64,000 nt of DNA. It comes from Meghimatium bilineatum (lineage: Eukaryota; Mollusca; Gastropoda; Stylommatophora; Philomycidae). A program made the position numbers and the translations under genes. The stretch is from positions 11,301,212 through 11,365,211 of the forward strand of contig CM067311.1 in assembly GCA_034231615.1 (NCBI GenBank). Direction: 5' to 3'. Shown here piece after piece: positions 1 to 64,000 of the stretch. How positions within the stretch are numbered: position 1 is the stretch's first letter; each line of letters opens with the position of its first letter. Under the pieces are notes generated by a model, which was given only the letters and a program-made list of their open reading frames with translations, did not search any database and was not told the DNA's origin.

Positions 1-16
1 ATAGATGTAGTCTATA

Positions 17-612
17 TTGAGGAAACTCAATCACTTTCACGCAACTTGTCTCAGAAAAGTTATGAACATCAGATGGCATGACAAGATTCCAGATACCACT
101 GTCCTTGAAAGATCTGGTATCCCTAGCATTAACACTATCCTGATGGAGACATATTTGTTGGGCAGGTCATTTGGTATGCATGCCAGACCATTGTCAGGCC
201 AAAGATATTTCTCTATGGTGAGTTGGAGCAGAGTACATGATCTGAAGGTGGCCAAAAGAAGCGCTACAAGGACTCGTTAAAGACTTCACTGAAAGCCTTT
301 GAAATAGACCAAGACACATGGGAAGAACTTGCACAAAATAGATCTGCATGGTGATTTAAAGTCAAAAAGAGCACTTCATCTTGTGAAAAGAGGAGAAATG
401 CTGCAAATCAACAGCAGAGAGTAGTTAGAAAGTCATGAATAGATCAAAATTCGCTACAGTGGTCATTCCATACCTGAACTGTCCAAGGACATTTACAGCT
501 GGAATACGGCTTATTAGCCATCTATGAACTATTTGGCATGGGCATAATTCTTACTGAATTTTGAAAAGTGGATGTAACAAATGGTCATCATCACTTGTGA
601 TGGACGAACGCA
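17..612 (+). mobile_element. Non-LTR retrotransposon 3' end (zinc-finger-tailed LINE), decayed
   Basis: The translated sequence begins in the region after the reverse transcriptase domain (residues such as IRWHDKIPDTTVLERSGIP) and runs to the terminal sequence TCATCACTTGTGATGGACGA. It is colinear with 26,790-27,345, the better copy in this window. Frames are broken by indels near 200-280. The C2H2 finger that the better copy encodes is damaged here: the first cysteine codon reads as tyrosine around 470. The copy starts at or before the window edge, so 5' truncation cannot be judged. It is a dead copy. Confidence 0.8.
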
Positions 613-1035
613 CAGTGATGGTATGATGATGGTTTTATATAGTGCAGTAATAATGTTCATGCTCAGATATTTGTTTTTGAAAATAGGAGGCATCTTCTCC
701 CAGATCCAGTATGCTATGTTGCATTTATGTTGGATTTCTTTGGTGGGCAAGGTAATGTGTTATTACTCATTATGTCCATGACATAGGTGGTCATTGACCT
801 CCATAGAATTCTATCACCAACGCATATCAGCTCCACAGCTAGTTCTGTACCATGTCATGAAATCACAAACCTTCGCTCTCTATGATATTCTGCTTCCTTT
901 TTCCTTCTGGTTTTCCTTTTGTTTACTTAAATTCCAAGCCTCCTCTTCTCATGATGATGTCAATTAATCTTTTTTTTTCTAATGTAGATAAGTAATTTCT
1001 TCTGGCTTTGATCTTCATCAGTACTCATTCGTTTA
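613..1035. other. No recognisable gene
   Basis: AT-rich sequence between a LINE tail and a minisatellite. Short frames are present, but none shows a recognisable motif or is continuous with its neighbours. Confidence 0.5.
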
Positions 1036-1166
1036 CTGTTTATGGGACTTATGTCTAATAGTACAACTATTTTTGTTGTACATGAAAAGACAATGTGTTG
1101 TTCATAAAAGTACAACTATTTCGTGTACATGAAAAAGAAATAATTTGTTACTAATTATGACAATAA
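1036..1166. repeat. Hairpin minisatellite, left block
   Basis: Degenerate copies of a unit of about 48 bp built around GTACAACTATTTGTTGTAC, whose 7-bp arms are inverted complements around a TATTT loop. The same unit recurs at 1,555-1,712 and in a longer array at 8,035-8,595. The CACTG element end at 1,167 appears to have landed in this array. Confidence 0.75.
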
Positions 1167-1470
1167 CACTGTGCAACACATAAAAAATTACAGACATGAA
1201 AATAATGATTTCCTACTGAAAATGTGGTGGAAAAACGAATATCACATTAAAAATTCTCAGTTTGCTCTTAATGTTGTGATATTCCTTGTTTATTGTGTCG
1301 AAAAAAGTGGAAAATTTTTCTAGCGAAAAATTTATTCAGCGACGAATGCATGTTGACACTGTGCGACTTCTCTCAATGGCCGCTCTATTGTTTAAATCGT
1401 GTGTTGATGTAAAAAACAAACCACATATTTCAACATGTGTATATAATTAATATTTTCAAGTAGTATATAA
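1167..1470 (+). mobile_element. 5' end fragment of the CACTG transposon
   Basis: Begins CACTGTGCAACA and stays nearly identical to 5,599-5,905, the 5' untranslated part of the full element further on. Similarity stops at about 1,470, before the coding region. No matching 3' terminus is seen nearby, so this is a truncated copy. The bases just before it read ATAA, as at the full copy. At about 1,515-1,550 a short LINE tail (encoding a KTTFW-like stretch) follows before the minisatellite resumes. Confidence 0.8.
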
Positions 1471-1554
1471 CCGGGTATATATTTTGAGGATTGTGAGCTG
1501 CTCAGAAGATAAAAAAAAGAAGACTACGTTCTGGAAATAATATGTCACATGATG

Positions 1555-1712
1555 ATGATGGCAATAATTTGTTGTTCATGGCAGTACAACTATATGTTGT
1601 ACATGATAAGACAATAATTTCTTGTTCATGACAGTACAACTATTTGTTGTACATGATAAGGCAATAATTTCTTGTTCATGACAGTACACCTATTTGTTGT
1701 ATATGTGAATGA
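1555..1712. repeat. Hairpin minisatellite, right block
   Basis: Three clear copies of the unit of about 50 bp containing GTACAACTATTTGTTGTAC, separated by CATGATAAGGCAATAATTT-like spacers. It continues the block at 1,036-1,166 on the other side of the inserted transposon and LINE fragments. Confidence 0.8.
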
Positions 1713-1799
1713 GTAATGTGGTACATGGTACTAATGTACTTATATAATTCTGGGTTTGCTACATTCTGAATAGAATATGCTACCAATAATAAATATACT

Positions 1800-2045
1800 T
1801 AGTTACTCTTGCTAAACACGCATGCGGTTGCGTTTGTGGGTGTCTCTGAGTTGAATGCTCCTTCAATAGGAATTGCACTAAGCCAAAAGCTGAAGTCTCC
1901 TGTGTATGAAAGAAAGCTCAGGAAAACCACCCCCACTGCACATAGGAAGTAAGAGCTAATCGCTCGAATTCCTGGGGTTCTCAAACAAACTCTTAATAAA
2001 CAAGAACGTAGATATAGCTTTAAGAGGAGCTCTCTACAAAAAAAA
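1800..2045 (+). repeat. Dispersed repeat A (about 250-300 bp)
   Basis: Runs from the CATGCGGTTGC end to the TCTCAAACAAAC end. The same sequence family is at 52,975-53,135 and 53,825-54,125 on the plus strand and at 39,600-39,905 on the minus strand; parts occur at 56,040-56,160 and 58,100-58,200. No coding sense is conserved between copies, which suggests a non-autonomous element. Its class is not clear. Confidence 0.7.
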
Positions 2046-2217
2046 TTAATCACTATATATATATATTATATTTTTTTGGGACAATCGCTAAGGAGGGAGT
2101 TGAGGAAATTGCCCTTTGATTTACTAGTATTCTAGTACGAAATGACATGTCCTATTTTCCTAAGGGGGGTGGGGGGGGGAAGTGTTAAACCCCTACAAAT
2201 CTTTCTCTTCTAATATA

Positions 2218-2290
2218 CAGTCTTGTTACTAAACTGTGTTACTAAGCCTTGTTACTAAACTGTGTTACTAAGCCTTGTTACTAAACTGGA
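2218..2290. repeat. 26-bp tandem repeat
   Basis: About 2.6 copies of a 26-bp unit beginning CTTGTTACTAAACTG, nearly identical to each other. Confidence 0.85.
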
Positions 2291-2329
2291 TATTTCAGAT
2301 TAGACATCTGTCTCATCCAAGGTATTCTG

Positions 2330-2745
2330 CAAGACCAATACAAAATTTCCTCCTGTGCTCATATCTTTAGACTGTCCCATCCCATATAGAGTCAAATTGA
2401 CCCAGAAGACATGCTGGTCTGATTATCAGGCCGAAAAGTGCATATATCACAGCAAAGCTATAAACCATTCCATTCGCTGGACTACTTCCTGTTAAACCTA
2501 TGGAGTTTAAAAGTGAACAAACAAGAAATCTTTAGAAAACAAAGACTATTCTTCTCCAGGGTCCATACTGGAAAGAATGGCATATCTGAAGAGGTGATTA
2601 AGGAGGTCTGTGGACTGTCACAAACCATGCTGATTGTTAGCAGGCAAAAATGTGAAGATATTTCAGTCAAGATGTAAACCATGGCACAATACATTTCATT
2701 CTCTGGACAACATCCTGCAAACTGGCAAGTGTTTGAGGAATGAAT
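2330..2745 (+). repeat. SINE family 1, two degenerate partial copies
   Basis: Two successive stretches (about 2,365-2,500 and 2,590-2,745) match the body of the SINE best seen at 48,275-48,550. Shared landmarks are GTCCCATCCCATATAGAGTC, a CAGCAAAGCTATAAACCA-like stretch, and the CTCTGGAC...CATCCTG block. Neither copy keeps the tRNA-like head. Confidence 0.65.
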
Positions 2746-2904
2746 TACGGTGATGAGAAGCTTCGCATTGCTGTTATAACAAATAACATTTTTTTAAATA
2801 AAAAGAACACACACAAAAATATGAGTTAAGTCTACATCTCACAAGAAACAAGAATATTTGTACAGGCTGGAGAATCCCTGTAATACAATCAGAATGCAAA
2901 CAAA

Positions 2905-3042
2905 ATGACCAACAGAGGTGCGAATAACACAATTTTACTGTGGAACTTGCAGCACAACGTACTTCACGCTTCCTGCGGAAATCACACGATATATTCGTTG
3001 TGGTTACAAGAGAGCGAACGCAGAAGAAGAAAGCACTAGTGA
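2905..3042 (+). repeat. SINE family 2, 3' end
   Basis: Holds GCAGCACAACGTACTTCACG, then a 3' tail ending GAGCGAACGCAGAAGAAGAA. The same segment is on the minus strand at 33,165-33,305 and at the 3' end of the long retroposon at 46,810-46,950. The tail is shared with SINE family 1. Confidence 0.75.
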
Positions 3043-3404
3043 TTTATACAGTTTGATTTTAATTTTAACACTGATATTGTGTTTCCAAATCAAGTTTAGC
3101 TTTGATTTTGGACTCGGAGACAGTGCTATAGTTGGGTAAATTCAAGTAGGAAGCAAGAGGATACATTTTATTATTTCAAAAGTAAACTACATGAATTATG
3201 AACGTACACCAATTTTGAAACACACATTTATCCCAAAGGAAACCAAAAGACAAAATCATAAATTCAACCTTCATACGAAAGGTTGTGTTATCAATGTTAG
3301 ACATGGACACTAACTAAAGAACAAGAGAGACAGCTTACTACGTGTGAAACGAGATGTCTAATAAAAGCAGCAAACAAAAAGAGATTACAAGAACTGTTGG
3401 AACA
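3043..3404. other. No recognisable gene
   Basis: AT-rich, with nothing I can assign. Confidence 0.4.
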
Positions 3405-3575
3405 ACATCTTCTTCTTCAGCGTTCATCCTCAAAATTCCTGCTGGATCTCTCTTGTAGCAGGACCATGATCCATTCTAGATTTCCAGCAGGATGTAGTTC
3501 AGAGAATGGAAATACATTGTGTCGCCGTTTTATTTGCGCCAATGGCCCGACACATCCATCTTTGGCAGGAGAACA
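3405..3575. repeat. SINE family 3 copy
   Basis: Sequence running from TTCTTCTTCAGCGTTCATCC to CCGACACATCCATCTT. It recurs at 28,365-28,530 and 55,470-55,640. The first part is the reverse complement of the SINE family 1 tail (GAACGCAGAAGAAG and the CTGGACTACATCCTGCT block), so the real orientation is probably minus. Confidence 0.7.
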
Positions 3576-3594
3576 ACATCTGTGGTGAAGTATA

Positions 3595-3865
3595 TTGAAA
3601 ACAGAGACTGAAATGGTTTGGCCACTTATGAGAATGAATCCTTATTGGCCAGCCGCAAGAGCATACAACATGAAAATAAAAACAGCAAGATACAGAGAAA
3701 GACCAAGAAGAAGATGGATTGAAGGAGTTACAGATGTTCTGAGATGTTATAATATTATTGCATATCAAGCAACCAAACAAGCCATGGCCCAATCGTTATT
3801 CAACCCTGCGATGTCTTACAGCAAAAACAGAGAAAAGACAATAGACTGGGTATTTTTTTTAAATA
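3595..3865 (+). mobile_element. Non-LTR retrotransposon 3' end
   Basis: Encodes a typical post-reverse-transcriptase tail of a LINE: a W...RMN motif, then an RPRRRWIEGVTDVLR stretch, with a frame that stays open to about 3,880. The fragment at 24,540-24,900 encodes a related tail. The reverse transcriptase itself is absent, as expected from 5' truncation on insertion. Confidence 0.75.
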
Positions 3866-4129
3866 TATATTTAGAGGAGTAAACCCCAACAGAAAAAACC
3901 AAGACCCTAAAGCAGAGAATTGTGTATTAAACCATCTTTTGTAGTCTGCTTATTTTCAAGCATACTAGCATTGCATTTCGCATCTAAACTATTATTCAAA
4001 GCCTCCAAGTAAAAATTGATAAAGCAGTATCTTAATAAAACTTGCTTGTTTATTTGAGTGGTCTTTGTTAATTTTTTTGCTTCTTTCATAAGCCTCCACT
4101 GCAGCCATATCTCTCCGCATCTCAAGGGG
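3866..4129. other. No recognisable gene
   Basis: AT-rich spacer between two LINE fragments, with no motif I can name. Confidence 0.4.
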
Positions 4130-4590
4130 TTCTACATTTGTAGAAACAACTTGTAGAAAACTGGCAACCAAACCACAGAATAAAACAAAAGTCAGTCCTG
4201 AGACATGTCAATGAAATAAAAGACAGCTATCACCTCCCAGACAAGAGACAAGAACTGCAAAGAGTAGAAAAATGTTGGTTTTAATGTGGGTTTTAATTGC
4301 TGGAAATCAAAACACAATTAAGAGATAATGCAATGAAAAGTTCTGACCCAGTAAATCTTATGAACGCAACACAGAAAACAATAGACACTTACCCAGAAAA
4401 ATGGATTCATGTCTATACTGATGGGACTGCTTTCAGAGCCACCATCAAAGCAGGTTATCTGATGAGTTGTTGATGCCTGTGGGGAGATATGTTCTAACTG
4501 TAAAGCCGAAATAACAGCACTAGAAGTTCAATTGTACCATCTGAAGACCATATTTGATGTATTTCAATCAAAAGTCCAAAATGTTATTTT
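4130..4590 (+). pseudogene. RNase H domain of a LINE, 5' part (split by hAT insertion)
   Basis: Encodes the first three acidic positions of an RNase H fold in several frames: YTDGTAF (first D), KAEITALE (E) and NVIFIDS (third acidic position). The reading then stops at the insertion at 4,599 and resumes at 23,238 with LQALECDG and, further on, QWISGHSN and DKADRLAK. RNase H downstream of reverse transcriptase is typical of the I and Jockey-like LINE groups. Stops and frameshifts show the copy was decaying. Confidence 0.85.
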
Positions 4591-4598
4591 CATAGACT
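4591..4598 (+). repeat. Target-site duplication, left copy (hAT insertion)
   Basis: CATAGACT, repeated at 23,230-23,237. An 8-bp duplication is the hallmark of hAT transposition. The match extends one more base (C), so the exact boundary is ambiguous by one position. Confidence 0.8.
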
Positions 4599-4784
4599 CG
4601 ATGCCGTCTTAACGCATAGGCCCGTTGGGCATTTGCCCGGGGGCCCATGAGCATAGGGGCCCCATGCGAATATGTTGTTGGGTTTCGGAAAACCCGTATA
4701 AAATTTAGTATTATTTTATAAAAATCTCATAATTTTGTATTTATATGCGAACAGGCCCTTTAAGTTTATTAATCACTTCCAACC

Positions 4785-5597
4785 TTGAACCTGCACCAAT
4801 GTTCAGGAATGTCATTTACCATTTACAATTCTTTGGAAGGGCATTCTAGAAAGGATGAATACAACAAGCAAAGTTTTACAATCAAAGGATGTGAACATCC
4901 TAGTTGCCACAAATCATCGCTGAAAAGCTATCTTCAAGAAACTAGAGACAAATTCACTGAATATGAATTCAAAGCCAGGAGTATGTATCCAGATGCCGAT
5001 TACAGTGATGGAAAAAAAAGAGAACGAACCTGAAGTGTGCGTTTTAGTAGGTATGATAAGCCAGGAGAAGAGTTACTTCTAAATAAGTCTGAAAAGTTCA
5101 AGGTAGAATCATTCCTCCCTATTCTGGACACTTTAATAGTTGAACTAACAAGACGTGTAGAGGCGTATTCACAAATTGGAATTCTGTTTTCTTTCTTGAG
5201 TGAATTAAAAACCATTACTTCTGATGCACTAAAGAAAAAATGCGAACATCTTGCCAATACGTACCACAAGGACTTGAGTTATGACGACCTTTTAAATGAA
5301 TGTGAACATCTCAAGCACTACATGGCTCTTGATGAAAATTGTGAGACTCTCCCTGCACTGTACAGAAAAATAATTTTGGACAATTTAAAATCTGTTTTTT
5401 TTCTGAACATTGAAATTGCACTCAGAGTGTTCATGTGCATGATGGTGAGCAACTGTACAGGAGAACTTTATTTTTCAAGACTCAAACTTATTAAACAAAA
5501 TTAGCTTCGTAGTACAATGGGATATCATCGTTTGAACTGGCTTTCACTCATGAGCATAGAAAATGACATCCTGAAGACCATTGACTTCAAGCCGATA
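4785..5597 (+). pseudogene. hAT transposase, C-terminal part with dimerisation domain, broken
   Basis: A single frame, interrupted by stops at 5,031-5,033 and 5,505-5,507, encodes the end of a ZMYM1-like or TTF-type hAT transposase. It contains a KFKVESFLPILDTLI stretch, a KKCEHLANTY stretch, the dimerisation motif NCTGELYFSRLKLIK (normally NCSGERSFS), and after the stop LRSTMGYHRLNWLSLMSIE. The DNA-binding and most of the catalytic region are missing. Position 5,598 is where the CACTG element landed, cutting the frame just after the sequence encoding TIDFKPI. Confidence 0.88.
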
Positions 5598-5598
5598 A

Positions 5599-7734
5599 CA
5601 CTGTGCAACACATAAAAAAATTACAGACATGAAAATAATGATTTCCTACTGAAAATGTGGTGAGAAAAACGAATATCACATTAAAAATTCTCAGTTTGCT
5701 CTTATTGTTGTGATATTCCTTGTTTATTGTGTCGAAAAAAGTGGAAAATTTTTCTGACGAAAAATTTATTCAGCGACGAATGCATGTTGACACCGTGCGA
5801 CTTCTCTCAATGGCCGCTATATTGTTTAAATCGTGTGTTGATGTAACAAACAAACCACATATTTCAACATGTGTGTATATAATTAATATTTTCAAGTAGT
5901 ATATATATATTTTATTTTCCAGTGCTATAAATGTCTGAATTTGTATAAAGATTGGATTCCATAATGTCACGATAGTGCGTTAATAGTGCTAACAATTTTT
6001 GCTATGTTTGTGGCGAGGGGACGTTGTCGTCTCAAAAACGGAAAATTACACCTTTAATTAAAACTGCATATCATCTTTACTTCGGCTGTAAGATAGGTGA
6101 TCAAGACAAACCCTGGGCATCTCACATTTGCTGTATTACATGTACTGTGAAACTCTGTGGTTGGCTGAATGGCAAAGTGCGGTCAATGCCTTTCGCGATT
6201 CCTATGATATGGAGAGAGCCGAGAGATCATGTAAGTGACTGCTATTTTTGTATGGTGCCTCCTCTCCAACACGGAATATCTAAAAAGAAGAAGTGGACTT
6301 TGAATTACCCCAATATTCCATCAGCTATACGGCCAGTACCACATGGAAAAGATCTGCCTGTTCCTACCTCACCCAACCAGAAAGTTATAGAGCTTGATGC
6401 AGATTGTGGTCAAGAAATACAACCTGAATTTGAACAGGAAGATACTCAATTCACACCAATAGGTTCTGTTGATATTCTACATAGAATTTCTCAAAATGAA
6501 CTAAGTGACTTAATTCGAGATCTTGACTTATCTAAAACAAAAGCTGAACTTCTTGCATCAAGACTTCAGCAGTGGAATCTCCTGGATAAAAATGTTAAGG
6601 TGTCTATGTACAGAGAACGTCAGAAATCTCTAACTCCATTTTTCACAATGAATAATAGCATTGTTGCTTGCCATGATGTTAATGGGCTTATGGAAGCTTT
6701 GAAAATAGAGCACATACAACAAGAGTGGAGGTTATTCATTGACTCATCAAAGTTAAGTTTGAAAGCAGTTTTGCTACACAATGACAATTCATTACCTTCT
6801 ATCCCTATAGGCCATGCTGTCCACATGAAGGAGACTTATGAAAATATGAAATTACTTCTTAAAGCAATAAAATATGATGATCATCAGTGGCAGATTTGTG
6901 CAGACTTGAAAGTTATTGCAATTTTACTTGGCATGCAATTAGGTTACACAAAATATTGTTGCTTTCTGTGTGAATGGGACAGTCGACAGAGAACTTCTCA
7001 TTACATTAGGAAAACTTGGCCTGATAGGAAGGTTATGGAGCCTGGTGAAAAGAATGTACAGCAAATTTCTTTGGTTGATAGAAATAAAATAATTCTACCT
7101 CCTCTTCATATTAAATTGGGGCTAATGAAGAACTTTATCAAGGGCATGAATAGGGAGGGAGAGGCATTTAAGTACTTGAGGAAAAAATTTCATTACCGTA
7201 GTGATGGTAAAATAAAGGAAGGATTATTTGTAGGCCCACAGATAAGGGAACTGTTGAAAGATGAGCATTTTGATGCCATTATTCATGGGAATGAGAAAGG
7301 TGCATGGCAATCTTTCAAATGTGTTGTACAAAATTTCCTGGGCAATCATAGAAGTGAGAACTATCCTGTTGCTATTAATGAACTTCTGACAGCATATCAA
7401 CAATTAGGTTGCAACATGTCACTTAAGATTCACTTCCTGGATTCTCATCTTGATTTCTTCCCTCCAAATTGTGGTGCAGTAAGTGATGAACATGGGGAGC
7501 GTTTCCACCAAGACATTGCATTGATGAAAAAAGGTACCAGGGTAAGTGGAATACATCCATGCTTACTGACTACTGCTGGAATGTCACAAGAGAAGCTCTA
7601 GAAGTGGTATACAAGAGGAAAAGGAAACAATAAGAAATAGGATTTTTAATACAAATATTGAAATTACAATAACTCAAAAACTAGAGCTGATTTATTCTTG
7701 TAAAAAAAAACAAACTTTTTTTTGTTGCACAGTG
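5599..7734 (+). mobile_element. Complete CACTG-end DNA transposon, 2,136 bp
   Basis: The terminal inverted repeats are CACTGTGCAACA at 5,599 and its complement TGTTGCACAGTG-like end at 7,734, followed inward by A/T runs. TAA stands immediately on each side (5,596-5,598 and 7,735-7,737), consistent with a 3-bp target duplication. CACTA/CACTG ends with short duplications are known from the CMC (CACTA-Mirage-Chapaev) group; TAA would also fit the TWA target of Harbinger elements, but the protein is not a recognisable Harbinger transposase. The element lies inside the hAT transposase. Confidence 0.8.
5964..7633 (+). pseudogene. Transposase-like protein of the CACTG element, nonsense and frameshift
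   Basis: The ATG at 5,964 is followed by a TAG as the fourth codon. Beyond it the frame runs through a zinc-binding FCYVCGEGT motif and is then open to 7,601. Further motifs, numbered from the TTG codon at 6,024 taken as residue 1: C-x2-C pairs near 37-40 and 73-76, RPVPHGKDLPVP near 103-114, FIDSSK (D240), ICADLKV (D294), CCFLC (312-316), PPLHIKLGLMKNF (359-371), and SDEHGERFHQDI (487-498). Near 7,530 the frame shifts; in the other frame the expected YQGKWN...LTDYCWN tail continues to a TAA at 7,631. D240, D294 and the E of the EHGER motif, with a C(2)C pair between the last two, look like a DDE transposase core. That assignment is inference. Similar proteins are widespread and mostly uncharacterised in invertebrates. 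Confidence 0.75.
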
Positions 7735-7749
7735 TAATTAAGAAGCACT

Positions 7750-8034
7750 GTTAATAATCATGAAACTTCGTAAACTCTGGTGGTTTGAGCACATGATGAG
7801 ACATGCCTCAATGACAAGATATGTTCTTGAAGGTACGGTGGAGGGTGGAAGAAGATGAGGTGGAAAGCAGAAAATATGGCTGGATAATATCAAGGATTGG
7901 ATAGGGTGTAAAGTTTCCAAACTCGCCAGGATGGTAGAGGATAGAAATGCGTGGAGATCTTTCTGCACCAAATGTCTCAAGTGACACCCCTAAAACCCTG
8001 ATGGGTTATGGGTTTATTATTATTCATTAAGGTA
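7750..8034 (+). mobile_element. LINE 3' end inside the hAT element
   Basis: Encodes a LINE tail (LWWFEHMMRHASM, then KQKIWLDNIKDWIG and EDRNAWRSF) followed by a tail with TTATTATTATT repeats. The glycine/arginine-rich stretch is interrupted by TGA at about 7,857. It sits directly after the CACTG element, so at least two elements entered the hAT here. Confidence 0.75.
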
Positions 8035-8595
8035 CAACTATTTGTTGTACCTGACAAGGTAATTTGCTGTTCATGACAGCAAAGTGGAATTTCATCACAA
8101 ATTGGTCAGGAATGATGATTTTGAAAAGTGTTGTTAAATAGGAAATTTTGTTCTAAAGGAATTTGGTACAATGGGACTCCACTGTACAACTAACTATTTG
8201 TTGTACCTCAGCAAAGTAATACTTCGTTATTCATGACAGTACAACTATTTGTTGTACAGGATAAGGCAATAATTTGTTATTCATAGCAGTACAACTATTA
8301 GTTGTACATAATAAGGCAATAATTTGTTGTTCATGACACCAGAACTATTTGTTGTACATGATAAGGCAATAATTTCATGTTCACAACAGTACAACTATTT
8401 GTTGTATTTGACAAGGCAATAATTTGTTGTTCACAACATTACAACTATTTGTTGTACTTGATAAGGCAATAATTTGTTATTCATAACCGTACAACTATTT
8501 GTTGTACATAAGGCTATAATTTGTTTTCATGACAGTACAACTTTGTTGTACACGATAAGGCAATAATTTGTTATTCATAGCAGTACAACTGTTTG
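8035..8595. repeat. Hairpin minisatellite array, about 48-50 bp unit
   Basis: About nine to ten units, each with a copy or variant of GTACAACTATTTGTTGTAC (inverted arms of 7 bp) and a spacer like GATAAGGCAATAATTTG. Mutations fall in both arms and spacer. The same family flanks the CACTG fragment at 1,167. The stretch 8,595-8,765 after it has a few LINE-like codons (LNIKKTKIM), too short to call. Confidence 0.85.
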
Positions 8596-9929
8596 TTCAA
8601 AAAAACACAGAAAAGCTCAAAATCTGTTCCTAAATATTAAGAAAACTAAAATTATGACAATAGATAAAGTCTCAATCTCAAATCAAAAATAATAATTCAT
8701 ACCTATGAACTGGAAAACGTATTAAATTTTTAAAAAACGTATTGAATTGGTGGACCTGTATTAATACTAGTTTATCATTAGAAATATATTTTTTAATTTT
8801 CGTGTTTAAACTTTTCAACATATTTCATAAATGTATCTAGTTTATCACTGGAAATATATTTTTTAATTTTTAGTCAAACTTTTCAACACATTTCATAAAT
8901 GTATCTAATTTATCATTAGAAATATATTTTTTTATTTTTTTTTTCAAACTTTTCAACACATCTCATAAATGTATCTACCAGTAGATTATCACTAGAAATA
9001 TATCTTTTCATTTTCTTTTTCAAACTTTTCAACACATTTCATAAATGTATCTAATTTATCATTAGAAATATATATTTTTGATTTTCAAACTGTTCAACAC
9101 ATCTCATAAATGTATCTACCGGTAGAGTATCAATAGAAATTTATTTTTTTATTTTCTTTTTCAAACTTTTCAACACATTTCATAAATGTATCTAATTTAT
9201 CATTAGAAAAATATTTCTTTGATATTGAAACTTTTCAACACATTTCAGAAATGTATCTAGTTTATCATTCGAAATATATTTTTTTATTTTCTTTTTCAAA
9301 CTTTTCAACACATCTCATAAATGTATCTACCGGTAGTTTATCATTAGAAATATATTTTTTTATTTTCTTTTTCAAACTTTTCAACAAATTTCATAAATGT
9401 ATCTACTTTATCATTAGAAATATATTTTTTAATTTTTTTTCAAACTTTTCAACACATTTCATAAATGTATTTAATTTATCATTAGAAATATATTTTTTTA
9501 TTTTCTTTTTCAAACTTTTCAACACATCTCATAAATGTATCTACCGGTAGATTATCACTAGAAATATATCTTTTCATTTTCTTTTTCAAACTTTTCAACA
9601 CATTTCATAAATGTATATAGTTTATCATTAGAAATATTTATTTTTTATTTTCTTGTTTAAACTTTTCAACACATTTCATAAGTGTATATAGTTGATCAAT
9701 AGAAATTTTTATTTTTTATTTTCTTGTTCAAACTTTTCAACATATTTCATAAATGTATATAGTTTATCACTAGAAATATATTTTTTCATTATCTTTTCCA
9801 AACATTTCAACACATTTCATAAATGTATCTAGTTTAACTTTAGAAATATATTTTTTGATTTTGAAACTTTTCAACACATTTCATAAATGTATCTACCAGT
9901 AGTTTATTATTACAAATATATTTTTGGAT

Positions 9930-12900
9930 TTTCTTTTTCAAACTTTTCAACACATTTCATAAATGTATATAGTTTATCATTAGAAATAATTTTTTTTATT
10001 TTCTTGTTTAAACTTTTCAACATATTTCATAAATGTATCTAGTTTATAACTAGAAATATATTTTTTAATTTTTAGTCAAACTTTTCAACACATTTCATAA
10101 ATGTATCTAATTTATCAGTAGAAATATATTTTTTTATTTTCTTTTTCAAACTTTTCAACACATCTCATAAATGTATCTACCAGTAGATTATCACTAGAAA
10201 TATATCTTTTCATTTTCTTTTTCAAACTTTTCAACACATTTCTTAAATGTATATAGTTTATCATTAGAAATATTTTTTTTTTATTTTCTTGTTTAAACTT
10301 TTCAACACATTTCATAAATGTATCTAATTTATCATTAGAAAAATATTTCTTTGATTTTGAAACTTTTCAACACATTTCAGCAATCATTAGAAATAGTTTA
10401 TCATTTGAAATATATTTTTTTATTTTCTTTTTCAAACTTTTCAACACATCTCATAAATGTATCTACCGGTAGTTTATCATTAGAAATATATTTTTTAATT
10501 TTCTTTTTCAATCTTTTCAACACATCTCATAAATGTATCTACCAGTAGATTATCACTAGAAATATATTTTTTGATTTTCTTTTTCAAACTTTTCAACACA
10601 TTTCATAAATGTATCTAATTTATCATTAGAAATATATATTTTTGATTTTCAAACTGTTCAACACATCTCATAAATGTATCTACCAGTAGAGTATCAATAG
10701 AAATTTATTTTTTTATTTTCTTTTTCAAACTTTTCAACACATTTCATAAATGTATCTAATTTATCATTAGAAAAATATTTCTTTGATATTGAAACTTATC
10801 AACACATTTCATAAATGTATCTAGTTTATCAATAGAAATAAATCAAAATTTTTTGATATTTTTTTGATTTTATAACTGATCAACACATTTCATAAATGTA
10901 TCTACCGGTAGAGTATCACTAGAAATATATTTTTTGATTTTCTTTTTCAAACTTTTCAACACATCTCATAAATGTATCTACCGGTAGATTATCATTAGAA
11001 ATATATTTTTTGATTTTCTTTTCCAAACTTTTCAACACATTTCATAAGTGTATATAGTTGATCAAAAGAAATTTATTTTTTTGATTTTCTTTTTCAAACT
11101 TTTCAACACATTTCATAAGTGTATATAGTTGATCAATAGAAATTTTTATTTTTTATTTTCTTGTTCAAACTTTTCAACATATTTCATAAATGTATATAGT
11201 TTATCACTAGAAATATATTTTTTCATTATCTTTTCCAAACATTTCAACACATTTCATAAATGTATCTACCAGTTGTTTATTATTACAAATATATTTTTGG
11301 ATTTTCTTTTTCAAACTTTTCAATACATCTCATAAATGTATCTACCGGTAGTTTATCATTAGAAATATATTTTTTTATTTTCTTTTTCAAACTTTTCAAC
11401 ACATCTCATAAATGTATCTACCAGTAGTTTATCATTAGAAATATATTTTTTTATTTTCTTTTTCAAACTTTTCAACAAATTTCATAAATGTATCTACTTT
11501 ATCATTAGAAATATATTTTTTAATTTTTTTTCAAACTTTTCAACACATTTCATAAATGTATCTAATTTATCATTAGAAATATATTTTTTTATTTTCTTTT
11601 TCAAACTTTTCAACACATCTCATAAATGTATCTACCGGTAGATTATCACTAGAAATATATCTTTTCATTTTCTTTTTCAAACTTTTCAACACATTTCATA
11701 AATGTATATAGTTTATCATTAGAAATATTTATTTTTTATTTTCTTGTTTAAACTTTTCAACACATTTCATAAGTGTATATAGTTGATCAATAGAAATTTT
11801 TATTTTTTATTTTCTTGTTCAAACTTTTCAACATATTTCATAAATGTATATAGTTTATCACTAGAAATATATTTTTTCATTATCTTTTCCAAACATTTCA
11901 ACACATTTCATAAATGTATCTAGTTTAACTTTAGAAATATATTTTTTGATTTTGAAACTTTTCAACACATTTCATAAATGTATCTACCAGTAGTTTATTA
12001 TTACAATTATATTTTTGGATTTTCTTTTTCAAACTTTTCAACACATCTCATAAATGTATCTACTGGTAGTTTATCATTAGAAATATATTTTTTTATTTTC
12101 TTTTTCAAACTTTTCAACACATCTCATAAATGTATGTACCGGTAGTTTTTCATTAGAAATATATTTTTTTATTTTCTTTTTCAAACTTTTCAACACATTT
12201 CATAAATGTATATAGTTTATCATTAGAAATAATTTTTTTTATTTTCTTGTTTAAACTTTTCAACATATTTCATAAATGTATCTAGTTTATAACTAGAAAT
12301 ATATTTTTTAATTTTTAGTCAAACTTTTCAACACATTTCATAAATGTATCTAATTTATCAGTAGAAATATATTTTTTTATTTTCTTTTTCAAACTTTTCA
12401 ACACATCTCATAAATGTATCTACCAGTAGATTATCACTAGAAATATATCTTTTCATTTTCTTTTTCAAACTTTTCAACACATTTCTTAAATGTATATAGT
12501 TTATCATTAGAAATATTTTTTTTTTATTTTCTTGTTTAAACTTTTCAACACATTTCATAAATGTATCTAATTTATCATTAGAAAAATATTTCTTTGATTT
12601 TGAAACTTTTCAACACATTTCAGCAATCATTAGAAATAGTTTATCATAAGAAATATATTTTTTTATTTTCTTTTTCAAACTTTTCAACACATCTCATAAA
12701 TGTATCTACCGGTAGTTTATCATTAGAAATATATTTTTTAATTTTCTTTTTCAATCTTTTCAACACATCTCATAAATGTATCTACCAGTAGATTATCACT
12801 AGAAATATATTTTTTGATTTTCTTTTTCAAACTTTTCAACACATTTCATAAATGTATCTAATTTATCATTAGAAATATATATTTTTGATTTTCAAACTGT

Positions 12901-15440
12901 TCAACACATCTCATAAATGTATCTACCAGTAGAGTATCAATAGAAATTTATTTTTTTATTTTCTTTTTCAAACTTTTCAACACATTTCATAAATGTATCT
13001 AATTTATCATTAGAAAAATATTTCTTTGATATTGAAACTTATCAACACATTTCATAAATGTATCTAGTTTATCAATAGAAATAAATCAAAATTTTTTGAT
13101 ATTTTTTTGATTTTATAACTGATCAACACATTTCATAAATGTATCTACCGGTAGAGTATCACTAGAAATATATTTTTTGATTTTCTTTTTCAAACTTTTC
13201 AACACATCTCATAAATGTATCTACCGGTAGATTATCATTAGAAATATATTTTTTGATTTTCTTTTCCAAACTTTTCAACACATTTCATAAGTGTATATAG
13301 TTGATCAAAAGAAATTTATTTTTTTGATTTTCTTTTTCAAACTTTTCAACACATTTCATAAGTGTATATAGTTGATCAATAGAAATTTTTATTTTTTATT
13401 TTCTTGTTCAAACTTTTCAACATATTTCATAAATGTATATAGTTTATCACTAGAAATATATTTTTTCATTATCTTTTCCAAACATTTCAACACATTTCAT
13501 AAATGTATCTACCAGTTGTTTATTATTACAAATATATTTTTGGATTTTCTTTTTCAAACTTTTCAATACATCTCATAAATGTATCTACCGGTAGTTTATC
13601 ATTAGAAATATATTTTTTAATTTTCTTTTTCAAACTTTTCAACACATCTCATAAATGTATCTACCAGTAGTTTATCATTAGAAATATATTTTTTTATTTT
13701 CTTTTTCAAACTTTTCAACAAATTTCATAAATGTATCTACTTTATCATTAGAAATATATTTTTTAATTTTTTTTCAAACTTTTCAACACATTTCATAAAT
13801 GTATCTAATTTATCATTAGAAATATATTTTTTTATTTTCTTTTTCAAACTTTTCAACACATCTCATAAATGTATCTACCGGTAGATTATCACTAGAAATA
13901 TATCTTTTCATTTTCTTTTTCAAACTTTTCAACACATTTCATAAATGTATATAGTTTATCATTAGAAATATTTATTTTTTATTTTCTTGTTTAAACTTTT
14001 CAACACATTTCATAAGTGTATATAGTTGATCAATAGAAATTTTTATTTTTTATTTTCTTGTTCAAACTTTTCAACATATTTCATAAATGTATATAGTTTA
14101 TCACTAGAAATATATTTTTTCATTATCTTTTCCAAACATTTCAACACATTTCATAAATGTATCTAGTTTAACTTTAGAAATATATTTTTTGATTTTGAAA
14201 CTTTTCAACACATTTCATAAATGTATCTACCAGTAGTTTATTATTACAATTATATTTTTGGATTTTCTTTTTCAAACTTTTCAACACATCTCATAAATGT
14301 ATCTACTGGTAGTTTATCATTAGAAATATATTTTTTTATTTTCTTTTTCAAACTTTTCAACACATCTCATAAATGTATGTACCGGTAGTTTTTCATTAGA
14401 AATATATTTTTTAATTTTCTTTTTCAAACTTTTCAACACATTTCATAAATGTATATAGTTTATCATTAGAAATAATTTTTTTTATTTTCTTGTTTAAACT
14501 TTTCAACATATTTCATAAATGTATCTAGTTTATAACTAGAAATATATTTTTTAATTTTTAGTCAAACTTTTCAACACATTTCATAAATGTATCTAATTTA
14601 TCAGTAGAAATATATTTTTTTATTTTCTTTTTCAAACTTTTCAACACATCTCATAAATGTATCTACCAGTAGATTATCACTAGAAATATATCTTTTCATT
14701 TTCTTTTTCAAACTTTTCAACACATTTCTTAAATGTATATAGTTTATCATTAGAAATATTTTTTTTTTATTTTCTTGTTTAAACTTTTCAACACATTTCA
14801 TAAATGTATCTAATTTATCATTAGAAAAATATTTCTTTGATTTTGAAACTTTTCAACACATTTCAGCAATCATTAGAAATAGTTTATCATAAGAAATATA
14901 TTTTTTTATTTTCTTTTTCAAACTTATCAACACATTTCATAAATGTATCTAGTTTATCAATAGAAATAAATCAAAATTTTTTGATATTTTTTTGATTTTA
15001 TAACTGATCAACACATTTCATAAATGTATCTACCGGTAGAGTATCACTAGAAATATATTTTTTGATTTTCTTTTTCAAACTTTTCAACACATCTCATAAA
15101 TGTATCTACCGGTAGATTATCATTAGAAATATATTTTTTGATTTTCTTTTCCAAACTTTTCAACACATTTCATAAGTGTATATAGTTGATCAAAAGAAAT
15201 TTATTTTTTTGATTTTCTTTTTCAAACTTTTCAACACATTTCATAAGTGTATATAGTTGATCAATAGAAATTTTTATTTTTTATTTTCTTGTTCAAACTT
15301 TTCAACATATTTCATAAATGTATATAGTTTATCACTAGAAATATATTTTTTCATTATCTTTTCCAAACATTTCAACACATTTCATAAATGTATCTACCAG
15401 TTGTTTATTATTACAAATATATTTTTGGATTTTCTTTTTC
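9930..15440. repeat. 2,243-bp higher-order repeat in the satellite
   Basis: Blocks starting near 9,930, 12,173 and 14,416 repeat the same ordered series of variant monomers with an offset of exactly 2,243 bp (for example 10,115 and 12,358 and 14,601). Only a handful of substitutions were noticed between blocks, for example a TTGA-to-AAGA change near 10,400 and 12,643. The third block lacks 358 bp near 14,925, so later landmarks are offset by 1,885 bp. This is a recent large tandem duplication rather than slow monomer-by-monomer drift. Confidence 0.85.
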
Positions 15441-16319
15441 AATCTTTTCAACACATGTCATAAATGTATCTACCGGTAGATTATCACTAGAAATATATCT
15501 TTTCATTTTCTTTTTCAAACTTTTCAACACATTTCATAAATGTATCTACTTTATCACTAGAAATATATTTTGTTGCTTTTCAAACTTTTCAACACATTTC
15601 ATAAGTGTATATAGTTTATCAATAGAAATTAATTTTTTGATTTTCTTTTTCAAACTTATCAACACATATCATAAATGTATCTAGTTTATCATTAGAAATA
15701 AATCAACATTTTTTGATATTTTTTTGATTTTCAAACTGTTCAACACATCTCATAAATGTAACTAGTTTATCATTAGAAATATATTTTTTGATTTTGAAAC
15801 TTTTCAACACATTTCATAAATGTATCTACCAGTACTTTATTATTAGAAATATATTTTTTGATTTTCTTTTTCAAACTTTTCAACACATCTCATAAATGTA
15901 TGTACCGGTAGTTTATCATTAGAAATATATTTTTTTATTTTCTTTTTCAATCTTTTCAACACATCTCATAAATGTATCTACCGGTAGATTATCACTAGAA
16001 ATATATCTTTTCATTTTCTTTTTCACAATTTTGAACACATTTCATAAATGTATATAGTTTATCATTATAAATATATTTTTTTAATTTTCTTGTTCAGACT
16101 TTTCAACATATTTCATAAATGTATATAGTTTATCACTAGAAATATATTTTTTTATTTTCTTTTCCAAAATTTTCAACACATTTCATAATTGTATATAGTG
16201 TATCAATAGAAATTTATTTTTTTATTTTCTTTTTCAAAGTTTTCAACACATTTCATAAATGTATCTAGTTTATCATTAGAAATATATTTTTTTTTAATTT
16301 TCAAACTTTTCAACACATC

Positions 16320-18300
16320 TCATAAATGTATGTACCGGTAGTTTATCATTAGAAATATATTTTTTTATTTTCTTTTTCAATCTTTTCAACACATCTCATA
16401 AATGTATCTACCGGTAGATTATCAATAGAAATATATCTTTTCATTTTCTTTTTCAAACTTTTCAACACATTTCATAAGTGTATATAGTTTATCAATAGAA
16501 ATTTATTTTTTGATTTCCTTTTTGAAATTTTTCAACACATTTTATAAATGTATCTAGTTTTTATCATTAGAAATATATTTTTTTGATTTTGAAACTTTTC
16601 AACACATTTCATAAATGTATCTAGTTTATCATTAGAAATATATTTTTTATTTTCTTTTTGAAACTTTTCAACACATTTCATAAATGTATCTAGTTTATCA
16701 TTAGAAATATATTTTTTTATTTTCTTTTTGAAACTTTTCAACACATCTCATAAATGTATGTACCGGTAGTTTATCATTAGAAATATATTTTTTTATTTTC
16801 TTTTTCAATCTTTTCAACACATCTCATAAATGTATCTATCGGTAGATTATCACTAGAAATATATCTTTTCATTTTCTTTTTCAAACTTTTCAACACATTT
16901 CATAGTTGTATATAGTGTATAAATAGAAATTTATTTTTTGATTTTCTTTTTCAAACTTTTCAACATATTTCATAAATGTATATAGTTTATCACTAGAAAT
17001 ATATTTTTTGATTTTCTTTTCCAAAATTTTCAACACATTTCATAATTGTATATAGTGTATCAATAGAAATTTATTTTTTTATTTTCTTTTTCAAAGTTTT
17101 CAACACATTTCATAAATGTATCTAGTTTATCATTAGAAATATATTTTTTTTTTATTTTCAAACTTTTCAACACATTTCATAAGTGTATATAGTGTATCAA
17201 TAGAAATTTATTTTTTGATTTTCTTTGTGAGATTTTTCAACACATTTCATAAATGTATCTAGTTTTTATCATTAGAAATATATTTTTTCATTTTGAAACT
17301 TTTCAACACATTTCATAAATGTATCTAGTTTATCATTAGAAATATATTTTTTTATTTTCTTTTTCAAACTTTTCAACACATCTCATAAATGTATGTACCG
17401 GTAGTTTATCATTAGAAATATATTTTTTTATTTTCTTTTTCAATCTTTTCAACACATCTCATAAATGTATCTACCGGTAGATTATCAATAGAAATATATC
17501 TTTTCATTTTCTTTTTCAAACTTTTCAACACATTTCATAAGTGTATATAGTTTATCAATAGAAATTTATTTTTTGATTTCCTTTTTGAAATTTTTCAACA
17601 CATTTTATAAATGTATCTAGTTTTTATCATTAGAAATATATTTTTTTGATTTTGAAACTTTTCAACACATTTCATAAATGTATCTAGTTTATCATTAGAA
17701 ATATATTTTTTATTTTCTTTTTGAAACTTTTCAACACATTTCATAAATGTATCTAGTTTATCATTAGAAATATATTTTTTTATTTTCTTTTTGAAACATT
17801 TCAACACATCTCATAAATGTATCTACCTGTAGTTTATCATTAGAAATATATTTTTTTATTTTCTTTTTCGAACTTTTCAACACATCTCATAAATGTATGT
17901 ACCGGCAGTTTATCATTAGAAATATATTTTTTATTTTCTTTTTCAATCTTTTCAACACATCTCATAAATGTATCTACCGGTAGATTATCACTAGAAATAT
18001 ATCTTTTCATTTTCTTTTTCAAACTTTTCAACACATTTCATAGTTGTATATAGTGTATAAATAGAAATTTATTTTTTGATTTTCTTTTTCAAACTTTTCA
18101 ACATATTTCATAAATGTATATAGTTTATCACTAGAAATATATTTTTTGATTTTCTTTTCCAAAATTTTCAACACATTTCATAATTGTATATAGTGTATCA
18201 ATAGAAATTTATTTTTTTATTTTCTTTTTCAAAGTTTTCAACACATTTCATAAATGTATCTAGTTTATCATTAGAAATATATTTTTTTTAAATTTCAAAC
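16320..18300. repeat. 1,063-bp higher-order repeat in the satellite
   Basis: Monomer order from 16,320 recurs from 17,383, with an offset of 1,063 bp (landmarks 16,532 and 17,595). The second block gains one monomer near 17,820, after which the offset is about 1,136 bp. Confidence 0.75.
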
Positions 18301-20309
18301 TTTTCAACACATCTCATAAATGTATCTACCGGTAGATTATCACTAGAAATATATCTTTTCATTTTCTTTTTCACAATTTTGAACACATTTCATAAATGTA
18401 TATAGTTTATCATTATAAATATATTTTTTTATTTTCTTTTTCAAACTTTTCAACACATCTCATAAATGTATGTACCGGTAGTTTATCATTAGAAATGTAT
18501 TTTTTTATTTTCTTTCTCAATCTTTTCAACACATCTCATAAATGTATCTACCGGTAGATTATCACTAGAAATATATCTTTTCATTTTCTTTTTCAAACTT
18601 TTCAACACATTTCATAAATGTATATAGTTTATCATTATAAATATATTTTTTTTTTATTTTCAAACTTTTCAACACATTTCATAAGTGTATATAGTTTATC
18701 AATAGAAATTTATTTTTTGATTTTCTTTTTTAAATTTCTCAACACATTTCATAAATGTATCTAGTTTTTATCATTAGAAATGTATTTTTTTTATTTTGAA
18801 ACTTCTCAACACATCTCATAAATGTATCTACCGGTAATTTATCATTAGAAATATATTTTTTTATTTTCTTTTTAAAACTTTTCAACACATCTCATAAATG
18901 TATGTACCGGTAGTTTATCATTAGAAATATATTTTTTTATATTCTTTTTCAATCTTTTCTACACATTTCATAAATGTATCTACCGGTATATTATCACTAG
19001 AAATATATCTTTTCATTTTCTTTTTCAAACTTTTCAACACATTTCATCATTGTATATAGTTTATCATGAGAAATATATTTTTTTTATTTTTAAACTTTTC
19101 AACACATTTCATAAGTGTATATAGTTTATCAATAGAAATTTATTTTTTGATTTTCTTTTTGATATTTTTCAACACATTTCATAAATGTATCTAGTTTTTA
19201 TCAATAGAAATATATTTTTTATTTTCTTTTTGAAACTTTTCAACACATCTCATAAATGTATATAGTTTATCACTAGAAATATATTTTTTGATTATCTTTT
19301 CCAAACTTTTCAACACATTTCATAAATGTATCTAGTTTATCATTAGAAATATTTTTTTTGTATTTTTAAAATTTTCAACACATTTCATAATTGTATATAG
19401 TGTATCAATAGAAATTTATTTTTTTATTTTCTTTTTCAAAGTTTTCAACACATTTCATAAGTGTATATAGTGTATCAATAGAAATTTATTTTTTGATTTT
19501 CTTTTTGAAATTTTTCAACACATTTCATAAATGTATCTAGTTTTTATCATTAGAAATATATTTTTTTATTTTCTTTTTCAAACTTTTCAACACATCTCAT
19601 AAATGTATGTACCGGTAGTTTATCATTAGAAATATATTTTTTTATTTTCTTTTTCAAACTTTTCAACACATTTCATAAGTGTATATAGTTTATCAATATA
19701 AATTTATTTTTTGACTTTCTTTTTCAAACTTTTCAACACATCTCATAAGTGTATGTACCGGCAGTCTATCATTAGAAATATATTTTTTTATTTTCTTTTT
19801 CAATCTTTTCAACACATCTCATAAATGTATCTACTGGTAGATTATCACTAGAAATATATCTTTTCATTTTCTTTTTCAAACTTTTCAACACATTTCATAA
19901 ATGAATATAGTTTATCATTAGAAATATATTTTTTTTTATTTTCTTGTTTAAACTTTTCAACACATCTCATAAATGTATATAGTTTATCAATAGAAATTTT
20001 TTTTTTTATTTTCTTTTTCAAAGTTTTCAACACATTTTATAAATGTATCTAATTTATTATTAGAAATATATTTCTTTGATTTTGAAACTTTTCAACAGAT
20101 TTCAGCAATGTATCTAGTTTATCATTAGAAATATATATTTTTATTTTCTTGTTCAAACTTTTCAACACATTTCATAAATGAACATAGTTTATCATTAGAA
20201 ATAATTTTTTTTTATTTTCTTGTTCAAACTTTTCAACACATTTCATAAATGTATCTAATTTATCATTAGAAAAATATTTCTTTGATTTTGAAACTTTTCA
20301 ACACATTTC

Positions 20310-21350
20310 ATAAATGTATCTTGTTTATTATTAGAAATATATTTTTTATTTTCTTTTTCAAACTTTTCAACACATCTCATAAATGTATATAGTTTATCAT
20401 TAGAAATATATTTTTTTTATTTTGAAACTGTTCAACACATCTCATAAATGTATCTTGTTTATTATTAGAAATATATTTTTTATTTTCTTTTTCAAACTTT
20501 TCAACACATCTCATAAATGTATCTACTGGTAGATTATCAATAGCAATATATCTTTTCATTTTCTTTTTCAAACTTTTCAACACATTTCATAAGTGTATAT
20601 AGTGTATAAATAGAAATTTATTTTTTTATTTTCTTTTTCAAACTTTTCAACATATTTCATAAATGTATATAGTTTATCACTAGAAATATATTTTTTGATT
20701 TTCTTTTCCAAAATTTTCAACACATGTCATAATTGTATATAGTGTATCAATAGAAATTTATTTTTTTATTTTCTTTTTCAAAGTTTTCAACACATTTCAT
20801 AAATGTATCTAGTTTATCATTAGAAATATTTTTTTAAAATTTTCTTGTTCAAACTTTTCAACACATTTCATAAATGTATCTACCGGTAGATTATCACTAG
20901 AAATATATCTTTTCATTTTATTTTTCAAACTTTTCAACACATTTCAGAAATATATTTTTTTTATTTTAAAACTTTTCAACACATTTCATAAATGTATCTT
21001 GTTTATTATTAGAAATATATTTTTTATTTTCTTTTTCAAACTTTTCAACACATCTCATAAATGTATATAGTTTATCATTAGAAATATATTTTTTTTATTT
21101 TGAAACTGTTCAACACATCTCATAAATGTATCTTGTTTATTATTAGAAATATATTTTTTATTTTCTTTTTCAAACTTTTCAACACATCTCATAAATGTAT
21201 CTACTGGTAGATTATCAATAGCAATATATCTTTTCATTTTCTTTTTCAAACTTTTCAACACATTTCATAAGTGTATATAGTGTATAAATAGAAATTTATT
21301 TTTTTATTTTCTTTTTCAAACTTTTCAACATATTTCATAAATGTATATAG
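20310..21350. repeat. 678-bp higher-order repeat in the satellite
   Basis: The run containing the TATCTTGTTTATTATTAG variant near 20,315 recurs at 20,993 (offset 678 bp). Part of it appears a third time near 22,215. Confidence 0.75.
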
Positions 21351-22940
21351 TTTCAACACATTTCATAAATGTATCTACCGGTAGATTATCACTAGAAATA
21401 TATCTTTTCATTTTATTTTTCAAACTTTTCAACAAATTTCATAAATGTATATAGTTTATTATTAGAAATAATTTTTTTTATTTTCTTGTTCAAACTTTTC
21501 AACACATTTCATAAATGTATCTAATTTATCATTAGAAAGATATTTCTTTGATTTTGAAACTTTTCAACACATTTCATAAATGTATCTAGTTTATCATTAG
21601 AAATATATTTTTTAATTTTCTTTTTCAATCTTTTCAACACATCTCATAAATGTATCTACTGGTAGTTTATCATAAGAAATAAATTATTTTTTTTTCTTTT
21701 TCATCTTGTCAAAATATCTCATAAATGTATCTACCCGTAGATTATCACTAGAAATATATCTTTTCATTTTCTATTTCAAACTTTTTAAAAATATTTCATA
21801 AATGTATATAGTTTATCATTAGAAATATTTTTTTTTCAATTTTTCTTTTTCAAAGTTTTCAACACATTTCATAAATGTATCTAGTTTATCATTAGAAATA
21901 TTTTTTTAAAATTTTCTTGTTCAAACTTTTCAACACATTTCATAAATGTATCTACCGGTAGATTATCACTAGAAATATATTTTTTTTATTTTAAAACTTT
22001 TCAACACATTTCATAAATGTATCTAGTTTATCATTAGAAATATATTTTTTTGATTTTAAAACTTTTCAACACATCTCATATATGTATCTACCGGTTGATT
22101 ATCACTAGAAATATATCTTTTCATTTTCTTGTTCAAACTTTTCAACACATTTCATAAATGTATCTAATTTATTATTAGAAATATATTTCTTTGATTTCGA
22201 AACTTTTCAACACATTTCATAAATGTATCTTGTTTATTATTAGATATATAGTTTTTATTTTCTTTTTCAAACTTTTCAACACATCTCATAAATGTATATA
22301 GTTTATCATTAGAAATATATTATTTTGATTTTGAAACTGTTCAACACATCTCATAAATGTATCTTGTTTATTATTAGAAATATATTTTTTATTTTCTTTT
22401 TCAAACTTTTCAACACATCTCATAAATGTATCTACTGGTAGATTATCAATAGCAATATATCTTTTCATTTTCTTTTTCAAACTTTTCAACACATTTCATA
22501 AGTGTATATATATATAGTTTATCAATAGAAATTTATTTTTTTATTTTCTTTTTGAAATCTTTCAACACATTTCATAAATGTATATAGTTTATCATTAGAA
22601 ATATTTTTTTTTTATTTTCTTGTTCAAACTTTTCAACACATTTCATAAATGTATCTAGTTTATCATTAGAAATATATTTTTTTTATTTTAAAACTTTTCA
22701 ACACATTTCATATATGTATCTACCGGTTGATTATCACTAGAAATATATCTTTTCATTTTCTTGTTCAAACATTTCAACAGATTTCATAAATGTATCTAAT
22801 TTATTATTAGAAATATATTTCTTTGATTTTGAAACTTTTCAACACATTTCAGCAATGTATCTAGTTTATCATTAGAAATATATATTTTTATTTTCTTTTT
22901 CAAACTTGTCAACACATTTCATAAATGTATATACCGGGTA

Positions 22941-23229
22941 TATCATTCACTATGATCTTGCAAGTAATGCTATAAAACATGTGAATAAAATCTATTTTCT
23001 CTGTTTTTCATGTTTAATGTTAATAATAGTTGCAGCTGTACAGCATGTTTTAACAACAATTTGGTTGAAATGAGTATAGTGACAATAAAATAAATAATAC
23101 ATTATTTTTAATATTATCAACCATTTATTGTTTATTCCTGCGGGGGAGGGGGGCCCCACTCTTTCTTTGCCCAGTGGCCCAACACTATTTCTCTGCCCAG
23201 GGGCCCAGAATGGTGTAGAGACGGCTCTG
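22941..23229 (+). mobile_element. 3' terminal region of the hAT element
   Basis: Unique sequence resumes after the satellite and ends in a G/C-rich subterminal zone with GGGGCCC and CCCAGTGGCCC stretches and the terminal GACGGCTCTG. This mirrors the GGCCC-rich left end at 4,599-4,700. Confidence 0.7.
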
Positions 23230-23237
23230 CATAGACT
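23230..23237 (+). repeat. Target-site duplication, right copy (hAT insertion)
   Basis: CATAGACT, identical to 4,591-4,598. Confidence 0.8.
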
Positions 23238-23900
23238 CTTCAAGCACTAGAATGTGATGGACGTTGTAAGCCTGAGCTGGTGGAAATATATCACCATGCC
23301 AACCAACTGCTTACATCTTATGAAGTTAGCATTGTTATGCAGTGGATATCTGGCCACTCAAATACACCTGACAATGACAAGGCAGACAGATTAGCAAAGA
23401 TGAGAGCTCAACAAGAACAGCGATACACACAAGCAACCATGCACACAGTTAAAATGATGCTGACATCTGAAACAAAGAAAATTGGATGAACAGATGAGCC
23501 ATGGGAAACACTGGAAGGCAAATCTATAAATATATGACTAGCCCAAATCCTAAAGACAATATCAACCTCCTGAGAAGAAAAGACCAGAGTATCATCTTCT
23601 GACTACGCACACAACATGTACAGCTTAACCATCACTTGAACAGAATACAACCACAACACACTCCAGGGTGCCGGCTGTGCACTCATCCCTATGAAACTGT
23701 TGACCACCAACTTTTTGAATGCCCAGCTCTGGATGACATCAGGAAAATGCTTCTCCCTCCAGGGCCAGATAAATGGAACACATTATTTGGAACAAAACAA
23801 CAGCTCACAAACACATGCATATATCACACAATGGCATTGGGTCAAAGGGCATGAGCCCATGGACCGCTGGATCAGTAACCAACCAACCAATAAAATTTGC
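23238..23900 (+). pseudogene. LINE RNase H 3' part and C-terminal zinc knuckle
   Basis: Continues the RNase H interrupted at 4,590. After LQALECDG come QWISGHSNTP and DKADRLAK, the last catalytic positions. From about 23,630 a cysteine-histidine cluster follows, encoded as CRLCTHPYETVDHQLFEC, then the ending HTMALGQRA. The 3' end CATGGACCGCTGGATCAG plus AACCAACCAA is shared with 56,575-56,617 and 58,600-58,660, so these belong to one LINE tail family. Stops at about 23,487 and 23,537 break the frame. Confidence 0.85.
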
Positions 23901-24339
23901 CTAGGAAAGAAATCATGTGTGAAACATAGACACTATGCATTTTGGCAATTTAATTAATTTGAGGGTCTCCTCATTCATGTGAAATTTTGCACCGGCCAGC
24001 TTTTCGACCGTCTGTAAAGACGCAAAAAGCCATAATTTTGTATGTTTTCTTTTAACTATATCAAGACCTTGTTTTAATGTATTCAGGTAGAGGGTAACTT
24101 TGTTTCATAAAATGGGGTCGCAGATAAGTTTGTTTCTGTAAAATGGGGTCATGACTAGAAAATATTTCAGAATCAGAGCGGTTGATATAGAAGAAATCTA
24201 TTATTTCTGAGACATGTCTCTAATTCTGTGACAATCATTCTTTGATATACTTCTGTCATTCATTGTGGTTAAAAAAAAATATGACAAAACACTTCATTAT
24301 AATTTTCAACAATTTTACTTACATTAAATATCTATTCTA
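23901..24339. other. No recognisable gene
   Basis: Contains a short imperfect duplication with ATAAAATGGGGTCGCAG and TGTAAAATGGGGTCATG about 30 bp apart near 24,110-24,150. Nothing else is assignable. Confidence 0.4.
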
Positions 24340-24485
24340 TCTATAAACCTGCACCCATCAGGGTCATAAAGATACCACATTGAAATCTTTAGCACACAGT
24401 CCCCCAGTGAGGTGAAAATTCTTGAGACTAACAGGAATCGAACCAGGCCCATTCTAGCGGCACCAAATCGCCTTGCAAGGTATGG
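24340..24485 (-). repeat. tRNA-derived SINE (minus strand)
   Basis: Read on the minus strand, a polymerase III B-box-like GGTTCGATTCC lies in a tRNA-like context, followed by a body that ends near the CCCTGATGGGTGCAGG stretch. A related body is at 45,175-45,245 (CAGGGTCGTAGGGGTACCAC), so it is a repeat family rather than a tRNA gene. Confidence 0.6.
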
Positions 24486-24539
24486 TTTTATTAGCATTAC
24501 ATTTGCGTGAAATGAGATGTTTGAGGAAAACGAAAAATA

Positions 24540-24905
24540 TTAAACATTGCGACCAACGGAGAAATGAAGATATCAGAGAAGAAATAAAATCCATCTCAAG
24601 TCAAGACTAAATCGAGAGACAGCAAACAAGGTGGTTTAACCAAATCATTAGAATGGAACCACAACAACCCGCACTTTGTGCATACAACAGCTGAAGATCG
24701 GGCTACAAGAAACAAGGAAGACCAAGAATTAGATGAGTGGATATAATCAAAGAAACCTTAAAGAGACACGTGCTGACGATAACCAAAGTCTGACAACTCC
24801 AACTTCTCCCACGACATTTAACAACACAATTGGAGGACCCATGTAATAGGACAGCAAAGTACACCCCTAAATCTCCCTCTTTGGGCACCCTAATAATGAA
24901 GCCCT
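24540..24905 (+). mobile_element. LINE 3' end fragment
   Basis: Encodes a degenerate tail with QTRWFNQIIRMEPQQ and KQGRPRIR followed by a stop, then IIKETLKRHVLT. It resembles the tail at 3,595-3,865. Frame breaks at about 24,600 and 24,735 show decay. Confidence 0.7.
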
Positions 24906-25104
24906 GATTGTTTCCATTTATGGGTAGTAGGGTTAGTAAAGCTCCATTAAGAGGTTTCAGCAGCTCTAGTTAATATTTTTCTTTTCCACTCTTCATATTC
25001 CACTACTGAAGTTATTTGTTGATGCATATCTGCAGTCTGTTCTACTTTCTGTCTTCTGTATCTCTCATCATCTGAAAATTAGAAAAGTTAAAAAAAGGGG
25101 TTCA

Positions 25105-25345
25105 AAAGTTATAGAGGATTGACTTCATTGTACATGGTTTCACATATGTACTCGTTACTCTCGTCACACTGCCTGCCAAGAGTACCACTTATAGCATGTA
25201 ACTCTGTAGCTTCAAGTAATAACCCACAGGGATCTCTGAAAAAATCCACTTTATACACAAGATGACATGAGCCAGATTCAAACTCATGACCTCTTGAACT
25301 CAAGTCGAACAGCTTAACCCCATTACACTAGGGAGATCCCCTTGA
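25105..25345 (-). repeat. tRNA-derived SINE (minus strand)
   Basis: On the minus strand the head reads CCCTAGTGTAATGGGGTTAA (A-box-like) and about 35 bp later GAGTTTGAATC (B-box-like), followed by an unrelated body ending near 25,105. This spacing matches an internal polymerase III promoter of a tRNA-derived SINE. The arms do not make a full functional tRNA. Confidence 0.75.
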
Positions 25346-25899
25346 AAATTAGAAAGTTGTGACAAATCTTCAAATTAATAATATAGACTTTAATTAATGT
25401 TTTATTTGGGTCAGTACACATCAAGGCCAGCCACTTGTCATGGATATGAAGATTTATTCGCCCCCAGTATGTTGACAGGATCTTAAAGTGTTGCGCAGAT
25501 AGCAACACTATGACCTGTCATGTATGTTGTTAAAGATAAATAAGGAGATTTGGGGTTGGCATGACCGATACCATAGAGTATTAAAGTAACCTAGAAGTCA
25601 TTCTGAAGTTGGAATGTGTTGGCAGAAAGGCGAGATATCGCAGATAAGCTGTAAACCACATATAATGAACTCAGTTCTCTAGGCTCATCCTTCGACATGG
25701 CTTTATGGTCACTTTGACCCATGTGATAGGATAGAAAAGTACACCCCTAAAGCTCCTTAGCTGTCTCTTACGACACGCATAACAGGTCACAATGTTGCTA
25801 TAATTTGATCCCCTTTTGGGCATCAGCAGATCAATAGAATAATGTCAAGTCTGTCCTTGTTTGGAATGCGTGCATACGTAATAGTTCGTCTATAAGCAG
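25346..25899. repeat. SINE family 1 remnant in otherwise unassigned sequence
   Basis: About 25,595-25,710 resembles the body of SINE family 1 (GAAAGGCGAGATATCGCAG, then AAGCTGTAAACCACA and TTCTCTAGGCTC). The remainder shows no gene I recognise. The phrase AAGTACACCCCTAAA occurs here and at 24,860, another shared short repeat. Confidence 0.5.
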
Positions 25900-25959
25900 A
25901 ATATGGAACGAACTTGGACATTATGCACAGGTTCATTGAAAGTTTGTCATGGTGTACAC

Positions 25960-27345
25960 AGTTTTCATGTAGTCAATAATTTTACGTCAATAATCTTACT
26001 GGTAAGTAGAGAGGGTCTGTGGAAGATTCTGGCAAAGTATGGATGTCCACAGAATTTTATCTCAATGGTGCAGCAATTGCATGATGGAATGCAAGCTAGA
26101 GTTCAGGATGATGGAGAGTTATCTGAAACCTTTCCTGTCTCAAATGGAGTAAAACAAGGATGTGTATTAGCACCTACCCTATTTAGCATCATGTTCTCTG
26201 CTATGTTGGATGATGCTTTCAGAGATCTAGACCTGGGAGTAAACATCACCTATCGCATAGATGGAAAATTGTTCAACCTTCGGCGGCTTCGAGCAAAAAC
26301 CAAAGTTAAATCACACACAATCAGGGATCTTCTATTTGCTGATGACTGTGCCCTAAATGCCAACTCTGAGGCTGATCTACAATGTATTATAGACAGATTC
26401 TCCAAAGCCTGTACCAACTTTGGGCTTACCATTAACACAGAGAAAACAGAAGTCATGTTACAACCAGCACTTGGCAAAAGCTATCTCGAGCCCTGCATAA
26501 AGGTAAATGGTGTAGCACTGAAAGTTGTGAATAGATTCACATATCTAGGCAGTACGTTATCACAAAATTCTAACGTTGATGATGAAGTGTATACAAAGAT
26601 CGCCAAAGCAAGCAGTACTTTCGGCAGATTGTACGCAAATGTTTGGCGTAGAAATGGCATTAACCTACAGACTAAGCTGAAAGTTTACAGAGCAGTGGTA
26701 CATCCATTGCTGCTATACGCTAGTGAAACATGGACTGTGTATAGACGTCATGTGAAAAAACTCATACAAATCATTTTCATACAAATTGTCTCAGAAAAGT
26801 TATGAACATCTGATGGCAAGACAAGATTCCAGATACCACTGTCCTTGATAGAGCTGGTATCCCAAGCATTGACACGATCCTGATGCAGACACAGATTCGT
26901 TGGGCAGGTCATTTGGTGCGTATGCCAGCCCATCGTCTGCCAAAGATACTTCTCTATGGTGAGCTAGAGAAGGGTATACGATCTCAAGGTGGCTAAAGGA
27001 AGCGCTACAAGGACTCGTTAAAGGACTCACTGAAAGCCTTTGAAATAGACCACGATACGTGGGAAGAACTTGCACAAAATAGATCTACATAGCGTTCTAA
27101 AATAAAAAAGAGCACATCATCTTGTGAAAAGAAGAGAAATGCAGCAGCTCAACAGCGGAGAGCAGCTAGAAAGTCACGGATAGACCAAGATCCGTCTACA
27201 GTCGTTATTCCATGTCCAAACTGTCCAAGGACATTTACAGCTCGAATAGGGCTCATTACCCATCTACGAACTCATAATCAAGGACATAACTAAAATTGAA
27301 TTTTCAAAAGTGGATGTAACAAATGGTCATCATCACTTGTGATGG
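25960..27345 (+). mobile_element. Non-LTR retrotransposon: reverse transcriptase and C2H2-encoding 3' end
   Basis: A 5'-truncated LINE. The reverse transcriptase frame (to 26,805) has a GLWKILAKYGCPQ block, the template-grip block NGVKQGCVLAPTLFSIM (about 26,146-26,195), the catalytic LLFADDCALN (about 26,325-26,355), TINTEKTEVM, and FTYLGSTLS. The CS motif in the next block is preserved as HPLLLYASETWTVY. A frameshift at about 26,750-26,800 then splits off the tail: RWQDKIPDT-like residues, and near 27,205-27,290 a single C2H2 finger encoded as CPNCPRTFTARIGLITHLRTH. The 3' end TCATCACTTGTGATGGACGA is shared with 1-612 and 44,340-44,430. The clade is not certain. Confidence 0.9.
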
Positions 27346-27519
27346 ACGAACAACAATTTTACATCACTTGCAGAGCATGTTGCCACAAATAACAAAAATG
27401 GCTAATGTTAGTGAAATTATGCCATGATTTAATGAGAAGGGATAATGCTAGAGTTTGGGAGGGAGAGGTGTTTGGGGGGAGAGGGAGAGGTGTTAGGCGC
27501 AGTGTTACAACTAATTCTG

Positions 27520-27815
27520 AGGAGAACGGTAGCCTAGTTGAAAGTGAGCTTACTTGCTATCACTGGATTACAGCATGCCAGGTTCAAAACCTTGTCCAGA
27601 CAAACAAAAATTCATGTTGTGATTTCTTGCTGGACATGACCACTCCTCCTGTCGACTCAGCTGTAAATGGGGTACCTGACTCATGAGTTAGGGGAGGATA
27701 AGACAGTAAGAAAGGAAACTGGCCACCTCACTTAATAGCTGCTGCGGCTTAGTGCATGAAGTTATATTCATCCGTGACATCAGGTGGCTGTCATGGGACC
27801 TACCTTTACCTACAA
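27520..27815 (+). repeat. tRNA-derived SINE (plus strand)
   Basis: The head contains GGTAGCCTAGTTGAAAG (A-box-like) and AGGTTCAAAACC (B-box-like) about 50 bp apart. The body follows with ACCACTCCTCCTGTCGACTC and GCTGCGGCTTAGT, ending in CCTTTACCTAC. Bodies of the same family occur twice inside the minisatellite at 61.2-62.2 kb. Confidence 0.85.
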
Positions 27816-28364
27816 CTAATTCTAATTATCACCCACTCCTACTATACGTCTGTGTTTCAAAAACTGTGTTCTTCCTATTTTCGTTAATTATTTCCCCTGG
27901 CGTAAAACTATTAAACAATTGCATTCTGTAATGTCAGAAACTATAAAAAAATTTATGATCAATTCTTTAAAAACTATGAGCGCAGTAAACATTGGTAGGC
28001 ACACGTTCCAGACATGAACCGTTATTTCTTCTTCTGCATTCATTCTCAAACTCTTGTAAACTAGCAGAATGTATTCTGGAGAACAGAATCTATCAAATCA
28101 AGGTTTACAGCTTGGCTGAGATATCTGCTCGTTTCAGCACAACAAACCCAATTTAGTACAGCTTTGTCACAGCTTAGTACAGCACTGACGTCACATGAGT
28201 CCATTCATTATTTGTGGTTTGAAATAAAAATTATTCCCATGGTTAAACCAGACATCAGGAAGTTGGGTACTAGGGCTCAAATCTGAGAAGGTTGAGGAAT
28301 GGTACCATATTAATTTAGCAAGTGTTGTCGAGGACCCTATTCAGGCTGTTTCTGGTATTTTTCT
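27816..28364. other. No recognisable gene; weak SINE family 3 remnant
   Basis: 28,025-28,100 has a weak match to the start of SINE family 3 (TTCTTCTTCTGCATTCATTC, CTAGCAGAATG). Nothing else is assignable. Confidence 0.4.
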
Positions 28365-28530
28365 TCAGCGTCCATTCCAAAACTCCCGCTGGATATCTCT
28401 TGCAGCAGAACAATGGTCTTACTAAATTTCTAGCAGAATTTAGTCCACAGAATTAAAATTCTCTGCGTTGTGTCACCGTTTTATTTGCACCAATAATACG
28501 ACACATCCATCTTTGATGTGGGTGTCTGGT
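28365..28530. repeat. SINE family 3 copy
   Basis: Matches 3,405-3,575 and 55,470-55,640 (TCTTCAGCGTCCATTCC ... ACACATCCATCTTTG). Confidence 0.65.
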
Positions 28531-28664
28531 CAACCACTCACTAGACAGCTGAGCACTTATGGGAAACCGTGTGTTATGACATTGGTTCATACGTACCTAT
28601 ATTACCTTTACTTTTTACAGTTTATCCCAAATCGTCATTATCGACTATGACAGACGAACATGAC

Positions 28665-28740
28665 AGGGTGATCATGCAGTCTCTGGGTTACATCCTGCTA
28701 ATATGCAGGAGTTTAAACGAACACAGAAGAAGAGTGCCCA
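28665..28740 (+). repeat. SINE family 1, 3' end
   Basis: TACATCCTGCTAATATGCAG followed by GAACACAGAAGAAGA, the shared SINE tail. Confidence 0.7.
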
Positions 28741-28776
28741 AAGAACACTAGAAAATGCCCCAAGCAAATGGATTCA

Positions 28777-29085
28777 TCAAACTCTGTGGTCTGTATCAAA
28801 AGATGAAAAAAAAACAACATCTGCCAACTCAGTCAGATGTCTGCCAAAATTAATTAACATCTTTCTGTAGATATCTGTCTCTATAGGCCAGCGTTCCTCC
28901 TTTAACTGATTTAGTGAAATGCAGTCTTGCGGGATATGTTCCGCTGTCTGCCCACATGGACACAGAGGTAATGTTACCAATCTTGGATGAATATATAGTA
29001 TAAGAAATATAACAAAATAGAGGACGACAAATACACTGATATTGTTACTACCTTGAATTTGAACTTCTACGACCTCCAACAAACT
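28777..29085 (-). pseudogene. C-terminal end of an RNase H-type LINE
   Basis: The minus strand encodes LVTLPLCPCGQTAEHIPQDC, a Cys/His cluster typical of LINE C-termini, then LKEERWPIETDIYRKM. Related ends are at 33,000-33,175 (minus) and 40,665-41,230 (plus, with part of RNase H). Only the last part of the element is present. Confidence 0.8.
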
Positions 29086-29309
29086 CCTCTTTGTACTTTT
29101 TACTTGTGGACTTTTGTCTGTGGATTGATGATTTATTCATTGCAGACATTTAATATTTACTTTTAATGATACAAAAATGGGCATAGAATAGAAGAGATCA
29201 AACATTTCAAAAGATGTAGAGTTTCAGTTTTACTTACATCAAATATTGACACACAGTTAATCCGAAGTAATAAATGAATAGGCAAAAAAGATTCTGGCAA
29301 GGACCGTCT

Positions 29310-29600
29310 TCGCCCTTGTTGCTCGGCCTGAAAGGGGAGAAAATAATAGTGAAACTTTTACATTTCCATGCATGTTGTAAGAGGTGACTCAGGCTTTTAG
29401 GGGGTGGAGTTGACTGTCACATCCCTTACAAGGTCAAGTCACATAGGAACCATGCTAAAGTCAAATGTGTCAGGCCCAATGGCCAAGATATCACAGCCAA
29501 GCTGCAAGCCACAACACAGTTGAGTGCATTTAATTCTCCAGACTACATCCTGTTAATCTGAAGGAGTTTGAAAAAACGCAGACGAAAAGGGCCTCCTTAA
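29310..29600 (+). repeat. SINE family 1 copy
   Basis: Nearly full-length: TTGCTCGGCCTGAAAGGGG head, CCATGCATGTTGTAAGAGG, GGCCAAGATATCACAGCCAA, then the CTACATCCTGTTAATCTG block and a tail AAAAAACGCAGACGAAAAGG. Confidence 0.8.
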
Positions 29601-29869
29601 TATGACACTGGAGAAATTATGATGGGTGCACAGAACAAAGAGTAGCAGTGCTTGATGATGTTCTGCTAAAGAAACATCACATTAAAGAAGCTATTGGTTA
29701 ATCCATGTTATTGTACTTCAAGGCAAACCCACAATTCTCCATCTCCCTCAGAAGATGTCAAAGGATATACATGCCGATAGTCTCCATGGCTAGCTAGCTG
29801 GATAAACACTCTTAATTCTACTTGGCATGTTCTCAGTTCTATTTATACCATAAATAATAATGAATAGCC

Positions 29870-30150
29870 GCCCATGTGTTACCAAGGCCCAAGAGGGGAG
29901 TAAAGAATAGCAACACTGTTTACCTTCCATGCTTGTCTAAGTGGCGACTAAGGAGGTTATGGAATGGAGTTGGCTGTCCCATTCCATATAGGGTCAACAT
30001 GACCCAAAGCCATGCTAAAGTTGTATGTGTCAGACTGAAAGGCGAAAATATTGCAGCATTGCTGTAAACCACACACAACACATTCCGTTCTCTGGACTAC
30101 ATCCTGCTAATTTGGAGGAGTTTGAGAATCAGTGAAGAAGAAGATAATGA
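29870..30150 (+). repeat. SINE family 1 copy
   Basis: Good copy: TGTTACCAAGGCCCAAGAGG head, CTTCCATGCTTGTCTAAG, CCCATTCCATATAGGGTC, TTCTCTGGACTACATCCTGC, tail CAGTGAAGAAGAAG. Confidence 0.85.
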
Positions 30151-30540
30151 ATTTCCTTGGATGCAGCATGGATACCTCCTGGATACCTCATCTATCCCAG
30201 TGTCCACTCCAGCAAGTGACCAGTGTTTATTATCTTAAATTCACAGATACAAGTCTGCCTGCTCTCTTATTACTACGAATATCAGCACATCCAGGGCAAT
30301 AGATCAACTAGATACCCAGAAGTTTAGAAATAGTTATAGTTTTGACAATGGATGTTCTGAATATTGTGTTCATTCGTATATTGTCAAAAGGAGCAGCTAT
30401 CACAGACAAGTTGTAAACCATGAAGAATTAAAGACTTATAGTATTGACTTTAACCCCCATCATCATACTGGAAGCAATTATTCTCTATTTCCCATTGTGC
30501 TCCATGAGAACTCTCAATATCAATAGTTATAATAATCCCC
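30151..30540. other. No recognisable gene
   Basis: AT-rich sequence with nothing I can assign. Confidence 0.4.
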
Positions 30541-30790
30541 AAGCCAGATTTTTCTCATATTTTCAGATAAATCAAAAATCATGGAACTTACCAGTTCAAC
30601 AAATAACATCTCAGTAAACAATCAAATACTGGAAAAGGTCTCCAAAATTAATTACTTGGGTAGCCAAATGTTTGTTGACGGAGACTCAATGAAAGAAATA
30701 AATACACACATAGCAGTTGCAGTTAGCACATTTACCCAACTAACTAATATCTGAAAATCAAAAGATCTAGGAAGAAACACCAAGCTAAAG
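30541..30790 (+). pseudogene. LINE reverse transcriptase C-terminal part, split by MULE
   Basis: Encodes VSKINYLGSQMFVDGDSMKE followed by INTHIAVAVSTFTQL, the thumb-proximal region of LINE reverse transcriptases (YLG motif). It breaks at the MULE insertion and continues at 32,141 with CIVSVLTYERESW. Confidence 0.8.
30783..30790 (+). repeat. Target-site duplication, left copy (MULE)
   Basis: AGCTAAAG, repeated at 32,141-32,148. Confidence 0.8.
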
Positions 30791-32140
30791 GGTAACCAGA
30801 CAAAATATTCCCAGACAAAATACTGGTATACCAGACAAAATATCCCCAAGAATAAATACAAAGATAATATTTAAAATATTTCATACAAACTGTAATAAAC
30901 ATTAATGAACAATACAGCTCATAAATAATTATAATAAAGTCTTCAAATGATATGAATTGTCTCATAAATGATAAACATGAAATGAAGTTCTTTGATTGGG
31001 TTAACTACATGCTATGTTTTTCAAGAAGTTGATAGGCTCTGCTGGATTGTACAGTTTAACCATTGCTTTAATAGCATCATTGACACATTGGTAAACTTTT
31101 CGTTTCTTTATTGTTGGTTGACCAGTGGAAATCTGACTTCTCAAAAGTGCAGATGTATAATGTTGTTGCTGTAACTTCCGGACAAGTCTTGCTGCTGTTG
31201 GATGAGATACATTCACCATTGAATTAAATGCATTGTGCCAACCTTCAACAGCTTTGCTGTTTCTTGGCAGTTTATTCATGACACGATTGTGTTGATTCTA
31301 ATGGCGCACTGGAAATCGAGGCTGCGAATGGCGACTACGCTGAATCCATCCAATGTAGAAATCTTCGAAGTAATCAATGAGGAAATCCAGATCTGAGAAA
31401 CTATTAATACTGGTGAGATGTTCAAAAACAGTAATGACATCAGTTTCTGGTACAAATGCCAAAACCATCAGTTGTTGACTTTGAATAATTTTCATCAGAG
31501 ATATCCAGCTCCATTTTACCCTCCGACTGTAGTTTTCACCAAACGTTTTGTCCAAAGTGAAAATAACATCCTGATACTTGAGCTCGTGGAAATGCACATT
31601 CAAAAGCTTAAATTGAAGCTAATTAGAAATCAGCAGTTATTTTAAAATTGAGCTGAAGTTTTTTTCTACTGAAGATGGTCAAGTCCCTTATTTTGCACGT
31701 TCCTAGACCCCCCATATTGACTATTTTAGAGCTACGCACTGACCACACAAATGTCAACGTATTATGTTTACATAGGAGACAGACTTAGTCTAGTGACACT
31801 TCTGAATCTAGCCTATGTTTGTTATATTACTTTTTGAGTTTGTGGAAACACAATAATTTGAACAATAAAGGTGTTATTTTCACAGCCTTAGTCACTCCAT
31901 ATCTCTCCATGGTATGTTTGTATACAAGATGTCATACTATGTTTACATCTTATGTTTGCATAAAATCTGCCATATCTCCTAGGAGATTGTCATAAATTAC
32001 TTCACCAATTTTTCTATGTTACTATTACTATTACTTTTTTCCTAATTTTTGACTAATGTAGGAATATTTTGTCTGGAATATTATGTCCTGGGATATTTTG
32101 TCTGGGTATATTTTGTCTGGAAATATTTTGTCATGGAACC
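30791..32140 (-). mobile_element. Mutator-like element (MULE), 1,350 bp, 8-bp target duplication
   Basis: Left end GGTAACCAGACAAAAT; right end read inward GGTTCCATGACAAAAT; 12 of 16 positions agree. Both ends carry extra subterminal copies of CCAGACAAAATA or its complement (three on each side). Removing the element rejoins the surrounding LINE. The internal coding sequence on the minus strand is the C-terminal part of a MULE transposase, so the copy is internally deleted. Confidence 0.85.
31001..31603 (-). pseudogene. MULE transposase C-terminal region
   Basis: Two minus-strand frames, 31,603-31,298 and 31,279-31,001. The first has MVLAFVPETDVITVFEHL and IDYFEDFYIGW, the second NSKAVEGWHNAFNSMVNVSH and PTIKKRKVYQCVN. 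In MULE transposases the two parts are contiguous (FED-YIG followed by a PRTNNAVEGWH-like motif), so a frameshift near 31,280-31,300 separates them. The catalytic D-D-E core and zinc-binding N-terminus are not seen. Confidence 0.85.
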
Positions 32141-32610
32141 AGCTAAAGCTATTCAACTCCTGCATTGTCTCAGTATTAACATATGAAAGAGAAAGCTGGA
32201 AATCAACTCAAGCCACAGATCAAAAATTATCTTCGAAAACAAATGTCTCAGGAAACTGATGAACATAAAAAGGAGCTATTTCGTCACAAATAGTGATTTA
32301 AGAAACAAGCACGCCAAGAATATGTTTCAAACGTCATAAGAAAACATAGATGGAAATACCTGGGTTATGTTTTAAGATTAGATGAAAAGAGAATAAACCG
32401 ACAAGCCCTTACATGGATGCCTGATGGTAAAATAAAATGAAGAAGGCGTAAAGCAAACCTAAAAAATACCATGCTTAAAGAAGGGGAAATAACAGGCTGC
32501 AAGACCATACAAGAATTAAAACTGCAGGCAGAGGACTGCAACACATGGAGAATCAAAACCTCTGTCCTATGTGCCGACTGCGGCATGAAAGGAACAAATT
32601 AACTAACATA
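32141..32610 (+). pseudogene. LINE 3' part after MULE insertion
   Basis: Continues the LINE from 30,790 after the second AGCTAAAG. It encodes RHRWKYLGYVLRLDEKRINR and ALTWMPDGK, then EGEITGCKTIQELKLQAEDC before the 3' end. Several stops and shifts. The related tail at 36,440-36,725 (YIGHILRLKEDRIPRQAFMW) belongs to the same family. Confidence 0.8.
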
Positions 32611-32999
32611 TTTCTCACCACTATGGAGAGATCCAACAGGAAACACAATATAATCCTTCCTGGCTTTATTTGATACCAGTTGATTCATTTAAAGGTCTGC
32701 TTTTCCATTGTTAGATTTTCTGCATTATCTGTCAAGATTCTGTCTGTATTCATCAGTCATGTATGTGTAGTAAACCATTACCACACAAAGATAAGATCAA
32801 TAATATGTACTGAATGCAGTAAAACTGAAATCCAACAGGCAAAGCTTGGAACAGCGCAATGAAGTTTTGCTAATCACTGGAAACACTTGACCCATACCAT
32901 CAGAACTATCTGCAATCTGTTTACACTTGATCCATACAATCAGAACAATCTGCAATCTACATATAGTGGGTACAGTGATAGGTCTGCCAACCAGGTCAG
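32611..32999. other. No recognisable gene; one local duplication
   Basis: CAATCAGAACAATCTGCAATCT near 32,937 is a near repeat of CATCAGAACTATCTGCAATCT near 32,898. No gene is visible. Confidence 0.5.
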
Positions 33000-33175
33000 A
33001 TGGTCTGCCAAATTAATTTACAGTTTTCTGTGAATATCCATCTCTGTGGACCAGTGTTCCTCCTTTAACTGGTTTAATGAAATGCAGTCTTGCAGGATAT
33101 GTTCTGCTGTCTGTCCACATAGACACAGAGGTAATGTTACCAGTCTTGGATGAATATATAGTATATCTTCTTCTT
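33000..33175 (-). pseudogene. C-terminal end of an RNase H-type LINE
   Basis: The minus strand encodes LVTLPLCLCGQTAEHILQDC and LKEEHWSTEMDIHRKL, nearly the same as 28,777-29,000. A SINE tail follows directly at 33,165. Confidence 0.8.
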
Positions 33176-33385
33176 CTTCTTCAGCGTTCGCTCTCAAATA
33201 ATCACAGCAAATATTTAGTGTGATTTCCACCAGGGAGCGTGAAGTACGTTGTGCTGCAAATTCCACAGTAAAACTGTGATTATTTGCACCCCGGTTGGCC
33301 ACTTGTGGTCAGGACGTCCGAGGTCCAGCACATCCGTTTTCATCATTCCTTTATTTCGGGTTTGATCACTAATATATAGTATATG
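33165..33385 (-). repeat. SINE family 2 copy
   Basis: Minus-strand copy whose 3' tail reads GAGAGCGAACGCTGAAGAAG and body GTGCTGCAAATTCCACAG. Matches 2,905-3,042 and the 3' end of the long retroposon at 46,810. Confidence 0.75.
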
Positions 33386-33619
33386 AAATATAATTGTTGT
33401 AGTGTGACAAGTATGTCAACAACAATATATTCCCGTGATCAAATAAAAAAGAATAGCGAGACAACAGCATTACCAAGTTTTTGAGGGACATGTTTATTCA
33501 GCTGGATAATCAGTCTGTCTAAAGTTGCTTTCCTGACTCCACTTAGTTCTTTAAGTTTGGATAAGTCAATTTTAAGCTTCATTATCCTGTTTTGAGAAAG
33601 AACACAACTTTGTTAGCTA

Positions 33620-33840
33620 GTAGATACTCGTGTGAACTAGAAGACAGATGTGTGAACCAGAAGACGGTTGTCTGCACTAAGACAAACGTTGATCTAGAAG
33701 ACAGATGTGTAAGCTAGAAGACAGTTGTGTGAACTAGAAGACAGGTGTGTGAGCTAGAAGAGAGATTTGTGAGATAGAAGACAATCATGTGCACTAAGAC
33801 AAACGTTGATCTAGAAGAGAGATGAGTGAATTGTTAAAAT
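33620..33840. repeat. Minisatellite, about 22-bp unit
   Basis: Some ten degenerate copies of a unit like GTGAACTAGAAGACAGATGT, including two TGCACTAAGACAAACGTTGA variants about 120 bp apart. Confidence 0.85.
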
Positions 33841-33849
33841 ACATATTTA

Positions 33850-36440
33850 TGATAGACTTTAGTTTCTTAAATATTTTGGGTTAAGGGTGGGTGGGCAGAG
33901 TATGGTAGAAATAGTATCAACAGATGTGTCTTGCCTTTGCCAACACAAATATATATAATTTCTGTGGTATTTAATTATATTAAATAGTTTGATAATTTTC
34001 ATTTTAATTATGCTAATTTGCTGCCATTTTACAATATTAATTAGTTATGCGTGCATCTAAAAATTATAGAAATAGGCTCAACAGATGTGTCTTGCCTTTG
34101 CCAATACAAATATAGGTACAATACAAGAATCAGTGGACAGATTTATACAGAACAAATAACTAACATAATTAGATGAATTGAAATTCTTAAAAGTCGCTAT
34201 ATAGACATGTCTACTATGCGACATATTGCGCAATGAGAGCCCCTGACCACTCGACATGCTCGCTGCAAACTGAGTGGGAGGTGGATGGCCAGTTCATTGT
34301 GTGCAAATCGCTAGATCAGTACTTTAAGTTACTACTTTTTAAAATTCCGAGATAGTGTAATAGCAGATGAAACATTAATGAAATATTAATAAGTTCTGCT
34401 CACACCTAAAAATTATAGAAATAAGTTCAACAGATGTGTCTTGCCTTTGCGAACACAAATATATATAATTTCTGTGGTATTTAATTGTATTCAAAAGTTT
34501 GAGAATTTATTTTCATTTTAATTATGCTAAATGCTCCATTTTTAATATTCATTAGTCTTGCGCAAACCTAAAAATTATAGACATAAGATCAACACATGTG
34601 TCTTGCCTTTGCGAACACAAATATATATAATTTCTGTGGTATTTAATTGTATTCAAAAGTTTGATAATTTATTTTCATTTTTATTATGCTAATTTGCTGC
34701 AATTTTTAATATTAATAAGTTCTGCTCACACCTAAAAATTATAGAAATAAGTTCAACAGATGTGTCTTGCCTTTGCGAACACAAATATATATAATTTCTG
34801 TGGTATTTAATTGTATTCAAAAGTTTGATAATTTATTTTCATTTTAATTATGCTAAATGCTCCATTTTTAATATTCATTAGTCCTGCGCAAACCTAAAAA
34901 TTATAGACATAAGATCAACACATGTGTCTTGCCTTTGCGAACACAAATATATATAATTTCTGTGGTATTTAATTGTATTCAAAAGTTTGATAATTTATTT
35001 TCATTTTTATTATGCTAATTTGCTGCCATTTTTAATATTAATAAGTTCTGCTCACACCTAAAAATTATAGAAATAAGTTCAACAGATGTGTCTTGCCTTT
35101 GCGAACACAAATATATATAATTTATGTGGTATTTAATTGTATTCAAAAGTTTGATAATTTATTTTCATTTTAATTATGCTAAATGCTCCATTTTTAATAT
35201 TCATTAGTCCTGCGCAAACCTAAAAATTATAGACATAAGATCAACACATGTGTCTTGCCTTTGCGAACACAAATATATATAATTTCTGTGGTATTTAATT
35301 GTATTCAAAAGTTTGATAATTTATTTTCATTTTTATTATGCTAATTTGCTGCCATTTTTAATATTAATAAGTTCTGCTCACACCTAAAAATTATAGAAAT
35401 AAGTTCAACAGATGTGTCTTGCCTTTGCGAACACAAATATATATAATTTATGTGGTATTTAATTGTATTCAAAAGTTTGATAATTTATTTTCATTTTAAT
35501 TATGCTAAATGCTCCATTTTTAATATTCATTAGTCCTGCGCAAACCTAAAAATTATAGACATAAGATCAACAGATGTGTCTTGCCTTTGCGAACACAAAT
35601 ATATATAATTTCTGTGGTATTTAATTGTATTCAAAAGTTTGATAATTTATTTTCATGTTAACTATGTTAATTAGCTACCATTTTAATATTAATTAATTCA
35701 GAGTGCACTTAAAAATTATATTAATAGGTTCAACAGATGCATCTTGCCTCTGTCAACACAAATATATATAATTGCTTTTATTTAATTATATTCAATAGCT
35801 TGATAATTTATTTTCTTGCCTGTGCCAATACAATAATAGGTACAATACAAGAATCAGTGGATAGGTTTCTATGGAACAAATAGATAACATAATTAGCCGG
35901 AACAAAATTCCTAAAAGTCACACATACAGACGTGTCCACTATTCAACATGTTGCTCGATGAGAGCCCCTGTCCACTCGACATATGCACTGTACACTAAGT
36001 GGGATGTGGATGGCCAGTTCTTTGTGCACAAATCGCTAGATCAGTATTTTAATTTATGACTTTTTAAGTTTTCGTAATAGTGTAATAGTAAATGTAATTA
36101 AAAAGTAGGTATGTTGTCACATGATTCACGAATTAAACCCAAATATATATAATTTCTGTGGTATTTAAGTATATTCAATAGTTTGATAATTTTTTTTCAT
36201 TTTAATTATGCTAAATTTCTGCCAATTTTAATATTACTTAGTTCTGCGCGCACCTAAAAATTATAGAAATAGGATCAACAGATGCGTCTTGCCTTTGCCA
36301 ACACAAATATATATAATTTCTGTGGCATTTAATTATATTCAATACTTTGATAATCTATTTTCATTTTAATTATGCTAATTTTCTTCCATTTTTAATATTA
36401 CTTAGTTCTGCACGCACCTAAAAATTATAGAAATAGGATC
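33850..36440. repeat. Tandem array, about 163-bp unit in alternating dimers
   Basis: Units with TGTGTCTTGCCTTTGCGAAC, ACACAAATATATATAATTTC and TTAATTATGCTAA recur every 162-163 bp between 34,430 and 35,660. Two variants alternate (AAGTTCAACAGATGTG and AAGATCAACACATGTG), giving a dimer of about 325 bp. At both sides (about 34,105-34,385 and 35,835-36,110) the array is broken by the same 280-bp segment, which lies in the same orientation. Confidence 0.92.
35871..36059 (+). other. 280-bp module with coding-like conservation
   Basis: In this module and its partner near 34,150-34,340, the plus-strand translation MRAPVHSTYALYTKWDVDG (MRAPDHSTCSLQTEWEVDG in the partner) and the following KSLDQYF run are kept, and the frame stays open across much of the module. 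I do not recognise the family. It could be a remnant of an element that spread with the array, or a chance frame. Confidence 0.35.
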
Positions 36441-36725
36441 AACAGATGCAAACATCATCAGAAAACACACCTGGACATATATCGGCCACATACTTAGATT
36501 GAAGGAAGACAGAATTCCACGACAAGCCTTCATGTGGATACCAGATGGGAAAGAAAACAGGGAAGACAAAAAACAACTTTCTGAAGAACATTTCTGAATG
36601 AAGTGAAATCAACAGGCATAAATGCACAAGACCTGCACTCCTTGGCAACTGACCGACAGGCATCTAGAACTACGATATCGGAGCTATGTGCCAAACTTAG
36701 CAAAAGAGCAACTGACTAACATAAA
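36440..36725 (+). mobile_element. LINE 3' end inside the 163-bp array
   Basis: Encodes YIGHILRLKEDRIPRQAFMW and IPDGKENREDKK, the post-reverse-transcriptase tail also seen at 32,340-32,420. It interrupts the array, a remnant of which continues at 36,760-36,880. Confidence 0.75.
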
Positions 36726-37559
36726 TAATGTTATATATTTAATTTTTATATTTTAAATATTTTAATTAGCTGCCATTTTTGAATATTCATTAGTTGTGTG
36801 TGCTTCTGAAAATTACAGAAATGGAAACAATAGATGTGTCTTGCCTTCATGAACAAAAAGATGTATAAGTTTGTGTGTTGTATTATTGAAAATAACAAAC
36901 TACAAAGATAAGAAATTACCTCAGCTACATTTTGTTGTCACAAGATATATTTTATTTATATTTTCCTATGTTTCATGTAAGTTATTTTAATGTCAAATTC
37001 ATAACTTTTTTAGTGTTGACGTGCAGACTTGGTTGAGGTATCGTTATATTGCAATTTTTAAGGGATATCTAACTATATTATTTGTAATTATGTAGCACTG
37101 TCAGCACAATTCTGAAAAAATTTATTTTCCAAGTACCTTTTCTACATAGATTTTCCATATCTCTCGTTTCATTGCAATTTGCTTTTTAGATCTTCATTGC
37201 TGAACGAATCATGATGCAAATATGGAAATCATTAAATCCGTTTCAGTAACACAGATATTTAATTTCTACGATATTAATGTGTTAAATTAATGATCAACGA
37301 GTTCTTGATTCAGCAAAACAAAAACATTATTTGAACCGGAAGTTAAAGATAGTAGCATTTATTTACCAAGGGACATAGCCGGACATGTACTCCAAAATCA
37401 AGGGTGGTAATAAGTATGAGATATTAATAAATCATCAAAACACACAAATTTTGATCTGACAATTGGCAATATCATTTTAATTAACAACTATAATTTATTT
37501 TGCGAGATTTTATGTAACTTTTCCCCGTTCTCCTATTTATAAAAACGTTTTTTGAAAGC
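36726..37559. other. Array remnant, then AT-rich unassigned sequence
   Basis: 36,760-36,880 carries one diverged 163-bp unit (AGATGTGTCTTGCCTTCATG). The rest holds nothing I recognise. Confidence 0.5.
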
Positions 37560-38020
37560 AATATGCGCGACATTCTTCCCTCACTGTTGTCATGGGTAAC
37601 AAAATGTGTGGCACATATGCTTTTGAAGTTTAAAGGATAATGTCCGTATCAGGTTCAAGTTCCCCGCGGAACTTTATACAAAAGTTGGCTCTTGACTTTG
37701 TATGGGAACTAGTGTCAGTAGTCCGTTCACATGTCTTAGACTCCACCGCGGGGTCAAGGTTCAGCCAGTGTCGAGTCAGCTCGCTCGTCACAGTACCGCT
37801 TGGGATCTAGGCTGGTTCCTCCCCATATGACATGTTAAGACAGGACGAAGTCACCGGGGTGAAGTTTTCGGTCGTACGGAATGTTAACAGCATAAACGTG
37901 CTCAGCTGAGTGGTGAGCTATACTCAGCGTCCGAGTGGCTTTCGATGTCGGCGCCTGCTATGTCATACCGCCTCGAGAGAGGATTACGGAGGTATAGGAG
38001 AGCTGCTTAGAAAGTGCTTC
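37560..38020. other. CpG-rich patch of unknown nature
   Basis: About 460 bp markedly richer in G, C and CpG than its surroundings, with CCGCGGAAC, CACCGCGGGG, GTCGGCGCC and CGCCTCGAG. No long open frame, rRNA or tRNA fold was recognised. It could be part of a GC-rich repeat or a promoter-like island. Confidence 0.4.
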
Positions 38021-38224
38021 ACTCGACTTTTTTATCATTTTTTTTACTTTTGTAATTAATTTTGTAATTAACTTTTATTATTAGTAAAATTATTTCATTT
38101 AGTTTTATTGTAAAGAATACATTTTGGAATAAAGAAAACATATTTTGATACATAGTGATAATGTATAGTTTTTAATGACTTAACATTTTACAAGAAAATG
38201 ATTTTTTAAATTTCTGTGGATTAT

Positions 38225-38420
38225 TGATTAGGAACAAGTGTCACAGCACTGGGGGCATTCCTATATATGCTCTGCTTGCCGTTCCATCATCCATCTAAAA
38301 GTGTATAAGCTCAGCGTCCCAGTCAGTTGCTGATCACGCGTTCTTCTGATCTTTCCGGAGAGGGAACACCACATCTAGTCAATACCATTTCTGCTATTCT
38401 CTGAATCCTCATTGTCACAT
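38225..38420. repeat. Dispersed repeat B, copy 1
   Basis: Shares GTCACAGCACT, the CCATCTAAAAGTGTAT phrase, CCCAGTCAGTTGCTG and CTTTCCGGAGAGGGA with 59,305-59,500. Ends are not defined. Confidence 0.75.
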
Positions 38421-39120
38421 TTCTGGGGGGGGGGGCGGAATTGCAGTTTATGAGTTTTAAAAACTTAATGGTTGAGAGAGCATTTACTTTAAAAAAATAA
38501 CGCATATTCACACTATAAAAACATATTTTGTGTTGGTTGAGTTTTTTTTAAATGTAAACTTAAAATATTTTGACTTGATAAATATATTTCTCACTATAAT
38601 AGCGGAAATATGCATTTGTTTATGTAAATGGCAGATATGTGTGTTAGTCACATTCTCACGGGAATTGTCTTGGTTTTATATCGCTGCCTGATAACTCGCC
38701 CGGTTGTGACGTGTCCCGGATTCTATCAGTTTACTAATAGGCATATAACGAATGTGTCACGTGTTCGAATCAACACACTTGGTATAGCTTCGTGAAAACA
38801 AGAGAAGTGTGATCATGTTTACGAGTTTGGCACGCTTTTTGACACGGGGGCATGGTAACACTAAGCGCAGGCGATTGTAAAGGCTTAAATCTATTTATAC
38901 ATAGATCAGTGGTCATAACGTATTTTCTGTAGACGTATTAAATTATTTCAAAATATTATGTGATTGTCAGGAGTCTGTCATCCAATGAATAAATTAGATT
39001 TCCAACACAGTTAACATGTGTTCTTTGATACAATTAAAAAGAAAGAATATCTTTGACAATTTGTTTCTAGTGAACAATCTGAAAGCAATGGTAGTTAAAT
39101 GAACTTAATTTCCAATAGAA
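38421..39120. other. No recognisable gene
   Basis: AT-rich, with a G run at 38,423-38,436. A GTGTTCGAATCAACAC motif near 38,762 looks like a tRNA T-arm but no full cloverleaf was found. Confidence 0.4.
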
Positions 39121-39290
39121 ACTGTCCTTGTGTTACCGGGCCTGGCTGGGAGAAGTGAATAAAAACTGCGCTTGTTTAGCCGGGACTGGAAGGGGAGCAA
39201 AGAATAGCTACACTGTTACCTGTCAAACAGTTCGTAAGCAGCAACTAAGTGGATTTTGATGTGGAGTTCATTAAGGTCCATAGATAACTA
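39121..39290 (+). repeat. SINE family 1, head only
   Basis: Two head-like starts (TGTTACCGGGCCTGGCTGGG and TAGCCGGGACTGGAAGGGG) in tandem, then the AGCAACTAAGTGGATTTTGA body; truncated at the 3' side. Confidence 0.65.
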
Positions 39291-39599
39291 TCAGGGCCAT
39301 AGAGACGTTTTCGATGTGGAAGGGGTTTTACATAAAAAAAAACTAATGTAAAAAAGGCATTCTGCCGTTGTTGTATGAAATAATTCCATCTTTTTACTGA
39401 GAAATTGGTGATTACCTTTTTTTGTAATAGAATATCGTTACGGGAGGGGTTTCACCCGCCATTTGGCTAAATTACTAGCAATAAAAAAACATTTTATGAT
39501 TTCTTAAGAGTGGAAGGGAGTTACCCCCCCCCTATCAATAGAAGTATAAACCATACAAGTAGATATATTTGTCGATTTAATATTTATTGACTGATTCGG

Positions 39600-39905
39600 A
39601 ACCACAAGAAATGTGCGCTATTAGCTCTTACTTCCTATGTGCAGTGCAGTAATTTTTTTGTGAGCTTTCTTTCATACCCAGGAGACTTCAGCTCAGTGCA
39701 ATGCCCATTGAATGAGTTTTCTACTCAGAGGAGGTCTATAGTTGTATAGATGACATGCTACAAGCTTCCATAAAGGAGTCTCAATATAACGGCATGTCAT
39801 CTACTAAGGTTTTCTGTTGCATGGTTGGTTTGTCTAGTGGGACATTTGTGAGCCCACAGATGCAACCGCATGCGTTTAATATTGAAAGTAATGGTTCTTG
39901 TAGAC
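39600..39905 (-). repeat. Dispersed repeat A, minus strand
   Basis: Reverse-oriented copy: GCTATTAGCTCTTACTTCC to CAACCGCATGCG. Compare 53,825-54,125. Confidence 0.75.
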
Positions 39906-40664
39906 ATGTATGCATCTATAGCATTGATTTTGCTTTTCCAAATGATAGTTGATCTTGACATATCAGCTAAATCCATCTCCAGCCTTAAGCTAATGTCACA
40001 TTTTTGACTAGGAAATCATGTGACTTCTGGATCACTAGACCGTCTATGGAATCGGTCAGCCAACTCAACCCTCAAAACTTTCTTAGTCACCATTTACGAT
40101 GTGCGTGTCAGGTAATAGTGCAACTAATATTTTCTGGTGCAACTAATATTAATATAGCTCCATTTTCTGGTTTCCGCCCCACACGGACTGACCTCCGATC
40201 TATAATACATAGCACACTCCACATCACACAGGCTGACCACTGATCTATCATGCATAGCACAGTCTACATTACATGGGCTGATAATAAATCTACCATACAC
40301 AGTTTAGTACACATTACTCGGGCTGACCACTGATCTAAAACAAATATCACAGTCAACACCACGCATTGTTTTTGTCTTTTCTTATAGGTCCTAATTTTGA
40401 CATCTTAGCAGCAATCTTACTTTCGTGAACTGTACGAGATAGAAAAAGGGCTCTGTTTACAGGAAGAAATCGTGGCTATTGGATCTTAGATAGTCACTTT
40501 GATTTAACATAATGCTTTATTTAAAAAAAAATTAATCATCGTAAACAGAGAACTTAACATTTTATAAAAGGTGGTTTTACGTTTGCAATAAAAGGGAGAT
40601 AATAAGAACAATTGTCAATAAATTTGTTTCAACTAATTATTCTCCCCTTATTAGTTATCTTCCC
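39906..40664. repeat. Short local repeats, no gene
   Basis: Around 40,180-40,350, three near copies of a unit of about 60 bp (GGCTGACCACTGATCTATCA, CATAGCACAGTCTACATTAC). No coding sequence recognised. Confidence 0.6.
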
Positions 40665-41230
40665 ACTGAGGCATACGAGGAAATTGAAAAGGCAGACAGA
40701 CTGGCAAAGGATGGAGCAACACAGGGACAAATAGACCAAGAAATCACCTACCAAGAAAAAGGACACTCATCAAAACCATCAGGAAAGTTGACCACCCAAA
40801 AGACAATTACCACTATCTCGACAGAGCAGGACATGTTATTACCTTTCGCCTCAGAACAGAACACAACAGATTAAACATGCACTTGAATAGACTGAGACTG
40901 GTCCCATCACCTATGCGCCCTTGTGGGCAGGCAGCAAAGACCACTGAACATATTCTGCAAGACTGCAATACACTAAACCAGTTACGGTAAGAACACTGGC
41001 CCACGGAGATGGATATCCACATAAATATGTATGGGAGCACTGAGGAGCTTTCAAATACAGCAGCATTTATTAAGAAAACAGGACTTGCTGTGTAGATACG
41101 TCAAACTGCGAATGAGAAGTGGAAGACTAATTATTGTGTCAAAAAAGAGAAGAAATGTACTCCTGCTACATCTTGAATTTAAACACGAATTAAACAAATA
41201 GTTTGTTCTTGTTTCTATTGTTTGCATATG
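40665..41230 (+). pseudogene. LINE RNase H end and zinc knuckle
   Basis: Encodes KADRLAKDGATQGQ (last RNase H motif), then in another frame YLDRAGHVITFRLRTEHNRL and RPCGQAAKTTEHILQDC. This is the same LINE family whose C-termini lie at 28,777 and 33,000. At least one frameshift and a stop. Confidence 0.85.
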
Positions 41231-41339
41231 TCTAAAATGTTAAACATATTATTATGAAAAACTCATACGTAAGTTGACTATGATTCCTGTGTACAAAAAA
41301 GAAATTAGAATGATATCCCTTGTGAACCAAATAAGAACC

Positions 41340-41800
41340 AATTTGTGCTTATTACAAACATGTGTGTTTCCAGTAACGACGAATGCAATGCATGCGAAAC
41401 ATGGGTACTAATAAAACATTGTCCAATATAACAATATCATTTGAATTAGAATTCTACAGAATAGTTATAAGGAAACCATGGACAGCAAGGAAAACAAACC
41501 AGGATGTGCAAAACACAATCATCGCCCAAAAGGGCTGGCTTCTGAAAACCATATTAAATGAACAACTAGCTTTTTTCGGTCATGTTAAGAGACATGACGG
41601 TATGGAGATAGTGATATTTGAGGGACGATAGAAGGTAACAGTTGTAAAGGCCAACCAAGACGCCCTTGGACAGACGACATACAGGAATGTCTGCCCTAAA
41701 GGAGGTGGTTCACTTTGCTCAAGACCGAGGAGAATTCAATAGAGCCACAAGGAAGACCACGTTCTGGATAGAATATATCACGGGTTGATCCCCTTAAAGT
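41340..41800 (+). mobile_element. LINE 3' end
   Basis: Encodes WTARKTNQDVQNTIIAQKG and AFFGHVKRHDGMEIVIFEG, then a tail with DHVLDRIYHG. This is the classical RMD/HDG.E tail of a CR1- or RTE-like LINE. The GH..R motif is intact, but a stop at 41,629 breaks the frame. The same tail start is in the sliver at 1,515-1,550. Confidence 0.8.
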
Positions 41801-41999
41801 GCTCCAATAATAAAATTGGTATGATAAAAACGTGATGTATTATATACCCAGGCAGTTTTGGTTCAACAACACACTCTTAAACACATACTCTTGAATTCGC
41901 AGGGACTGGATTACCAGAACACGACCTATATTATTATAAGCTGATGGTTAAAAACGTTGAGGATACAACCAAATTTTCGCCTGAGTGTTTCCGGAGTCA

Positions 42000-42260
42000 T
42001 AAATTGGAGTAAGTAAAGGCGGCATTGCTACCTGCCAATCATGTTGTAATATGCGACTAAGCAGGTCTTGGGCTCACGTTGGTTGTTTCATCCTAAAAAG
42101 AGCCAAAGGGACGCAGAAGCTATGCTGAAGTAGGATCTGGAAGGCTGAAAAGCGCATATATCGCAGCTAAGATGTAAGCTATAACACAATGCACTTTGTT
42201 CTCCAAACTACATAATGCGGGAGTCCGATAACTAACGCAGAAGAACAAGAGCGTAATTGA
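42000..42260 (+). repeat. SINE family 1 copy, degenerate
   Basis: Body landmarks AAAAGCGCATATATCGCAGC and TTCTCCAAACTACATAATGC, tail ACTAACGCAGAAGAACAAG. Confidence 0.75.
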
Positions 42261-42309
42261 ATCATGCCCGCGGTTGAAAGAAGAGCACCATTACCATTAG
42301 GTTACCAAT

Positions 42310-42660
42310 ATACAACTATAGTTGGGAAACGGGCAATGTACCACAGTCGTGGAGAGAAGCGTTTATGTGTCCTATTATTAAAAAAGGCAAGGACAAACAG
42401 AAGCCCGACAGTTATAGACCAATAATTCTAACGAGTTGTGTCTGCAAGACAATGGAAAGGATGATCAACAGAAGACTAAAGTGGTACCTAGAATCAGAGA
42501 AGCTATTGGTGCCAGAACAAGCTGGGTTTAGAGAGTGTAACAGCACAGAAGACCAAATAACATTCCTGTCCAGATCATAGAAGACGCATTTCAAGAAAAG
42601 AAAAAAGTTTTCAACATATGGATAGATCTTCAAAAAGCTTTCGACAATGTAGTGTTTTGT
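42310..42660 (+). pseudogene. LINE reverse transcriptase, N-terminal fingers
   Basis: Encodes MCPIIKKGKDKQKPDSYRPI, ILTSCVCKTMERMINRRLKW and LVPEQAGFRECNSTEDQI, the first reverse transcriptase blocks of I- or Jockey-like LINEs, ending near LQKAFDNV. The rest of the domain is missing. Confidence 0.88.
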
Positions 42661-42744
42661 TATTATTCTTTGCTCTAGTTTTTTTTCTTCCCGTCAACAC
42701 ACTGGCGGAACATTGTCTCTCGCGACGTTTTTGTTTATATTTCA

Positions 42745-43315
42745 TCATCATCAAATGCCGTCTCCGCAACGAAGGTTAGTTGCAACATATCTCCAACATC
42801 CCCTGTCTCTTGTTTTGGTGGTGCACTCTGCTAGACTGTAGTCTGTCCATCTTGCTGTGTTACTCTCCCACGTGTATCTCTGCCTACCTCTAGCTCGCTT
42901 CCCTTTGACTTTACATTCAAGTAAGGTCTTCGATAAGGTGTCATGTCTTTTAATGTGTTCAAAATAGTTTATTTTCCTGATCTTTATTTCTCTTAGTAAT
43001 TCTTTCTTCATATTAAGTGTTTTTAGAACCTCTTTATTTATTTTCTTCTTTTTCCATGATGTTCTCCCTATTCTTCTATATACCAACATCTCAAAGGCAT
43101 CAATTATGTCTTCTAATTGTTTGTTAAGTGTTCACATTACTATAAAATAGATGTAGTATTTTATAATTCTAATTTTGAAAACTTTTTTTGTAATTTGTTT
43201 AGATGTTACTATTTTCTTCATGTCATTGAAGGTAATTTTAACCATTCTTATTCTCCTTTTAACTTCTGTTTCACACCGCCGACATTTAACACTGTATTTT
43301 ACCTTTTTTTTAAAA
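42745..43315 (-). mobile_element. LINE 3' part (minus strand)
   Basis: The minus-strand frame 43,089-42,751 encodes RRIGRTSWKKKKINKEVLKT and YFEHIKRHDTLSKTLLECKV, then RARGRQRYTWESNTARWT. The same family occurs at 48,055-48,250 and 49,685-50,990. The part near 43,115-43,300 is a degenerate reverse transcriptase end. Confidence 0.82.
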
Positions 43316-43320
43316 TTGTA

Positions 43321-43915
43321 AATAATTGTCTGTGAAAACTTTCTTGGTAATCATAAGTCCCCTACGTACAGGGAAGGAGTTCAGCGTCTAATAGATTCTT
43401 ACCAGAACCTTGGCTGTCGCATGTCATTAAAAGTGCACTTCTTGCACTCCCATGTAGATTTATTCCCAGAAAATCTTGGTATGGTGAGTGAAGAGCAAGG
43501 AGAACGTTTTCACCAGGACATTCAGTTAATGGAGCGCCGTTATCAAGGTTTGTGGAATGAGAGTATGATGGCCGACTTCTGCTGGATGCTATTCCGTGAT
43601 AATCCAGGCGAAGAATATAACAGAAAATCAAATTCCAAGCATTTTTGAAGAAACATTCTACATATCTATGCTGTGATGTAAGTATATTTGATTTAGTCTA
43701 GAAGATGTGAATCATTTGCTTAATTGATGTTTGCGATTCTCGAAAAAATACAGCCAAGTTCAGTGAAAACTAACATCACTCATAACTTTAAAACTTGACG
43801 TGATAGAAAAAAACTGATACCAGATCTGAAATCAGCGCCAAAAAATCCTTTAGAAAAGTGTATTTTGGTTTCAGATGATTAAAAAAAGTTTTATTTTGTT
43901 GCCTTGTGTAATCAC
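43321..43915 (+). pseudogene. Second, divergent CACTG-type transposase copy, 3' part
   Basis: From 43,324 to the stop at 43,646-43,648 the frame encodes ENFLGNHKSPTYREGVQRLI, MSLKVHFLHSHVDLFPENLG, SEEQGERFHQDIQLMERRYQ and MADFCWMLFRD. This aligns with the last quarter of the protein at 5,964-7,633 but differs at many positions, so it is another subfamily. It keeps the reading frame across the point where the first copy is shifted. The 3' sequence ends TTTTGTTGCCTTGTGTAAT, resembling the TIR TTTGTTGCACAGTG, so the element end is probably near 43,910. Confidence 0.8.
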
Positions 43916-43954
43916 ACCTCGAGGGTACTGGGGTGAGCAGCGTTGATACTGCTG

Positions 43955-44050
43955 GTTTTTTTTTTCCACTAGGTCTGACAATCAGCGGAACATAACTGTC
44001 TGCCCATATAGGCACCGAGGTGATGGAGCCAGTCTTAGTCTATTTAAGTG
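43955..44050 (-). pseudogene. Short LINE C-terminus fragment
   Basis: The minus strand encodes a CLYGQTV-like stretch corresponding to the CPCGQTAEH motif of the LINE ends at 28,777 and 40,665, with the cysteine pattern partly lost. Confidence 0.5.
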
Positions 44051-44339
44051 ACTGTTTTGTATGTTATGCCCAGTTCGGAGGCCGAAGATAATAACCTGCT
44101 CAGATCTGTCAAGATATTGATAGTTGTCTTTGATCGACTTTTCTGAAAGCATTGATGAGGGTCCCCTTTTCTTTGTAGGTGATTTCTGGGTATTTTTGTT
44201 CCATTGTTGCTCCGTAATTTACAAGCATAGCCCACGCCCTGGTTTGCCTCAGTAGGATGGTATCCACTGTAATATTACCCTTTTAGTTATTTCCTGCAGT
44301 AATGTTTATTCTTTTGCTGATATTTTATGTAAACTTATC

Positions 44340-44430
44340 TACATGAACTATAATGCATGGTCATAATTCTAACTGAATTGTCAAAAGTGGATTAAAAATG
44401 GTCATTATCACTTGTGATGGACGAAGACAC
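44340..44430 (+). repeat. Terminal sequence of the zinc-finger-tailed LINE
   Basis: Only the last 90 bp: GGTCATAATTCTAACTGAAT to CACTTGTGATGGACGAAG, matching the ends at 612 and 27,345. Confidence 0.7.
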
Positions 44431-44559
44431 ACATGTAAATTTCAGCACCTCCATGTTTCTATGTGGTACATATCTTCAATCATGTTGCATACTATTGTTT
44501 TCGTTTGAAGATTATTCAGTTCTCTCATAGAGTATCGATACTTGTTGTTTATGATGGTT

Positions 44560-45090
44560 CCAGGGGCGTACCGAGGGTGGTGCGGGGGGTACGGTCGCAC
44601 CGGGCATCAAGACTTGAAGGGCATCGAAATGCCACTCAAAATAATGAAAACTAAGAAAAGGGGTTTAAGTGCCTTTGCCGAAGCCAAAGTTGATATTCCG
44701 CACCGTTAAAAATTTTTTTCTTGTTAGGCACATTTATTTGGCGATTAAGTAATAGCACATTTTTGGCACACAAAAAAAGACAAAGACAGAATCCAGTTCT
44801 ACTTACAAGGCTAATTTAGAAGGAGAATGCGCTTTGAATTTGACAGATATCGGGCAGTGGCCAGCGGTTATTTCGGACAACGTTAAGATGCACCTAATTG
44901 TGAGTGGTTCGAAACAACTGCAGAACATAAACACCCGTTCGAGGAGGTTACAAGTGCAGTCAAAGAAATGAGGAAGCTGACCATAGCCTGGTTCCTTAAT
45001 AGAATACCGAATGGCGACAAAGTACGCCGAATATGTTATTTTCCAACAAGAAAGTCCTTGTTCTATTTCTGTTGTCGCTTCTTACACCAT
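44560..45090 (+). pseudogene. hAT fragment with TTF-type N-terminal domain
   Basis: Starts CAGGGGCGTACCGAGGGTGG, a typical hAT terminal repeat. About 250 bp later the plus strand encodes DIGQWPAVISDNVKM and, in another frame, NRIPNGDKVRR, landmarks of the zinc-binding TTF domain that precedes the catalytic domain in many hAT transposases. The downstream part is lost near 45,090. The second terminal repeat-like start CAGTGGCGTAGCGAGGG at 45,908 belongs to another copy. Confidence 0.7.
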
Positions 45091-45590
45091 AAAATCTTAC
45101 ACCACTGACAATAGAGTTACGGAAATTGTTATATATTGCCGTTAGGTACTCGATATTTTGTCTTTATCTATAAAGTCGTAATCCGCCAGGGTCGTAGGGG
45201 TACCACATTGGATGCTTCAGCACACAGAGTCTTCCAGCAATGTCTATCTTCAACGATGTGGAGAATTGAGAAAATATATTGTCCTGTCCATTCCTTGATG
45301 TTGTCTTTCCATGTTTTTATTTGTCCTCCTCTGCTTCTTCTACAGTTCCCTGCAGTATTGTTCTTTACAAAGAATCATGTCTATGTCGAAATAGTGCAAG
45401 TTTTCGTCGCTTCACTATTGAAAGAAATGGTTCGTGTAGACCTGCATACATCTATATTTTATTTATTGTTATTTACAAATTTGTCTTATGCTCTCTGTAA
45501 GAAATTTGTAGAATCTTCTGTAACATTTGTAATGGAAGGCATATAACCGTCTCTCCATGTCCACAGTGAGTGTCTAACTCTCGCAACCAT
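45091..45590. other. Unassigned sequence with a short SINE body
   Basis: 45,175-45,245 resembles the SINE body at 24,345-24,400. The open frames across 45,136-45,546 show no recognisable motif. Confidence 0.45.
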
Positions 45591-45599
45591 AGAGAATAC

Positions 45600-45890
45600 T
45601 AGAAAGTACTAGTGGGGTGCAAAGGGAACGCAATGTTCTCGACGGACCCAGGGTTATATAGCAGATAACCAAGATCCCAAATGTACCTCCTCGCTGTGCA
45701 CCCTGGAAACAGAAATACAGCGGCTCGTGCTGATTATGGCTAAATCTTTTGGGGATCGTGTCCGAGAATTTGGAAGTAGCAGATGGAAAGAGATTTGACA
45801 GCATAAGAGACAGACATATCTCCGACACCACCAGTACCAACACATACAGCAACACTGTCGACACATAGTGGCGCTAGTCAGTCCAGTTTG
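45600..45890 (+). repeat. Long retroposon, 5' end copy (plus strand)
   Basis: Starts GGGGTGCAAAGGGAACGCAA and matches, in opposite orientation, the first 300 bp of the retroposon at 47,891-46,810. Its ending around 45,890 is at the CGACACATAGTGGCGC phrase. Confidence 0.75.
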
Positions 45891-45903
45891 AACATTGTTG
45901 GGG

Positions 45904-46190
45904 CGCAGTGGCGTAGCGAGGGGGGGAGGTGCGGACCACCCCAGGCGGCATCATCGTTAGGGCGACAAATTTGAAGCATATTAGTTTGCAAATAGAGCAT
46001 GCGCAAAAATTATAATACCCTACTACCCTAGATAATACAAAAACCAGATGTGCTTTTTTGCACCTGAAGAAATCATAAAAAGATTGTTTTTTAAAAGAAC
46101 AAACGGATGAATGAACTTTGCCCCCGCCAAAGTATGATGTAAACAGACGGTTTTACAGGTAATAAGCTCACAGTGTTTGTTGTGATCGAC
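45904..46190 (+). mobile_element. hAT-like terminal fragment
   Basis: CAGTGGCGTAGCGAGGGGGG, the typical hAT end, with unassigned sequence behind it. Its other end and target duplication were not found. Confidence 0.55.
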
Positions 46191-46809
46191 TGATGATATA
46201 TTTTGTGCATCCTCTCACCCCGAGTCTAAATCGTCACATCTTGTATAGTTTTTCCAAAGAAGTACGGCTGTATGGGCGTACATCGGCATTTACCGGTTTT
46301 TCCCCAGGTAGTTTGTGCTCCACTCTTGCTGTTAAGCGTAGGGATGATTGGAGCTCGAGCTTGCGTTCTATCGCCAGATGTGTGGCTGCTATGGCCGTAT
46401 CTGTACAGGATGTCCCTGACGTTTTCTATCCATCTTTACCGTGGTCTTCCTCTGACTTTGTACCCAGATCTCATTTGGTTATATGTTTGTACGGGCAACT
46501 TTTCCTGATGCATTCTCATAATGTGGCCAAACCACTTGATCTGTTCTCTCTCTATGTAATCTGTACAAGATATTATACTATTCTTTCCCTGATATATTCA
46601 TTTAGCAATCTATCAAGCCTAGTGACCCCGGCAGCATTTCCTCAAGCATTTCATCTCGCATGTCACTATCTTTCTGTAATGTGAAGATGAGAGAAACCAG
46701 GTGTGGCACTGGTAACACAGTGTTGGTAGGATGATACTGTAGATCATTTGTCTCTTAACTTCCATCTCGATCTTGGGGTGAAGAAGTGGTGACAGTTGGT
46801 ATGTTAATG
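46190..46809 (-). mobile_element. LINE (minus strand), 3' part, split by a retroposon
   Basis: Read on the minus strand: LTYQLSPLLHPKIEMEVKRQ, IYSIILPTLCYQCHTWFL, then EREQIKWFGHIMRMHQEKLP and a tail. The upstream portion with VKEFKYIGSIFTENGSLDRE lies at 48,022-47,892. The retroposon at 46,810-47,891 separates them. Confidence 0.82.
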
Positions 46810-47891
46810 TTTTGTTTGCTTGTTTTGCGTTCGCTCCATTGTAACCAGCACGGATATCCGTACGATTTCCGCCGGGAGCGTGATTACGTTGTGCCACCGT
46901 TATGCGCATTGTAGGCCTAGCACATCCGATTTCGGCATGCCTTGACAATTCGGGTGGGCTACCCTAGCCTGTGACAGCCTTCATATCTGTCGCCAGACGG
47001 TGAATGTGTATTGACTCTATGCCTAGACGGTTTGTCTTTCACGTCTGTCCTGCACGAGGCGTTCCGCAGTCAGTGAACATGCCTCGTGTAATTAGACGTA
47101 TTGTGCCCGTGCTCATCGGGTACTAAACCCTTTCTCGTTCTCAAGCCTGGTTCCTTTTTAGGAAGAACTTAGAAGAGTTGGGCTCGGGCTCGTTCGTCTT
47201 CTTAGCCGAAGCGTTATTCACCAACTTCGTGAGCCCCTCGTCCAGGTCTGAATCTGTACACATATTTAGGAACGTTAGGAACTTGTGCTTTGTTCTATAT
47301 TAGCTGAACAGTTCTTGTCACCACGGACTGCTATGCCTGTGCCCATCGGGTACTGAACCTTTTCTCTCCGCGAGTACGCTTCCGGTATAGGAAAGACTCG
47401 ACAGTAGAGTTGGGCCCAGGCTGGGATCACTGGTAACTAGAAGCTTGTCTCGAGCAAACAATGCTTTAGTTCCATTTTCATCGAACCGTCTTCCATGCTT
47501 TTTACACATGACGCTGCCCTCTAGCGTTGTGCATCTTTCTCAGTGTACTCATTGTGCTTTTATTTTTATTGGAACATCTGCCTGCTTCGTACCGACTACA
47601 TTGGCCGCCCTCCAATGCTTCTAGCAGACTTTCTAGCTTCACTGTGTGTCGACAGTGTTGCTGCATGTGTTGGCACAGTGGTGTCGGAGTTATTAACCGT
47701 CTTTTTTCAGTCAAATCTCATTCCATCTGTTACCTCCACATTCACGGACACGATCCCCAAAAGGTTTAGCCAGAATCAGCATTAGCCGCTGTATTTCTGT
47801 TACCAGGGTGCGCCACGAGGAGGCACTTTTGGGATCTTGGTTATCTGCAAACTCTGGGTCCGCCAAGAGCAATGAGTTTCCTTTGCACCCC
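46810..47891 (-). mobile_element. 1.08-kb non-autonomous retroposon with 13-bp target duplication
   Basis: Flanked by TGGTATGTTAATG at 46,797-46,809 and 47,892-47,904. On the minus strand it starts GGGGTGCAAAGGAAACTCAT and ends GGAGCGAACGCAAAACAAGC plus AAACAAAA, an A-rich tail next to the target duplication as expected for LINE-mediated retroposition. The end is the SINE family 2 tail. A GC-rich middle has two TCGGGTACTRAACC phrases. No reverse transcriptase is encoded. Confidence 0.82.
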
Positions 47892-48050
47892 TGGTATGTT
47901 AATGAATTTGCCTTTTGATATCTCATCTCTATTTCTCTATCGAGGCTTCCATTTTCTGTAAAAATACTACCGATATATTTGAACTCTTTTACTTGTTTTA
48001 TTCCTATATTGTCCTTGGTCATTCAGGGGAAACTAGCTAGAAATTCCACA
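47892..48050 (-). mobile_element. LINE upstream portion, continuation of the split LINE
   Basis: Minus-strand frame: DNIGIKQVKEFKYIGSIFTE then RYQKANSLTYQ, which continues at 46,809 in LTYQLSPLL. Confidence 0.8.
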
Positions 48051-48054
48051 GGTA

Positions 48055-48250
48055 GACATTATCATCAAGTGCCGTCTCTGCAACGAAGGTTGGATGCAAT
48101 AGACCGCCAACATTTTATGTCTCCTGTTTTGGTTGTGCACTCTGCTAGACTGTACCCTGTCCATCTTGTGATGTTACTCTCCCACTTGTAGCTCTGCCTA
48201 AACATTATTTGCTTCTCTTTGACTTTACCTTCAAGTAAGGTCTTCATTGT
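48055..48250 (-). mobile_element. LINE 3' end (same family as 42,745)
   Basis: Minus strand encodes MKTLLEGKVKEKQIM and QSYKWESNITRWTGYSLAEC; the 3' end is ACTTGATGATAATG-like. Compare 43,089-42,751. Confidence 0.8.
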
Positions 48251-48274
48251 GAGTTCTATCCTATTTACTTAGCG

Positions 48275-48550
48275 CCTGTGTGTTGCCGGGCCCGAAAGGG
48301 GAGCAAAGAATAGCAAAACTGTTTACCTTCCACGCATGTCGTAAGAGGCGACGAAGGAGGTTATGGGATGGAGTTGTCTGTCCCATCCCATATAGGGTCA
48401 GTGACCCAAAGCCATGCTGAAGTCGGATGTGTCAGGACGAAATGCGCAGATATCGCAGCAATATTGTAAACCATGACACAACGCATTCCGTTTTCCGGAC
48501 TACATTCTGCTAACCTGCAGGAGTTTGAAAACGAACGCAGAAGAAGATCT
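48275..48550 (+). repeat. SINE family 1, best copy
   Basis: Complete: TGTTGCCGGGCCCGAAAGGG, CCTTCCACGCATGTCGTAAG, GTCCCATCCCATATAGGGTC, GCTGAAGTCGGATGTGTCAG, GACTACATTCTGCTAACCTG, tail AACGAACGCAGAAGAAGA. Others in this window: 29,310, 29,870, 39,121, 42,000, 52,230, 52,500 and 58,665. Confidence 0.9.
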
Positions 48551-48559
48551 ATCTATACG

Positions 48560-49430
48560 TTGTATCCCTTGTTTGCTGTGCAGTGTCAGGGGTAGACGAG
48601 TTCCATGGAGATGGCCTTCTTTTGTGCTCTGTGTTAACTTGTTCCTGTGGCTTCTTTGATTTCTGTGATCCATCTTTTACATAGTCTGCGTCTGGCATTT
48701 TAGTCGTTATGTCTATTTGTCATGGCCATCTGTGGCATGCTGTCTGTTGTTGGTAGTCTGGAAGCGTGTGTCACTCGTTATAATGATTCCTAAGTAAGTG
48801 AACTCATTTACATGTTTACGGTTAAAAAAAAATATAAAAAATTTAAATTATTTTGTTCTTTTCAATATTAATCTTCATGTGTAATTTTTTGCATGTTGTG
48901 TGGTGTCGAGTCTTTTCATATGTTCTTGCAATTGTTCTTCTGATGTCGCTATTAGTACTTGGTCGTCTGCAAATAATGGTTTGTGCAATTTGTCTTTCAT
49001 GTTATCTTCTTCTCTTGTACTTGTTAGTTTACAGATGTGGTCGATATATGTTAGAAAACGTAGAGGAGATAGGACACATCCCTGGCGAACTCCTGATTGG
49101 ATTTGGAACTTATTGGATACTCCTGCATTTACTCTTACTTCACATAGGCTATTAAATTAGCATAAATGCCCTTGCATATATTGATTAAATGTTCTGGTAC
49201 TCCGTATATTGATAGTGTTTTCCATAGTTGTTGTCTGTCTATTCTGTTGAATGCCTTTTCTTGGTAGACGAATGCGATGTATAATTCTTTGTTGTTTTCT
49301 AGTTCTGTGGCTCTTTCTGTCAGTTGTCTAATTGTAAAGATAGCATCTGCACAGCATTTATTCTTCCAGAATCCCATTTGGGTGTTTTCATTGTGAGTTG
49401 CTGATCCCAATGTCTGGACATTGGTAATTT
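48560..49430 (-). mobile_element. LINE reverse transcriptase (minus strand)
   Basis: Minus-strand reading from 49,410: MGFWKNKCCADAIFTIRQL, FVYQEKAFNRIDRQQLW, then (shifted) SGVRQGCVLSPLRF-like and HKPLFADDQVLIATSEEQLQ with the catalytic FADD near 48,965. Further down KHVNEFTYLGIIITSD, then a decayed tail to about 48,560. Several frameshifts. Confidence 0.85.
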
Positions 49431-49684
49431 AAACCAGCCACTGAGTAATAAATATGTCTGGTCTGAAACGTCCCCTATAGATCAACTGCGAGAACAAGAA
49501 AAGAATTGTCCTCATACAAGAAATAATTATTTTCTCCCAACTGAAGAGTCTCTTTTATGGAAGTTTCAGGTGGGAAAAACTCATTTATTGTTCACCGATC
49601 CACATAGAAAGACATCTCATTCAAACAAAACTTGCGTCCAAGTACATCGACTATGCGAGTAGATGTTATTTAGATATTATGTCT
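49431..49684. other. No recognisable gene
   Basis: Nothing I can assign, apart from a TCTGGTCTGAAACGTCCCC phrase that looks like a terminal repeat of an unknown element. Confidence 0.35.
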
Positions 49685-50990
49685 TTTAATAAACAGTCTT
49701 TTACTCTGCTAGACTGTAACCTGACCTTTCTATGTTACTCTCCTACTTGTATCTCTGTCTACCTCTTGTTCGCTTCCCTTTGACTTTACCCTCAAGTAAG
49801 ATCTTCAATAAGGTACCCCAAAATATTTTATTTGCCTGATCTTTATTTCTCTTAGTACTTCCTTTTTCATAGTAAGCGTTTTTAGCACCTCTTTATTTGT
49901 TTTCTTCTCTTTCCATGATGTTCTCCCAATTCTTATATATACCCACATCTCAAAGGCATCAATTCTGCCTTCTAATTGTTGATTTATTGTCCATGTTTCT
50001 GATCTATAAATTAATATAGAATAGTTGTAGCATTTTATAATTCTCATTTTTAATTTTGTAATTTGTTTAGATGTTACTTTTTTCCTCATGTCATTTAAGG
50101 TGCTTTTGGCCATTCCTATTTTCCTTTTAACTTCTGTTTCACATCTGCCGTCATGTGTGACTATGTGTCCAAGATATTGATAAAGTTTTACTTGTTGTAG
50201 TTTCTCTCCACGTATGTTTATCTCTTGTTCTTTTGTCCTTGCTGATTATGATGGTTTTTGTTTTTTGGATATTTATATCAAGTTCATATTCATTACTTGA
50301 TCTATTAGTCTTTGTAGTTCATGTTCACTTTCTGCTAAAATAACAGTGTTATCTCAGGTTGTTTATTATTTTCCCATTGATCTTGAGTCCTATCATTTCT
50401 TATATATTTTAAAATATATTCTGTGTAGATATTAAATATGCTTGGTGATAAAATGCATCCTTGTCTTACTCCTCTTCTTATTTCTATGTATGGTGAGTAG
50501 CTGTTTTCACAACTTATTGATGCAGTCTGCTCCCAGTATATATTTCTAATTAGTCTGATGTCTTTTCCATCTATGCCTATTTCTTGAAGAAATTTTAATA
50601 ATTTTTCATGTTGGACTCTGTCAAAGGCCTTGCTGTAGTCTATGAAGCAAATGTAGATTTTTTTTTTTTGGACTTCTATATATTTATCTATCACTAGTCA
50701 GATACTAAGTATAGCTTCTCTGGTTCCTTTGTTTTTCCTAAAACCGAATTGTGGTCTATCTTGTTTTTAATTCTTTCATGTATTATCTTGAGGAGTATTT
50801 TAGTTAAATGACTCATTAGCCTTATTGTTCTATATTCAGTACAGTCCATAGCTTTAGGCATCTTAAGTAAAGGAATGAATATTAATGACGTTAGGTCTTT
50901 AAGTATATGGCCCGTTTCATATATGTCATTGCATAGTATGTGATAATATCCACACCAAATTCATTTAGATTTTTAAATTATGTCATCATC
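49685..50990 (-). mobile_element. LINE reverse transcriptase and 3' end (minus strand)
   Basis: The longest copy of the family at 42,745. Reading down from 50,990: MDCTEYRTIRLMSHLTKIL, ICFIDYSKAFDRVQHEKLLK (50,640-50,580), RRGVRQGCILSPSIFNIY (50,480-50,430), then (after frame breaks, where the FADD block is lost) MAKSTLNDMRKKVTSKQI and RSETWTINQQLEGRIDAFEM. The copy ends near 49,690 with the GRQRYK-like tail. The clade cannot be given from this much. Confidence 0.88.
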
Positions 50991-51499
50991 ACCTGTGATG
51001 GATGAACATGTTCCTTCAGCGCCAACTACGGTACACAAGGCAGAAACCTGGTCTACAGACCAAAAAAAAGCTAATGTTTGTAGTGGCAGTCTATTTCCAT
51101 TCATTCTACGTACTTCACACAGATATAAGCCAACCATTTTCTTATTATTGTTGTAGAAACATATTTGCAGTTTTTTCTTATTTGCTTGTTTGACTTAAAT
51201 TCTCTTTAGTCAATATTTAATTCTCAAAGACAATTTCAAATGAATTAAATTTCTTCTCCATTGCTTTTGTTACTTTCCAACTTTCAGACCCATATGTTTA
51301 ATACATATATTTATATCAGTTAAATAGTGATAATTTTATATATTTATTATTTCCACAAGCTTTGTTACATGATTGAGTGCACTGGATACCAAAGTTTTAA
51401 AAATGGTTGCTCAGCTAGCACCTATTGGCCTCAAACTTAGAGATGAATAGCTGCTAGTTTAACTGGCATGGATCAAATCATCCTGATTTTGTTTATAAC
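50991..51499. other. Unassigned sequence
   Basis: Begins with the TCATCACCTGTGATGGATGA phrase that ends zinc-finger-tailed LINEs, followed by AT-rich sequence without a gene. Confidence 0.4.
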
Positions 51500-51960
51500 T
51501 CCTCAATGGTCCTCAAGTAAACTCACTACAGAACAACGATACATTATTGGACGCTTACAGACTGGATAATCACAAAGTGTAGTGGCCACACAATTTAATG
51601 TGGTTAGAAGAACCATGAGTAGCCTTTGGAGATGACTTCAACAAACTTGCTCAGTGGCAGCGCAGTCGAAGACCCAGAGTCGCAATTCCCGCAGAAGACC
51701 ACTTCATATGGTTGCGTCACCTCAGGAATAGATTTTCATCTGCGTCCTCCATAGTATAGTCAATGCCAGCAGCGCGTCAAATTTCAGATCAAATGGTCAG
51801 GAACCAGCTGCACTTCGCTGGACTTTGATCTAGAATACCCCACAGAAGGCTTGTTCTTATGGACAGGCATCGCCAGAACCGACTGCAGTGGGCGAACCAG
51901 CATCATCAATGGGCATTATTGGAGAAGGGTTCGTTTAGTTTTAAGTCTGAAAGTTTATTC
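51500..51960 (+). pseudogene. Tc1-like transposase, N-terminal part
   Basis: In several frames: TEQRYIIGRLQTG, SQSVVATQFNVVRRTMSSLW, RRPRVAIPAEDHFIWLRHLR, ISDQMVRNQLHFAGL and DRHRQNRLQWANQHHQWAL. These are the helix-turn-helix DNA-binding domain (paired-like, with GRPR hinge) and the start of the catalytic domain of Tc1 elements. Stops and shifts abound; the catalytic DDE part is missing. Confidence 0.88.
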
Positions 51961-52229
51961 ATACCAAGTTTGTAACATTAATTCCACAAAATAACATTTT
52001 GGTACAAGTTTAAAATAATGTCGTGTTTATTTTTTTGGAACAGTATGTGCTCTCCAGCCATTGTCTCATAAATGTGACCAGAAAAATATGCCTTTTTCTG
52101 ATATTAATTAAGAACCCCTAAGAAGAACATCACTTCATGTTGTTCATACCTCATAATTTTTGATATATATATCTTAAGTATCCTTTCAGGTATATTTTTG
52201 ATATCAATAGTAAACATCTGTAAGCTGAT

Positions 52230-52480
52230 TCCAGTTATTTTCCAGGGCTAGAAGTGGGTGAAAATATTAGCATCCTGCCATATATGTTGTAGGAGGTTGT
52301 GTTGGCTGTTACATCTGATAGAGGGTCAAAGTTACCCAGAAGCCATATTGCAGTTAAATGTGCAAGGGCAAAAACACACTCAGCCAAAGTGTAAACCGTA
52401 ACACAATGCATTAAATTAACCGGACTGCATCTTGCTAATCCCCAGGAGTTTGAGAATGAAATGCAAAAGAACATTCAAGC
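52230..52480 (+). repeat. SINE family 1 copy
   Basis: CCAGGGCTAGAAGTGGG head, ATCCTGCCATATATGTTG, GACTGCATCTTGCTAATCCC, tail AATGCAAAAGAACA. Confidence 0.75.
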
Positions 52481-52499
52481 TAGTTAGATTTGTATTCCA

Positions 52500-52975
52500 C
52501 GGTGTATTGCCAGGGGAATAAAGAATGACTCTCAACTTGTCTTAAATCAAAAGAGGTGACTAAGGAGGTTTGAGGGAGAGTTGTCTGCTTCATCTTACAC
52601 GTCAAAGTGGCAAAACAAATCATGCTGAAGTTGGATCTGTCACACCCAAAGATGTAGTAGAAATCACAGCCATGCTGTCAACCATGACACTCCATTCTCT
52701 GAACTACTACATACTGCCAACCATGACACTCCATTCTCTGAACTACTTCATACTGCCAGCAATGACACTCCAATTCTCTGAACTACTACATACTGTCAAC
52801 CATGACACTCCATTCTCTGAACTACTACATACTGTCAACCATGACACGTCATTCTCTAAACTACTACATACTGCCAACCATGACACTCCATTCTCTAAAC
52901 TACTACATACTGCCAACCATAACACTCCATTCTCTAAACTACTACATACTGCTAATCAGCAGTAGTTTAACAACA
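52500..52975 (+). repeat. SINE family 1 with internal 39-bp tandem expansion
   Basis: The head and body match SINE family 1, then 52,680-52,960 contains seven copies of a 39-bp unit (AACCATGACACTCCATTCTC then TGAACTACTACATACTGCC). The unit is the SINE's own AACCATGACACAACGCATTC/CTCTGGACTACATCCTGC segment. Since 39 is a multiple of three, an open frame with the 13-residue repeat TMTLHSLNYYILP arises. Confidence 0.85.
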
Positions 52976-53135
52976 AAAGGGTACCCCCTCCAAGTAGAAG
53001 GCTCCTTCAATAGGCATTGCACTAAGCTGAAGTCTCCTGGGTATGAAAGAATGCTTGGAGAAGCTGCCCACGGCACATATGAAGTAAGAGCTAATCGCTC
53101 GCAATTTCCGGGGTTTGAGAAGAGGAACAACAAAT
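52976..53135 (+). repeat. Dispersed repeat A, partial
   Basis: GGCTCCTTCAATAGGCATTG to AAGAGCTAATCGCTCGC; compare 53,825-54,125. Confidence 0.8.
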
Positions 53136-53824
53136 GTAGAAGATTTGCATGTGTAAAAATAAAACTGACAAAAATATGAATATAGTGAACAGTGTTGTTT
53201 AATAAAATAAAGAACTAGCTACACTGTAACACCTTGATTGTACTTTCCAGCACAATTTCTTGGTCGAATATGAAAGGACCAAGATACAAAATAACGATCT
53301 TTATTTTTGTTAATTTGCAATACATTCTTAATAACTGCACAGAAACTAAAGGGGAATATAACAGCTGTGAAGTAAATTGACAGAAGAATCATCATCACAC
53401 TTTCATTAATACATATGCTCTTTGTGGAACAATAGAGTGGCTTATAATGACACAGTAAACAAGTAAGGACTGGAAATACATCTCATACATTTCATTTGCT
53501 AAAAGTTGTACTGTTCACAATACACATGATAAAATACATGACAACACCAACTATTAAGTTATATTACTCAAATATCAAGCAACCATTCCGGCTCATTTGA
53601 GAAAATAAAAATATGACAAAGGAGCATGACCACATGTACAACAAACTTTATTTAAATCTGGGAAATAAGTCGAGTAAAAAGAAACATTTTCAAATGATAC
53701 ATAATAATGTACCTCCACCAATATTCCTTTGCCCTATTCTTTAGTTCACTATGTTACTAAATTTGGTAATGTACTGCACCACATGTTGATAGATTAACAT
53801 GGGACATGCACACAAATAACTGTT
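53136..53824. other. No gene; possible 3' UTR of the ATP synthase subunit b gene
   Basis: Lies 3' of the last coding exon. Candidate minus-strand polyadenylation signals AATAAA are at 53,652-53,647 and 53,305-53,300. Nothing else is recognised. Confidence 0.35.
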
Positions 53825-54125
53825 ACTACGCACATGCGGTTGCATCTGTGGGTCTCACCAATGTCCCACTAGACAAACCACCCATGCAACAGAAAACCTT
53901 AGCAGATGGTGTGCCGTTATATTGAGGCTCTCTTGTGGAGTTTAGTAGCATGTCGTCTATACAATTATAGACCCCAATGTGAGTAGAAGACTCCTTAATT
54001 AGGCATTGCACTAAGCCGAAAAAGGCAGTTTCCTGGGTATGTAAAAAAACATCAGAAAAACTACCCCAATGCACATAGGAAGTAAGAGCTAATCGCTCAC
54101 AATTCATGGGGTTCTCAAACAAACA
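53825..54125 (+). repeat. Dispersed repeat A, fullest copy
   Basis: CATGCGGTTGCATCTGTGGG to TCATGGGGTTCTCAAACAA, including GACAAACCACCCATGCAACA. It lies just 3' of the last ATP synthase subunit b exon. Confidence 0.8.
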
Positions 54126-54363
54126 ACAAACTTACTGTAAAATATTAATTAAGCCCTGCAGCTTAGTTACTAAAGTAAGAAAATTAACATTACCACTTAC
54201 AACTGATGATTGAACTGCAGTCGCAACAGAACATATGTCATTAATGTAAGTATTGTTGAAACTAAGTCACACTAAACAGATGTGTCATTGATTTAATAAT
54301 TTAAAAACACAAGCCTACAATAGTATTTGACCACCCGGACAGAGCTGTGGATGCAGTGATGTT

Positions 54364-54432
54364 TTATGCAACAGCCTGTTTAGAGGCAAGGTTCTTTAAA
54401 GTCCGTATGCAACTCTGGATGCTTTCCTTCTC
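54364..54432 (-). CDS. ATP5PB: Mitochondrial ATP synthase subunit b, last coding exon
   Basis: Minus-strand exon, 69 bp in phase 0, with a CCTAG acceptor. It encodes EKESIQSCIRTLKNLASKQA plus two residues and the stop TAA at 54,364-54,366. The vertebrate protein ends EKETIAKCIADLKLLAKK plus a few residues, so the match at E-K-E-x-I, C-I and L-K-x-L-A-x-K is clear. The 3' UTR is not delimited. Confidence 0.93.
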   Translation of the reverse strand, partial: EKESIQSCIRTLKNLASKQAVA

Positions 54433-55084
54433 CTAGGAATAGAGGTATTATCATTTATTAGTCACTTCTAATTTTAACAAAAATAACATCGTCTTTGAAA
54501 ACACACAGACCATGTCAATGGAAGCAACATTATCAGACACACAATAAAAATCAGAATTTAGAAAAATATTCCTAAAAAATGGTTGCAATACTGAAAAATA
54601 TTGACGGATTATATCAGCGGCTGAATACAGTCACAACTGACATATAACTCAGCTTATTTAGCCAAAGACAGCAGGAACGGAAGCTAATTATATCTGCTTT
54701 CATTTCCAGTGTTAAGCAGGTGAATAACGTTTGTTTACAAACATGATATCCTTGTACAAAGTGTGTAGAAAATCCTGGACAGCTATGGAAAATACATTTT
54801 ATCTTTCGACTATAGTCTCAGACAGCATGGTTAAGGTTATCAAAACTGTTAATATGCTGCATGAATATTTTCCTTTCATAACTTTTATAGTTTTAGCACC
54901 AATTTTCAGCTGGATAGACTGTGGAATCCATAAGACTGGATATTAGACATAATGCATTTATGATATCCAAAGATAGGGCTTGCATGCAATATCAAGTTTC
55001 ACAACAGATGAAGCAATATCAAGTTTCACAGAAGAAATTATGTTAAACGTTCAATTTCACACTAGTGAGTTGTAAATAGAACAC
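54433..55084. other. Intron sequence of the ATP synthase subunit b gene, no gene seen
   Basis: AT-rich intron (part of the 2,529-bp intron 54,433-56,961). A duplicated phrase ATCAAGTTTCACA occurs near 54,993 and 55,018. Confidence 0.55.
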
Positions 55085-55330
55085 AGCATGCAATTTATTT
55101 TTCTAGCTATGTTCACTCATCGCTGAATACAGTGCACAGGGGAGAAACCGGTGATCTTCAGTATGCGCGATGTGGTGGTGCTGTCTGTAGTTATTGATAT
55201 CCATAGACATGCCCAACTTTGATAGTTGTTCTGCAAAGTTTCTCTTGGTTGTCCTTTCTTTTTTTCATCCAATATCCATTTTACTGTTTGTAATGGCAGC
55301 CTATATTCATTCATTCTAAGTATATTTCCA
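55085..55330 (-). mobile_element. LINE 3' end in the intron
   Basis: Minus strand encodes MNEYRLPLQTVKWILDEKKK and GQPRETLQNNY, a LINE tail. Similar to other tails but from another subfamily. Confidence 0.75.
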
Positions 55331-55469
55331 ATATAAATTTATTCATATTGTTGTAGGAACATATTGCTATTTGTTGTTTTCTATTAAGTCTGTATTTATT
55401 AATGCAACACAGCATGTTAGGGTATGACACCATGTCTGTCTAGATTTGTTATGCTACCCATTTCTAGTC

Positions 55470-55640
55470 TTCTTCTTCAGCGTTCATTTTCAAACTCCCA
55501 CTGGATCTCTCTTGAAGCAGGACCATCGTCCTACTAGATTTCCAGCAGGATGTAGTTCAGAGAATGGAAATGCGTTGTGTTGCAGTTTTATTTGCGCCAA
55601 TGTCCCGACACATCCATCTTCGGTGGAATTTCTAGAGTCA
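55470..55640. repeat. SINE family 3 copy in the intron
   Basis: Matches 3,405-3,575 (TCTTCTTCAGCGTTCATTTT to CCGACACATCCATCTTC). Confidence 0.75.
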
Positions 55641-56039
55641 ATTTCACTTAATGGCAGCTTGTGGTAGAAAAATTACCAGCTCACTCGAGTTGCACAACCT
55701 TGACCTACAAGCATGTTAACATGCTTGCCTTCTTTACTTTGTGAGTTATGGAACCCATTTCTGGAAGCAAGCCCACATGAAAGCTTATAGTAGAAAAAGT
55801 ACCATCTCAAATGAGTTGAACAACCTTGGCTCCCAAAAGATAATAGCAAAAAGTAAAATCAGCCTGCTCAGTGGAAGAGTGGTTTTGGATACAGCTCATA
55901 AACACAAATGGGTTGAACCTTGCTCATGGTTAAAATACCAACCATCAACATAGTCAGATAGTACTTATACGTTTAACAATAGTTTACAAGCAACGTTTAT
56001 ACATGATATACTACGCATTTAGTTGCGTCTCTAGATCTC

Positions 56040-56620
56040 ACCAATGGCCCACAAGGCAAACCACCCATGCAACAGAAAACCTTAGTAGATAACATCGTTA
56101 TATTGAGGTTGTCTTCTTATAGAAGCTTCAAGGCACGCCTTCTATCCAATTATGCTTCTCACGCTTGTATTTTGTTGTTGCAATGTGTTTTATGCTTTAT
56201 TATATTTATATATGTATGCACCCACTGTGGTTGGGAGAGAGCCAGAGATGTACTGCACAGTACTGGGGAGAAGGAAAATGGCAGCACTGTTTTTCCTATG
56301 GCTGAGTCCCATCATAGAGGCACAGTGACGTAGGACGTGATAATCTTTGTGACTTGAACATTTGGTTGCATGCCTGGGGCAATAGAGAAGTTCGGCATAA
56401 CCAGTAGTCAATTGGTGGAGGGAATGAGCACAGTGAACCATATCTTGCCTGCAGTGGCTCGGAGCAGTGCATAGGTTGAAACCTACCTTCCTGGTGGTGT
56501 GATAGCTATTCTCTGATTTTGGCCCGGAGTGGGCTCAAAATCCAGACTTCTCAGTAATATAATGTTGGATCAAACGGTATGAGTTCATGGACCGCTGGAT
56601 CAGCAACCAACCAACCATAC
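56040..56620 (+). repeat. Composite repeat: part of repeat A joined to a LINE-tailed unit, copy 1
   Basis: Starts in the ACCACCCATGCAACAGAAAA segment of repeat A, then a unit of about 400 bp ending in CATGGACCGCTGGATCAGC and AACCAACCAACC. The same joined arrangement occurs at 58,100-58,665. The tail matches the LINE end at 23,838-23,900. Confidence 0.8.
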
Positions 56621-56961
56621 AGGATATACAGAAGTGTCTATAGTGCAATGTTCTGTACAGGATATACAGAGGAGTCTCTTTATCTGTAACAAAATTTCCT
56701 ATTTAACAATAATTTTCACAATCCCAGACATCTTTTTATTCTTTACTGTATATCACAAAATACTACGTGACAAATATTTTGTTGGCCTGCAACAACTTCT
56801 TATATCGGGGCTCCAATTATTAAATATTTTGTTGGCCTGGAACAACTTCTTATATCAGGGTTCCACTGTACTTCAATTATTAAATGCAAACATTCAAGTG
56901 TTGAAATCCTTGAAAGCAATGCAACATCAAATAAACTATAAATAAAACAATTATAAATTAC

Positions 56962-57063
56962 CTGCTGTTGCGTGATGCTCTTGGTGACATTTGATACAAT
57001 CCAGTTCACCATGTGTTCCTGCTCAAATTTTCTCTTGGAATTCGCCTTCTCTGACTCGTAGTC
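56962..57063 (-). CDS. ATP5PB: Mitochondrial ATP synthase subunit b, internal exon
   Basis: Minus-strand exon, 102 bp, 34 codons, flanked by AATCCAG acceptor and GTAATT donor. It encodes DYESEKANSKRKFEQEHMVN then WIVSNVTKSITQQQ. The EQEHM-NW core and the final QQ are the most conserved part of the peripheral-stalk b subunit in animals. The following exon starts EKES, continuing in phase. Confidence 0.96.
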
Positions 57064-57439
57064 CTGGATTAAAATGAGACATTATTGTCAATATCCAAAA
57101 TATAGTTGAATACAATTATAACACAACAAGTCACCACCAGGTGGAAACAATTTACAAAGCTGAATTGTTTTACATTATCCAGTTTTCACCTCTGTCACGA
57201 TAATCTCTTATTTCCTATATAGATGGTTATTACAAGAAAAAAACTTGTATTTGGTATAATGTTTCTTTCCATATTCCTTGGTTTATAAGGATAATCATGA
57301 GCACCAGATCACTTCACTTCACAACGACTGGTGTCTCTCCAGTCTCAGTGAACTTGGTATGCTTCCTGTTTGGATGTTCAATGGAGGAAAGTGGGTGCTA
57401 TCTGTGGCATGGATAACCTTTGCGACTCAGTGGTCGCAA

Positions 57440-58085
57440 TATTGCGCCTATGAGCACAGCTCCATTGTGCCTGCAGGCGCAATCCCGCTACATAGGACAT
57501 CGCCCGATTCCCGAGTACGGAACTTCACAAAGTAATGATCCGGTGACGTATAAAACACGCCAAATGAAGCTAGGAATACGTCGCAGTTTAAAGGTCAAAT
57601 TCCTTTACTCATTACGACTGCAAGAAGAGAGAAAGCCGGCTGGTTTTGTCAACGAATTTCTAGAGCGACGTTGGCCATTTTTTAGCGATATTTTACTATC
57701 AAATTGAGTACCGCGTGGCATGGCTAAGTGATCGTGAATACATGTTTTAATTGTTGTTTTTTATGTTTAATATGTTGTTATTTGATAAGGATGTTTGTGT
57801 AGTCGTTCAAAAACACAAAAATAATATGTATCAGGGGTGCCACGTGTGTGCTTAGACAATAATTATGCTGCGTGTCGGGCTAGACCTAGTATGTACCGGA
57901 CGGACGCTATATGCGATTTCTTCACGTTTTATTAGTTTTTATTATATTAGTATTGATATAAAACAATATATATACAATAAGTATAGGTATTTATGAGGAT
58001 TTTATCAATGGTTCCACGCATTGCTCAAGTATTAGGGTCGTCAAGAAGTTATATGTGCGATTCGAAAATGACGTTTTGCGATTGT
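57440..58085 (+). repeat. Dispersed repeat C, copy 1 (intron)
   Basis: Close match to 62,870-63,500 over about 640 bp. Shared parts include GGAACTTCACAAAGTAATGA, GACGTATAAAACACGCC, GAGTACCGCGTGGCATGGCT and AGTATTAGGGTCGTCAAGA. In the first half both copies can be read as RPIPEYGTSQSNDPVTYKTR-like residues. Confidence 0.85.
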
Positions 58086-58099
58086 CACTAGAGAATTGC

Positions 58100-58665
58100 T
58101 CACTAGAGAAACCACCCATGCAACTGAAAACCTTAGTAGATGACATGCCGCTATATTGAGGTTATCCTTTTATAGAAGCTTCATGGCACGTCATCTATAC
58201 AATTATACTTCTCATGCTTTTATTTTGTTGTTGCAATGTGTTTTTGTTATTTGTATATATGTACGCACTGGTTATTGGAAGGGATCCAGAGATTTACAGC
58301 ACTGGAGAGTGGAGAGGAGGAAACTGACAGCATTGTTTCTTTCCTATGGCTGAGGCTCATCATAGATGCATAGGGACTCAGGACGTGACAATCTTTTTGA
58401 CTTGAACATTTGGTTGCATGCCTGGCGCAATAGAGAAGTTCGACATAACAAGTAGTCAATTGGTATCGGGGAATGGGCACAGAATACCCATCTTGGCTCA
58501 GAGCATTGCATAGGTTGAAACCTACCTTTCTGGTAGTGTGAGTTATTCTCTGACCTTGGGTGGGCCGAAAACCCAGACTTCCAGCAATATAATGTCATTT
58601 TAATGGCCTTGGGTCAAAGGGCATGAGCCCATGGACCGCTGGATCAGCAACCAACCATGACCTGA
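58100..58665 (+). repeat. Composite repeat A/LINE-tailed unit, copy 2
   Basis: Aligns with 56,040-56,620: GTAGATGACATGCCGCTATA, GACTTGAACATTTGGTTGCA, and the tail ATGGCCTTGGGTCAAAGGGC then CATGGACCGCTGGATCAGC. Confidence 0.8.
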
Positions 58666-58860
58666 CATGCCTGTTCTAAGAAAGAGACTAGGGAGGTTTG
58701 GTATAGGAGTAACCCAAAAATGACATGCTGAAGTTTGATTATTAGGCTTAATAGACGCAAATATTACAACCAAGCTGTAAGCCACAACACAATGCATTCA
58801 AGAATGCATCCTGCTAATTGAGAAGAGTATGAAAAAGAATACACAGAAAATCATCGAGGG
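58666..58860 (+). repeat. SINE family 1 copy, partial
   Basis: TGACCTGACATGCCTGTTCT, CCAAGCTGTAAGCCACAACA and GCATCCTGCTAATTGAG; the tail is AAAAGAATACACAGAAA. Confidence 0.7.
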
Positions 58861-59304
58861 GTGCAGTAATATGATGTCAGTGAAACATTGCTGAGATTAA
58901 CAGCACACCAAGGGAGTTGTGGGTAGCATCACATCAGATTTGTACATACCCAGATTTAATCTGGTACTCATTTTTTGGGACCGAGCCAATCCTGAAGCCA
59001 TGCGTGATTTGAAAACTCCCTCAACTGGGAATCAAACAAAGTCGTTGGGGTAGAAAGCCTGTGCACTATCAGGGCTCCTATTTCCTGTTTAACCGCTATA
59101 AACTTTTTTTTGTAGAACACCCATTAAAGAGAATCAATTTACTTGACAAAGATGGTGGATATCTCCATAGAGAGTTTTCAAGCAGATCAAATGTCAAATA
59201 GTGGCCTTATAAAAAACACTGATTACTGGTTGTTTCCCTGCTAATATGCGCAGGAAGGGTTGTGTCTTTCTTTTGTTTGCACTGTCATAGACAAGTGTTC
59301 TGGA
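58861..59304. other. No recognisable gene
   Basis: Intron sequence; nothing assignable. Confidence 0.4.
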
Positions 59305-59500
59305 TGAACTCTTGATTAAGAACAAGCGTCACAGCACTAGGGGCGTTCCCATATACGCTTTGCTTGCCGCTCCGTCAGCCATCTAAAAGTGTATTAGCTC
59401 AGTGTTCCAATCCCAGTCAGTTGCTGGTTACACATTCTGTTCTTTCCGGAGAGGGAGCACTTTCTCCCATCACCCCATGTCACTCCCATTCTCTGAATAT
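59305..59500. repeat. Dispersed repeat B, copy 2
   Basis: Matches 38,225-38,420. Confidence 0.75.
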
Positions 59501-60305
59501 GTACACTGTCTTGTTCGACTTCTTCCTAGTCTTTTCTTAGGGTATTCATGACTGCTCTAATCAATTCCATCCTGTCTTTTCTTATCTTGTTGCCGTTCAC
59601 CAAGGCTTTACCAGCCAACACATCGGTTCTTTTGTTTCCGGTTCAAGGAGGCGTCTTGATAAGTCGTGTTTCACATTCCTGTTCATTTGTGATTTCATTT
59701 TCTTGGATCGGAACCCGCTGTGGCAGTCATCATTAAAGCTACTACGTCTTGATGTGCTGATATGGTGCTTAAGCTAAAATCTTGTCTCAAAAGTGCTGTG
59801 AAAAGCGCTAAAATTAATATACATATGACCAATCAGGAGTTCAGTTCAACTAACCGAAAGACGGGTCAATCATATAACGAAAAATTTTTTTAATTCACCA
59901 GGAGAGTAGTAAAAAAGTTACTGTCGTTAAACAAACACATAAGAACTACTTTCAACAGCAATGACTAGTAACAGAACGACAGCTCATTATAAATTATATT
60001 AAATCGTCATTACACCATTTAAGGCAAGTGTGTAGTTTAAATTCACACTTCGCTGACAGCATCATTGACAGCACTCAAGACAAAGGGAGCAGTGGCTGGA
60101 GCGACGGAGCATGTGCTCTGTGGTAGACATTTGTTCCGTTAGGTATAGGATCTTTCATTTTGTGGATAAACTCTACCACAGGAAGTTCTTTGATTCCAAA
60201 CATATATGGTTGCAGCACTACTGATAAAGAACACTGACTTTTTCTATATTATGGTGCAACTGAGACATTTTTCAAGAAACACATAACACAAAAGCATCAT
60301 ATTAT
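59501..60305. other. Unassigned intron sequence
   Basis: On the minus strand the stretch about 60,220-60,065 reads FGIKELPVVEFIHKMKDPI and so on without a stop for about 50 codons, directly after the ORF at 60,587-60,306, so the two might belong together. No family recognised. Confidence 0.35.
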
Positions 60306-60587
60306 TTAACCGTGAAACATCTCCAAGAGATCACGGATAAATAATTTGATAATTTTGTGTGTTTCTTGAAAAAAGGTCCCAGTTGGACCGTAGAAAAAGC
60401 CTGTATATTTTTCTTTATTTATATTTGTTAGTTGATTAATTAGCATTATTACTTTATCATAATATTTATCACATTCTTGTTTTGTTACTGCGGTACTCTC
60501 CATTTTGTTGGCATACTCTAAAGTTTCACTATTTGTACAAGTAATAAAGACTATTTTGCCATAAAAATCACCATGATGTTTAAACAA
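60306..60587 (-). other. Unassigned intronic ORF, 93 codons
   Basis: Minus-strand frame from 60,587 to the stop at 60,306. The residues look protein-like rather than low-complexity (for example GKIVFITCTNSETLEYANKM and YTGFFYGPTGTFFQETHKII), and there is no tandem repetition. It is on the same strand as ATP synthase subunit b but inside an intron, between exons at 60,845 and 57,063. It might be the remnant of a transposon or virus-derived gene, or an unrelated nested gene. I do not recognise it. Confidence 0.35.
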
Positions 60588-60844
60588 GGTATTTTAATGA
60601 TGTCCCCCCAAGAGATAATATTCAGGTCTTTACCTTGAACCCAAGCTATTATGATTGATTATAATAACACTATAACCATACAGCCATTTGCTCATCATCG
60701 CACAGTCATACAGTGAATTTTTCAGCGGACTTACATATATCTAATGAAGCCACATAATTTGTGACATTTTGCATTTTCACTGCCCATGTCAGTATGAAAA
60801 GTTAGTATGAAAATGAAAAATTATACTATATACATGTAACTTAC

Positions 60845-60922
60845 CAATCTCTTCTTCACTTCCTGATATGCTGTTAAAAGTCTCTGTCTGTAAGCAGCTT
60901 CCAACTGGAGTTCCACTCCCTC
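60845..60922 (-). CDS. ATP5PB: Mitochondrial ATP synthase subunit b, internal exon
   Basis: Minus-strand exon, 78 bp, 26 codons, with TGCTAG acceptor and GTAAGT donor. It encodes EGVELQLEAAYRQRLLTAYQ then EVKKRL. The vertebrate counterpart has an LEATYRERL-x2-VY-x-EVK-x-RL pattern, so identity is clear. The next exon continues with DY. Confidence 0.95.
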
Positions 60923-61189
60923 CTAGCAACCAGAAAGAAGGATACTTTAATTAGTTTCAAAATAAAATTAATAAAACTACAAAATAGAAAACCAACAAAA
61001 TCCTAATAAAAATAATATCTTTTAAGTTATGTATTCATCTCACAAATTTATGTTTGTTCTAAAATTCCTACCAGCTAACAGGATGTAGTCCAGAACAGGA
61101 ATATTCTATTGTGGTTTACATCATGGTTATAATACCTGTGCCTTTCATTCTGAAGCAAAACATTTGCGTAAATATAATTGTATATTGTT
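60923..61189. other. Intron sequence, no gene
   Basis: AT-rich; at about 61,070-61,100 a CCAGCTAACAGGATGTAGTC phrase, a reversed sliver of SINE family 1. Confidence 0.45.
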
Positions 61190-62215
61190 GTGTTATGTAC
61201 CCAGGTCTATGGATGAGACACAGGGTGTGTCCCATTTTGCGTTATGTACCCAGGTCTATGGATGAGACTGAGTGTGTCCCATTTTGCGTTTATGTACCCA
61301 GGTCTATGGATGAGAGAGACTGAGTGTGTCCCATTTTGCGTTTATGTACCCAGGTCTATGGATGAGAGAGACTGAGTGTGTCCCATTTTGCGTTTATGTA
61401 CCCAGGTCTATGGATGAGAGACACTGATTGTGTCCCAGTTTGTGTGTATGTCCCCAGGTAAATCCAAGTTGTGATTTCTCACTTGACACGACCACTCCTC
61501 CAGTCGACTCAGCTGTAAATGAGTACCTGGTGCATGAAGAGAGACTGAGTGTGTACCAGTTTGTGTGTATGTCCCTAGGTCTATGGATGAGAGACACTGA
61601 GTGTGTCCCAGTTTGTGTGTATGTCCCTAGGTCTATGGATGAGAGAGACTGAGTGTGTCCCATTTTGTGTGTATGTACCCAGGTCTATGGATAAGAGACA
61701 CTGAGTGTGTCCCATTTTGTGTTTATGTACCCAGGTCTATGGATGAGAGAGACTGAGTGTGGCCCATTTTGCGTTTATGTACCCAGGTCTATGGATGAGA
61801 GACACTTAGTGTGTCCCAGTTTGTGTGTATGTCCCCAGGTAAATCCAAGTTGTGATTTCTCACTTGACACGACCACTCCTCCCGTCGACTCAGTTGTAAA
61901 TAAGTACCTGGTGCATGAGTCAGGGGAGGTAAAAACAGCAAGGAAGGGAACTGGCCAACCCACCTAATAGTTGCTGCGGCTTAGTACATGAAGAGTTATC
62001 TTCATCCCAGACGGCAGATGCCATGGGACCTACCTTACCCCAGGTCTATGGCTGAGAGAGACTGAGTGTGTCCCAGTTTGTGTGCATGTCCCTAGGTCTA
62101 TGGCTGAGAGAGACTGAGTGTGTCCCAGAGACACTGAGTGTGTCCCAGTTTGTGTGTATGTACCCATGTCTATGGCTAAGAGACACTGAATGTGTTCTAG
62201 AGCACCTGGCTTAAT
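61190..62215. repeat. Minisatellite of about 52-55 bp with embedded SINE pieces
   Basis: Repeats of ACCCAGGTCTATGGATGAGA, ACTGAGTGTGTCCCATTTTG and TGTGTATGT. Two segments of the SINE seen at 27,520 are embedded at 61,455-61,535 and 61,845-62,035, with the same GTAAATCCAAGTTGTGATTT junction, so the SINE piece was duplicated together with the minisatellite. Sits in the intron between the two most 5' exons seen. Confidence 0.92.
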
Positions 62216-62410
62216 TTTAGATTTAGACATTTGTGCATATATACCACACATAAAAAAAGCTGAGCTGATTGGTACATCATGAATAGGATATGCAAACCTT
62301 TGATGATGCTAGACAAGAGACACACAGTCTGACTGTTCAGTGGGTGCAAATTGTTGGAAATCTAACGTTACTACAATAAAGTAATGTCTATTTTCAAACA
62401 GTGTTATTAC

Positions 62411-62539
62411 CCGTTTCGCTTGATACAGGTGCTTGGCTGTCTCAGTTTCCTCAATCAGACGATCATTATCAGCAATAAGTTTAAGTTCACGTTGTTTCCA
62501 CTTATTCAATGGACGGGTAAACAAAATTTCCTCTTGTTG
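62411..62539 (-). CDS. ATP5PB: Mitochondrial ATP synthase subunit b, most 5' exon in window
   Basis: Minus-strand exon, 129 bp, 43 codons, with ATGTAG acceptor and GTAATA donor. It encodes QQEEILFTRPLNKWKQREL then a lysine/glutamate-rich helix ending ETAKHLYQAKR, which runs into EGVELQLE of the next exon as in other b subunits. The subunit anchors the peripheral stalk of the mitochondrial ATP synthase. The N-terminal part with the targeting peptide and membrane segments should lie beyond the right edge or in an unrecognised exon above 62,540. In total 125 codons are present here in four exons; introns are 1,488, 3,781 and 2,529 bp. Confidence 0.85.
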
Positions 62540-62869
62540 CTACATAAAACAAATAAAATATAAACTTAGAGGATTGGATTGTAAATAAATATGCTTCACA
62601 AAAAATGTTAAACAATATGGTTTACTAAAACACAATTCCATTATAATAAATTTGAGGTTTTCAAAAATGACACAGATAAGCATTAGCATTGAAGTATGAA
62701 TTATTAACAGCAGATTTCAACAAATATCTCAGATATTACATCACATTAAGTAACCGTATCAGCACTGCTTGCTGGTTGAAATTATATCAAACACCTTTTA
62801 CTTCCAGACGTGATTAACTAATTTCCAATATTTCAGGTCTTCTGTCATAGAGATACATTAACCTTTAGG

Positions 62870-63500
62870 TCTCTATAGGCGCCAATGAGTGTATACCCTA
62901 TTGTGCATATTTGCGCAAATCGGCTACATACGATATGGCCCGATTCCTGAGTGCGGAACTTCACGAAGTAATGATCCTGTGACGTATAAAACCCGCCAAA
63001 CGAAGCTAGGAATACGTCAGTTTAAAGATCAAATTCCTTTATACATTACAATTGCAAGAAGAGAGAAAGCCGGCTGGTTTTGTCAACGAATTTCTAGAGC
63101 GACGTTGGCCATTTTCGGGCCGTATTTTACTATCAAATTGAGTACCGCGTGGCATGGCTAAGTGATCATGACTATATGTTCTAATTGTTGTTTTTTGTGT
63201 TTAATATGTTGTTATTTGATAAGAATGTTTGTGTAGTCATTCAAAAACTCAAAAATAATATGTATCAGGGGTGCCATGTGTGTGCATAGACAATAACTAC
63301 GATGTGTGTCAGGCTAGACCTAGTGTTGACCAGACGGACGCTATATGCGATTTCTTCACGTTTTATTAGTTTTGATATAAACAATATATATGCAATAAGT
63401 ATAGGTATTTATGAGGATTTTAACAATGTTTCCATACATTGCTCAAGTATTAGGGTCGTCAAGATGTTATATTTGCGATTCTGGAAATGGAGTTTTGCGA
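62870..63500 (+). repeat. Dispersed repeat C, copy 2
   Basis: See 57,440-58,085. Differs by small indels, for example one trinucleotide less in the AATACGTCAGTTTAAAG phrase. Confidence 0.85.
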
Positions 63501-64000
63501 TTTTCCCCTTCACAACTGTTATATCACAACAACAACAAAAACACGATTATATTCACTATTCACTCCTTTATTTAGATGTGCAAAAATTATTTTGATATCT
63601 TTTATATAAAAAAAGTTATCACGTTTTCAAAACACCCACCATCAATAACGCAAATTTTCCAAAAAAGAATTCAGGCCCAAGGGGATGTTTCGTAATTTTT
63701 AATTCAGGGCTCTAAAAGTTAAGGAACACTAATGTATGACATATACATAACTGCTGAGAACTTTCTGCTAAGAAAATATATACACATGCACTGATCTACA
63801 GTGTCATATCGATAGTTCTAACATTCAAATCTCAAAAGCATACTTCCATTTAGAAGGTAGATAATTTAATCTTTGCCCTAAACACAGTATAATAATAGAA
63901 CACGTAGCCCGCTAATGTTGCCGGGATGTCATATTTCAAACCAGAGGAATCGGAAACAGCCTATCAAACATTCATATCTTCTGTCATATACACGAAGTGT
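63501..64000. other. No recognisable gene
   Basis: AT-rich sequence to the window edge. I looked for an upstream ATP synthase subunit b exon on the minus strand and did not find one I could support. Confidence 0.4.

Follow-up and report, generated by a model that had tools for sequence, protein, structure and literature searches.

A satellite array inside a hAT transposon copy of Meghimatium bilineatum

How satellites reach new places is an open question, and it is raised by a locus of the gastropod Meghimatium bilineatum (assembly GCA_034231615.1) in which a long satellite array lies between the two ends of a transposon. Did the array grow from the transposon, or was it captured, and could the transposon have carried it? 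We analysed a stretch of 64,000 nucleotides of contig CM067311.1 (C14:11301212-11365211), referred to as the window, against a searched genome of 1.61 Gb in 32 contigs. The prefix w denotes a window position, and locus C (C14, 11018 kb) is distinct from the contigs named C1, C10 and so on; copies A and B are two related arrangements, also on C14. The features of the window, all on the plus strand, are as follows.

1..2898 (to about 2902), plus strand: a further copy of the X region, left of the LINE (sequence comparison)
2899..4598, plus strand: left portion of the host LINE, up to and including the first CATAGACT (alignment of the C10 LINE L044 over w2899-4599)
4591..4598, plus strand: left 8-bp target-site duplication, CATAGACT (window repeat search; C10 LINE)
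4599..5598, plus strand: left end of the hAT with what is left of its transposase gene (alignment to L027/L028)
5599..7734, plus strand: nested transposon with perfect 12-bp ends, CACTGTGCAACA (ends read by eye; empty site in copy A)
7735..8730, plus strand: segment X, captured chromosomal DNA with a 25/50-bp tandem repeat (order in locus C)
8731..8766, plus strand: stretch of unexplained origin at the X/satellite join (copy B diverges here)
8767..22952, plus strand: AT-rich satellite array of about 198 copies (TRF, offset scan, BLAST)
9899..14954, plus strand: tandem duplication of 2,243 bp within the array (offset scan)
22957..23229, plus strand: hAT right end, up to 94% identical to other hAT copies (join read by eye)
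23230..23237, plus strand: right 8-bp target-site duplication, CATAGACT (window repeat search; C10 LINE)
23238..24261, plus strand: right portion of the host LINE, reaching 24261 or further (94% to the C10 LINE)

The insertion and its empty site

A hAT-type element spans positions 4599 to 23229 inside a LINE and is flanked on each side by the exact 8-bp duplication CATAGACT, which occurs on the plus strand of the window at 4591-4598 and 23230-23237 only and once on the minus strand, at 50637. Just inside the duplication lie hAT-type ends, CGATGCCGTCTTAACGC and, inverted, CAGAGCCGTCTCTACAC, which have the motif GCCGTCT in common. The short terminal inverted repeats of the window copy start with CA (CGATGCCGTCT and CAGAGCCGTCT), the left one having a G for an A, and CAATGCC is the left end of the hAT copies L006 and L008. 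The 8-bp duplication, the inverted repeats starting with CA and a dimerisation region found in a fuller relative (see below) are all features of the hAT superfamily.

When we compared the flanks with LINE copies elsewhere, we found an empty-site paralogue on C10 (L044, C10:25743800-25746800), which follows w2899-4599 and then runs straight on at w23230. Across the join it reads TTTTCATAGACTCTTCAAG, identical to both window flanks united with a single CATAGACT. Two other LINE copies, one near copy B and one on C22 (L046), have 11 extra bases at this site, and a further copy (L045) gave no match to the site motif. The C10 copy, like the window, is without those 11 bases; therefore their loss is older than the hAT insertion. 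It is because of this loss that the two peptide stretches reported on either side by the initial annotation of this DNA lie in different frames, and we could rule out that the frame shift is a sign of a wrong join.

The initial annotation had described an 18.6-kb hAT insertion carrying a satellite of about 14.2 kb, with an 8-bp repeat at both borders and ends sharing GCCGTCT, and had placed the satellite within the transposon and not beside it. For this copy the description stands, given the two hAT ends, the exact duplication, the satellite lying between the ends and the empty LINE site, which it had proposed to look for in a related haplotype and which is present here in a paralogue. Two of its statements need amendment. 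It held that excision would rejoin RNase H codons of the LINE; the halves are indeed continuous in the C10 empty site, but the codons are not in one frame. The insertion was also read as hAT plus satellite, and both are present, but it contains in addition a nested transposon and about 1 kb of chromosomal DNA.

The nested transposon is a CACTG-ended element of 2,136 bp, bordered by a TAA duplication (5596-5598 and 7735-7737), and copy A has the site without it, reading GCCGATAATTAAG. It carries a single open frame of 541 codons (5976-7601), for which no Pfam match was found at E up to 1; a Pfam search of five open frames of the window, this one among them, returned nothing informative.

The hAT family and the origin of the satellite

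Candidate relatives were scored separately for the left end (best 40 of 461 candidate places) and the right end (best 40 of 519), the window's own copy being included in both. Two near-complete relatives, L027 on C22 and L028 on C7, measure 2,775 and 2,778 bp, have exact 8-bp duplications and contain no satellite; about 2.78 kb is the greatest length among the relatives read. In a motif scan of 14 other copies both ends were matched in eight, which are 1.1 to 2.8 kb long and all of which (8/8) have a perfect 8-bp duplication, while the remaining six had one end unmatched. L027 matches Dimer_Tnp_hAT (PF05699) with an E value of 9.4e-8, above the curated cut-off, and DUF4371 below threshold, and its transposase gene is itself split into several frames.

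Compared with these relatives, the window copy is much reduced. The transposase gene has lost about 1,280 bp at 4821/4823, hAT sequence stops at 5598 and resumes at about 22957, and some 220 bp of hAT that belong between these positions are absent, leaving about 1.27 kb of hAT in an insertion of 18,631 bp. The right end is closest to long hAT copies or to long 3′ portions of them (L010-L018), and we dropped the idea that this end comes from a clearly different hAT subfamily. Since these best matches of the right end are of the long hAT type, the comparison cannot separate one source element from two, and the two ends of the window copy are indistinguishable in this respect.

TRF placed the satellite at 8767-22930 with 198 copies, BLAST extended it to 22952, and the offset scan gave a unit spacing of mostly 65-76 bp. 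An exact 33-mer of the consensus occurs 19,665 times in the genome (9,426 forward and 10,239 reverse), including 20 times in the 14.2 kb of the window array and 14 times in 23.3 kb of copy A, and from these two densities we estimate a genome total of about 14-33 Mb for this satellite. Growth from sequence within the element and capture had both been offered by the initial annotation. Because the hAT relatives are free of satellite and the satellite is found genome-wide, it was captured and not grown from hAT; its birth from hAT sequence is ruled out, and capture proves the better half of that alternative.

The array has changed since. Positions w9899-12711 and w12142-14954 are 99.5% identical over 2.8 kb at an offset of 2,243 bp, whereas the window and copy A, compared over 2.5 kb of LINE and hAT, differ by about 2.6% (about 97.4% identity). 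A 400-bp piece of the duplication (w12000-12400) is 100% identical only to its own second copy and reaches 93% at best elsewhere (best 40 of 3,449 candidates). Given this higher identity and the lack of a near match elsewhere, we conclude that the duplication arose in this array and does not stem from a recent source.

The array from which the satellite came is less easily named. When 35 satellite pieces of 400 bp were compared with arrays of unequal searched length, the mean best match was 506 bits in A (23 kb), 497 on C1 (2.2 kb) and 491 on C20 (3.5 kb), and for B (11 kb) it was 476. The final 400 bp of the window satellite are closest to B (532 bits versus 488 in A). By this measure the satellite as a whole is about equally near to all four. 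Inheritance from the arrangement seen in A and B is disfavoured, as the orientation is reversed and the similarity singles out neither copy, the last 400 bp excepted. At the right join between satellite and hAT (22952-22957) we saw no clear microhomology, and at the left join 36 bases are without explained origin.

Do other hAT copies carry the satellite? None was found near 23 further copies, of which 12 were examined over 9-10 kb and 11 over 3.2 kb; these are the copies most like the window ends and not a random sample, and L010-L018 among them were covered about 1.8 kb inward from the right end. Likewise, with the 39 other right ends (best 40 of 519) no alignment extended into the 33 satellite-side bases of the query, all of them starting at query base 34 or 36. 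An internal array shared as a family trait, of the Helentron or MITE type, was thus not found in the examined DNA of the other 23 copies. The initial annotation had proposed that a mobile element would be a vehicle for seeding satellite arrays, that other hAT ends should be checked for the same satellite, and that ends never linked with it would speak against the idea. As a general claim about hAT elements it is without support in the copies examined, the exceptions to the missing linkage being the related C14 copies A and B, where the satellite is 20-25 kb away; copy B is the one possible exception to the general verdict. A weaker form, confined to this one composite, may hold and turns on copy B.

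Segment X and the related copies on C14

Segment X links the window to other places on its chromosome. In locus C, w1-1166 is joined directly to w7735-8549, with neither hAT nor CACTG transposon there, and for this reason we regard X as chromosomal DNA. A self-contained transposon within hAT is excluded as an identity for X, which in locus C runs leftward into w1-1166 without hAT. Further along locus C the similarity to X stops at w2286; neither X nor satellite was present in a 3-kb piece at 10,999,500. The X-region copy to the left of the LINE in the window itself holds the first part of the CACTG transposon (1167-1469), lacks the stretch 7735-8730 and ends 1.7 kb before the hAT. Among the best 40 of 4,199 candidates, four places, all of them on C14, have X at full length (448 of 448 bases, 99-100%): the window, A, B and locus C. 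The first 287 bases of X are part of a widely dispersed repeat (4,199 candidates). The hAT breaks at GCCGATAAT, where X of locus C has GACAATAAT; the two share ATAAT at the join, a 5-bp microhomology that could be a chance match in such AT-rich DNA.

Copy A is inverted and lies 80 kb from the window. It has the same LINE/hAT join and passes from hAT to X at the identical base; beyond X it continues through w1560-2902, with an inverted CACTG transposon inside, and through about 15 kb more before a satellite of at least 23 kb. In copy B (14.95 Mb) the left part of hAT, the CACTG transposon and X follow one another as in the window; this copy was still satellite at 14,991,999, the limit of the stretch read. 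The CACTG transposon thus sits at the hAT/X join in the window and in B, whereas A has it inverted and at another place. A and B match each other piecewise from the hAT left terminus into the satellite, mostly at 94-99% with one piece at 89%, with insertions of up to several kb, and in both the satellite is reversed relative to hAT compared with the window. They are the only other linkages of hAT and satellite that we saw, with 20 and 25 kb between the hAT terminus and the satellite. Because the satellite of A and B is this far off, beyond other DNA and reversed, the window satellite need not share the event that brought in X.

The left flank of B changes exactly at the hAT terminus, where AGCACGGG is followed by CAATGC. 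A duplicate of this flank (99-100%) lies 7 kb to the left with the site still empty, AGCACGGG being followed there by TAGATAATATT; this sequence, which B should have as its right flank, has a single genomic occurrence, that of the empty site. We found no right end belonging to B: besides the window's own, none of the best 40 of 519 candidates exceeds 94% to the window right end, and the examined DNA of the window, A and B showed no second hAT right end. Copy B could be explained by the hAT left end having acted and the other side having been lost, by a one-ended or alternative reaction, or by a haplotype wrongly kept. That it starts exactly at a hAT terminus in another place hints that the composite moved. 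In the boldest form of this idea, the hAT left end would have moved a composite of tens of kb, chromosomal DNA together with satellite, between the LINE site and B by one-ended or alternative transposition; a hAT would then transport a major satellite, with arrays growing wherever it landed. We hold this to be doubtful. If copy B were confirmed, the transposase could then move captured satellite.

Formation of the composite and known systems

The reading that we favour, and think reasonably probable, is that a hAT copy inserted into the LINE and that its interior was then replaced by repair filler. A normal insertion with an 8-bp duplication would have been followed by a break or stalled fork within the hAT, which would have been repaired by copying, with template switches to X and then to a satellite array, before repair finished back in the hAT right end. 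The internal array was later altered by tandem duplication, and copies A and B of the same chromosome would stem from duplication, B possibly by way of the hAT left end. On its sequence, the anatomy is that of a Pack-TIR, a transposon with terminal inverted repeats that contains what appears to be repair filler: the ends surround duplicated host DNA whose parent is extant (X in locus C, the satellite genome-wide), and at the hAT/X filler break there is the ATAAT microhomology, a usual and not obligatory feature that here, as said, could be a chance match. The copies of X all lie on this contig and an X region lies 1.7 kb away, as expected of nearby filler. Against this reading counts the length of the filler, 17.4 kb from at least two sources, which is very long for gap repair. 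The right join with no clear microhomology, the 36 unexplained bases at the left satellite join and the distant, reversed satellite of A and B also weigh against it.

Alternatively, the left and right ends of two hAT copies could have moved a stretch holding X and satellite into the LINE as a unit, the window copy later losing the DNA between X and satellite. Such a macro-transposition, or alternative transposition, would account for a single duplication with two good ends, and it fits copy B, which begins exactly at a hAT left terminus at another site, empty in the neighbouring duplicate (AGCACGGG), as well as the piecewise match of A and B from that terminus into satellite 20-25 kb away. Composite insertions of maize Ac with 8-bp duplications are known (PMC4270019), and the hAT cut in mid-gene could be a fractured partner as in maize; because one maize partner is a fractured element, the cut does not oppose this explanation. 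But the second right end that it calls for was not seen in the examined DNA of the window, A or B, no right end above 94% to that of the window is found among the best 40 of 519, and the expected right flank of B is single in the genome and belongs to the empty site, so that we regard this course of events as rather unlikely.

The rearranged repeats of C14 suggest another route, in which segmental duplication and recombination of X, LINE and satellite placed the satellite between the hAT ends, with neither gap repair of the hAT nor transposase acting after the first insertion. There are at least four rearranged copies of the X region on C14, A, 80 kb from the window, is a partial copy in inverted orientation with the same LINE/hAT join, the satellite of A and B is reversed relative to the window, and the CACTG transposon at the hAT/X join of the window and B is displaced and inverted in A. 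However, both hAT ends and both LINE halves would have had to stay in perfect register, and the change of flank in B exactly at the hAT terminus is left unexplained; we give recombination alone little credence. Satellites are the usual place of assembly misjoins, and two LINE loci might have been joined through the satellite, the more so as the left flank of B is a 99-100% tandem duplicate that may be a haplotype wrongly kept twice. A misjoin would not, however, yield an identical 8-bp duplication on both sides, the LINE halves continue each other exactly as the C10 copy does, and the left join is found again, independently and as far as X, in copy A, all of which makes an artefact very improbable.

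Whether or not repair filler is the right account of its origin, we take this to be a real and well-preserved case, as far as sequence can tell, of a satellite inside a hAT element that was captured and has since changed in place. It indicates that satellite can be taken up when hAT copies are filled, and that an array so acquired can change where it lies. One and the same genome offers intact ends, an empty-site paralogue, relatives free of satellite and DNA of the filler's kind.

Satellite-like arrays within mobile elements are also known from the Cg_HINE Helentrons of oyster (PMC7492417), but there the central repeats are a feature of the Helentron, whereas here we have a cut-and-paste hAT and a single composite lineage. 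The Tetris foldback transposon of Drosophila virilis (PMC4079207) is another link between a DNA transposon and a satellite; by the title of that paper it supplied satellite building blocks, while the satellite described here is foreign to hAT. A further case is miDNA4, a Tc1/mariner MITE whose satellite is present either as a single monomer or in arrays of varying copy number, according to a review (PMC12628747). Like the present case it is a transposon with terminal inverted repeats in which a captured tandem repeat expands, and microhomology has been proposed; here, in contrast, a single giant hAT copy has the satellite and none of the 23 others examined does.

The composite insertions of maize Ac/Ds resemble our element in having hAT termini around kilobases of nearby DNA, an 8-bp duplication, an internal join at which microhomology may or may not be present, and a partner that may be fractured. 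They arise from an intact and a fractured Ac and reach, for example, 14,287 and 23,647 bp (PMC4270019). No reversed pair of hAT elements was found in the examined DNA, however, and the present case is natural and old, with a few percent of divergence between copies.

A transposon with terminal inverted repeats and filler is therefore of a known kind. Among the literature matches listed, seen as titles and starts of abstracts, there was no case of a large piece of genome-wide satellite in a hAT, and the variant with satellite as the main filler did not appear there. In animals such copies have been named Pack-TIRs (Tan et al. 2021, PMC8277862). In that study hAT is the commonest superfamily (208 of 370), microhomology was found in 190 (67.6%) of 281 unique cases, and there is a bias to nearby filler; the word 'satellite' has no occurrence in the main text. 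The M. bilineatum element shares with them hAT ends, an 8-bp duplication, nearby filler and microhomology at the break, and differs from them in a filler of 17.4 kb that is mostly satellite and in an array that is still changing inside the element.

The CACTG-ended transposon and its position among copies

The transposon whose ends read CACTG occupies, or has left sequence at, two places in the window:

5599-7734: CACTG-ended transposon, flanked by a TAA duplication of 3 bp, that carries a 541-codon frame
1167-1469: further place of the CACTG transposon

A Pfam search with the 541-codon frame returned no match. At 43322-43648 we noted by eye a frame resembling that of the transposon, a putative further copy.

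In the window, as in B (the copy at 14.95 Mb on C14), the transposon sits at the join between the hAT element and X, the captured chromosomal segment. In A, the inverted partial copy 80 kb away, it is inverted and lies at a different place, and the corresponding TAA place lacks it both there and in C, the C14 locus that has X without the hAT. Within the window, the transposon has one TAA start common to two contexts, at 1164-1166 in the X copy left of the LINE and at 5596-5598 at the hAT/X join, which could reflect either a single target hit by two insertions or gene conversion.

Copy B and its duplicated flank

The flank of B is present as a tandem duplicate with 99-100% identity (L023 2477-2484, at C14:14944476, and C14:14951429), of which one holds the composite of hAT end, X and satellite and the other is an empty site; either the flank was duplicated recently, or the assembly retained a haplotype twice. 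B also contains one long frame:

L025 3097-6423, minus strand: 1,108-codon open frame

As read by eye, this frame resembles a LINE protein with reverse transcriptase. The part of B that holds it is missing from A along the stretch where the two copies match.

Other repeats

Two further repeats were recorded in the window:

34382-36449: second tandem array, unit 162-164 bp, 326-bp period, 96% matches
3408-3562: dispersed element of about 155 bp

The dispersed element recurs at many places in A and B (L020-L026), and also occurs in some of the other loci compared.
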